From NCBI GenBank assembly GCA_014240365.1, contig JAAZXC010000009.1, positions 1 to 44,596 on the forward strand: 44,596 nt of DNA, written 5' to 3'. The DNA is from Acidimicrobiales bacterium. GTDB taxonomy: Bacteria; Actinomycetota; Acidimicrobiia; Acidimicrobiales; MedAcidi-G1. Below, piece after piece: positions 1 through 44,596 of the stretch; the stretch's first letter is position 1, and every line of letters begins with the position of its first letter. Both the position numbers and the translations under genes were made by a program. The notes beneath the pieces are model-generated. The model did no database searches. It was not told the DNA's origin and worked only from the letters and a program-made list of their open reading frames with translations.

Positions 1-855
1 GCGGAGGTTGAGTCCAGTGCCCGTCTTCTGACAGGTCTGGGGCGGAGGGCAAAGGGTCGATTCCAGAAAATCCACGATCAGGCCGACCGGTCACGCCAGC
101 GCGCCATGACGCTCGGAGCCGTGCTGCGGAGCCTGGCCTCCTTCAGCGTCTACGCCCTGGCCTTCATGATCTCGCTGGGGGAACTGGGTCTGAACCTGGG
201 ACCCCTCATCGCCGGCGCCGGAATAGTCGGCCTGGCGATTGGCTTCGGCGCGCAGTCGCTGGTCGCCGACTTCATCGCAGGGATCTTCATCATCATTGAG
301 GACCAGTACGGCGTCGGCGACTACGTCGATGTGGGAGCGGCATCCGGAACGGTCGAGAAGGTGACCCTCAGGACAACGGTGCTCCGGGATGTCAACGGTG
401 CCCTGTGGGTGGTCCCAAACGGCGAGATACGGAGGGTCGGCAACTCGTCGCAGCTCTGGGCCCGCACGGTCCTGGATGTCGACGTTGCCTACGACACCGA
501 CATCGACCTGGCGGCCAGCGTCATCAAAGAGGTCGCCGACGAGGTCTGGCGCGAGGAGCTGGAGTCGACGACCATCATCGAGGAGCCGGAGATCTGGGGC
601 GTGCAGAACTTCGGAGCCGACGCCATCTCCATCCGGCTGGCCGTGAAGACCGAACCCGGCGAACAGTGGGCGACAGGACGTCTCATTCGAGCCCGGTTGA
701 AGAAGGCGTTCGACGCCAACGGCATCGAGATCCCGTTCCCACAGCGGACGGTCTGGGTGAAGCAGGTGGACGAGCAGGCGCCAGCCGTGAAGCCCGTGAC
801 CACAATTCGCCAGGACCTGCTCGGAAAGCGGTCGGGTAGCGACGGCGAGGAGTAG
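1..855 (+). CDS. MscS-family mechanosensitive ion channel (5' end cut by window edge)
   Basis: The reading frame is open from base 1, so the N-terminus lies outside the window; the first internal ATG is at 106. The visible part starts with a basic helix, then a transmembrane segment around SVYALAFMISLGELGL, and then the Gly/Ala-rich pore helix typical of MscS (GAGIVGLAIGFGAQSLVADF), which leads into a beta domain with the family pattern DQYGVGDYVDV and WVVPNGEI. These are the pore-lining TM3 and the cytoplasmic vestibule of small-conductance mechanosensitive channels, which release solutes on hypo-osmotic shock. Family assignment is secure. Whether it is a simple MscS or a longer YggB/YnaI-like protein cannot be told without the N-terminus. 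It converges on the liv-type operon, with 24 nt between the two stop codons. Confidence 0.9.
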   Translation, partial: AEVESSARLLTGLGRRAKGRFQKIHDQADRSRQRAMTLGAVLRSLASFSVYALAFMISLGELGLNLGPLIAGAGIVGLAIGFGAQSLVADFIAGIFIIIEDQYGVGDYVDVGAASGTVEKVTLRTTVLRDVNGALWVVPNGEIRRVGNSSQLWARTVLDVDVAYDTDIDLAASVIKEVADEVWREELESTTIIEEPEIWGVQNFGADAISIRLAVKTEPGEQWATGRLIRARLKKAFDANGIEIPFPQRTVWVKQVDEQAPAVKPVTTIRQDLLGKRSGSDGEE

Positions 856-860
856 CCGTA

Positions 861-884
861 CCTGACGGTGGCCGTCGAGTCAGG
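861..884. terminator. Hairpin between convergent genes, candidate terminator
   Basis: A six-base perfect inverted repeat (CCTGAC at 861-866, GTCAGG at 879-884) surrounds a loop that can itself fold (GACGG/CCGTC). It lies just after the mscS stop codon and overlaps the end of the convergent transporter gene. There is no T-tract. Position is the main argument, so this is weak. Confidence 0.3.
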
Positions 885-3723
885 AGTCGCTGCGGTCGAT
901 GGCCCGGGTGTCGGTACCCAGGTAGCTGGCCACCACCAGGGGGTTGTTCCGAACCTCGTCGGGTGACCCCTCTGCGATCACCTGTCCGGCTTCCAGGCAG
1001 TAGACCCGGTCCGAGAGAGCCATGATCATCGGCATGTCGTGCTCGATGACGATCATCGTGGCGTGCAGCTCCTGCTGGATCTGCTTCAGCAGCGGCCCGA
1101 ATGCCTCGGTTTCACGCTGGGCCACGCCGGCGGTCGGTTCGTCCAGGCACAGGATCTGGGCGTCAAGGGCCAGGAGCCCCGCCAGCTCAACGATCCGTCG
1201 GGTTCCGGTGGACAGTTCGGCAACGAAGCCATCGGCGTAGCGACCCAGGCCCAGGAAGTCGATCAGGTCCGAGGCGTCGGAGGCCATGGCGCGTTCTGCA
1301 CGTGACGAGGACGGAAGGAACAGGGCGGTCGAAAGCAGGCCGGTGCGACCACGGGCCTCCAGCGCCACCTGGACCGTCTCGCGGACGGTCAACTCCGGGA
1401 AGAGTCGGGCGGCCTGGAACGTCCGGCCCAACCCGACGCGCGCCCGGGCAGAGGCCGAGTGGCCTGAGACGTCGGTGCCGAGCATCTCCACGACGCCCTC
1501 GGCCGGGGCGAAGCCGCCGATTGCATTCATGAGAGTCGACTTTCCGGCGCCGTTCGTGCCGATGAGGCCGACCACCTCGCCGGGATGGGCCACGATCGCC
1601 ACCCGGTCCACGGCACGCAGACCCCCGAAGGTGACGGACACGTCCGTCACAGCCAGGGCAGGGCCGTCGTAGACAGGTCGGTCCCGGGCACCACCGAGGG
1701 CAACGGCTGGTGGGCCGGTGGAGGTCTTGGAGGGCGCCTCAGGGAGGCGGGATTCGGCCCATCGGAGGAGAGCGTCCCTGGCCGAGTAGGTGATCTGGAT
1801 GAGCCCGCCCGGGAAGTACAGCAGCAGGATGAGCAGGCCGATGCTCGAGGTGAACAGGGGGATCAGCTCGTTGTCGGGCCAGAAGGCCGGTAGGCCGATC
1901 ACCCAGAGGGCACCGACGACCGGCCCCATGAGGGTTCCCAGCCCTCCAATAACCACTATCGACACCAGTCGAAGCGAGTCGCTGATCTGGAACAGGCGCT
2001 CTGTGTAGGGAATGTTCTGGACGAGGCCGCCGAGGAGTGCTCCACCCAGTCCGGCGATTCCCCCGGCCAGCGAGAAGGCGAGAAGCTTTGTTCGGGTGGG
2101 GCTGACGGTGTAGGCGGCAGCCGTGTACTCGTTCTCCCTGATCCCGATTATCGAGCGACCAATGCCGCTTGCCCGGAGTCGTGCCACCATCACCAGGAGC
2201 ACAACGAGAATTCCCAGGCAGAGGTAGTAGTAGGCCCGCTGGCTGGAGAGATCCAGCGGTCCCAGGCTGCCGCGCCGAAAGGGGATGCTCTGGCTGTTGC
2301 CGCCGTTGAGCATCGGGCGCCGGTAGAGGTACTGCTGTGCCGCCATGGCAAAGGCGAACGTCGTGACTGCCAGCAGTAGCCCCTTGACGCGCAGCGCGCC
2401 GAGGCCGATGAGGGCCGCTGTTATCGCCGTCATCGCGGCGGCGAGCAGCATGGAGACCAGGTAGGGCACCCGTGGGAAGGTGACGGAGAAGAACTCCCAC
2501 TTGTCGCCGATTCCCACCCCGACCGTGAGCCCCCGGTTGAACCCGGCAGCGAACAGGGCGCCGATTCCGGCGAAGGCCATCTGGCTGAGGGAGAGTTGGC
2601 CCGCCCATCCGGTCACGATGGTCATGGATAGGGCGCATATTGCAAACGTCAGGATGCTGGCGTACAGCAGGTGACGCGATGGTCTGGTCACGATGTAGGG
2701 CAGGACCAGGGCGATGGCCAGGAGGAGACCCAGCGCACTGGTCGACAGGCCCCTGATCCACCAGATCTCCCTGAGGCGTTCGGGGATCGGTCGACGTCGG
2801 GCCGAGAACGAGAACGATCCCGCGTCATCACCCGAGCCGCGGCTCTGGAAGGCGACGGCGATGGCTACCACCACGAACAGCAGGAAGTCGATGAGGCCGC
2901 CCTGGTTTATGAACACGAACTGAACATGGGCCTGGACGACACCGATGGTTACCCCGGCGGCCAGCGCCCTCGGGAACGAGACCATGCCGGCGATCACCGC
3001 CGCGGCCAGGGCTCGGGCCATGGTGTTGGGACCGAGGTTCGAGAGGCCTCCGATGCTTCCCCGGTTCGCCGAGAGCAGCAGCAGTGAGATCGTCGCCAGG
3101 AGGCCGGCGATCGTCCACACGAATAGCTGGACCATTTTCGGGTCGATACCCGAGAGTCGGGCGAGGTCGGCGTTGGTTGCAGATGCCTGGACCGTCTGGC
3201 CGAACACGGTGCGATTCAGGAACCAGGACAGGCCGACCGCCAGCAGCGGGACCACTACGAGAATGGTGAGTTTCGGGCCGGTGATCCTTAGGCCCAGTAC
3301 GTCATCCCAGATGAAGGTGAGGGGAGCCGGAAACCGTTGGCCGCGGGATCGTTCCAGGTCCGGGTAGGAGGCCAGGATGGCCTGCATCAGCTGGGCGATC
3401 CCGATGGTGGCCACCAGCACGATGACCCGGGGAGCGTCGAACAGGCGTCGGATGACCGCCCGCTCGATCAACGCCCCGACGATGATGCCGACCACAAGTG
3501 CAATGGGCAGTGCCAACCAGTAGGGGAAGTCGTAGTTGATCACCAGTAGGGCCATGAGCCCGGTGGCTGGGAGCCCCATGTTCCCCACGGCCAGGTTGAT
3601 GACCCGGGTCGACCGGTAGACGAGGACGACTCCGAGGGCGAGCAGGCCCAGGACCATCCCGTTCACGACACCGTCGAACCAGAGTTGGCGGGTGGTCCAG
3701 ACCGCCAGGACTGCGCTGTCCAC
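880..3723 (-). CDS. Branched-chain amino acid-type ABC transporter, LivH-LivM-LivG fusion
   Basis: One polypeptide of about 947 residues carries three parts of a HAAT/Liv-type importer. A LivH-like permease fills roughly residues 1-310, with the start pattern DGVVNGMVLGLLALG. A LivM-like permease fills about 330-650. A LivG-like ATPase fills about 690-940, with Walker A GTNGAGKST, signature LSTGTRR, Walker B ILCLDEP and H-loop IVIEHD. I chose the GTG at 3723, one base after the upstream stop; a frame-consistent ATG at 3771 would overlap the upstream gene by 47 nt. The companion LivF ATPase is fused to the upstream gene, so the two proteins together supply both permeases and both ATPases. No solute-binding protein is encoded in the window. 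As the last gene of the paa-containing run it may import an aromatic or short-chain acid rather than amino acids; that is inference. Confidence 0.9.
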   Translation of the reverse strand: MDSAVLAVWTTRQLWFDGVVNGMVLGLLALGVVLVYRSTRVINLAVGNMGLPATGLMALLVINYDFPYWLALPIALVVGIIVGALIERAVIRRLFDAPRVIVLVATIGIAQLMQAILASYPDLERSRGQRFPAPLTFIWDDVLGLRITGPKLTILVVVPLLAVGLSWFLNRTVFGQTVQASATNADLARLSGIDPKMVQLFVWTIAGLLATISLLLLSANRGSIGGLSNLGPNTMARALAAAVIAGMVSFPRALAAGVTIGVVQAHVQFVFINQGGLIDFLLFVVVAIAVAFQSRGSGDDAGSFSFSARRRPIPERLREIWWIRGLSTSALGLLLAIALVLPYIVTRPSRHLLYASILTFAICALSMTIVTGWAGQLSLSQMAFAGIGALFAAGFNRGLTVGVGIGDKWEFFSVTFPRVPYLVSMLLAAAMTAITAALIGLGALRVKGLLLAVTTFAFAMAAQQYLYRRPMLNGGNSQSIPFRRGSLGPLDLSSQRAYYYLCLGILVVLLVMVARLRASGIGRSIIGIRENEYTAAAYTVSPTRTKLLAFSLAGGIAGLGGALLGGLVQNIPYTERLFQISDSLRLVSIVVIGGLGTLMGPVVGALWVIGLPAFWPDNELIPLFTSSIGLLILLLYFPGGLIQITYSARDALLRWAESRLPEAPSKTSTGPPAVALGGARDRPVYDGPALAVTDVSVTFGGLRAVDRVAIVAHPGEVVGLIGTNGAGKSTLMNAIGGFAPAEGVVEMLGTDVSGHSASARARVGLGRTFQAARLFPELTVRETVQVALEARGRTGLLSTALFLPSSSRAERAMASDASDLIDFLGLGRYADGFVAELSTGTRRIVELAGLLALDAQILCLDEPTAGVAQRETEAFGPLLKQIQQELHATMIVIEHDMPMIMALSDRVYCLEAGQVIAEGSPDEVRNNPLVVASYLGTDTRAIDRSDS

Positions 3724-3724
3724 C

Positions 3725-5998
3725 TCAGCCGCCGTCCCGTCCCAGGAACACGGCCCGGGCCAGATCGTCACGCTCGAGCAACTCCTGGGCCGAGCCCTCG
3801 AACCTGATCTGGCCCTTCTCGAGGAAGATGGCCCTATCGGCGATTGACAGGGCCACGTTCAGCGACTGCTCGACCAGGATGATCGTCTGGCCCCGTTCCT
3901 GGAGTCGTTCGATGAGCTCGAGCAGGTCCTGGACGACGGTTGGGGCCAGCCCCAGCGAGAGTTCGTCGATCAGCAGGATCTCCGGCTCGTGTAGCAGGAC
4001 ACGGGCGAGGGCCAGCATCTGCTGCTGGCCGCCGGACATGGAGTTGGCGCGTTGGCCCTGACGACGTTCCAGGTCGGGGAACAGCTCCAGGACCGAGGCG
4101 ATGCGGCGTTCCACATCGACGCTGTCTCGCCGGTGGATGTAGGCGCCCATCACCAGGTTCTGGCGGACGGTCATGTCCGGGAACACGCCCTTGCCGCCCG
4201 GCAACTGCTGGATGCCGAGATGGGACCGCAACTGCGGCGAGGTGTAGGTGACCGTTCGGCCACCCAGACGCACGACCCCGCGCTCGGGGATCCCCAGCCC
4301 GCTGATAACGCGCAGGATCGTGGACTTGCCGGCACCGTTGGTGCCCAGCAGGGCCAGCGTCTCGCCCTTCTTCACCTCGAAGGCCACGTCGAACAGGACC
4401 TGGACGGGGCCGTAGGAGAAGTCGATGTTGTTCAGCTGTAGCGCTGGAATCTCGTCGTCGCCGGAGGTCCGTCGCTGCTCGTCCTGTTCGTCGAAGAGCT
4501 CCTGGACGTTGAGGGACAGGTCGTGTCGGACGTGCTTGGCGCCGCGGTACATGATCAGGCCGCCGAGAATGGCCGACGGGATGGTCAGCACCAGGGTGGT
4601 GACACGTGGGCCCCACGAGTCGGCGAACATGAACGAGATCAGGCCGCCGCCTGTACCGCCGATGAAGAAGATGTAGAGGGTGATGAGGGCGGTGCCGCTG
4701 CCCCGCAGGCGGTAGGGAACGATGGCCTGCATGACCGGGCTGACCATTGCGAACGCCGTGTTCAACATGACCAGCGTCGGGATCGAGAAGGCGATGAAGA
4801 GCGGGACGGTCGGCATGGCCCACTGGATGGGCTTGAATACCGCCGAGAAGCCGATGAGAGCACCGATCATGTGCAGGGTGCGCGTGGGGTTCTCCCGCCA
4901 GAGCCGGTCGAATTTGGGGCCGACGTAGACCAGGGACAGGACCGTGAAGAGGCCGGCGGCGGTGGCCCAGGCTCCCCGCTCGAACGATTCGAGGCCGAAC
5001 CTGTCCTCCAGCCATAGGTTCTCCAGCACTGGGGCGGTGAAGAGGCCGAATCCCAGGGCGCTGAATCCGACGACGACCGACTTGACGGTCTTGATCCGCA
5101 TCAGTCGCGAGAATGCGGCGTCCATCGAGACGGGAAGAGGGTCGTCTTCGGTGAACGACTCGCCTAGTACGTCCTCCTTCTCCCACCGTCCCCGCTGCGG
5201 CTCCTTCAGGAAGAAGGCGGCGATGGCGGCGATTGCCACCGGGATGCCGAGGATGTAGTAGGTCCACCGCCAGCCGTCCACTTCGCCCGGCCCGTTGGCG
5301 ATCGCCGCGATCCCTCCCACGAGGATGGGGCTGATGACCGCGATGAGGCGGCCGGTGCCCTTGTCGATGGCCCCGATCCGTCCGCGGATTCCGATCGGGT
5401 AGGTGTCGGCGATCATCGACGAGTGGACCGGGATGGTGTTGGCCTTGGCTATGCCCACACCGAACCGGGCCCAGAAGAAGCTGAAGGCGTTCACCGCCAT
5501 GCCGGAAAGGGTCACCATGGCGGCGAAGATGATGCTGGCCCAGCCGATGATGGGGACCCGCCGCATGCGGTCGGCGGCCCAGCCCATGGGAATGGCGCCA
5601 AGGACGACAAACGCGCCTGACGAGCTGGCGATGAAGGTGATGGTGCCGTCGCTTACGCCGAATGTGTCGCGGATGTCGGGGGCGAGCACGGCAATGGCTG
5701 CGGTCTGCAACTCGTCCAGGGAGTTGAGGATCATCAGGACCACGAACGTGGCAGCGCCACCGCCCATGGCGAGGCCCTTCTTGAGGCTGATCCCCTCGCT
5801 CTTGACACCCGGTAGCAGGTCGTCGGCGAAGAGGACCTCGCTGGACTGGTGCTCGGCCTGGCGGGCGGCCTCCTCGTCGAGGACCGTGGCGGCGAGCGCC
5901 GTGACGCCGCTGGATGCCGTTTCGTCCGGGACGGGTTCGACGGGCGCGCCGTCGTCGGCGATCACGGGCTCCTCTTCCTCGCGGCCGTCGTCTGCCAT
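3725..5998 (-). CDS. MFS permease fused to a LivF-type ABC ATPase
   Basis: This 757-residue protein has three parts: an acidic, probably cytosolic N-terminal stretch (about 1-75), a 12-helix-type major facilitator domain (about 78-500) and a complete LivF-like ATPase (about 518-757). The MFS part shows the loop 2-3 motif GWAADRMRR and the helix 4 Arg pattern FFWARFGVG. The ATPase has Walker A GTNGAGKST near 552, a Q-loop in GIQQLPGG, signature MSGGQQQ near 655, Walker B ILLIDE and switch-region LVEQS. MFS carriers normally use ion gradients, so an attached ABC ATPase is unexpected. Its neighbour encodes LivH-LivM-LivG and lacks LivF, so this ATPase most likely pairs with that LivG; the role of the MFS part is unknown. 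No frame break or composition jump is visible at the junction, so it looks like a real fusion. Confidence 0.88.
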   Translation of the reverse strand: MADDGREEEEPVIADDGAPVEPVPDETASSGVTALAATVLDEEAARQAEHQSSEVLFADDLLPGVKSEGISLKKGLAMGGGAATFVVLMILNSLDELQTAAIAVLAPDIRDTFGVSDGTITFIASSSGAFVVLGAIPMGWAADRMRRVPIIGWASIIFAAMVTLSGMAVNAFSFFWARFGVGIAKANTIPVHSSMIADTYPIGIRGRIGAIDKGTGRLIAVISPILVGGIAAIANGPGEVDGWRWTYYILGIPVAIAAIAAFFLKEPQRGRWEKEDVLGESFTEDDPLPVSMDAAFSRLMRIKTVKSVVVGFSALGFGLFTAPVLENLWLEDRFGLESFERGAWATAAGLFTVLSLVYVGPKFDRLWRENPTRTLHMIGALIGFSAVFKPIQWAMPTVPLFIAFSIPTLVMLNTAFAMVSPVMQAIVPYRLRGSGTALITLYIFFIGGTGGGLISFMFADSWGPRVTTLVLTIPSAILGGLIMYRGAKHVRHDLSLNVQELFDEQDEQRRTSGDDEIPALQLNNIDFSYGPVQVLFDVAFEVKKGETLALLGTNGAGKSTILRVISGLGIPERGVVRLGGRTVTYTSPQLRSHLGIQQLPGGKGVFPDMTVRQNLVMGAYIHRRDSVDVERRIASVLELFPDLERRQGQRANSMSGGQQQMLALARVLLHEPEILLIDELSLGLAPTVVQDLLELIERLQERGQTIILVEQSLNVALSIADRAIFLEKGQIRFEGSAQELLERDDLARAVFLGRDGG

Positions 5999-6023
5999 CT
6001 ACAGGTTCCCCCCGTGCCCCCAC

Positions 6024-7307
6024 TCAGGAGCGGGGGACATCCTTCCACGCCTTTTCCCGGTCGATCCCCGGTTCCCTGGGCAGGCCCAGGGAACGTTCGG
6101 CCAGGTTGTTCTTCTGGACCTCGGTGGTTCCTCCACCGATGGAGATGCTGAACCGGTTGACAACCTCGGCCCTGACCCAGTTGCCAATGGGGTCGTTGCC
6201 AACCATGGCGGCCGGGCCGGCGAGTTCGGCGGCCAGGTTTCCGGTCATCACCCTGGTGCCCGCAGCCATGACCTTGGTGAGGGCCGGATCGAACGGTGGC
6301 TTGTGCCCGTTGCGTACCGACGACTGGATGCGCTGGCCCATGAGGGCCTGCAGCTTCTCCCGACTGATGATGGCAGCCAGTCGCTGCCTGACGATCGGGT
6401 CTTCCCGGCGGTCATTCGCCGAGGCCAGGTCGCGTAGGCGATCCGACGTCGGCGCACCGCCACCACGGCCTATGAAGGCGGCTTCGTTTGAGAGCACGGT
6501 TCGCGCTGGACCCCAGCCGCCGTGGATTTCGCCGACCACCTGGCCTGCGGGTATTCGTACGTCGGACATGAACACTTCGCTGAAGTGGGCCGAACCGTTG
6601 GCCTGGACCAGTGGTCGGACCTCGATCCCCGGTGAGGACATGTCGACCAGCAGGAAGGTGATGCCCCGGTGCTTGGGAACGTCGGGGTCGGTACGTGCGA
6701 GCATGAATCCCCAGTCGGCGAACTGGGCGCACGAGTTCCATACCTTCTGCCCGTCAACCACCCATTCGTCGCCGTCGCGCACCGCACGGGTGGCGAGGCC
6801 GGCCAGATCGGATCCGGCACCGGGCTCGCTGAACAGCTGGCACCAGGTCACTTCACCGCTGACCAGCGACGGCAGGAACCGGTCCTTCACCTCGGGCGTG
6901 GCGTGGGCCAGGAGGGTGGGCCCCAGCATTGCAATGGTGGCTCCTATGAAGCCGGGTCCAGAGCCGTAGGAGGTGGACTCTTCGGAGAAGATGCGTTCGG
7001 CCCAGGCCGGTTGTGCTCCTCCGCCGTACTCGGCGGGCCATGTGAGACCCGCCCAGCCGTGTTCGGCGAGGGTGCGCTGCCAGGCCCTACCGCGTTCGAA
7101 GTAGGCCCGGGCCTCGGCGTTATTGGGAAATCCTGATATCTGCCAGGGGTCGGCCGCGGCGAGCGGTTCCGCCCAGGTGGACAGGAAGGCGCGCGCCGAT
7201 GCCCTGAAAGCCACCTGGTCCGGTGATTCGGTGGCGCCACCTGCCGGGCTGGGAGGACGGTCGGGCACGGTTGCCAAGACTAGTGGCACCAGAATCTGAC
7301 GGACCAT
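6024..7307 (-). CDS. Acyl-CoA dehydrogenase family protein
   Basis: This is a flavin-dependent acyl-CoA dehydrogenase of about 427 residues, the usual family length. The FAD/substrate segment reads WCQLFSEPGAGSDLAGL, the middle domain contains VDGQKVWNS, and the C-terminal helix contains the family pattern SIGGGTTEVQKNNLAERSLGLP. The Glu in LSNEAAF sits where isovaleryl-CoA-type enzymes carry their catalytic base, but I cannot align it with certainty. I used the ATG at 7307; a TTG at 7352 in the same frame would add 15 residues. It lies between paaK and the transporter genes on the same strand, so its acyl-CoA probably comes from the same pathway. Electrons would go to ETF and then to a quinone through a protein such as the EtfD-like one at 28199-30400. 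Substrate unknown. Confidence 0.9.
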   Translation of the reverse strand: MVRQILVPLVLATVPDRPPSPAGGATESPDQVAFRASARAFLSTWAEPLAAADPWQISGFPNNAEARAYFERGRAWQRTLAEHGWAGLTWPAEYGGGAQPAWAERIFSEESTSYGSGPGFIGATIAMLGPTLLAHATPEVKDRFLPSLVSGEVTWCQLFSEPGAGSDLAGLATRAVRDGDEWVVDGQKVWNSCAQFADWGFMLARTDPDVPKHRGITFLLVDMSSPGIEVRPLVQANGSAHFSEVFMSDVRIPAGQVVGEIHGGWGPARTVLSNEAAFIGRGGGAPTSDRLRDLASANDRREDPIVRQRLAAIISREKLQALMGQRIQSSVRNGHKPPFDPALTKVMAAGTRVMTGNLAAELAGPAAMVGNDPIGNWVRAEVVNRFSISIGGGTTEVQKNNLAERSLGLPREPGIDREKAWKDVPRS

Positions 7308-7308
7308 C

Positions 7309-7323
7309 AGAAACTCGGTTTCT
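7309..7323. promoter_or_regulatory. Perfect inverted repeat AGAAAC-TCG-GTTTCT, candidate operator
   Basis: Six-base arms with a three-base centre form a perfect palindrome one base upstream of the ATG of the acyl-CoA dehydrogenase gene, in the 62-nt gap after paaK. It could be a repressor site or an mRNA hairpin masking the start. No regulator gene for the paa run is present in the window. Confidence 0.35.
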
Positions 7324-7369
7324 ATGGGCGACGTTGGCAGCCTGCGGGCCAAGGCCGGTCGTAGAGCCT

Positions 7370-8689
7370 TCAGGCCAGAGGGTCCACGTCGTCCACCTGC
7401 TCGAATACCCGCTGCACCTTGCCGACCTCGGTCCGTGGCATGGAACCCGCGGGTACCAGATCCAGGTCGGCCCGTATGCGGATCCGATCAGCGAGCACCC
7501 GGGCGACCCGATCAGCGACAGCAGACAGACGGTCTTCGGCATCGGCGGTGGCCTCGGCCCGGATACGCAGTTCGACCATGGGGCCACGTCGGTCCACGAC
7601 GATGGCGTAGTTGGCTCCCACGTCAGGGTCGTCCATGAGGACGGCCTCGATCTCGCGGGGATACACGTTTATGCCCCGGATGATGAGCATGTCGTCGGCA
7701 CGCCCGGTCAGACGCGCGATGCGGGTCCAGTGCCTGCCGGACACCCCGCCGTCGGGAAGTATCCGTGTGATGTCACCGGTGCGGTATCGCAGTACCGGCA
7801 TGGCCTCCTTGGTGAGCGTGGTCAGGACCAGCTCGCCGAACTCGCCGTCAGCGACTGGAGCACCGGTCTGCGGGTCCACGATCTCGGGTAGGAAATGGTC
7901 GTCGAAGACGTTCAGGGCGCCCAGGTCGTCCGGTGCCTCCATGGCCACGCCCGGGCCGATCACCTCCGACAGCCCGTAGATGTCCAGCGCCGTGAACCCG
8001 CCTCCCCAGGCGTCCTGGATGCGTGTCCGCATGCCCTCCGACCACGGTTCGGCACCCAGGATCCCGATCTCGACGCCCAACTGGTCGCGGATTCCCTGGG
8101 AGTGCGCCCGTTCGGCCAGCACGAGGCAGTACGACGGGGTTGCCAGCATGACCCGGCTCCCCAGGTCGGCGAGGAGCTGGAGCTGGAGGGCCGTGTTGCC
8201 GCCGGAGACCGGAACCACCGTGCAACCCAGACGTTCGCCGCCGTAGTGGAGGCCCAGGCCACCGGTGAACAGGCCGTAGCCGTAGCCGTTGTGGAGGATG
8301 TCCTCGGGGCGGGTGCCGGCCAGTGCCAGCGCCCGTGCGTTCACCTCGGCCCAGATCGCCAGGTCGTGGGGGGTGTAGACGACGATGGTCGGCTTTCCGC
8401 TGGTCCCGGAACTGGCGTGGAGACGGGTCGTTTCCGCTATGGGAATGGTGACCATGCCCAACGGGTACTGGTCACGCAGGTCCTGCTTGACGGTGAACGG
8501 CAGCGAGCCGAGGTCCTCGACCGAGGTGATGGAGGTCGGGTCGACGGCGGACAGACGGTCCTTCCAGAAGGCGTTGCCGCTGCTGGCGAGGCGGGCCACG
8601 AGGGCGGCCAGGCGCTCGCCCTGGAGGGAGTGTTTCTCCGCCGGGGGCAGGCCGACCATGTCAACCGGGTCGAAGGAAGCGCCGAGCAT
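7370..8689 (-). CDS. paaK: Phenylacetate-CoA ligase
   Basis: PaaK activates phenylacetate with ATP and CoA to phenylacetyl-CoA, the substrate of the PaaABC epoxidase encoded upstream in the same run. The 439-residue length is normal. The P-loop-like motif of adenylating enzymes reads HASSGTSGKPT, the aromatic/AMP region reads YGLSEVIGP, the hinge region reads RYRTGDI followed by GRADDMLIIRGINVYP, and the C-terminal catalytic Lys is in VGKVQR. The ATG at 8689 has AGGA seven bases upstream. The exact aromatic acid cannot be read from sequence, since the family also includes ligases for related acids; the adjacent paaZADBC genes make phenylacetate or a close analogue the best guess. Confidence 0.9.
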   Translation of the reverse strand: MLGASFDPVDMVGLPPAEKHSLQGERLAALVARLASSGNAFWKDRLSAVDPTSITSVEDLGSLPFTVKQDLRDQYPLGMVTIPIAETTRLHASSGTSGKPTIVVYTPHDLAIWAEVNARALALAGTRPEDILHNGYGYGLFTGGLGLHYGGERLGCTVVPVSGGNTALQLQLLADLGSRVMLATPSYCLVLAERAHSQGIRDQLGVEIGILGAEPWSEGMRTRIQDAWGGGFTALDIYGLSEVIGPGVAMEAPDDLGALNVFDDHFLPEIVDPQTGAPVADGEFGELVLTTLTKEAMPVLRYRTGDITRILPDGGVSGRHWTRIARLTGRADDMLIIRGINVYPREIEAVLMDDPDVGANYAIVVDRRGPMVELRIRAEATADAEDRLSAVADRVARVLADRIRIRADLDLVPAGSMPRTEVGKVQRVFEQVDDVDPLA

Positions 8690-8748
8690 CCGCGGATCCT
8701 AGACCCGGGCCGGATCTGGGATCCCGAGGAGTGACCCCGTTGAGGCGA

Positions 8749-9684
8749 TCAACCGGCCCTCACCACGGCGGAGGCGACGATCAGGTCCCAGGCGGCCAGT
8801 CCGACTGACTTGAACAGGGTGACCTCGTCCTCTGATGCCCGACCGGCGGCGCCGCTGCAGAGTTCTGCCAGGTCGCCGACGACGTGGTCGAACGACCATT
8901 TGCCGTCTGCGGCCGGGACCATCAGGTCGCCGGCTTCGGCTGCTGCTGCATGGCGGTTGTCCACGAATACCGAAGCGAGGTTGACCAGGTCGGAGTCGAC
9001 CTCGCGGCGTGCCACCGAGTAGGAACCGACCAGTCCCACGTGGGCGCCCGGCCGCACGGCTCCGGTGGGGACGACCGGGGTGGTCGACGAGGTGCAGCCG
9101 CACACGATGTCGCAGCCGGCGGTCTCCTGTGGGTCGGCGGCGACCAGGGCACGACCACCGGCCAGGTCGACCACCTCCGGGTCGGTGACGAAGGCCGCTG
9201 AGGATTGCGGGGTCCGGCCGGCCACGAGGATCCGCGTGATGCCCGGGCGCACCACCAGCATCGCCTCGACGTGTCCCCGGGCCTGCACGCCGGTGCCGAA
9301 TATCCCCAGCGTGGAGGCGTCGGGACGGGCCACCAGGTCGGCCGCCAGGGCTGAGGCGGCCGGGGTGCGCAGGGTGGTGAGTGCAGATCCATCCAGGGTG
9401 GCGGTCGGAACACCGGTCTCCCGATCGCAGTAGAGGTAGAAGCCGTGGATCAACGGCAGGTCCCGATCCCGGTTGCCCGAGATGACGTTGACGATCTTCA
9501 CCCCGATCCCGGCAGGTGACACCGCCGGCATCATGAGGAAGTCGTCGGTCGGGCCCAGGGAGACCTGGGTGCGGGGGTGGAGGTCGCCCAACAGCAGCGA
9601 TCCCGTCCGGAGCGCCTCTATGCACGCCGGCATGTCCACGATTGACCGGATGGCCGCAGCGTCGAAGTGGGGGAGTCCGTTCAT
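8749..9684 (-). CDS. Ornithine cyclodeaminase/mu-crystallin family protein
   Basis: This 311-residue protein has the two-part fold of the family. Near the start is the conserved Lys in GVKIVNV (K63), then the substrate-binding Arg in TTLRTPAASA, then a Rossmann segment GIFGTGVQARGH for NAD(P)H. I start at the ATG at 9684 because it is preceded by GAGG with good spacing and lies 10 nt after the stop of the racemase gene; a start further upstream would overlap that gene. Members include ornithine cyclodeaminase, alanine dehydrogenase, tauropine-type enzymes and 1-pyrroline-2-carboxylate reductases. The immediate neighbour is a proline-racemase-family enzyme, so a reductase or cyclase acting on (hydroxy)proline-derived pyrroline carboxylate is plausible. 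That is inference from context. Confidence 0.85.
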   Translation of the reverse strand: MNGLPHFDAAAIRSIVDMPACIEALRTGSLLLGDLHPRTQVSLGPTDDFLMMPAVSPAGIGVKIVNVISGNRDRDLPLIHGFYLYCDRETGVPTATLDGSALTTLRTPAASALAADLVARPDASTLGIFGTGVQARGHVEAMLVVRPGITRILVAGRTPQSSAAFVTDPEVVDLAGGRALVAADPQETAGCDIVCGCTSSTTPVVPTGAVRPGAHVGLVGSYSVARREVDSDLVNLASVFVDNRHAAAAEAGDLMVPAADGKWSFDHVVGDLAELCSGAAGRASEDEVTLFKSVGLAAWDLIVASAVVRAG

Positions 9685-9694
9685 CAGGTGGACC

Positions 9695-10690
9695 TCATCG
9701 GAACACGAACCCCAACCCGATCGGGTCGTGGGGGTCCAGGTGGAAGGTTGTGGTGGCATGCCGGTGGGCTGAGCCCTCGACGCTGGTCACCAACCCGGCG
9801 TCGGTCACCCTGACCACCCGGGCGGTGAACATGTCGCCTGCCACACCGTGGTTGTGGAATGGGACCTCCGGAGCGATCCGGCCGTGGTGGTGGAGCAGGG
9901 CCAGCCTGGCTGAGGTGCCGGATCCGCACGGAGACCTGTCCACCTGTCCGTCGGCGAAGATCGTGACGTTGCGTTCCTGCAGTGGGTCCCCTCCGAGGGT
10001 CTCGTGGATGATCGTTCCGTACAGCCCGGAGAGACGGCCATCGGTCGGGTGGACCACCGATGGATGGTCGCCGAGGGCCGCCTTGACCTCCCGACCCAGG
10101 GCAATCAGGTCGTCGACCCGGTCGGCGGTTGCCGTCAGCCCGAGGTCGTCGATTGCCACAGAGGCGTAGAAGGCACCTCCGAACGACACGTCTGCGGTGA
10201 CGTGTCCGAAGGAGGTACCGACGCCTAGGCCGGTAGCCGACACGAATGAGGGCACGTTGGTGAAGCGCACCGAGGCCACCCGTCCGTCCACCATGCGGGC
10301 CACCGTGTGCAGGCGACCGGACGGAGCGTCCACCACCACGTCCACCTCTCCGTTCTCCGGGGCCGTGATCCGCCCTGTGTCGATGGCCCAGGTGGCGATG
10401 GCGATGGTGCCATGGCCGCAGGCGGTGGAGAACCCGTCCTTGTGGAAGAACACGATGCCAACATCGCCGCCGGGGCCATCTGGTGGCACCACCATGCCGC
10501 CGTACATGTCGGCGTGGCCACGTGGTTCGTGGCAGAGGAAGCGCCGATGGTCATCCAGGTTCGCCATTGCCCAGGAGCGCCGGTCCAGGACCGAGTCGCC
10601 CTGCATGCCACCCAGGTCCACGATCCGGAAGGGTTCGCCGGCAGTGTGGTAGTCGTCGGCGACGATCTCCTCGCCGGGGCCCAGCACCAT
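9695..10690 (-). CDS. Proline racemase / 4-hydroxyproline 2-epimerase family protein
   Basis: The 331-residue protein carries both catalytic cysteines of the two-base racemases: Cys91 in ACGHGTIA and Cys255 in DRSPCGSGTSA. In trans-3-hydroxy-L-proline dehydratases of the same fold the first Cys is replaced by Thr, so this protein looks like a racemase or epimerase. The N-terminal substrate loop DYHTAGEPFRIV is also present. I placed the start at the ATG at 10690, which gives the usual length; a GTG at 10723 follows a possible GGAG and is an alternative. It lies between paaC and the ornithine-cyclodeaminase-family gene and may act with the latter on hydroxyproline or proline. Why such a pair sits in a phenylacetate run is not clear. 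Confidence 0.87.
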   Translation of the reverse strand: MVLGPGEEIVADDYHTAGEPFRIVDLGGMQGDSVLDRRSWAMANLDDHRRFLCHEPRGHADMYGGMVVPPDGPGGDVGIVFFHKDGFSTACGHGTIAIATWAIDTGRITAPENGEVDVVVDAPSGRLHTVARMVDGRVASVRFTNVPSFVSATGLGVGTSFGHVTADVSFGGAFYASVAIDDLGLTATADRVDDLIALGREVKAALGDHPSVVHPTDGRLSGLYGTIIHETLGGDPLQERNVTIFADGQVDRSPCGSGTSARLALLHHHGRIAPEVPFHNHGVAGDMFTARVVRVTDAGLVTSVEGSAHRHATTTFHLDPHDPIGLGFVFR

Positions 10691-10728
10691 GGCGACGAAC
10701 CGTAATGCGTCGGCCGCTACCACTCCTG

Positions 10729-11487
10729 CTACCAGACGGCCGCAGGGTCGAGGTCGATGACCTCGCGCATGCGGACCAGCAGGGGGCCGAAGTCGGGGTG
10801 CCGGACGAGGCGTCCCGTGGGTGCCATCGGCTCTATCCGGTCGGGGTCGAAGTCGAAGCGGTGCCTGACCCTGTCCTTCCACTCGTCGAGCCGGGTGTCG
10901 AACGGTGCCGAGGCCACCCCGGTGGCCACCACCTCGGCTTCCCCGGCAACTGGATCGAAAATGCCGATCGCCAACGGGAGCAGGTCGGCCAGCGCCGCCT
11001 GCAGACGCTCTGCGCTGTCGGCAGCCGGAAGGAGGACGTCGAGTAGGCCGTCAGCGTGTCGACGGTGGTACCGCTCTTCGCGTTCGGCCCGGGCTGCGGC
11101 CTCGGCGAGTGGGATCAGCGACGATTGCGCCACCTGCTCCCATCGGAGCTGTTCGGCGGAGTCGTACAACCAGTGGCGGACCAGGGCGTGGGCCCAGTCG
11201 TCGGAAGCCACCTCGACGAGTTGTGCGCAACGCCAGTCGTCCGGTGAAGGCCGGAAGGCCAGTTCGTCGATCCTGAGGTCGTTGTCGACCGGGTCGCCGT
11301 CGCCGGCCACGATGGCGTACAGGGCGGCCGCATGGCCCAGTTCGTCCTGCGCAATGGAGCTGAAGGCCAGGTCCTCCTCCAGGAACGGCGCCACCCCGAT
11401 CCATTCCGTGTGCTGCTGGCCCATCAGGTGCTCGTCGTCGGCGAAGGCCAGGAGGAACTCGCGGACGGAGCTGCCAAGGCCTGTCAT
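10729..11487 (-). CDS. paaC: 1,2-phenylacetyl-CoA epoxidase, structural subunit PaaC
   Basis: PaaC is the ferritin-like partner of the catalytic subunit PaaA in the multicomponent epoxidase that converts phenylacetyl-CoA to its ring-1,2-epoxide. The 252-residue length fits. Helical ferritin-like pattern is visible in EEDLAFSSIAQDELGHA and later in EREERYHRRHADG. In known complexes PaaC does not hold a working diiron site and instead supports PaaA. The ATG overlaps the paaB stop by four bases (ATGA), so the two are translationally coupled. Confidence 0.93.
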   Translation of the reverse strand: MTGLGSSVREFLLAFADDEHLMGQQHTEWIGVAPFLEEDLAFSSIAQDELGHAAALYAIVAGDGDPVDNDLRIDELAFRPSPDDWRCAQLVEVASDDWAHALVRHWLYDSAEQLRWEQVAQSSLIPLAEAAARAEREERYHRRHADGLLDVLLPAADSAERLQAALADLLPLAIGIFDPVAGEAEVVATGVASAPFDTRLDEWKDRVRHRFDFDPDRIEPMAPTGRLVRHPDFGPLLVRMREVIDLDPAAVW

Positions 11488-11759
11488 GCACCGCCCTCCC
11501 GCGTGTTGCGGCGGTGCTCGGCAATGGCCCTGCCATCGTTGTGACGGTGGGGCTTGTCGGAGTTGGGGGCAATGAACTCCAGGTCACCGAGGATCACGTT
11601 CTCACGGTCGACCAGCCACAGGCGGTCGCCCTCGGCCCGACGTGCGTAGCTCTCGCGGGCGAGCACGAGGGCCAACTCGTCGTCGGGAGCGTCCAGGGAA
11701 CCGGCGTGTCGGAACTCGTCCCTGCCGTCCTTCTTGAGGAATACCTCGTAGCGCCGCAT
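11484..11759 (-). CDS. paaB: 1,2-phenylacetyl-CoA epoxidase subunit PaaB
   Basis: This is a 91-residue subunit of the epoxidase. It has the expected start MRRYEVFLKKDGRDEFRHAG, the central ESYARRAEGDRLWLV and the C-terminal part with HRHNDGRAIAEHRR. In the known complex PaaB bridges PaaAC units. I set the start at the ATG at 11759, with GGAG five bases upstream and the paaD stop just before it; the same frame stays open much further upstream but that part is non-coding shadow of paaD. It sits between paaD and paaC, an order unlike the E. coli ABCDE arrangement. Confidence 0.93.
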   Translation of the reverse strand: MRRYEVFLKKDGRDEFRHAGSLDAPDDELALVLARESYARRAEGDRLWLVDRENVILGDLEFIAPNSDKPHRHNDGRAIAEHRRNTREGGA

Positions 11760-11767
11760 CTGTTCTC

Positions 11768-12232
11768 CTAGGCCCGCATCACTTCGACGACCTCGGCGCA
11801 GGCCGGGCAGGTGTGGACGGCCCGGCACCGGCTGGGGCCGAACATGGACTGCTCGTGGGTGGGTGAGCCACAGCGTGGACAGGCAACGGGTCCGCGTCCG
11901 ATGCGGACCGCCACCGTGAACTCGCGGGCCATCGTCGCCCGTGCTGTTTCGGTGACCCGGTCGACCCCCCAGACAGGAGCGCCCAGCCACCGCACGTCCA
12001 CGCCTTCCACACCGTCGACGGCGTCGACGGCACGGCGCACATCGTCGGCAATCATCGAGAGTGCCGGACATCCCGAGAAGGTCGGGATCAGCCCGACCGC
12101 CACGTGGCCGTCGTGTGTGGTGTCGAGTGATTCCAGCAGGCCCAGGTCGACGATGGAGATTCCCGGATACTCGGGGTCGTCAACGGTCGCCACAGCGGCC
12201 CGGACCCGGTCGACGAGAAGGTCGGTGTTCAC
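11768..12232 (-). CDS. paaD: PaaD, MIP18-family maturation factor of the epoxidase
   Basis: The 154-residue protein has an N-terminal MIP18/DUF59 domain with DPEYPGISIVDLGLL and the conserved Cys55 in FSGCPALS. Its C-terminal zinc-ribbon-like tail has CPRC at 118-121, Cys136 and CPAC at 142-145. PaaD is needed for activity of the phenylacetyl-CoA epoxidase, probably through Fe-S or metal-site maturation. GTG start at 12232 overlaps the paaA stop (GTGA). It lies between paaA and paaB instead of after paaC. Confidence 0.92.
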   Translation of the reverse strand: MNTDLLVDRVRAAVATVDDPEYPGISIVDLGLLESLDTTHDGHVAVGLIPTFSGCPALSMIADDVRRAVDAVDGVEGVDVRWLGAPVWGVDRVTETARATMAREFTVAVRIGRGPVACPRCGSPTHEQSMFGPSRCRAVHTCPACAEVVEVMRA

Positions 12233-13167
12233 GCGGCGACCTCTGCGGGGCGGGGCGGGGCGTCGTCCAGGACCCGGCGCACCCAGTGGGTGTCCGCCCA
12301 GTTGGCCGCGGCATCGGCGATGCGTCGGGCCGAGTCGGGTCCGCCCATGGCCAGGGTCCGCTTCAGCGGTTCCCAGTCAATGGGGCCGGAGGTCCACGTT
12401 CCGGTAGCCGTGTCGTGGATGAGCCCGGGGTCAGGGACGCTGAATCCGTACGACATGAGGAGGGGGACGAACTTCTGGACCCAACGGGCACGCAGCACCT
12501 CGTTGCGTTCCGACTTGATGTGCCAGCGGAGCAGGACGTCTCCCGGCTTCGAGTCGGGGCCGAAGAGCTGGAGGGAGGGCCACCACCAGTCGTCGAGGGA
12601 CTGCTGGAACATGGTCCGCTGTATCTCGGTGCCGTTGGCGATGCGCAGCATGCGTTCCTCGCCCATTCGCATGTGGAAGCCCTCCTCGGTGATGATCCGC
12701 TTCAGGATCCGGCGGTACGGGCCATAGGAGCAGTTCTTGAAGACGGCCTGCTGGCTGGCGAGGGCAGCGGCGTCCACGAGGAACGAGATCGCCACCTGGT
12801 CCCCCCACGTCTTGGCCCGGTAGTGGAACACGTTGTGGAACTTCGACTTCCCTGCGAACAGGTCCTCGAGCATGTCCCGTCGGGTCTTGATGGCCAGGTC
12901 GGCACCCACCATGTACAGCAGGTGGGCGTGGCCTATCTCGTCCTGGGTCTTGGCCAGCACCGCCATCTTGTGGCGAAGGCCCGGGGTCCGGGGGATCCAG
13001 TCCCGCTCGGTCAGGCCACCCATCAGTTCCGAATTGGCGTGCATCTCGATGAAGGCGAACACGGCCTGTCGGTACGCGCCGGGCATGTCGTCATCCACCT
13101 CGACGATCCCACCGTCGTCCAGGAAGGCCTCGAAGTCATCCATGGTCGTCCACGTGCGCCGCATCAC
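12229..13167 (-). CDS. paaA: 1,2-phenylacetyl-CoA epoxidase, catalytic subunit PaaA
   Basis: This is the diiron oxygenase subunit, 312 residues, close to the E. coli length. Probable iron ligands are visible: Glu47 in HANSELMG, Glu77 and His80 in KTQDEIGHAH, and Glu162 and His165 in EEGFHMRMGE. It inserts one oxygen atom into the aromatic ring of phenylacetyl-CoA. The GTG at 13167 overlaps the paaZ stop (GTGA); the ATG at 13164 is an equally possible start one codon later. The reductase PaaE, which feeds electrons to this site, is not in the window and must come from elsewhere or be replaced by another ferredoxin reductase. Confidence 0.94.
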   Translation of the reverse strand: MMRRTWTTMDDFEAFLDDGGIVEVDDDMPGAYRQAVFAFIEMHANSELMGGLTERDWIPRTPGLRHKMAVLAKTQDEIGHAHLLYMVGADLAIKTRRDMLEDLFAGKSKFHNVFHYRAKTWGDQVAISFLVDAAALASQQAVFKNCSYGPYRRILKRIITEEGFHMRMGEERMLRIANGTEIQRTMFQQSLDDWWWPSLQLFGPDSKPGDVLLRWHIKSERNEVLRARWVQKFVPLLMSYGFSVPDPGLIHDTATGTWTSGPIDWEPLKRTLAMGGPDSARRIADAAANWADTHWVRRVLDDAPPRPAEVAA

Positions 13168-15215
13168 GCCACCCCGTCCGGTGCGCCGTTCATGCCGGGG
13201 CGGTTGGCGACCATCGTCAGCACGTCGTAGGCCGCAACCACCTCGTCGTCCTGGTTCACGACCTGTGCGTCCCAGGCCACCTCGCCGTAGCCCGCTCCGG
13301 CTCGCAGTGTCTTGCGCTTGGCGGTCAACCAGACGGTCAGGGTGTCACCCGGGTAGGTCGGCTTGGCGAAACGGCACCGGTCGATTCCGTAGTTGGCGAG
13401 TACGGGACCGGGGTCCGGCCATACGAACAGCCCGGCGGCCAGGGACAGCACCAGGTAGCCGTGCGCCACCCGGCCTCCGAAGATCGGGCTGGCCGCTGCC
13501 GCCTCTTCGTCCATGTGGGCGTAGAAGTGGTCGCCGGTGGACTCGGCGAACGCCTCGATGTCATCGATGCTGACGGTCCGGGACCCGGTGCGAAGTGCCG
13601 TGCCCAGCTCCAGGTCGTCGAAGTGGAGCTTGAATGGGTGGCCCCGGTCGGCGTGACGGGTGGCGCCGGGCATCCACTGGCCCACGATGCGTGTCAGCAC
13701 GTCAGGCGAGCCCTGGAAGGCCGTGGTCTGGAGGTGGTGTCGCACGCCGCGCAGGCCGCCCATCTCCTCGCCACCGCCGGCTCGCCCGGGTCCACCGTGC
13801 AGGAGCATCGGGAGAGGCGATCCGTGGCCTGTGCTTGTGGAGGCCACCGAGGCATCCACGACCTGCACCCGGCCGTGGTGGGCTGCGATGCCGAGAGCGA
13901 TTGTCGCCGCCTCGTCCGCGTCACCGCTGTAGATCGATGCCACGAGGCTGCCCTGTCCGAGCGCGGCGAGCCTCACGGCCTCGTCCGGCCCGTCGTAGGC
14001 GACGAGGGTGGCGACCGGACCGAATGCTTCCGTGGCGTGGATCACAGGCGCTTCGGAATCCGTTGCCAGGAGCAGCGTGGGCGCCAGGAATGCGCCGACC
14101 GCCGGGTCCACGTCGTGGAATGTGCAGGAGTCGACGACGACACGGGCCGCTGTCCGTAGGGCGGCAATGGCGGCGGTTGCCTCATCGCGCGCGGTGGTGC
14201 CCACCAGGGACCCCATGCCGGTGGCCTCATCGGCCGGGTCGCCGACCTTCGTTTCTGAGAGGGCGGCGGCGATTGCCTCGGCAGCCGCGTCGACGTGGAT
14301 GGCTGGAACCAGGATTCGGCGGATGGCCGTGCACTTCTGGCCTGCCTTGACCGTCATCTCCCGTGCCACCTCGCCCACGAACAGGTCGAACTCGGTCGTC
14401 CCCGGTACGGCGGCAGGCCCCAGGATCGCGGCGTTCAGCGAGTCGGCCTCGGCGTTGAAGCGGACCGATCGACCGACCAGGTTCGGGTGAGCCCTCAGGG
14501 CGGCTGCCGTGACGGCCGAGCCGGTGAAGCCGACGTGGTCCTGGCCACCCAGGTGGTCGAAGAGATCTCCGATGCTGCCGCAGACGAGTTGGAGGGCGCC
14601 CTCCGGGAGGATTCCGGATTCCACGATGCAGCGCACCATCGCCTCGGTCAGGAATGCGGTGGGAGTGGCTGGCTTGATGATGGTCGGCATGCCGGCAAGT
14701 AGTGCTGGTGCCAGCTTTTCGAGGGGCCCCCAGCAGGGGAAGTTGTAGGCGTTCACCTGTACGGCCACGCCGTGGCGGGCAGTCGCCACGTGGGCGGCAA
14801 TGAATGATCCGTCGCGGGCCAGTACCTCGGGTTCGCCCTCCAGGAGGACGTGGCCGTCCGGGAGTTCACGTCGGCCCTTCGAGGCGTAGCCGAGGAGCAC
14901 GCCGGCGCCGCCCTCGATGTCGATCCAGGAGTCGTTGCGGGTCGCCCCGGTAGCCGTCGAGAGGGCGTAGAGCCCTTCCTTCTCCGCCAGGAGGTGCTGG
15001 CCGAGGGTCTTGAGCAGGGCGGCGCGCTCGTGGAAGGTCATGGACCGCAGTGCCGGTCCGCCGACGTCGCGGGCGTAGGCGGCGGTGGCGCCGAAGTCGA
15101 TTCCGTCGCTGGACACAGTGGCGAACGGCTCTCCGGTGACGGCGTGGCGGGTGACCACGCCTTCGGCCGAAGGCGTATGCCAGGCGCCCAGAACGTGACT
15201 TTCCAGTGTGTGCAC
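13164..15215 (-). CDS. paaZ: Bifunctional oxepin-CoA hydrolase / 3-oxo-5,6-dehydrosuberyl-CoA semialdehyde dehydrogenase
   Basis: PaaZ opens the oxepin-CoA ring and oxidises the resulting aldehyde. The protein has 683 residues against 681 in E. coli. An aldehyde dehydrogenase domain fills about 1-520, with catalytic Glu256 in FNAEADSLN and Cys295 in AGQKCTAIRR, the same numbers as in E. coli PaaZ. A MaoC-like hydratase domain fills about 525-683, with the Asp562-His567 pair in GDHFYAHMDEEAAAASP. I start at the GTG at 15215, which has GGGAG five bases upstream and aligns with the E. coli N-terminus; the frame stays open for another 123 codons upstream without family similarity. It is the first gene of the minus-strand run and overlaps paaA by four bases. 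Confidence 0.95.
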   Translation of the reverse strand: MHTLESHVLGAWHTPSAEGVVTRHAVTGEPFATVSSDGIDFGATAAYARDVGGPALRSMTFHERAALLKTLGQHLLAEKEGLYALSTATGATRNDSWIDIEGGAGVLLGYASKGRRELPDGHVLLEGEPEVLARDGSFIAAHVATARHGVAVQVNAYNFPCWGPLEKLAPALLAGMPTIIKPATPTAFLTEAMVRCIVESGILPEGALQLVCGSIGDLFDHLGGQDHVGFTGSAVTAAALRAHPNLVGRSVRFNAEADSLNAAILGPAAVPGTTEFDLFVGEVAREMTVKAGQKCTAIRRILVPAIHVDAAAEAIAAALSETKVGDPADEATGMGSLVGTTARDEATAAIAALRTAARVVVDSCTFHDVDPAVGAFLAPTLLLATDSEAPVIHATEAFGPVATLVAYDGPDEAVRLAALGQGSLVASIYSGDADEAATIALGIAAHHGRVQVVDASVASTSTGHGSPLPMLLHGGPGRAGGGEEMGGLRGVRHHLQTTAFQGSPDVLTRIVGQWMPGATRHADRGHPFKLHFDDLELGTALRTGSRTVSIDDIEAFAESTGDHFYAHMDEEAAAASPIFGGRVAHGYLVLSLAAGLFVWPDPGPVLANYGIDRCRFAKPTYPGDTLTVWLTAKRKTLRAGAGYGEVAWDAQVVNQDDEVVAAYDVLTMVANRPGMNGAPDGVA

Positions 15216-15252
15216 CGATGCTCCCGTCAGCAGGGGTTTCCGCTGTCGCAAG

Positions 15253-15281
15253 ATCGTATAACCTTTGATGATATTGGACAA
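15253..15281 (-). promoter_or_regulatory. Predicted promoter of the paaZ operon
   Basis: On the minus strand TTGTCC (15281-15276) and TACGAT (15258-15253) are separated by exactly 17 bases, about 38 bases upstream of the paaZ GTG. The segment is AT-rich against the surrounding GC-rich DNA. On the plus strand TTGGAC at 15275-15280 overlaps the same -35 box and may serve the divergent operon, although no good -10 follows it. Confidence 0.5.
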
Positions 15282-15338
15282 GTCCCCACAGCGGGATACG
15301 CCGGTATTGCCCACCGGCGAGGACGTGGACGACCATGG

Positions 15339-16343
15339 ATGGCGATGCCCACCACCTCCCGGCTGCCTGCCGCCCTGTTGATGTACCCGGGATTGGAGGC
15401 GTTGGTGCTGTCCACCAGCGCCCGTGGACGTCTCGGATCGGTTGTGGACCTGGAGGCATCGGTTCCCTTCGCCACTGCGGCGGAGGTACCGGATGAGGTG
15501 GAGGTGCTGGTGACAGGTTGGGGATGCCCGGTGCTCGATGAGCAGGCCCTGGCGACCCTCCCGGCGTTGAGGCTCGTGGCACATGCTGCAGGAACCGTTC
15601 GATCGCTGGTCAGTGACTCACTCTGGGACAGGGGCATCGTCGTCACCTCGGCTGCCTCGGCCAACGCCGTTCCCGTAGCCGAGTTCACGTTCGCCGCAGT
15701 CGTCATGATCACCAAGGATGTGTTCGCCATCCGCGACCGGCACCGGGGCGTGAGGGGACGTGAGGCTGTGGTCGACCAGTCGTTGATGGGCAGCCGAGGC
15801 CGGCGCATAGGGCTGGTCGGAGCCTCGACGATCGGGAGGCTGGTCATCGAGCGACTCCGCAGCCTTGATGTCGAGGTGGTGGTTGCCGACCCCTACCTGA
15901 CCGCCACGGAGGCGATGGTGCTCGGCGTGGAGCTGGTGGACGTGGACGAGCTGCTGGCCACCTCGGACGTGGTGTCCCTGCACGCTCCGTTGCTGGCTTC
16001 CACCCGCCACATGATCGGTGTTGACCAACTGGCCACGATGCGAGACGGCGCCTGGCTCCTGAACACGGCCCGGGGGGGGCTGGTGGACACGGACGCCCTC
16101 ACCGCCGAACTCGTCTCGGGGCGGCTCAACGCCTTCGTGGACACCCCCGACCCCGAGCCTCTTCCGAGTGGATCCCCGCTCTACGACCTTCCCAACGTCA
16201 TCCTCACACCCCATATCGCCGGGGCGATGGGCAGCGAGGTATCCCGCATGGGAGACCTCGCCGTCACCGAGGTCGAGCGATTCGTGGCCGGCCTGCCACC
16301 CCTGCACGCCGTCACCCGTGACGCCCTGGACCGGATCGCGTGA
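15339..16343 (+). CDS. D-isomer-specific 2-hydroxyacid dehydrogenase family protein
   Basis: This is an NAD(P)-dependent dehydrogenase of about 334 residues. The C-terminal half shows the Rossmann entry RRIGLVGASTIGRL, the conserved Arg region LNTARGGLVDTDAL and the catalytic His in ILTPHIAGAMG. The GxGxxG glycine pattern is altered to GASTIG. Start is uncertain: ATG at 15339 and ATG at 15345 are both possible, and the frame is open well upstream across the divergent paaZ gene. It is the first of five genes joined by short overlaps. In such a route it would oxidise or reduce a 2-hydroxy/2-oxo acid; the substrate is unknown. Confidence 0.88.
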   Translation: MAMPTTSRLPAALLMYPGLEALVLSTSARGRLGSVVDLEASVPFATAAEVPDEVEVLVTGWGCPVLDEQALATLPALRLVAHAAGTVRSLVSDSLWDRGIVVTSAASANAVPVAEFTFAAVVMITKDVFAIRDRHRGVRGREAVVDQSLMGSRGRRIGLVGASTIGRLVIERLRSLDVEVVVADPYLTATEAMVLGVELVDVDELLATSDVVSLHAPLLASTRHMIGVDQLATMRDGAWLLNTARGGLVDTDALTAELVSGRLNAFVDTPDPEPLPSGSPLYDLPNVILTPHIAGAMGSEVSRMGDLAVTEVERFVAGLPPLHAVTRDALDRIA

Positions 16344-17140
16344 CCGGCGTACGGGCCGGGCTCTGCTCGATCACCTTTCGATCCCTGGACGTGGCGACCA
16401 TCATCGGCCTGGCCGTCTCGGCGGGCCTTGACGGCATCGAGTGGGGTGCCGACCTACACGTGCCGGTTGGCGACGGGCGCCACGCCGCTGACGTGGCACG
16501 CCGGAGTGCGGACGCCGGCCTGTCCTGTCCGTCCTACGGCTCCTACGTGATGGCCGGCCGGACCCCCACCGACGACGTGGTCGATGTCCTCGGGACGGCG
16601 ATGGATCTGGGAACGGACAGTGTCCGTATCTGGACACCGTTCGGAACGGGGCCGGACGCCCCGGCTGCGGACCGGTCGATCATCGCCGACGGGATACGGG
16701 AGGCCGCCGATCTGGCCGCGGAATGCGATCTGGCGATCTCGCTCGAGTTCCACCCGGGGACCCTGACCGAGACAGCGGCCTCGACACTGGACCTGCTGGC
16801 AGAAGTGGATCGGCCGAACCTGTTCACCTACTGGCAGCCCGACCCTTCCTTGGACGACACGTCGGCCCTGGAGGAACTGACCGCGGTCCGCCCGTTTCTC
16901 TCCCACCTACACGTGTTCTCCTGGGGAGCCGGATTCCACGACCGGAGGCCGCTCGCTGCCGGTGCCGGGATCTGGGAGCGGGCCCTGGGCGACGCCGGCG
17001 ACCCGGACCCCTGGACCAGCGGCGGTCGCGATCGTTACGCATTCCTTGAGTACGTCGAGGACGACGACCCGACCAACCTGCGCGACGACGCGGCGACCCT
17101 CCGGGCCTGGCTGGGCATCGAGGAGTCCACCGATGCCTGA
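16340..17140 (+). CDS. Xylose-isomerase-like TIM barrel, sugar phosphate isomerase/epimerase family
   Basis: The protein has 266 residues. The family patterns are an early DGIEWGADLHVP at the second strand, SLEFHPGTL in the metal-binding middle and LSHLHVFSWG near the end, which provide Glu and His ligands typical of AP-endonuclease-2/xylose-isomerase-like barrels. The GTG start at 16340 overlaps the previous stop (GTGA). Such proteins isomerise or epimerise sugars and keto-sugar acids, or act as dehydratases, so the product cannot be named. Position between a hydroxyacid dehydrogenase and a DUF2264 protein suggests carbohydrate or sugar-acid breakdown. Confidence 0.85.
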   Translation: MTGVRAGLCSITFRSLDVATIIGLAVSAGLDGIEWGADLHVPVGDGRHAADVARRSADAGLSCPSYGSYVMAGRTPTDDVVDVLGTAMDLGTDSVRIWTPFGTGPDAPAADRSIIADGIREAADLAAECDLAISLEFHPGTLTETAASTLDLLAEVDRPNLFTYWQPDPSLDDTSALEELTAVRPFLSHLHVFSWGAGFHDRRPLAAGAGIWERALGDAGDPDPWTSGGRDRYAFLEYVEDDDPTNLRDDAATLRAWLGIEESTDA

Positions 17141-19040
17141 ACCCCGGGCCAACCCGATGGGTGGCAACCCGTTCGCCACCAGGGCTGATGCCCAGCAGGC
17201 CGTTCGCGACCTTGTCGACCCGATCATTCCCCACATGTCCCCCGGTGGAGCCAGGGTTCGTCTGGGGAGCGGCGCAGCATTGTTCCCCCGGCGCGTGGCC
17301 GAGCTGGAGGGATATGCCCGACCGCTCTACGGGATCGTGCCCCTGGTGGCAGGCGGCGGGCAGTTCGCCCACTGGGACCGGTGGTGTGACGGCCTGGCCG
17401 CCGGCACCGACCCCGGGAACCCCGAGTACTGGGGTCCGTGTGCAGGTGACACCGACCAGCGGATGGTCGAGATGGCGGCCATCGGCTTTGCCATGGCTTT
17501 CACTCCCGGCCACATCTGGGAGCCCCTGGACGAGGGGGCGAAGGAACGAGTGCTGGCGTGGTTGGACGGAATCGACGAGTTCGAGCCGGGAGCCAACAAC
17601 TGGCAGTTCTTCCGGCTGCTGGTGCACATGGGTCGCCAGCGGGTGGGGGCACCCGGTGAGGGAGCCGCGGCGCAGCGTTCGATCGAAAGGATCGAGGAGT
17701 ACCACGTTGAGGACGGGTGGTATCAGGACGGCCGATTGGGAACGGTCGACTGGTACCTACCGTTCGCCTTCCACACGTACGGCCTAATCCTGGCCGCCTC
17801 CGGCCTGGGCGACAGGGAGGCAGCCGCCCGCTATGTGGAACGGGCCACGGCATTCGGGCCGGAGTTCCGTCACTGGTTCGGTCCAGACGGCGCGGCGATT
17901 CCGTACGGGCGGAGCATGACCTACAGGTTCGCCCAGTCCAGCCTCTGGGGGGCCTTCGCCCTTGCCGACGTCGAGGGCGTGCCATGGGACGAAGCCCGTG
18001 GCCACTGGGCCAGGCACCAGCGCTGGTGGGCGGATCGGCCAATCTCGGATCGGGACGGAGTCCTCAGCATCGGGTACGGCTATGACAACCGGCGTCTGGC
18101 CGAGGGATACAACTCGCCCGGTTCGCCCTACTGGGCGATGAAGGCCTTCACCTCCCTGGCGGCTCCTGAGGACCATCCTTTCTGGACCGGCGAGGAGGCG
18201 GCCCACGCCGAGGTGTACCTGCCGGTGGCACAACCGGTGGCTGGATGGGTGCTGGACCGGGATGGCACCCACGCCATGGCTCTCTCCGGGAGGCGCTCAC
18301 CGCCGGTCCGGTTCCTGGAGCAGACGACGGCCAAGTACGAGAAGTTCGCCTATTCCTCGCGCTACGGATTCAGTGGCGAGGTCGAGTTCCACTACGGCGA
18401 TGCCCTGACCGATTCCACGCTGCTCCTCCGGGACGGAACCGAGCGTCGTACCCGGTCGTCGGTGGAGGACGCCTTCATCGAACACGGTCCCGACGGGCCG
18501 ATGCTCTGGTCCCGTTGGAGGCCGTGGCCTGATGTGGTGGTCGACACCGTGCTGGCCGGTGGTGCGCCATGGCACCACAGGGTGCACCTTGTGCGCACCG
18601 GCCGTGAGCTGATGGCCATCGAAACCGGGTTCGCCCTGGCGGTGGACTCCATGCGCATATCCGAGGGGCCGCTCGCTCCGGAGGTGCGAAGGGGGGACGG
18701 CGTGGCCGTGGTCCGCACCGCCACGGACCTGAGCGGCATGGTCGATGGCGACGGGGACAGGTCCGGCGAGGTGCGACCACTGCCGCCCAATGCCGGAATG
18801 GTCGATTCCCAGGGAGCGGTCCCTGTGCTCCGCTGTCTCCTCCAGTCGGGTGAACACATCCTGGCCTGTTCGGTGGTGGCGACCTCCGAGGTGGATGGGA
18901 TCGAGGTCGACCTGGCACCGACCATTCCCCGGAGTGCCTACGACCTGCTGGAACGCGAGCGTGGACGGGTGACCGAACCCAACGAGCCGCTGGACGTCGA
19001 GGCGGTCATGCGCCTCCGGTTCACCGGCCGGAACGAATGA
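17133..19040 (+). CDS. DUF2264 domain protein
   Basis: The N-terminal part (NPFATRADAQQAVRDLVDPI, then RLGSGAALFPRRVAELEGYARPL) is the hallmark of DUF2264, a family of largely uncharacterised proteins related in fold to helical-toroid glycoside-processing enzymes; the fold statement is from memory. The protein has 635 residues: an alpha-helical domain to about residue 370 rich in Trp and Tyr (NNWQFFRLLVHMG, VEDGWYQDG, YGRSMTYRFAQS), then a beta-rich C-terminal domain. No signal peptide is visible, so it probably works in the cytosol. The ATG at 17133 overlaps the previous stop by eight bases and has GGAG upstream. A role in hydrolysing or eliminating sugar-acid oligomers is a guess from family context. 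Confidence 0.88.
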   Translation: MPEPRANPMGGNPFATRADAQQAVRDLVDPIIPHMSPGGARVRLGSGAALFPRRVAELEGYARPLYGIVPLVAGGGQFAHWDRWCDGLAAGTDPGNPEYWGPCAGDTDQRMVEMAAIGFAMAFTPGHIWEPLDEGAKERVLAWLDGIDEFEPGANNWQFFRLLVHMGRQRVGAPGEGAAAQRSIERIEEYHVEDGWYQDGRLGTVDWYLPFAFHTYGLILAASGLGDREAAARYVERATAFGPEFRHWFGPDGAAIPYGRSMTYRFAQSSLWGAFALADVEGVPWDEARGHWARHQRWWADRPISDRDGVLSIGYGYDNRRLAEGYNSPGSPYWAMKAFTSLAAPEDHPFWTGEEAAHAEVYLPVAQPVAGWVLDRDGTHAMALSGRRSPPVRFLEQTTAKYEKFAYSSRYGFSGEVEFHYGDALTDSTLLLRDGTERRTRSSVEDAFIEHGPDGPMLWSRWRPWPDVVVDTVLAGGAPWHHRVHLVRTGRELMAIETGFALAVDSMRISEGPLAPEVRRGDGVAVVRTATDLSGMVDGDGDRSGEVRPLPPNAGMVDSQGAVPVLRCLLQSGEHILACSVVATSEVDGIEVDLAPTIPRSAYDLLERERGRVTEPNEPLDVEAVMRLRFTGRNE

Positions 19041-19990
19041 ATGGCGAAATCGGCGACCCGCCGATCCCCCCTGTGCGACCGGGTCGCACGATCACCGGGA
19101 TGTCGGCCATTCTGCTGCCCCATACCGATCACGGAGAGGTGGACTGGTCCGGTCTGGCCGCCCACGTCGAACGCACTGCGACAGCAGGGCTTACCCCGGC
19201 CGTGAACATGGACACCGGTTTCGTCCAACTGCTCGATGAGGTCACCAAGGACCGGGTACTGGACGTGGCAGCCGCCCACAGCGACGGGTTCGTGGCGGGC
19301 GCCCACCTGCTCGATCGGACCGGCGACCGGTTTGATCTGGACGGTTACCGCGGACAGATCGATCGCATAGCCACCCGGGGTGGCCTGCCGATCGTCTTTC
19401 CGACCCACGGGTTGGCGGCGCTGGACGGCGACGACTGGGTCGGAGCCCACGCGGCTCTGGCCGAGCAGTGCGATCGCTTCCTGGCCTTCGAGCTGGGGCC
19501 GATGTTCGTTCCCTACGGCCGCATCTACGACCTCGATGCCTACCGGGGCCTTCTTGGGATCGAAGCCTGTGTGGGGGCCAAGCACTCTTCGCTGGACCGT
19601 GTCCCGGAGTGGGAGAGGTTGGCGGCACGTGACGAGGCCAGGCCGGACTTCATGGTGCTGACCGGAAACGACCTGGCAATTGACATGGTCATCTACGGCT
19701 CGGACTACCTGTTGGGGCTGAGCACTTTCGCACCCGACAGGTTTGCCGACCGGGACCGCATGTGGGCCACCGGCGACCCGGGATTCACCGGGCTGAACGA
19801 CCTGTTGCAGGAGTTGGGCGACTTCACGTTCCGGGATCCCGTTCCCGCCTACCGCCACGATGCGGCGTTGTTCCTGGAACTTCTGGGCTGGATTGGTTCC
19901 AGCCGGCTCCCCGATGGCGTTCCCCTACGCCCGGATGAAGACGTCGACGTGCTTCGAGACATCGCAGAGCGGCTGGGAGTGCTGGCGTGA
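19037..19990 (+). CDS. Dihydrodipicolinate synthase (DapA/N-acetylneuraminate lyase) family protein
   Basis: This 317-residue class I aldolase-type TIM barrel has the Schiff-base Lys182 in [12 protein letters not shown] and an upstream Tyr in [10 protein letters not shown] where the family has its catalytic Tyr. Members are lyases or dehydratases that make or use pyruvate-like keto acids. It is too divergent to be the lysine-biosynthesis DapA: the early Thr-Thr pair is not obvious, and [11 protein letters not shown] replaces the usual GTTGE segment. ATGA overlap with the DUF2264 gene. In this operon it would cleave or dehydrate a keto-sugar-acid intermediate; that is inference. Confidence 0.85.
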
Positions 19991-21456
19991 CGGACCGCGC
20001 AGCCATAGTCCAGGTGCGGAAACTGGCTGATGCCGAGTCATTTCGGTCCCATCTGGAGGGACTGGATCTGGACCTCAGCTTCGATTCCGACCTGGTCACG
20101 GGTGCGGACGCTCCCCTGGCTGCTGCGCTCAAGGTGAGGCTGTCCCCCCGGGTGACGCGTACGATCGGCAACCGCTTCGCAGTGCTGCCCATGGAGGGCT
20201 GGGATGCCACCAATGACGGCCGACCGACGGAACTCGTCGCCCGTCGTTGGGAACGGTTCGGCAGCAGCGGGGCCAAGCTGGTCTGGGGCGGTGAGGCGGT
20301 GGCGGTCCGGCCCGATGGTCGAGCCAATCCCAATCAGCTCTGCATCGGTCCTGAGAGTGAGTCGGACCTTGCCGGTCTCCGGTCCCGGCTGGTCGCCTCC
20401 CACTCCGATCGGTTCGGACGCACCGACGACCTTCTCGTGGGACTGCAGCTCACCCACTCAGGTAGGTGGTCGCGGCCCACCGGCAGCCCGGTTCCGCGTG
20501 TCGGGTACCGGCACCCGCTCCTTGACCGCCGGGTTCCGGTGACCGACACCTCGGTCCTGTCCGACGATGAGCTGGATGACCTGTCGAAGAGCTTCGTGGA
20601 AGCCGCTGAGGTGGCCGCGGACGCTGGGTTCGACTTTGTGGATGTGAAGGCCTGCCACGGCTACCTCCTCCACGAGATGCTCAGTGGCGTGGATCGGCCC
20701 GGCGCCTACGGGGGCGGGCTGGAAGGTCGGAGCCGCCTGCAGATCAGAACGCTGGAGGCCATCAGGACCCGACTGCCGGATCTCGGTCTCGGGGTGCGCT
20801 TGAGCCTCTACGACCTGGTTCCGTTCATTGCCGGACCCGATGGCGTTGGCGAGCCGGAGTCGACGGAGGGGTACCGCCACGCCTTCGGCGGTGACGGCAC
20901 AGGAGTGGGTATCGACCTTGGGGAGCCCGATCGCCTCCTGACCCTGTTGGGCGAGGTGGGCGTGTCGATGGTGTGCACCACGGCCGGGAGCCCCTACCAC
21001 TGTCCACATGCCCAGAGGCCCGCATACTTCCCGCCATCGGATGGATACCTGCCACCTCAGGACCCACTGTTCGACGTGGTCCGCCTACTGGATGCCACCG
21101 CCGGACTGAAGGCCGGTCACCCGGACCTGGTGTTCGTCGGGTCGGGCTACTCGTACCTCCAGGAGTGGCTGCCGAACGTGGCGCAGGCTGATGTACGGGC
21201 GGGGAGGGTCGATGCTGTGGGCATCGGGAGGATGGTGCTCAGCTACCACGACCTTCCCGCCGACATCGTCGAGGGCCGCGGGCTGGATCGGCGACGGATC
21301 TGTCGCACGTTCAGCGACTGCACGACGGCTCCCCGCAACGGTCTGGTCTCGGGCTGCTACCCCCTCGATGCCCACTACAAGGAGATGCCGGCGAGGGTGG
21401 AGTTGACGCGGGTGAAGCGGGCGGCCGAGCAGGCCCGGGGCGGCCGTCGCGCCTGA
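19987..21456 (+). CDS. NADH:flavin oxidoreductase (Old Yellow Enzyme) family protein
   Basis: This FMN-type TIM-barrel reductase has 489 residues. Family patterns are [31 protein letters not shown] and, near the C-terminal phosphate-binding region, [12 protein letters not shown] and VDAVGIGRM. The tail [22 protein letters not shown] has cysteines spaced C-x5-C-x11-C. This resembles the 4Fe-4S site of 2,4-dienoyl-CoA-reductase-like members (C-x2-C-x3-C-x11-C) but lacks one Cys, so the cluster may be lost or unusual. GTGA overlap with the preceding gene. As the last gene of the five-gene operon it probably reduces an activated C=C bond of a pathway intermediate. Confidence 0.87.
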
Positions 21457-21477
21457 CGTGGTCCGGACCGGGAGGAG

Positions 21478-21551
21478 TGGAGCGGGTGACGAGAATCGAA
21501 CTCGCGTCATCAGCTTGGGAAGCTGGGGTTCTGCCATTGAACTACACCCGC
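21478..21551 (-). tRNA. tRNA-Gly(CCC)
   Basis: Read on the minus strand from 21551, the sequence folds as a full cloverleaf: acceptor GCGGGTG/CACCCGC, D stem GTTC/GAAC, anticodon loop TTCCCAA (anticodon CCC, reading GGG), variable TGAC, T stem GCGAG/CTCGT around TTCGATT, discriminator T and an encoded CCA (21480-21478). The first pair of the anticodon stem is a C-A mismatch. It stands alone and is read towards the plus-strand operon that ends at 21456. Confidence 0.95.
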
Positions 21552-21624
21552 GGGAGCCGTCAGCGTAGCGATCAGGGTGGCCTCATCGCCGTTGGGAGGC
21601 TGGTCGTTCCGACCAGGTGGGTGC

Positions 21625-22578
21625 TCAGGCCAGCTCTGCGATGTGGGCCACCGCATCGCCGCGGTTCACCAGCGGTGACCGGGTGCAGCCGATCACCATG
21701 CCGTCCCGCGGTGCCCTCACGGTGGCCACGCTGTTCCCGAAGGCATCGTCGATGCTGCCCAGCACCTGCCGCCGCTCAACCCTGTCGCCCAGTCCGACCG
21801 CCAGATGGAGGATCCCGCTTCGCCCAGCCCTGACCCAGGTGGTGGATCGGGAGGCCAACGACGGGTCGTCGGGTCCGATCGGACCGTCGATGACCCCGGT
21901 GGCACCCAGGACCCGTCGCACCCCGGCCACCCCGCTGTCGATGGCATCCTCGTCGAAGCGCAGTGCTTCTCCAGCCTCGTAGAGCAGCACGGTGGCCCCT
22001 CGTCGGGTAGCGGCCTGGCGCAGCGTGCCCGCCCGGTTCCGGGCGTGGACCATGAGAGGCGCTCCGAAGGCCTCGGCCAGTCGCCGGGTCTCGGGGTCAT
22101 CCAGGTCGGCTCGGATCTGGGGCAGGTTCGTGCGGTTGTCCGTGCCGGTGTGGAGGTCGATGCCCACGCTGGAGCGGTCCACGATTTCGGTCATGAACAG
22201 GTTGGCGATCTGGGCGGCCAGCGAGCCGGCGGCCGAACCTGGGAACGACCTGTTCAGATCCCGCCGGTCGGGTAGGAGACGATCGCCACCGACGAAGCCC
22301 CAGACGTTCACCACCGGTACGGCCAGCACCGTGCCGTGCACCTCCAGCGGGTCCAGGTCCCGGAGGACCCGGGTGATGATCTCCACGCCGGCGATCTCGT
22401 CGCCATGGATGGCGGCGTTCAACCACACGGTCGGACCCGGTGTGGAGCCGTGGACCACCCGTACCGGAAGCGCCATGGCGGTCCCGGTCACGAGGCGTCC
22501 GATGGGCAACTCGAAGCCGTCGATGCAGCCCGGCTGGACCTCGTGGCCGCCGACGACGATCGGGCCGTGCTCAGCCAT
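21625..22578 (-). CDS. M14-family deacylase, succinylglutamate desuccinylase/aspartoacylase-like
   Basis: This 317-residue zinc hydrolase has the metal motif in AAIHGDEIAG (His, Glu) and the third ligand in GIDLHTG, followed by a C-terminal beta domain (LHLAVGLGDRV, RAPRDGMVIG) typical of the AstE/aspartoacylase branch of M14 peptidases. The ATG at 22578 overlaps the stop of the preceding protease gene by eight bases. These hydrolases cleave N-acyl or amino-acid side groups. The neighbouring RimK-like ligase and retropepsin-like protease suggest it trims an amino-acid tag, for example glutamates, from a protein or small molecule; this is inference. Confidence 0.87.
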   Translation of the reverse strand: MAEHGPIVVGGHEVQPGCIDGFELPIGRLVTGTAMALPVRVVHGSTPGPTVWLNAAIHGDEIAGVEIITRVLRDLDPLEVHGTVLAVPVVNVWGFVGGDRLLPDRRDLNRSFPGSAAGSLAAQIANLFMTEIVDRSSVGIDLHTGTDNRTNLPQIRADLDDPETRRLAEAFGAPLMVHARNRAGTLRQAATRRGATVLLYEAGEALRFDEDAIDSGVAGVRRVLGATGVIDGPIGPDDPSLASRSTTWVRAGRSGILHLAVGLGDRVERRQVLGSIDDAFGNSVATVRAPRDGMVIGCTRSPLVNRGDAVAHIAELA

Positions 22579-23182
22579 TGGTCGCTCCACCGCCCGTATC
22601 CCCGACCAGCCCGTCTTCGTCCGGTCCAACCACATCGCGGGACCTGTTCGCCTGCTTGAGGGATTTCGGCGGTTGGCCGAGGAGGTAGGACTTGCCTGTA
22701 TCGACCAGAAAGCGTCGTCGCAGGGCCTGGCGGCCCAGCAGCATCCGGAAGCCCATCTGGTCGCGTCGCGTCAGGGTGAACTCCACGTCGACGATCTGGG
22801 AACCGATTCGTACCGGGAGCACGACGACCGGCCTCCGCTCGGTGGTCCCACTCGACGAGCGCACCTGGCGCCGGTCCAGCACGCGGGCTTCAACCTGCAC
22901 GGCAGCTGCAGTCGATCGCTGCCACGGGTAGATGTGGAACCTCACCCATTCACGGTTCTCCACTTCGAAGGTGTGGAGACCGGCGGCATGCAGCGATGAG
23001 GTCCGTGCGCCGGTATCGACCTTCGCCTTCAGCCAGTCGACGCCGTATTCGGGGAGGCCGACCCACTCGCGCCAGCCGAGGGTGGGTTGGGACCGCGCCG
23101 CCGGCTTCTTCGGGGACGGCTTCCTATCTACCCGGATTCCGGGGTCCACCTCGTCTGCGTCAACGGGCACTGACCTGGTCAC
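22571..23182 (-). CDS. RimK-associated retropepsin-like protease (RimB/COG4067 type)
   Basis: The 203-residue protein carries the aspartic-protease-like segment KAKVDTGARTSSLHA (DTG), then a beta-rich domain with RRPVVVLPVRIG and a second conserved stretch GFRMLLGRQALRRRFLVDTG. Such proteins have been named ATP-dependent zinc proteases, but the DTG motif and fold fit retropepsins. The GTG at 23182 has AGGAAGG with five-base spacing; earlier in-frame starts would run into the divergent rimK gene. It is back to back with rimK and overlaps the M14 hydrolase gene, so all three are likely one functional unit. Confidence 0.82.
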   Translation of the reverse strand: MTRSVPVDADEVDPGIRVDRKPSPKKPAARSQPTLGWREWVGLPEYGVDWLKAKVDTGARTSSLHAAGLHTFEVENREWVRFHIYPWQRSTAAAVQVEARVLDRRQVRSSSGTTERRPVVVLPVRIGSQIVDVEFTLTRRDQMGFRMLLGRQALRRRFLVDTGKSYLLGQPPKSLKQANRSRDVVGPDEDGLVGDTGGGATNG

Positions 23183-23273
23183 GTTCGCCTTCCTACGATG
23201 GTCGCCGGGCACCGGGGACCATACGCCTACATAATGATGCCTCTGACGCAGGCCGGCCGACCCCGGAGTCAAC

Positions 23274-24485
23274 GTGAAGCTAGCGATCCTGTCCCGACAG
23301 CCGAACTCGTACTCGACGGCACGTTTACGCCTTGCGGCCATTGACAGGGGTCACGAGGTCGACGTACTGGACACGCTCAGGTTCGCCATCGACCTGGCCA
23401 GCGACGACCCGAACCTGCAGTACCGGGGCAGGCCCATTGAGGACTACGACGCCGTGATCCCGCGGATCGGAGCATCGATCACCTACTTCGGCACAGCGGT
23501 GGTGCGCCAGTTCGAGCAGATGGACGTCTACACGCCGAACACCGCCAACGGCATTGCCAACTCACGCGACAAGCTGCGTGCCATTCAGATCCTGTCCCGG
23601 CATGAGATCGGCATCCCGGCGACCGCCTTCGCCCGCAACCGCGACGACGTGCTTCCCGCCATCGAACGCGTGGGTGGTGCACCTGTGGTGATCAAATTAC
23701 TCGAGGGGACCCAGGGGATCGGGGTGATCCTGGCTCCGGACACCCGGGTCGCCTCGGCCATCATCGAGACCCTGCAGAGCGCGAAGCAAAACGTGCTCAT
23801 CCAGGCCTTCGTGAAGGAGTCGAAGGGAAGGGACGTGCGGGCGCTGGTGGTCGGGGACCGTGTCGTGGGCGCCATGCGTCGGACGGCGACCGGCGACGAA
23901 TTTCGGTCCAACGTGCACAGGGGTGGCACCGTTGAAGCCGTGGAGCTGGACGAGGAGTACGAGGTCACGGCTGTGAGGGCCGCCCAGATCATGGGCCTTC
24001 GGGTGGCCGGGGTGGACATGCTCGAGGGGAACGACGGGCCGCTGGTGATGGAGGTCAACTCCTCGCCGGGCTTCGAGGGCATCGAGGAGGCCACGGGGCT
24101 TGACATTGCGGGGGCTGTGGTCGACTTCGTCGACGACCAGGTGGCGTTCCCCGAACTCGACGTTCGCCAGCGCCTTTCGGTGAGCACCGGATACGGGGTC
24201 GCTGAGATGCAGGTACGAGACGACGGTGCCTGGGTCGGCCAGACCATCGGCGAGAGCGGCCTACTTGACCGCGACATCTCGGTACTGACCCTCCACCGCG
24301 GCGCCCAGGTCATCCCCAACCCGCGGGTGCAGCGGGTGCTGGAGGCCAACGACCGGCTGCTCTGCTTCGGTCGTCTGGAAGAGATGCGCGACATGATCCC
24401 TACCCGCCGTCGGCGCTCGAGGGTTCGTCCCCTGCCCACCGATCTGGGTTCGGGTCGTCCGATCGACGACGAGACCGAGGCCTGA
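23274..24485 (+). CDS. rimK: RimK-type ATP-grasp ligase with C-terminal TrkA_C domain
   Basis: The first 290 residues are a RimK-like ATP-grasp ligase: MKLAILSRQP start, PRIGASITYFG, the ATP loop LLEGTQGIGVILA and the metal/ATP motif MEVNSSPGFEGIE. RimK adds glutamates to the C-terminus of ribosomal protein S6 in E. coli and can make poly-glutamate. Residues about 300-380 form a TrkA_C/RCK_C-like regulatory domain (MQVRDDGAWVGQTIGESGLL, LHRGAQVIPNPRVQRV), which classical RimK lacks, followed by a basic, disordered tail. GTG start with GGAG upstream. The TrkA_C part usually binds a small ligand, so ligase activity may be under ligand control. Confidence 0.88.
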   Translation: MKLAILSRQPNSYSTARLRLAAIDRGHEVDVLDTLRFAIDLASDDPNLQYRGRPIEDYDAVIPRIGASITYFGTAVVRQFEQMDVYTPNTANGIANSRDKLRAIQILSRHEIGIPATAFARNRDDVLPAIERVGGAPVVIKLLEGTQGIGVILAPDTRVASAIIETLQSAKQNVLIQAFVKESKGRDVRALVVGDRVVGAMRRTATGDEFRSNVHRGGTVEAVELDEEYEVTAVRAAQIMGLRVAGVDMLEGNDGPLVMEVNSSPGFEGIEEATGLDIAGAVVDFVDDQVAFPELDVRQRLSVSTGYGVAEMQVRDDGAWVGQTIGESGLLDRDISVLTLHRGAQVIPNPRVQRVLEANDRLLCFGRLEEMRDMIPTRRRRSRVRPLPTDLGSGRPIDDETEA

Positions 24486-24548
24486 CCTCCGGCAGGGGCC
24501 GGGACCTGCGAGAGGTCTAGGTTCACAGGAAGCCGAAGGGATAACACC

Positions 24549-25025
24549 ATGGCCGAAGCCCACCGACCCATACGCACCGATGTCGTCCCTGAGATATGCG
24601 TCGACGGTGCCGCTACCGCGCTCGACTTCTATGTGGACGCTTTCGGAGCCGAGGAGCTGTTACGCCATGAGGCACCGGACGGCCGGATCATCCACGGTGA
24701 GATCTCCTTCGACGGCTTCGTGGTCTTCGTGGTTGACGACTTCCCCGAGTTGAACAATGGGAAGGGGTCCTCGCCCACGGCTATCGGCGGCACTCCCGTC
24801 ACCCTGCATCGAGACGTGGTCGACGTGGACGCTGCGGTCGATCGGGCGGTGGCTGCCGGAGCAACCCTGGTCTGGGGACCCGAGGACATGTTCTGGGGAG
24901 ACCGGTACGCACGGCTGGCCGACCCGTTCGGGCACCAGTGGTCGCTGGCCACCCCGGGGCCGGGGCCGGACGCAGCGGCCAAGGCTGTGGCCATGGATGG
25001 ATTCCCCCAGGGAGAAGACGGATGA
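24549..25025 (+). CDS. VOC superfamily (glyoxalase/PhnB-like) protein
   Basis: The 158-residue protein has the paired beta-alpha-beta-beta-beta modules of the vicinal oxygen chelate fold: PEICVDGAATALDFYVDAFGAEEL at the first module and the closing DPFGHQWSLAT in the second. This is the PhnB/YdcE-like subgroup rather than classical glyoxalase I. A good ribosome site (GAAGGG) precedes the ATG at 24549. The gene overlaps the next one by ATGA. A role with the PhnZ-like HD protein downstream is possible, but no substrate can be inferred. Confidence 0.82.
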   Translation: MAEAHRPIRTDVVPEICVDGAATALDFYVDAFGAEELLRHEAPDGRIIHGEISFDGFVVFVVDDFPELNNGKGSSPTAIGGTPVTLHRDVVDVDAAVDRAVAAGATLVWGPEDMFWGDRYARLADPFGHQWSLATPGPGPDAAAKAVAMDGFPQGEDG

Positions 25026-25591
25026 CAGACCTACACCAGGCGCCCCGGGCGTCGTTCACCGACATGTCCACCTCCACGAAGGAGGACTGGATGGTCATCA
25101 TGGGCCAGCGGACCGAGTTGGAGCAGGCCCTCCCTGACCGGATCATCGAGCAGTTCGGCCACCTCCGCGACGACTACGGGGGCTTCCCCGTGGATCGCCT
25201 CGAGCACAGCCTGCAGACGGCCACCCGGGCCGAACGCGACGGCCGCGACGACGAGTACGTGTTGTGTGCCCTCGTCCACGACATCGGCGATCCGCTCACG
25301 CCGTACAACCATCCCGACGTGGCCGCCGCGATCCTCAAGCCGTTCGTGTCCGGTGCCAACCACTGGATGGTCGAGCACCACGGCATCTTCCAGGGGTACT
25401 ACTTCTGGCACCACCTCGGCATGGACCGAGACACCCGCGACCTGTTCGACGGACACGAGCACTACGAGCACTGCGCCACGTTCTGTTCTGAGTATGACGC
25501 CCCCGCCTTTGACCCCTCGTACAACTCCAACTCGTTCGAGCACTACCTCCCGTTGATTCAGGAGGTCTTCGGGAGGAACCCCCGGCTCTGA
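25022..25591 (+). CDS. HD-domain protein, PhnZ-like (predicted diiron oxygenase or phosphohydrolase)
   Basis: This is a 189-residue HD protein. Metal ligand candidates are His62 (RLEHSLQTA), His86-Asp87 (VHDIGD), His97 or His114, His119/120 (VEHHGIF) and Asp164. The stretch DYGGFPVDRLEHSLQTA resembles the N-terminal part of PhnZ, the mixed-valence diiron oxygenase that cleaves 2-amino-1-hydroxyethylphosphonate, including a Tyr ten residues before the first His. The Glu three residues after that Tyr in PhnZ is Phe here. I therefore favour an oxygenase-like member with a different substrate, but a phosphohydrolase cannot be excluded. ATGA overlap with the VOC gene. Confidence 0.78.
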   Translation: MTDLHQAPRASFTDMSTSTKEDWMVIMGQRTELEQALPDRIIEQFGHLRDDYGGFPVDRLEHSLQTATRAERDGRDDEYVLCALVHDIGDPLTPYNHPDVAAAILKPFVSGANHWMVEHHGIFQGYYFWHHLGMDRDTRDLFDGHEHYEHCATFCSEYDAPAFDPSYNSNSFEHYLPLIQEVFGRNPRL

Positions 25592-25634
25592 GGCCGGCGG
25601 GCCGACACCCCAGCGTGGCTAGCATCGACGCCGC

Positions 25635-26201
25635 ATGATCCTCTCCGACCGTTCCATCCGTGAAGAGATCGCCGCCGGGCGAATCGTCATCGAGCCGTTC
25701 GACGACTCGTGCGTGCAACCGTCCTCCGTGGACCTGCACCTGGACCACCGGTTCCTGGTGTTTAGGAACCACACCACGGGCCACATCGACGTCAAGACCG
25801 ACCTCTCGGCGCTGACCGAGCAGGTGGAGGCGGCAGGCGACGACCCGTTCATCCTCCACCCCGGGGAGTTCGTGCTCGGGTCCACCTCCGAACGCGTGAC
25901 GGTTCCCGACGACCTGGTGGCCCGCCTGGAGGGAAAGTCCAGCCTGGGTCGGCTGGGCCTGCTCATCCACTCCACGGCCGGGTACGTGGACGCCGGCTGG
26001 GACGGCCAACTCACCCTGGAGTTCTCGAACGTGGCCAACCTGCCCATCACGCTCTATCCGGGCATGAAGATCGGCCAGATCTCGTTCATGCGCATGACCA
26101 CGCCGGCCGACCGGCCCTACGGCTCCAGTGGGCTGGATTCCAAGTACCGGGGCCAGGACGGCCCACGGCCCAGCCGGTACTGGGAGAACTTCAACCGGTG
26201 A
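25635..26201 (+). CDS. dcd: dCTP deaminase (probably dUMP-forming)
   Basis: Dcd deaminates dCTP on the way to dTTP. The 188-residue protein has EGKSSLGRLGLLIHSTAGYVDAG and the catalytic Glu129 in GQLTLEFSN, followed by LPGMKIGQ-like YPGMKIGQISF and the C-terminal lid SKYRGQDGPRPSRYW. The HSTAGY-D-G region with Ala in place of bulkier residues resembles the bifunctional enzymes that also hydrolyse dUTP, as known for the mycobacterial Dcd; monofunctional activity remains possible. It is followed by a GTGA overlap with the RidA gene. Confidence 0.93.
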   Translation: MILSDRSIREEIAAGRIVIEPFDDSCVQPSSVDLHLDHRFLVFRNHTTGHIDVKTDLSALTEQVEAAGDDPFILHPGEFVLGSTSERVTVPDDLVARLEGKSSLGRLGLLIHSTAGYVDAGWDGQLTLEFSNVANLPITLYPGMKIGQISFMRMTTPADRPYGSSGLDSKYRGQDGPRPSRYWENFNR

Positions 26202-26614
26202 CGGAGACTCCCGGTCCAATACCGCAGGCTCGGGGTGCCTTTCCCCACGTTCGAATTGCCGGAGATCAGGTGTATGTGTCCGGTACCAGTGCACGTCGCG
26301 CCGACGACTCGATCGAGGGAGCCGAGGTGGGCAATGACGGCGCGGTGCACCTTGACGCCGCGGTGCAGGCCCGTGCCGTGCTGGCAAACGTTGAACGTGT
26401 CCTGGCGACGGTCGGACTCGACCGCTCAGATCTGGTGGACGCCACGGCCTTCCTCGTCGACATGGACGACTTCGATGCCTGGAACAGCGTCTGGGCCGAC
26501 TTCTTCGCCACCGGCGCGGCGCCGGCCCGAACGACGGTCGCCGTACGGGCCCTACCCCACCCGCACCTCCTCATAGAGGTGAAGGCCACGGCCCTTCGTC
26601 GGACCGCCGGCTGA
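26198..26614 (+). CDS. RidA-family protein, probable 2-aminomuconate deaminase
   Basis: The 138-residue protein has the Rid fold signatures QVYVSGTSA, the helix QARAVLANVERVLATVGLDRSDLVDATAFLVDMDDF split over the middle, and the conserved Arg in PARTTVAVRALPHPHLLIEV that binds the carboxylate of the imine. RidA proteins hydrolyse reactive enamine/imine intermediates, and one branch is 2-aminomuconate deaminase. The next two genes encode 3-hydroxyanthranilate dioxygenase and ACMS decarboxylase, which lead to 2-aminomuconate, so that specific role is favoured by context. GTG start overlapping the dcd stop. Confidence 0.85.
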   Translation: MTETPGPIPQARGAFPHVRIAGDQVYVSGTSARRADDSIEGAEVGNDGAVHLDAAVQARAVLANVERVLATVGLDRSDLVDATAFLVDMDDFDAWNSVWADFFATGAAPARTTVAVRALPHPHLLIEVKATALRRTAG

Positions 26615-26630
26615 GGGCCCCGACCGGATC

Positions 26631-27149
26631 ATGCTGCTCCCGTTCGACCTCCAGGCATGGATCGACGAGCACCGCCATGAGTTGAAGCCACCGGTGGCGA
26701 ACCGGTTGCTCTGGACGGACTCGGCCATGGACGTGATGGTCGTGGGTGGGGGGACCAGCCGGATCGACTTCCACGACGACCCGCACCCGGAGTTCTTCCA
26801 CCAGATGGAGGGGTCGATGGTCCTGTGCCTCATGGAGGAGCCGGGAAGCCCCCCGCGTGACGTGGAGATCCGGGCCGGCGAGGTGTTCCTGCTGCCGGCG
26901 CACGTCCGTCATTCGCCGCGCCGCGCCGATCCCGACGGCATCGGAATCGTGGTCGAGTTCGCCCGCCCGGAAGGGGTGGTCGACGGCTTCGAGTGGTTCT
27001 GTGAGGGGTGCCACCACCTAGTGCACAGGGTGGAGGTGGCAGTGGCCTCCATCGTCGACGACCTCCCGCCACTGTTCGCCGCGTTCGCCGAGGACCTCGA
27101 TGCCCGGACCTGCTCGAACTGCGGCGTTGTCCATCCCGGGTCGGGCTGA
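26631..27149 (+). CDS. 3-hydroxyanthranilate 3,4-dioxygenase
   Basis: This enzyme cleaves the 3-hydroxyanthranilate ring to 2-amino-3-carboxymuconate semialdehyde, in tryptophan (kynurenine) or nitrobenzoate degradation. The 172-residue cupin keeps the active-site set known from the Cupriavidus enzyme: Arg44, His48 and Glu54 in SRIDFHDDPHPEFF, His94 and Arg98 in HSPRR, and Glu109. The second, rubredoxin-like iron site of bacterial members is intact with Cys124/127 and Cys161/164. It lies directly after the RidA gene and 4 nt before the decarboxylase gene. Genes for the upper kynurenine pathway are not in the window. Confidence 0.94.
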   Translation: MLLPFDLQAWIDEHRHELKPPVANRLLWTDSAMDVMVVGGGTSRIDFHDDPHPEFFHQMEGSMVLCLMEEPGSPPRDVEIRAGEVFLLPAHVRHSPRRADPDGIGIVVEFARPEGVVDGFEWFCEGCHHLVHRVEVAVASIVDDLPPLFAAFAEDLDARTCSNCGVVHPGSG

Positions 27150-27153
27150 CGCC

Positions 27154-28149
27154 ATGGACCATCCCACCGTCGACGTTCACGCCCACTTCTTCCCCCGGAT
27201 CAGCCGGGGCCAGGGCGCGATGCTCGGATCTGACGGGCCATGGCTGCGCGACGACGGCGACGGCACCGGGCAACTCATGGCGGGCAACGCCGAGTTCCGG
27301 CCGGTCGAGGCGACGTTGTGGGATCCAGATGTACGCGTCGCCCGGATGGACGAGCACGGGGTCGACGTACAGGTCGTGTAGGCCACGCCGGTGCTGTTCG
27401 GCTACTCCGCCGATCCCGTTGTCGCCGCACCGTGGGCCCGCCTGGTGAACGACCTGGCCCTGGAGATGTGTGCCGGGCACAGCGACCGGCTGAGGCCGCT
27501 GTGCCAGGTGCCGCTCCAGGACGTGGACAGGGCCTGTGCCGAGGTGACGCGCTCGATGGCCGACGGCCACGTGGGCGTGCACATAGGCAGTCATGTCGGC
27601 GGTCGGAACCTGGACGACCCGGAGCTGGTGCGGTTCCTGTACCACTGTGCCGACGAGGGGATACCTGTGCTGGTCCACCCCTGGGACACCATGGCCGGCG
27701 AGCGGATGGCCGCCCACATGTTGCGGTGGCTGGTGGGCATGCCCGCCGAGACCCACCTGGCCATCCTGTCGCTGATCCTCAGCGGGGCCTTCGAGCGACT
27801 GCCCACCGACCTGCGCCTCTGCTTCGCCCACGGGGGCGGCAACTTCGCGGCCCAGCTGGGGCGGGTGGACAATGCGTGGCGTCGACGCGACCTCGTACGC
27901 GCCGACTGCCCTGAACCGCCATCCAGCTACGTCGACCGGTTCCACGTCGATTCTGCTGTGTTCAGCGACGACGCGTTGCGCCTGCTGGTCGCCGTGATGG
28001 GTACGGACCACGTGATGCTCGGTTCAGACGACCCGTTTCCCCTCGGAGAGGAGCAGCCCGGGCGACTTGTCAGGGGTTCGGTACACCTGGCCAGCGACCA
28101 GAAGGAAGCGGTTCTCGGCCACAACGCCGTGAGGTTCTTCGACCTCTGA
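27154..28149 (+). pseudogene. 2-amino-3-carboxymuconate-6-semialdehyde decarboxylase, frame broken by in-frame TAG
   Basis: The amidohydrolase-fold decarboxylase would be 331 residues. Metal ligands are visible on both sides of the break: VDVHAHFF at the start, LVHPWDT and CFAHGGG in the middle, and [12 protein letters not shown] near the end. Codon 76 is TAG (27379-27381), between VDVQVV and ATPVLFGYS, in one unbroken frame. Family members, including the human enzyme (VQALSTVPVMF), carry Ser here, so one C-to-A change from TCG explains it. A restart at the GTG at 27391 would lose the two N-terminal metal-binding His and could not give an active enzyme. The rest is well conserved, so a sequence error or a very recent mutation is likely. 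Confidence 0.85.
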
Positions 28150-28198
28150 GTCGGTCGGGTGGTGGAGCCCGGTGGCTTCGGTCGGCGTCGGGGAGCGG

Positions 28199-30400
28199 TC
28201 AGCCCGTTGCGTCGGCCGCAGCGGCGTCACGGTTCTCGAGTGCCTCGAGAAGGTGCAGGGCGATGTCGCCCACCTTCACCTGGTCCTCCTCGATCCCTTC
28301 GGCCTTCACCCCGTCGTCGATCATGATGTAGCAGAAGGGGCAGGCCGTGGCGATGCGCCCGGCACCGGTGGCGATCAGTTCCTGCGAGCGCTCGACGTTG
28401 ATGTTCTTGCCGATGTGCTCCTCCATGAACATCCGGCCACCACCCGCACCGCAGCACAGGCCCTCTGTGCCCGACCGTCCCGCTTCCACGATCTCGATCC
28501 CGGCGAGGCTGCCGATGACGTTGCGGGGGGCGTTGTACACGTCGTTGTGCCGGCCCAGGTAGCAGGAGTCGTGGTAGACGATCCGCTCCTCGAGGCGTGC
28601 CCCCTCCATGTCCAGCCTGCCCTGGTCGATCAGCCATTCCAGGAGCTGGCTGTGGTGGACCACCTCGTAGTGGCCTCCCAGTTGCGGGTACTCGTTGGTC
28701 AGCGTGTTGAAGCAGTGCGGGCACTGGGTGACGATCTTCTTGACGCCCATCGAGCCCAACGTCTCGACGTTCTGCATTGCCAGCATCTGGAAGATGTACT
28801 CGTTGCCGGAGCGTCTGGCCGGATCCCCGGTGCACATCTCGGACGGACCCAGGATCGAGAACGACACCCCGGCGCGCTGCATCAGCTGCGCCATTGCCCT
28901 GGACACCTTCTTGTTCTTGTCGTCAAAGGAGCCGGCGCAGCCCACCCAGTAGAGGTACTCGGATTCGAGCGGGTCGCCGCCGTCGAGGACCTCGATTCCC
29001 TCCAGGTCGCCCACCCAGTCGGCCCGTTCGCTCTGGGACAGGCCCCACGGATTCCCGGAGTTCTCCATCGACCGGTAGGCGCCTCCCAGCTCGGTCGGGA
29101 AGTCGGACTCCATCAGCGACAGGTAGCGGCGCATGTCCAGGATCTTGTCCATGATCTCGATGTTCACCGGACAGATCTCGTCGCAGGCCCGACAGGTAGT
29201 GCATGCCCAGAGTTCATCGGTCGTGATCCGGTCGAACATCCAGTTGGCCGGTACCGAGATCTCGGCATCGGCGCCGAGGGGGGGCGACACGACCGGTGTT
29301 CCGGTGGCGGCCATCACCTCGCCGGTCTTCAGGACGATCTCCCGCGGGTCCAACGGCTTGCCGGTGAGATGCGCCGGACAGACGCTGGTGCAGCGGCCAC
29401 ACATGGTGCACGAGTCGGTGTCCAGCAGTTGCTTCCAGGTGAAGTCCTCGATGGTCGAAGCCCCGAAGCTCTCCAACTCGGTCTCCATGAGGTTCGGCAT
29501 TGCCTTCATGGCGCCCTTGGGCCGGTCCCGGTCCTTCAGGTACATGTTCAGCGGGGAGGTGAACATATGCCGGATCATCGTGATGGGCAGCAGGGCCAGG
29601 AAGGCCATGAAGGACATCACGTGGGCGATCCACCAGCCCTGGTGCCACCCGGCCAGGTCGCCGGCCAGCTGGTCGGAACTGCCAATGGCCATGGCCAGCG
29701 GGTAGCCGATCACGGACCATGTCTCCGCCTCGGCCCCATGCCCGCCGAGCGAGGCCTGCAGCGCGATCCGGAACGCCTCGGCTCCGAAGCCGGTGACGCC
29801 GATGGCGAGGAAGATGAGGAGTACGGCTGCGTGTTCGGGCTTCGACTTGATGCGGATCCGGTAGGGCCGGAAGCGCCTGGGGCCATAACGGCGGAGCACG
29901 GCCCACACCACGCCGACCAGGTACAGCACGCCGGCTATGTCACCCACAGCGGTGTACGCCCGGTAGACGTCACCGTGCAGGAACTTGATTGATTCCGGGA
30001 TCTGGTGGTTGATCTCGAGCACCGTGGTGACGGCCATCAGGATCAGGAACGGGAAGTAGATGAGGGCGTGCATGACGCCGGCAGCGGGATCGCGCAGCAG
30101 CGTCTTCATGAACACACCGGAACGGAAGTCGCCGAAGCGCCTCTTGGCGTTGCCGGCGTTGGTGGATCGGTTGTCGGGGGTGCCACGCTGCCAGTTCTGG
30201 ACCCGCTGGGAGAACAGCACGGCTCCGTAGATGATCAGCATCGGGATGACCGTGTAGAAGGCCAGCTTCAGCGACCCGGGCACGTTTATGAATACCTCGC
30301 GGGTGATCGGCGAGTCGTCGTGGAATCCGTTCACCAGCGAGGCGACGCCGGATCCGGCGGTGAACAGGGCCACGAGGTCTGGCACGAGCCCGGGCCGCAC
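28199..30400 (-). CDS. EtfD-like ETF:menaquinone oxidoreductase (membrane cytochrome b / Fe-S / CCG protein)
   Basis: The 733-residue protein has about five transmembrane helices in a NarI-like cytochrome b region (to about residue 290, with His-rich WHQGWWIAHVMSF and MIRHMF). Next come two 4Fe-4S motifs (CTMCGRCTSVCP and CTTCRACDEICP, about 331-410) and two CCG/DUF224 modules (VGCAGS, TQCPHC, then HDSCYLG, LCCGAGGG and TACPFC). This architecture matches mycobacterial EtfD and related EMO proteins, which pass electrons from acyl-CoA dehydrogenases through ETF to menaquinone. Start is uncertain: I used the GTG at 30400 just after the regulator gene; GTGs at 30385 and 30373 are alternatives. 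The homologous part clearly does not include the upstream open frame. Confidence 0.87.
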   Translation of the reverse strand: MRPGLVPDLVALFTAGSGVASLVNGFHDDSPITREVFINVPGSLKLAFYTVIPMLIIYGAVLFSQRVQNWQRGTPDNRSTNAGNAKRRFGDFRSGVFMKTLLRDPAAGVMHALIYFPFLILMAVTTVLEINHQIPESIKFLHGDVYRAYTAVGDIAGVLYLVGVVWAVLRRYGPRRFRPYRIRIKSKPEHAAVLLIFLAIGVTGFGAEAFRIALQASLGGHGAEAETWSVIGYPLAMAIGSSDQLAGDLAGWHQGWWIAHVMSFMAFLALLPITMIRHMFTSPLNMYLKDRDRPKGAMKAMPNLMETELESFGASTIEDFTWKQLLDTDSCTMCGRCTSVCPAHLTGKPLDPREIVLKTGEVMAATGTPVVSPPLGADAEISVPANWMFDRITTDELWACTTCRACDEICPVNIEIMDKILDMRRYLSLMESDFPTELGGAYRSMENSGNPWGLSQSERADWVGDLEGIEVLDGGDPLESEYLYWVGCAGSFDDKNKKVSRAMAQLMQRAGVSFSILGPSEMCTGDPARRSGNEYIFQMLAMQNVETLGSMGVKKIVTQCPHCFNTLTNEYPQLGGHYEVVHHSQLLEWLIDQGRLDMEGARLEERIVYHDSCYLGRHNDVYNAPRNVIGSLAGIEIVEAGRSGTEGLCCGAGGGRMFMEEHIGKNINVERSQELIATGAGRIATACPFCYIMIDDGVKAEGIEEDQVKVGDIALHLLEALENRDAAAADATG

Positions 30401-30420
30401 AGCGATGGCCGGTGGTCCGG

Positions 30421-30912
30421 TCAGTTGCCCTGTGCCAGCGCGCAGCCGCGGGACCGCACGGTGTGCAGCGTCAGGCCGGACCCCTTCAGGCGCCGGCGGA
30501 GTCGCCCCAGTTGGACGTCCAGCGAGTTGCGGCTGGGTAGGCCGTCCGGCCAGCCGGCCTTCGCCAACTCGCCACGGCCGACAACGCTGCCGAACCGATC
30601 CACCAGCGGGGCCATGAGGCGGGCATCGGCGGGAGCCAGGGCCACCCACCACCTGCCATAGCGCAGGAGTCGGTCGTCGGTCAGCTCCGGTCGTCGTTCC
30701 AGGCTTTCATCGGCCCGGCCCGCAAGGGCGAGGACCCGGGAGCGGACGTCGGCAGGGGCGGCCGGTAGCCGCACCCAGTCCTCGAGGAGGTCGACGGGGG
30801 TGAACGGCGGGGCGTGGGGCGCCACCAGGGCCAGGCGCGGGATGCCCCGACGCCTCAACTCCTCCAGCTGCCGGGACTCATCGGGCAACCGGACCACTGC
30901 GACGTCGGTCAT
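30421..30912 (-). CDS. Short OmpR/GlnR-type winged-helix regulator
   Basis: The 163-residue protein ends in a Trans_reg_C winged helix (RYGRWWVALAPADARLM, then SRNSLDVQLGRLRRRLKGSG and the wing LHTVRSRGCAL). The N-terminal 70 residues look like the remnant of a receiver domain and lack its phosphoacceptor region. GlnR, the actinobacterial nitrogen regulator, also belongs to this family and is not controlled by classical phosphorylation. Divergence from amtB and the GlnR-like box in the gap support a GlnR-like role. The ATG at 30912 has AGGA seven bases upstream and is preferred over the ATG at 30918. Confidence 0.78.
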   Translation of the reverse strand: MTDVAVVRLPDESRQLEELRRRGIPRLALVAPHAPPFTPVDLLEDWVRLPAAPADVRSRVLALAGRADESLERRPELTDDRLLRYGRWWVALAPADARLMAPLVDRFGSVVGRGELAKAGWPDGLPSRNSLDVQLGRLRRRLKGSGLTLHTVRSRGCALAQGN

Positions 30913-30940
30913 GTCCATGTCCTGAAGATAGACACCGCCT

Positions 30941-30978
30941 GTTTCCCCACTGTTTCGTGGTCGTGAACCGGGTGCGAA
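30941..30978. promoter_or_regulatory. GlnR-type operator between the regulator gene and amtB
   Basis: On the minus strand four elements follow at an exact 11-base step: TTCGC (30978-30974), TTCAC (30967-30963), GAAAC (30956-30952) and GAAAC (30945-30941). This fits the known GlnR box pattern gTnAC-n6-GaAAC repeated. A further GTGAA on the plus strand at 30996-31000 stays in the same phase. The site is 141 bases upstream of the amtB start. Confidence 0.6.
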
Positions 30979-31119
30979 CTTGGGTCGTCTGATCCGTGAA
31001 TGGTCAGGTTCCTGTCAGGCAGCCGTTTCCGGGTCGTCATGCTCAGCGAACGTTGGCGAAACCCACCCTTCGTACGTTCAGACCGTTCGAACCGACGTCC
31101 ACCTTTGGAAGGGGCAATC

Positions 31120-32547
31120 GTGAGGGGCATGACCAGATCTACAACCACGCTGTGGAGCCGCAGGGCAGGAAGGAGCCGCGTCCACAAGGTGGGCTTCGGC
31201 CTCTTCGGCATAGTGGCCGCGATCGCCCTCACGGCGACCCCCGCCATGGCTCAGGATCTGACTCCCGCCGAGTACAACGCGGCCCTGCTGACCAGCCTCT
31301 GGCTGATACTGGCCGGGTGCCTCGTGTTCCTGATGCAGGCAGGGTTCGCCCTGGTCGAGGCCGGGATGACCCGGGCCAAGAACATCGGCAACATCATGGC
31401 CAAGAACCTGGCCGACATGGCGATCGGTGCCCTGGCCTTCTGGGCCGTCGGCTTCGGCTTCGCCTTCGGTTCGGACGGCGGCAGCCTCATCGGCACGGAC
31501 TCCTTCTTCCTCTCGGGTATGTCCGAGTCGTTCGTCGACGGCGACGTGCTGGCCACTCCGTCGTTCTTCTTTTTCCAGGTGGTCTTTGCCGCCACGGCGG
31601 TGACCATCGCCTCGGGTGCCATGGCCGAGCGCACGAAGTTCTCCGCCTACCTGTTGTTCAGCCTGGTCATGAGCGGGTTCATCTACCCGGTGGTGGTCCA
31701 CATGTTCTGGCAGGGCGACGGGATCCTCTCGGACCTGAGCATCGGCGATGCCCGCTTCAGTGACTTCGCCGGATCCAGCATCGTCCACAGTGCGGGCGGT
31801 TGGGCCGCCCTCATGGGTGCCGTATTCCTCGGCCCACGGATCGGCAAGTACGGACCGGACGGCAAGCCACGGGCGATTCCGGGCCACAACGTCGGCTTCG
31901 CTGTCGTCGGCGTGTTCGTCCTCTGGTTCGGGTGGTTCGGTTTCAACGCCGGATCCGAGCTGGCCATGGACAACTGGGTGGCCCACTGCATCATGACCAC
32001 CCTGCTGGCGGGTTCAGCCGGTGTGGTGGGAGCCGGTGCTGCCATCTGGCGCAAGACCGGCGCCATGGATGTGGGGATGGCCGGCAACGGTGCCCTGGCC
32101 GGCCTGGTCAGCATCACCGCCGGAACCGGCACCATGTCCTTCGCCGGGTCCGTCGCCGTTGGATTCATCGGTGGCGTGATCGTCGTCTACTCGGTGCTGT
32201 TCATCGAGCGCCGGGGCATCGATGATCCGGTTGGGGCCGTGTCGGTCCACGGCGTGTGCGGTGCCTGGGGCACCCTGGCCATCGGCTTCTTCGCCAGGCA
32301 CGATGATGCATTCCTGGGGCGTGACGATGCAGGCCTCTTCTACGGCGGCGGTTTCGACCAGTTGCTGGTGCAGGCCATTGGCGTGGTGATCGTCGCCGTC
32401 TGGGTGCTCGGCACCACGGCGATCCTGTTCAAGGTCCTGAAGTCCACGGTGGGCCTGCGGGTCTCTGCCGAGGAGGAGCTGGCTGGACTCGACGTGGCTG
32501 AGCACGGCTCGCCCGGCTACGGCCCGGAGCCGGTGCTGGTCGGCTGA
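31120..32547 (+). CDS. amtB: Ammonium transporter AmtB
   Basis: The 475-residue Amt protein has a signal peptide (AIALTATPAMA then QDLTPAEYN) and eleven expected helices. It carries the twin pore histidines in GSSIVHSAGG and AVSVHGVCGAWGTLA and the family segments AGFALVEAGMTRAKN and WFGWFGFNAGS. I chose the GTG at 31120, preceded by GGAAGGGG at good distance; an open frame reaches back to 31000 and an ATG lies at 31129. No glnK or glnD follows; the next gene is on the other strand. Regulation by the divergent GlnR-like protein is suggested by the box at 30941-30978. Confidence 0.94.
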   Translation: MRGMTRSTTTLWSRRAGRSRVHKVGFGLFGIVAAIALTATPAMAQDLTPAEYNAALLTSLWLILAGCLVFLMQAGFALVEAGMTRAKNIGNIMAKNLADMAIGALAFWAVGFGFAFGSDGGSLIGTDSFFLSGMSESFVDGDVLATPSFFFFQVVFAATAVTIASGAMAERTKFSAYLLFSLVMSGFIYPVVVHMFWQGDGILSDLSIGDARFSDFAGSSIVHSAGGWAALMGAVFLGPRIGKYGPDGKPRAIPGHNVGFAVVGVFVLWFGWFGFNAGSELAMDNWVAHCIMTTLLAGSAGVVGAGAAIWRKTGAMDVGMAGNGALAGLVSITAGTGTMSFAGSVAVGFIGGVIVVYSVLFIERRGIDDPVGAVSVHGVCGAWGTLAIGFFARHDDAFLGRDDAGLFYGGGFDQLLVQAIGVVIVAVWVLGTTAILFKVLKSTVGLRVSAEEELAGLDVAEHGSPGYGPEPVLVG

Positions 32548-32566
32548 GCCAGACGACCGAACGGTG

Positions 32567-32594
32567 GCGGGCGGGTCCTACGGGGTCCGTCCGC
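32567..32594. terminator. Strong hairpin between convergent amtB and gpmA
   Basis: A 12-pair stem (GCGGGCGGGTCC / GGGTCCGTCCGC, with three G-U type pairs) closes a TACG tetraloop. It lies 20 bases after the amtB stop and 23 bases from the convergent gpmA stop, so it may serve both directions. There is no T-tract, which is common for actinobacterial terminators. Confidence 0.5.
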
Positions 32595-32616
32595 TGCGCG
32601 CTCCGGTGGCGGTGGT

Positions 32617-33360
32617 TCAGCCCGCCTGTGCGGCCACGTCCGCGGCGGCTGTCGCTGCTGCGGCGGGGTCCAGTGAGCGTTCCAGAACGGGCTTGGCTTC
32701 GACCGGGCACAGGTCGTCGTCCAGTTCGTAGACGAGCGGGGTGCCGGTCGGGATGTTCAGGTCCGCGATGTCGTCGTCGCTGATCCCATCCAGGAATTTG
32801 CACATGGCGCGGAGGCTGTTGCCGTGTGCGGCCACCAGCACCACGTGTCCGGTATGAAGGTCCGGCGCAATGGCCTCTTCCCAGTAGGGCAGCATCCGGT
32901 CGACCACGTCGGCCAGGCACTCGGCCAGGGGGGGGTCTATGTCGGCGTACCGGGCGTCGTTGTTGGGGTTGAACGGGTTGTCGGCCGTTATGGGTGGCGG
33001 TGGTGTGGCGTAGCCCCTGCGCCAGGCCTGGAGCTGTTCGCTTCCGTACTTCTCCCTGGTGGCGGCCTTGTCCAGCCCGGTCAGGTCGCCGTAGTGCCGT
33101 TCGTTCAGTCTCCAGTCGCGGCGTACCGGGATCCAGGAACGACCGAGGGCCTCGAGGGCCAGGTTCGCCGTGTGTATGGCCCGGACCTGTAGGGAGGTGT
33201 GGACGACGTCGGGTGAGATGCCGGCGGCGGCGAGCAGGAGGGCACCGCTGCGGGCCTCGGCTGTTCCCAGTTCGGTGAGGTCGCAGTCGTACCACCCGGT
33301 GAACTGGTTCGTGGCGTTCCACTCACTCTGGCCGTGGCGAAGGAGGATCAGGGTCGGCAT
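32617..33360 (-). CDS. gpmA: 2,3-bisphosphoglycerate-dependent phosphoglycerate mutase
   Basis: GpmA interconverts 3- and 2-phosphoglycerate in glycolysis and gluconeogenesis. The 247-residue protein starts with the phospho-histidine motif [10 protein letters not shown] (His9) and has Glu87 in [14 protein letters not shown] and the second catalytic His179 in [11 protein letters not shown] use the ATG at 33360 because it aligns with the family start and GGGAA lies just upstream; the frame stays open further into the dnaK leader. The last 20 residues are Ala-rich and probably disordered. It is divergent from the dnaK operon. Confidence 0.95.
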
Positions 33361-33649
33361 GACGGTTCCCGGGTAGACGAAGGCACTGGTGGGGTTCACG
33401 GTAGCGGACCCGCCCGGATCGGTGAAGCGGTGCCCCCCATACTTCTTCCGGTCAGAAGTTGCTATAGAGGCACTCAACATTGCTATAGTAATGAGCAACA
33501 TAAAGGGTGGAGTTGCTGTAGGCAGCACTACCCTGCACCGTCGGCCCGGGAACCCTCCCCCGATCCCGGGCCCGACGGGGCGAACCCCCTTACACAGAGA
33601 ACCCCCGTACACAGACCTCTCAGCAGACTGGGAAGAAGGAGACAAGACC
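33361..33649. other. Divergent control region between gpmA and dnaK
   Basis: This 289-base stretch holds no credible gene. It contains the AT-rich block with HAIR-like elements at 33458-33499, a third half-site GTTGCTG at 33512, a GC-rich leader and the dnaK ribosome site (GAAGGAG about 12 bases before the ATG). Confidence 0.7.
33458..33499 (+). promoter_or_regulatory. Two tandem degenerate HAIR-like (HspR) elements with embedded -10 box
   Basis: Element 1 is GTTGCTA-N7-ACTCAAC (33458-33478) and element 2 is ATTGCTA-N7-GAGCAAC (33479-33499). They are adjacent, start 21 bases apart and share the N7 spacing of the HspR consensus CTTGAGT-N7-ACTCAAG; only the outer TTG/CAA bases and one right half match well. 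TATAGT at 33484-33489 could be the -10 box, so a repressor bound here would block dnaK transcription. hspR is the last gene of the operon. Confidence 0.5.
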
Positions 33650-35466
<1,817 letters not shown>

Positions 35467-35470
<4 letters not shown>

Positions 35471-36081
35471 GCGACCTTCCTTCGGGTGACGTGTCTTCGC
35501 CAGAGGACGAGCCGTCGGTCGACACCCCGTCGACAGACGTCTCCGGTGAGTCGCCCGAAGCCTTGACTCCCGATATCGACGCACCGATCGTCGACGACGT
35601 CGACATTGCCGGGTCGTCTGGCGACGGCCCGAAAGACCTGGGTGGGGATCCGGTTCTGGATCTGATGGGGATTCTGGAGGGGGAGCGGGACTCCTATCTG
35701 GGAGACCTGCAGCGGGTGTCGGCGGAGTTTGCCAACTTCCGGAAGCAGGCCGAGAAGCGGAGCATCGAGGTTGCGGCCGTGGCACGTGGAGCCCTCGCAG
35801 AACGCCTGCTGCCGGTGCTGGACGCCTGCGACCTGGCAATCGAACACGGAGCCGACGCTGTGGTGCCTATCCGCAGTTCGCTGGTCAACGCCCTCGAGCC
35901 GGCCGGGCTGGAGGTACTGGATCCAGTGGACCAGCCATTCGACCCGACCCTGCATGAGGCCGTGCTCCACGTACCGGCTGAAGAAGGAGACGACGTACAG
36001 GTCGTCGTCGAGGTGCTCCGTCGCGGGTACGCCTGGTCAGGCCGTGTGCTGAGGCCTGCCATGGTGAAGGTCCGGGGCTGA
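35467..36081 (+). CDS. grpE: Nucleotide exchange factor GrpE
   Basis: GrpE releases ADP from DnaK. The 204-residue protein has an acidic, low-complexity N-terminal 60 residues, a coiled-coil stretch around [20 protein letters not shown] and the conserved C-terminal beta domain with [13 protein letters not shown] and [26 protein letters not shown] start at 35467 overlaps the dnaK stop (GTGA). Confidence 0.95.
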
Positions 36082-36103
36082 TCCGGCAGGGCCGGGGACG
36101 ACC

Positions 36104-37189
36104 ATGACCGCGCAGCGAGAGTGGTTCGAGAAGGACTACTACGCCACGCTCGGCGTGCAGAAGGAGGCGTCGGCCAAGGACGTCACCAAGGCCTACCGAA
36201 AGTTGGCCCGCAAACTCCACCCAGATGCCAATCCGGGTGACGACACTGCCGAGTCCCGGTTCAAGGAGGTCTCGGCCGCCTACGACGTGCTCGGTGACGA
36301 GGATCGTCGGGCCGAGTACGACCAGGTCCGGACGATGGGACCCACGGCGGGTGGAATGGGCGGCGGCGGCTTCGGAGGCGCTGGCGGCTTCGACATGGAC
36401 GATCTCTTCGGCGGGATGTCCGGCTTCGGGGGTCGCGGTGGTCAACGGGGACGTCGCGGAGACGACCTGGAGACCCGCCTGACCCTGTCCTTCGTCGAGG
36501 CGGTTAACGGCGCCACCACCACCATCCATCTCGTCAGCGACGCTGCGTGTTCGACCTGTTCGGGCAGTGGAGCCCGCCCGGGCACCCGCCCCACGACCTG
36601 CGAGAGCTGCGGTGGTCGTGGCGTCCGGGCCGACGACCAGGGCCCATTCTCGTTCTCAAGGCCGTGTGCACCCTGTGGCGGACGGGGCCGGCAGATCGAG
36701 GATCCCTGCGGCAACTGCAGGGGCTCAGGTATCGAACGACGACCCAGGGAGGTCCGGGTTCGGATACCGGCAGGCGTCGAGGACGAACAACGCATACGCC
36801 TGAAGGGCCGGGGCGGCCCTGGTCGTGGCGGCCCCGACGGGGACCTCTTCGTGGTGGTCGCAGTCGAACCCCACCGGAGGTTCGGCCGTCGTGGCCTGAA
36901 CCTCACCGTGGTCGTACCCATCAGCTTTCCCGAGGCCGTCATGGGTGCCGAGATACCCGTGCCCACCCTTGAGGACGACACGGTCACCCTGAAGGTTCCG
37001 GCCGGCACCCGCAGCGGCCAGACCTTCCGCGTCAAAAAAAGGGGGGTCCAGACCGGACGGGTGACGGGAGACCTGCTGGTGACCGTGGAGGTCCATGTGC
37101 CGACCGATCCAACCACAGCCGAGACGGCAGCCATCGAGGCGCTCGGCGAGGCCCTCTCGGGCAGCCCGCGCGACGGACTGGCAGACTGA
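36104..37189 (+). CDS. dnaJ: Chaperone DnaJ (Hsp40, type I)
   Basis: The 361-residue co-chaperone has a J domain with the HPD triad at 39-41. A Gly-rich linker (GGMGGGGFGGAGGFDMDDLF) follows, then four zinc-binding repeats (CSTCSGSG, CESCGGRG, CAPCGGRG, CGNCRGSG) and the C-terminal substrate-binding domains. It stimulates DnaK ATPase activity. All four zinc motifs are intact, so this is a full type I protein. It follows grpE after a 22-base gap. Confidence 0.96.
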   Translation: MTAQREWFEKDYYATLGVQKEASAKDVTKAYRKLARKLHPDANPGDDTAESRFKEVSAAYDVLGDEDRRAEYDQVRTMGPTAGGMGGGGFGGAGGFDMDDLFGGMSGFGGRGGQRGRRGDDLETRLTLSFVEAVNGATTTIHLVSDAACSTCSGSGARPGTRPTTCESCGGRGVRADDQGPFSFSRPCAPCGGRGRQIEDPCGNCRGSGIERRPREVRVRIPAGVEDEQRIRLKGRGGPGRGGPDGDLFVVVAVEPHRRFGRRGLNLTVVVPISFPEAVMGAEIPVPTLEDDTVTLKVPAGTRSGQTFRVKKRGVQTGRVTGDLLVTVEVHVPTDPTTAETAAIEALGEALSGSPRDGLAD

Positions 37190-37211
37190 CCCCGATGCAG
37201 GAAGCACGCTG

Positions 37212-37601
37212 ATGCCGTACTCACGGCCCGGCCCGGACCAGGCCGTCTACGTCATCTCGGTGGCCGCCGAGCTGGCCGGCATGCACCCACAGACGCTGCG
37301 CATCTACGAGCGGCGGGGCCTCCTGGATCCAGCGCGTACCAGCGGTGGCAACCGTCGCTACAGCGAGGCTGAGGTGCACCTCCTGCTGCGCATAGCGCAA
37401 CTCACCGCTGATGGCCTGAACCTTGCGGGGGTGAAGCGGGTGCTGGCGCTTGAGGCCGAGGTGTCCAGGCTGGAGGCGGAGCTGGCAGCGGCCCACTCGG
37501 ACGCCAGCCGGGCTGTAGCAGACGTACACCGGCAGTACCGCCGGGACCTGGTCCCCGTGGAGCAGAGCATCACCATCTACAGGGCCCCCCGATCACGCTG
37601 A
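37212..37601 (+). CDS. hspR: HspR, MerR-family heat-shock repressor
   Basis: HspR represses the dnaK operon in actinobacteria by binding HAIR sequences, with DnaK as co-repressor. The 129-residue protein has the MerR-type helix-turn-helix VISVAAELAGMHPQTLRIYERRGLL and the wing SGGNRRYSEAEV, followed by a coiled coil (VKRVLALEAEVSRLEAELAAAH). I chose the ATG at 37212, with AGGA upstream, 22 bases after the dnaJ stop. The likely target sites are at 33458-33499. Confidence 0.94.
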   Translation: MPYSRPGPDQAVYVISVAAELAGMHPQTLRIYERRGLLDPARTSGGNRRYSEAEVHLLLRIAQLTADGLNLAGVKRVLALEAEVSRLEAELAAAHSDASRAVADVHRQYRRDLVPVEQSITIYRAPRSR

Positions 37602-39179
<1,578 letters not shown>

Positions 39180-39210
39180 GCGCGGCGAAGACGGAACCGG
39201 TGCCGGGTCG

Positions 39211-40439
39211 ATGAGGGTGTGCGTCGTCGGATCCGGCGGTCGTGAACACGCCCTGGCCCACGTGCTGGGCCGCCACCACGACGTCGTGGTCACCCCGGGC
39301 AACCCCGGGATCCCGGGTTCGGTCCCGACCCCACCCGAGGAGCTGGAGGCCGACCTCATGGTCATTGGACCCGAGGCCCCGCTGGTCGCCGGGCTGGCCG
39401 ACCGCCTCAGGTCCGCGGGTCGTCTGGTCTTCGGCCCGGGCGCGGATGGCGCCCGTCTCGAGGGGTCCAAGGCCTGGATGAAGGAAGTGCTGGTCGACGC
39501 CGGAGCGCCCGACGCCGCCACAAGAGTTCGCGACTTCGAGACGAGGTTGCCGCCCTGGCCTATCTCGACACGATGGGCGACCTGTTCGTCGTCAAGACCG
39601 ACGGGTTGGCGGCGGGAAATGGTGTGCTGGTCACGACCGATCGGGCCGAGGCGGTCGACGCCGTGCGGTCCTACCTGTCCGGAGACGCCTTCGGTGACGC
39701 CGGCCGGACCCTCGTGATCGAGGAGGGACTCAGCGGGCCCGAACTCTCGATCCTGGCCATCTGTGACGGGTCCACGGCCATGGCACTCGCTCCTGCACAG
39801 GACTTCAAGCGCCTTGGCGATGGTGACGCCGGCCCCAACACGGGCGGCATGGGTGCCTACTCGCCGGTACCAGTGGCCACAGAGGCCGTGGTCGACTCGC
39901 TGATGGCCAATGCCGTTGAACCGACGCTGGCTGCGCTGCGTGGCCGTGGGATCGACTACCGCGGCGTCCTCTACTGCGGGCTCATGTTCACCCCCGACGG
40001 ACCGAGGGTGCTGGAGTACAACGTGCGCTTCGGCGATCCCGAGACCCAGGCCGTGCTGCCGAGGCTGACGAGTGACCTTGGCGAGCTTCTGGCTTGCGCC
40101 GCCGGCGGAAGGCTCGGTCCGGAGCCGACCTTCGACGATGGGGCGGCAGTGGCGGTCGTCTGCGCATCGGAGGGATATCCGGCCTCGCCCCGGACCGGGG
40201 ATCGGATCGCCGGGCTGGACGCTGCATCGGACATGGCCGACGTCACCGTCTTCGCAGCGGGCGTGGGTGCCGACCCAGATGGCGGTCTGGTGACGGCCGG
40301 GGGGCGGGTACTCACCGTCACCGGGAGCGGTCCGACGGTCGACGATGCCCGCCGTAGGGCCTACGAGGCGGTAGCTGGGATCTCGTGGCCCGGGATGTGC
40401 CATCGGACAGACGTAGCAGCGACGCCCACCGGCGACTAG
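39211..40439 (+). pseudogene. purD: Phosphoribosylamine-glycine ligase, frameshifted
   Basis: PurD adds glycine to phosphoribosylamine, the second step of purine synthesis. The first part (MRVCVVGSGGREHALAHVL, then VIGPEAPLVAGLADRL) is read from 39211. From about 39545 the homologous sequence continues one frame back (EVAALAYLDTMGDLFVVKTDGLAAGNGV, FNTGGMGAYSP-like PNTGGMGAYSPVPV, VLEYNVRFGDPETQAVLP). The shift lies in about 39531-39548 and equals one missing base, or two extra bases, near GACTTCGAGACGAGG. Apart from this, all ATP-grasp motifs are present and the length (about 410 residues) is normal. A base-calling or assembly error is the simplest reading. Confidence 0.88.
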
Positions 40440-40475
40440 AACTCACCACTGAGGGAAACAGGTCAGGAGCACCCG

Positions 40476-40931
40476 ATGGCGTACAAGGTGGCGGTCCTAA
40501 TGGGATCGCCGAACGATGGCGAGAAGATGGCCCCGGTGGCTGCGACGTTGGAGCGCTACGGCATCGAGGCCGACGTCCGTGTCATGTCGGCCCACCGCAG
40601 CCCCGCTCTGGTGTCAGCGTTCGTGGCAGGCGCCCGTGCAGATGGCTATTCGGCGATCATCTGCGGAGCCGGCATGGCGGCGCACCTGGCTGGTGCAGCG
40701 GCGGCCCATACCACCCTCCCGGTCGTCGGGGTACCGCTCTCGGGTGGGGCCATCAACGGTTGGGATTCGCTTCTGGCCACGGTCCAGATGCCGAAAGGCA
40801 TCCCTGTGGCCACGGTGGCCGTCGACGGAGCGATGAACGCGGCACTCCTGGTCGTCCAGATGCTGGCGATCAGCGACCCGGCACTGGTAGAGGCCCTGGT
40901 GGAGCACAGGGCCGAGATGGTGCCGCGCTGA
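40476..40931 (+). CDS. purE: 5-(carboxyamino)imidazole ribonucleotide mutase
   Basis: PurE moves the carboxylate of N5-CAIR to give CAIR. The 151-residue protein has the phosphate/substrate loop [10 protein letters not shown], the catalytic His40 in MSAHRSP and the glycine-rich [10 protein letters not shown]. Sequence type fits class I, which normally works with PurK; purK is not in this operon, so it must be elsewhere. It follows purD after 36 bases, with AGGAG upstream of the ATG. Confidence 0.95.
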
Positions 40932-40960
40932 GAAGCGGCACGGAAAGACACCTGGAACCT

Positions 40961-42379
40961 ATGCACATGGAGAACGTCCTCGCCTCCCGGTATGCCAGCA
41001 GGCCCATGGCCGAACTCTGGTCGCCCGAGGCCAAGGTGGTGATGGAGCGCGAGCTCTGGATAGCGGTCATGGAGGCCCAACGGGATTTGGGCGTGGACAT
41101 CGCAGACGGGGTCATCGATGACCACCGGGCGGTGGCAGACCAGGTTGACCTGGACTCCATCCGTGAACGCGAGCGGGTCACCCGCCACGACGTGAAGGCC
41201 CGCATCGAGGAGTTCTGCGCCCTGGCAGGCCACGAACACATCCACAAGGCGATGACATCTCGGGACCTGACCGAAAACGTCGAACAACTGCAGGTCCGGC
41301 GGAGCCTGGAGCTGGTCCTGGATCGCATCGTGTCGGCCCTGGACCGCCTGGCCCGGCTGGCCGTCGAACACGGGGGCCTGGCAATGGCCGGCCGGAGTCA
41401 CAACGTGGCCGCCCAGGTGACGACCCTCGGCAAGCGGTTCGCCACCGCAGCCGAGGAGCTCCTCACGGCACATCGCCGGGTGTCCGACCTGTTGGCCGCG
41501 TACCCGCTGCGTGGCCTGAAGGGCCCGGTCGGGACCCAGCAGGACCAGCTGGACCTGCTGGGTGACGCCACCCGGGTGGATCGTCTAGAACGCCTGGTTG
41601 CCGAACACCTGGGCTTCGAGCAGGTGCTGGACTCGGTCGGGCAGGTGTACCCGCGGTCGTTGGACTTCGACGTGGTGTCGGCGCTGGCCCAGGCAGCGGG
41701 TGGCCCGGCCAACCTGGCCCGCACCATCCGGCTCATGGCCGGCAACGAGTTGGCCACCGAGGGCTTCCGGCCCGGGCAGGTCGGGTCGTCGGCAATGCCC
41801 CACAAGATGAACGCACGGTCGTGCGAGCGGATCAACGGCCTGGCGATCGTGCTGCGGGGTCATCTGGCCATGGTCGGCGGCCTCGTCGGAGACCAGTGGA
41901 ACGAGGGCGACGTGAGCTGCTCGGTGGTACGGCGCGTAGCCCTGCCGGATGCCTTCCTGGCAATCGATGGCCTCTTCCAGGCGTTTCTCACCGTGCTTGA
42001 CGAGTTCGGCGTCTACCCGGCCGTCGTGGAGCGCGAGCTCCGCCGCTACCTGCCGTTCCTCGCCACCACCAGGGTGCTGGTGGCCGCCGTACAGGCGGGC
42101 ATGGGCCGTGAGGAGGCCCACGAGGTGATCAGGGAACACGCCGTGGCGGCAGCACTGGCCCTGCGGGTCGAGGGTGTGGTCGAGACCGACCTGTTGGACC
42201 GCCTCGCCGCCGACGTTCGCCTGCCGCTGGATCGCGCCGCCATTGAAGGCCTGGTCAGCGACCCCGCCGTATTCGCGGGAAATGCCCCGGCGCAGGTGGC
42301 GGCTGTTGTTGAACGGGTCGCTGTGGTGGTGGCCGCACGCCCGTGGGCAGCGGCCTACGATCCCGAACCGATCCTCTGA
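40961..42379 (+). CDS. purB: Adenylosuccinate lyase
   Basis: PurB removes fumarate from SAICAR and from adenylosuccinate, so it serves both the main purine pathway and the AMP branch. The 472-residue protein has the superfamily signature [10 protein letters not shown] (275-284) and [30 protein letters not shown] stands where the catalytic His region lies, as in other actinobacterial PurB. The ATG at 40961 and the ATG at 40967 are both possible starts; an open frame upstream overlaps purE and is not used. Confidence 0.95.
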
Positions 42380-42401
42380 TCAGCGCCCGCGGCCTGGAGC
42401 C

Positions 42402-43304
42402 ATGATGAACCCGACGGTTGACCTGCCACTGCTCCACTCGGGCAAGGTCCGTGACGTCTACGACGCCGGTGACGGCCGACTCCTGATGGTCACGTCGGAT
42501 CGCATCTCGGCCTTCGACGTGGTGATGGACGAGCCGATACCCGACAAGGGTCGGGTGCTGACGGCGATGACAGCCTTCTGGTTCGAGCGTTTCGTCGACC
42601 TGGTGCCCGGGCACCTGATCTCCACCGGTACCGGAGAGTTGGCTGATCTCCTGGGAGGTGCCGTGCCCCACGACCTGGTGGGCCGGACCATGCTCTGCCG
42701 GCGGGCCGAGATGCTTCCGATCGAATGCATCGTGAGGGGCTACATCACCGGGTCGGCCTGGAAGGAATACAGGTCATCGGGGACGATGCACGGTGGTGCG
42801 ATGCCCGGGGGGCTCCTGGAGGCGGACCGCCTACCCGAACCGGTGTTCACCCCGTCCACCAAAGCCGACGAGGGCCATGACGAGAACATCTCGTATGAGG
42901 AGGCCGTGAACCTCGTGGGCAGCGAGGTCGCTGCGCTGGCACGAGAGGCTTCAATCGCCTGTTACCAGCAGGGCGCCGAGTGGGCCGCCGAGCGTGGGAT
43001 TCTCATTGCCGATACCAAGTTCGAGTTCGGCATGGTGGATGGCCGCCTGGTGCTGGCCGACGAGGTGCTCACACCGGATTCGTCCCGCTTCTGGCCCGCC
43101 GAGGCGTGGGCCCCCGGGGCGACACCCCCATCTTTCGACAAGCAGCCGGTCAGGGACCACCTTGATGCGCTGGACTGGGACAAGCAGCCGCCTGCCCCGT
43201 CCCTGCCGGACGACGTCGTAGCAACCACTTCCTCGCGCTATGTGGAGGCCTATGAACGAATCACCGGCCGGTCGTTTGCCGACTGGCCCGGAGCCGGTGG
43301 CTGA
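42402..43304 (+). CDS. purC: Phosphoribosylaminoimidazole-succinocarboxamide synthase
   Basis: PurC couples CAIR with aspartate to form SAICAR. The 300-residue protein has the start HSGKVRDVYD, the phosphate-binding VTSDRISAFDVVM, the signature IECIVRGYITGSAWKEY and FTPSTKADEGHDENIS, and LIADTKFEFG and LADEVLTPDSSRFW. ATGs at 42402 and 42405 are adjacent; GGAG spacing favours the second by a small margin. It lies 22 bases after purB. Confidence 0.96.
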   Translation: MMNPTVDLPLLHSGKVRDVYDAGDGRLLMVTSDRISAFDVVMDEPIPDKGRVLTAMTAFWFERFVDLVPGHLISTGTGELADLLGGAVPHDLVGRTMLCRRAEMLPIECIVRGYITGSAWKEYRSSGTMHGGAMPGGLLEADRLPEPVFTPSTKADEGHDENISYEEAVNLVGSEVAALAREASIACYQQGAEWAAERGILIADTKFEFGMVDGRLVLADEVLTPDSSRFWPAEAWAPGATPPSFDKQPVRDHLDALDWDKQPPAPSLPDDVVATTSSRYVEAYERITGRSFADWPGAGG

Positions 43305-43329
43305 CCGGGTACTGGAACAGGAGGACAGG

Positions 43330-43593
43330 ATGGATTTTGACGTGCTGGTGGATGTACGGCTCCGGGGCGGCATTGCCGACCCGGCGGGAGCCACGATCGA
43401 GAGGGCGCTGCCGGCCCTGGGCTTTGACGGGGTGACCGGTGTCAGCGTGGGCAAGACGGTGAGGTTCACTATTGCGGCGGCTGGTGTCGGCGAGGCCACA
43501 ACGCTCGCCGAGGACCTCTGTGCCTCGTTCCTCACGAACCCGGTGATCGAGGACGCCTCCGTATCGGTGTCGCCGGTCGGCGACCCGGCCTGA
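43330..43593 (+). CDS. purS: FGAM synthase small subunit PurS
   Basis: PurS is the 87-residue subunit that bridges PurQ and PurL in the three-part formylglycinamidine synthase of actinobacteria and Gram-positives. The fold pattern is clear: DVLVDVRLRGGIADPAGATIERALPALGF then VSVGKTVRFTI. The ATG at 43330 has a strong AGGAGG just upstream; the frame is open further upstream into purC but without similarity. It overlaps purQ by one base. Confidence 0.93.
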   Translation: MDFDVLVDVRLRGGIADPAGATIERALPALGFDGVTGVSVGKTVRFTIAAAGVGEATTLAEDLCASFLTNPVIEDASVSVSPVGDPA

Positions 43594-44255
43594 TGGCCAC
43601 CACCGTCGGTGTCGTGGTCTTCCCCGGCACCAACTGTGAGATGGATGCCGTCTTCGCGGTGGAAGGCATGGGGGGCGAGGGACGCCTCCTATGGCATGCC
43701 GACGATGACATCGGCGGCGTGGATGCCGTGATAGTCCCCGGGGGATTCGCCCACGGCGACTACCTGCGTCCGGGGGCGATTGCCCGCTTCTCGCCGATGA
43801 TGGGCGCCGTGGCCGGATTCGCAGCGGACGGTGGACCGGTTCTGGGGATCTGCAACGGCTTCCAGGTGTTGACCGAGGCGGGGTTGCTGCCCGGCGCCCT
43901 GCAGAAGAACTCCGGCCTCAAGTTCCTCTGCCAACCGACGATGCTCCGGGTGGAGACCTCCGAGTCGATCCTGACCGGTCGTGCCTCGGTGGGTGCAGAA
44001 CTTTCGGTGCCGATCAATCACTTCGAGGGCAACTACACCTGTGACGGCGAGACGCTCGCCCGGCTGAGGGACGAGGACCGGATCGTGTTGCGCTACGTCG
44101 ACAACCCGAATGGGTCCGTGGATGACATTGCCGGCGTCTGCAACGAGGGGCGCAACGTGGTCGGGCTGATGCCCCACCCGGAGCGCGCCTGCGACGAACT
44201 CCTGGGCAGCGCTGATGGAGCGGTCCTCATCGGGTCGCTGTTGGACGCCGCCTGA
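43593..44255 (+). CDS. purQ: FGAM synthase glutaminase subunit PurQ
   Basis: PurQ supplies ammonia from glutamine for the conversion of FGAR to FGAM. The 220-residue class I amidotransferase has the catalytic triad Cys87 in GICNGFQVL and His195/Glu197 in LMPHPERA, plus VVFPGTNCE and VPGGFAHGDYLRPGA. It overlaps purS by one base (TGATG). purL, which usually follows, is missing: the next gene is on the opposite strand. Confidence 0.96.
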   Translation: MATTVGVVVFPGTNCEMDAVFAVEGMGGEGRLLWHADDDIGGVDAVIVPGGFAHGDYLRPGAIARFSPMMGAVAGFAADGGPVLGICNGFQVLTEAGLLPGALQKNSGLKFLCQPTMLRVETSESILTGRASVGAELSVPINHFEGNYTCDGETLARLRDEDRIVLRYVDNPNGSVDDIAGVCNEGRNVVGLMPHPERACDELLGSADGAVLIGSLLDAA

Positions 44256-44261
44256 GCTTGA

Positions 44262-44282
44262 CCTGCTCCGATTCCGGGCAGG
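44262..44282. terminator. Hairpin after purQ, candidate terminator
   Basis: CCTGCTC at 44262-44268 pairs with GGGCAGG at 44276-44282 (seven pairs, one T-G) around a seven-base loop, six bases after the purQ stop and before the convergent small gene. No T-tract follows. Confidence 0.4.
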
Positions 44283-44298
44283 ACGGGTGCCGAAGCGG

Positions 44299-44596
44299 TC
44301 AGGCGCTGCGGCGGATGCCGGCCGACTTGAGGGTCGCCGACGACACGCCGATCTCACGCCAGGCGGCGTAGGAGATCCCACGACGACCGCCGTAGGCCGC
44401 GGCGTAGGTGGCGAATCCGGCTTCAAGCGCCGTCAGGTCGACCGAGGCGGCCTGGGAGAGGGCCTCGAGATCGGCCTCCAGGTCGATCCGCTGCTGGACC
44501 AGGTCCAACTGGCGCGTGACCGTGGCCTTCTCCATTTCGGTGGTTACCGAGGCCAATTGGCGACGGATGCCGTCGGGCGTGCGTTTGCGTCCCCGC
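44299..44596 (-). CDS. Small basic protein of unknown function (N-terminus cut by window edge)
   Basis: The frame is open to the end of the window, so the start is outside; about 98 residues are visible. The visible N-terminal part is RGRKRTPDGIRRQLASVTTE, a basic patch leading into a helical, probably coiled-coil region with many Glu, Leu and Arg residues. The C-terminal part is YGGRRGISYAAWREIGVSSA, followed by a short basic end. The helix-plus-short-domain layout and the RGRKR patch would suit nucleic-acid binding, but I do not recognise the family. An internal TTG at 44556 could be taken for a start, yet the sequence upstream is equally coding-like. Confidence 0.65.
   Translation of the reverse strand, partial: RGRKRTPDGIRRQLASVTTEMEKATVTRQLDLVQQRIDLEADLEALSQAASVDLTALEAGFATYAAAYGGRRGISYAAWREIGVSSATLKSAGIRRSA

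Follow-up and report, generated by a model that had tools for sequence, protein, structure and literature searches.

The window, by which we mean the whole stretch of 44,596 nucleotides that was analysed, contains on its reverse strand a gene coding in one frame for an MFS domain and a LivF-type ABC ATPase, together with a downstream LivH-LivM-LivG (LivHMG) gene (Table 1). In the first of these proteins, Pfam MFS_1 matched residues 90–448 (E = 1.6e-31, 109.9 bits, cut-off 33.4), with motif A reading GWAADRMRR (residues 139–147), and ABC_tran matched residues 537–679 above its cut-off (E = 3.1e-28), with Walker A (GTNGAGKST, residues 552–560), the signature (SGGQQQ, from residue 655) and Walker B (LLIDE, last residue E679) all present. 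NCBIfam assigned residues 520–753 to the LivF/UrtE type with a score under the equivalog cut-offs, and contains no model for an MFS-LivF fusion. The downstream chain, scanned as the mechanical ORF (880–3771, reverse strand), matched BPD_transp_2 in two stretches (5.6e-56), ABC_tran and BCA_ABC_TP_C. These matches bear out the original prediction in so far as it had described an MFS domain with its loop 2-3 motif joined to a complete LivF-like ATPase, a LivHMG fusion as the downstream gene and, in consequence, the four Liv parts packed into two proteins together with an additional MFS carrier. The LIV-I/HAAT features found thus comprise the LivH and LivM permease units and both LivF- and LivG-type ATPases, each with Walker A, signature and Walker B. 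No substrate-binding protein (Peripla_BP_6) was found on the window's contig, and two Peripla_BP_6 genes are located elsewhere in the genome.

Table 1. Position of the features in the window and of the large genes adjoining three type B operons (locus given before the coordinates).
Feature	Position	Strand	Remarks
MFS-LivF fusion gene	3725..5998	(-)	757 aa, ATG start; kept in relatives
12-TM Spinster-like MFS domain, about residues 77-488	4535..5770	(-)	Pfam MFS_1, model and fold match, HnSpns profile match
Helical linker, residues 489-512, runs on from TM12	4463..4534	(-)	model, row alignment
LivF-type ABC ATPase, residues 516-754	3737..4453	(-)	Pfam/NCBIfam, motifs, 1JI0 match
LivH-LivM-LivG fusion partner	880..3723	(-)	likely GTG start 3723; mechanical ORF extends to 3771
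Acyl-CoA dehydrogenase	6024..7352	(-)	conserved neighbour
PaaK-like CoA ligase	7370..8689	(-)	conserved neighbour
OCD/mu-crystallin family reductase and proline-racemase-family gene	8749..10882	(-)	context
paaC/paaB/paaA-like epoxidase genes and PaaZ-like Aldedh-MaoC gene	10729..15584	(-)	context
MscS channel gene, convergent with livHMG	106..855	(+)	conserved neighbour
Large gene adjoining type B operon	L075:6273-8006	(-)	placed as substrate-binding protein; no Pfam match
Large gene adjoining type B operon	L077:12168-14003	(+)	placed as substrate-binding protein; no Pfam match
Large gene adjoining type B operon	L089:11553-13292	(+)	placed as substrate-binding protein; no Pfam match

The MFS-LivF fusion in the window is real. 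Between 60 and 22 codons ahead of Walker A the window has no in-frame ATG, GTG or TTG, and the linker therefore offers no start codon from which a separate LivF could be made by internal initiation; among the relatives, no conserved internal start was found. The likely start of livHMG is the GTG at 3723, one base past the MFS-LivF stop, and not the one at 3771 with which the mechanical ORF begins; the one-base gap suggests translational coupling of the two genes.

The fusion lies downstream of a phenylacetate-type gene run (paaA, paaB, paaC, PaaZ-like), the racemase/OCD genes, the ligase and the dehydrogenase. A CoA ligase and/or an acyl-CoA dehydrogenase was found upstream of the fusion in 16 of the 19 near relatives, racemase and OCD genes were present by it in nine and the convergent mscS gene in 13 of them. 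At other loci, a CoA ligase adjoins an operon of the type B described below (L089), and an enoyl-CoA hydratase gene was found nearby (L078). From these gene neighbours, our best guess is that the imported substrate would be a carboxylate that is turned into a CoA thioester after entry.

Conservation, architectures and descent of the fusion

The genome scan found MFS and LivF in one frame, with Walker A and the signature reached, in all 19 Acidimicrobiia relatives (MFS-part identity to the window 66–95%), and at 18 of 20 further loci the two parts shared a single frame as well, the exceptions being L084, which is cut by the contig end, and L086, which carries a stand-alone MFS. Across these 19 and 18 fused loci the domain order was MFS then LivF without exception, with LivH-LivM adjoining where the contig permits. 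Another copy (57.5% identity across 98% of the query) was found in Embleya sp. NBC_00888 (Streptomycetaceae) on a complete linear replicon of 5.73 Mb, in the gene row MFS-LivF, LivHMG and Peripla_BP_6 lipoprotein; among 72,556 plasmid records, a match covering at least 80% of the protein was obtained in Embleya only. The domain order of the window is thus shared in Acidimicrobiia and beyond, and no close relative was found to encode MFS and LivF as separate genes; separate genes would have spoken against the original prediction. A stand-alone LivF (70% identical) in genome G504 stops at the contig edge and so does not point to a split, and those short frames of close relatives that were checked likewise stop at a contig edge. 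That the fusion is an artefact of a frameshift, a chimera or contamination is barely credible, as nothing was found in favour of it and the same frame was seen in more than 35 loci and on one complete replicon.

With the full protein as query, matches at E <= 1e-100 were obtained in 73 of 296 genomes of the class. In a sample of the phylum, 20 of 396 genomes had a match, seven of them outside the class. The MFS-part profile matched 174 of 397 genomes of the order (E <= 1e-70); 133 of 292 good-quality genomes and 96 of 203 genera of the order had a match, and matching genomes often carried two to four copies of the MFS part. Among the matches listed in the order, all open frames had at least 725 aa bar one at a contig end; frame length alone is no proof of an in-frame LivF, and whether LivF is in frame was read directly only for the 19 relatives, the 20 further loci and Embleya. 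MFS-LivF fusions are widespread in Acidimicrobiia and of ancient origin.

The Liv parts were distributed over the chains in several ways. In type A (the window, Embleya, L090 and others), MFS-LivF (about 750 aa) is accompanied by LivHMG, and in type B, LivHM (about 711 aa) is accompanied by MFS-LivF-LivG (about 1000 aa), often with a large putative substrate-binding protein of 580–615 aa coming after it; among those of the large proteins that were scanned, none had a Pfam match, and the three listed in Table 1 measure 577–611 aa. An intermediate (L085) has LivHM, MFS-LivF and LivG as three separate chains. LivG shifts between chains and the MFS part remains on LivF. Apparent single chains of 1690–1805 aa (LivHM-MFS-LivF-LivG) were rejected, their first 700 residues being an out-of-frame open stretch over livHM: at L071, L073, L074 and L088, from GC-rich genomes, other frames across livHM lack a stop for some 700 codons and continue into the MFS gene, which gives rise to false ORFs of 1700 aa.

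In the tree of the MFS parts, all fused rows and the stand-alone copies L053 (G308) and L065 (G382) formed one clade (100/99), and the stand-alone L066 and a Sphingomonas MFS fell outside it. L053 and L065 are nested inside fused groups and therefore look like later separations; the stand-alone copies of G308 and G382 are distant from the window and do not belong to its close relatives. In the LivF tree, the fused LivFs formed a clade with one separate LivF (G146) apart from the canonical LivFs (100/100). The simplest reading of both trees would be one ancient fusion and few losses, more than one fusion being the alternative. At L086 (9147–10553, reverse strand), G308 has a stand-alone MFS falling inside the fused clade, and Liv genes were not detected within the 19.5 kb of this locus. 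The separate LivF of G146 is part of a livH-livM-livG-livF operon (L077:458–4101, forward strand), which is directly followed by a type B operon.

Comparison of the window with four relatives gave dN/dS values of 0.11–0.33 for MFS, 0.10–0.31 for LivF and 0.18–0.38 for LivH. Pairwise distances of the MFS part were correlated with those of LivF (r = 0.93, a value reached in none of 2000 label permutations) and of LivHM (r = 0.97); these correlations show co-inheritance and not contact, because shared descent alone would give them too. MFS, LivF and LivHM are thus inherited together, and purifying selection acts on them. A chain shared by two independent proteins of one pathway only for equal amounts or co-regulation, with the MFS part physically unconnected to the ABC complex, would agree with the existence of stand-alone MFS copies and with the several ways in which LivG, LivH and LivM likewise fuse. 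However, LivG switches chains, yet MFS and LivF stay joined despite a mean pairwise identity of 33% among the MFS parts, and we consider such a fusion of convenience very improbable.

The MFS module and its connection to LivF

Profile searches in the PDB matched the MFS part to HnSpns (7.9e-45), Spns1 (1.1e-28), DgoT (2.4e-27) and SPNS2 (about 1e-25). The AlphaFold2 model of the window protein had a mean pLDDT of 81.2 and a pTM of 0.76, and its residues 77–506 aligned with human Spns1 (VIA-align, Z = 37.3, rmsd 3.3, 411 residues), although it is the profile search and not the fold Z-score that singles out Spns, other MFS chains, e.g. OxlT, lying within 1. The LivF part of the model matched Thermotoga maritima 1JI0 (TMt 0.91; Z = 33.0 over residues 516–754).

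In the profile alignment, the motif A relay of HnSpns (Asp87-Arg91-Asp142), a motif with a role in alternating access of that protein (PMC9440201), corresponds to D143-R147-D198 of the window protein. D143 is conserved in 25 and both R147 and D198 in all of the 28 aligned rows; R144 is also part of motif A. The intracellular protonation switch of HnSpns, Glu129 (PMC9440201), is replaced by K185 in the window, and this position is occupied by K or R in 17 and by Glu in one of the 28 rows. The Asp41-Arg42 position in TM1 reads Q98-T99 in the window, and in the type B rows it has D in 9/9 and R in 5/9. An acidic pair in TM1 (D95-E96), one turn before this position, is widely kept, and D493 in the linker is invariant (28/28 rows). 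Spinster proteins are marked by H+-coupled transport of lysolipid-like substrates. The module resembles Spinster proteins (HnSpns 6E8J, human Spns1/Spns2) in having them as its best PDB profile matches and top, if tied, fold match and in the motif A charge relay, and differs from them in K185 for Glu129, in the missing Asp41-Arg42 and in the ATPase fused on; by these features it is Spns-like and not a proven Spns member. From its conserved residues, the module looks able to alternate, without the Spns proton switch, and Spns-type H+ coupling is unlikely in the window form.

In the model of the window protein, TM12 and the linker form one helix (residues 464–512) that runs into LivF, and the model of a type B protein (989 aa; pLDDT 79.8, pTM 0.64) has a helix at the equivalent place (residues 404–451), giving a TM12-to-LivF helix of 48–49 residues across both models, in which the relative placement of the domains is too unreliable to use. 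A single continuous helix in both models is what might be expected if the MFS part no longer carried substrate and instead anchored or positioned LivF, or sensed substrate and gated the ATPase through the TM12-linker helix, sensing through a transporter-like fold being known of transporter-like receptors. The almost complete lack of splits between MFS and LivF points in the same direction, as does the loss of the Spns proton switch with the TM1 acidic pair D95-E96 kept instead. We nevertheless regard such an accessory role as rather unlikely, given that the module retains all of its 12-TM fold as well as the charge relay of motif A, that purifying selection on MFS among near relatives is much like that on LivF, and that motif A serves alternating access in MFS proteins rather than anchoring.

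The presence of the TM12-to-LivF helix in two divergent subfamilies could also be taken to mean that hydrolysis by LivF and LivG drives or gates the MFS module via this helix, which would make the MFS fold a primary pump or a stage of one. With the proton switch lost, another energy source is conceivable, and the fusion is ancient, rarely split and co-inherited with LivHM. LivF-type NBDs, however, work through the coupling helices of LivH and LivM, and LivG, LivH and LivM, the expected partners of LivF, are already encoded in the operon; moreover, we know of no ATP-driven MFS, and the rigidity of the helix is deduced from a single-chain model without position-error estimate. An ATP-coupled MFS therefore seems quite improbable to us.

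Proposed function and relation to known transporters

Considering the CoA ligase and Paa genes nearby, the locus most likely codes for a LIV-type carboxylate importer into which an MFS module is built. To the broader reading, in which MFS-LivF belongs to a LIV importer as a subunit and its conserved MFS module looks transport-capable, we assign a probability of about 0.85. In this LIV-type (HAAT-like) ABC importer, MFS-LivF would form one subunit and the LivHMG chain the second. Both chains are expected to assemble, with LivH/LivM providing the path for ABC translocation and with an ATP motor made up of LivF and LivG; a substrate-binding lipoprotein would hand over the carboxylate, and the adjoining CoA ligase would then activate it. 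In such an importer, the MFS module may be an alternating-access carrier kept permanently beside the ABC pore, offering a second route, not driven by ATP, for uptake or exchange of this lipophilic carboxylate or a related one. We put this forward tentatively, as the likeliest of the modes considered but at somewhat less than even odds: the motif A relay is kept, MFS is under purifying selection and stand-alone MFS copies exist, but separation has been rare over deep divergence, which is not required of an independent carrier, the Spns proton switch and Asp41/Arg42 are absent in the window, and its contig yielded no substrate-binding protein.

Importers of the LIV-I/HAAT family use ATP to take up branched-chain amino acids or related compounds. 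Compared with E. coli LivHMGF with LivJ/LivK (LIV-I/HAAT), the locus has the same LivH/LivM (BPD_transp_2), LivG with BCA_ABC_TP_C and LivF, and, beside the Embleya copy, a Peripla_BP_6 gene. It differs in that LivF bears an N-terminal 12-TM MFS domain, that LivH, LivM and LivG form one chain and that the substrate is probably other than branched-chain amino acids. Fusions among Liv parts are already known and annotated: in LivM-LivG and LivH-LivM fusions (e.g. WP_137117433.1, Azospirillum, annotated as 'ATP-binding protein/permease') such parts are likewise joined in frame, but these fusions join parts of one ABC transporter and include no MFS carrier. In ArsAB and ECF transporters a membrane carrier may act alone or with an ATPase; they are not MFS and do not share one chain with a LIV-type NBD, so that the likeness is one of analogy only. 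We found no description of an MFS-LivF fusion in the literature searched, a search that leaves out most subscription journals and TCDB, so that the fusion may be listed somewhere.

The two largest groups of transporters, MFS carriers and ABC transporters, are taught as distinct classes with respect to their energy source. With an MFS-ABC fusion that is widespread, ancient and rarely broken and lies beside a complete LIV importer, the question of whether an MFS fold can be coupled to an ATP motor becomes accessible to direct experiment, and Embleya sp. NBC_00888, which is completely sequenced, provides the whole operon outside uncultured lineages. In annotation, MFS-LivF genes are likely counted as one transporter class or the other, and marine Acidimicrobiia may rely on these genes for taking up aromatic or lipophilic carboxylates.

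Elsewhere in the window, long ORFs of 350, 393, 606 and 218 aa without Pfam match, some of which may be non-genes, are located at 25335–30661, and a RimK-type ATP-grasp ligase with a C-terminal TrkA_C domain is encoded at 23274–24485 on the forward strand.
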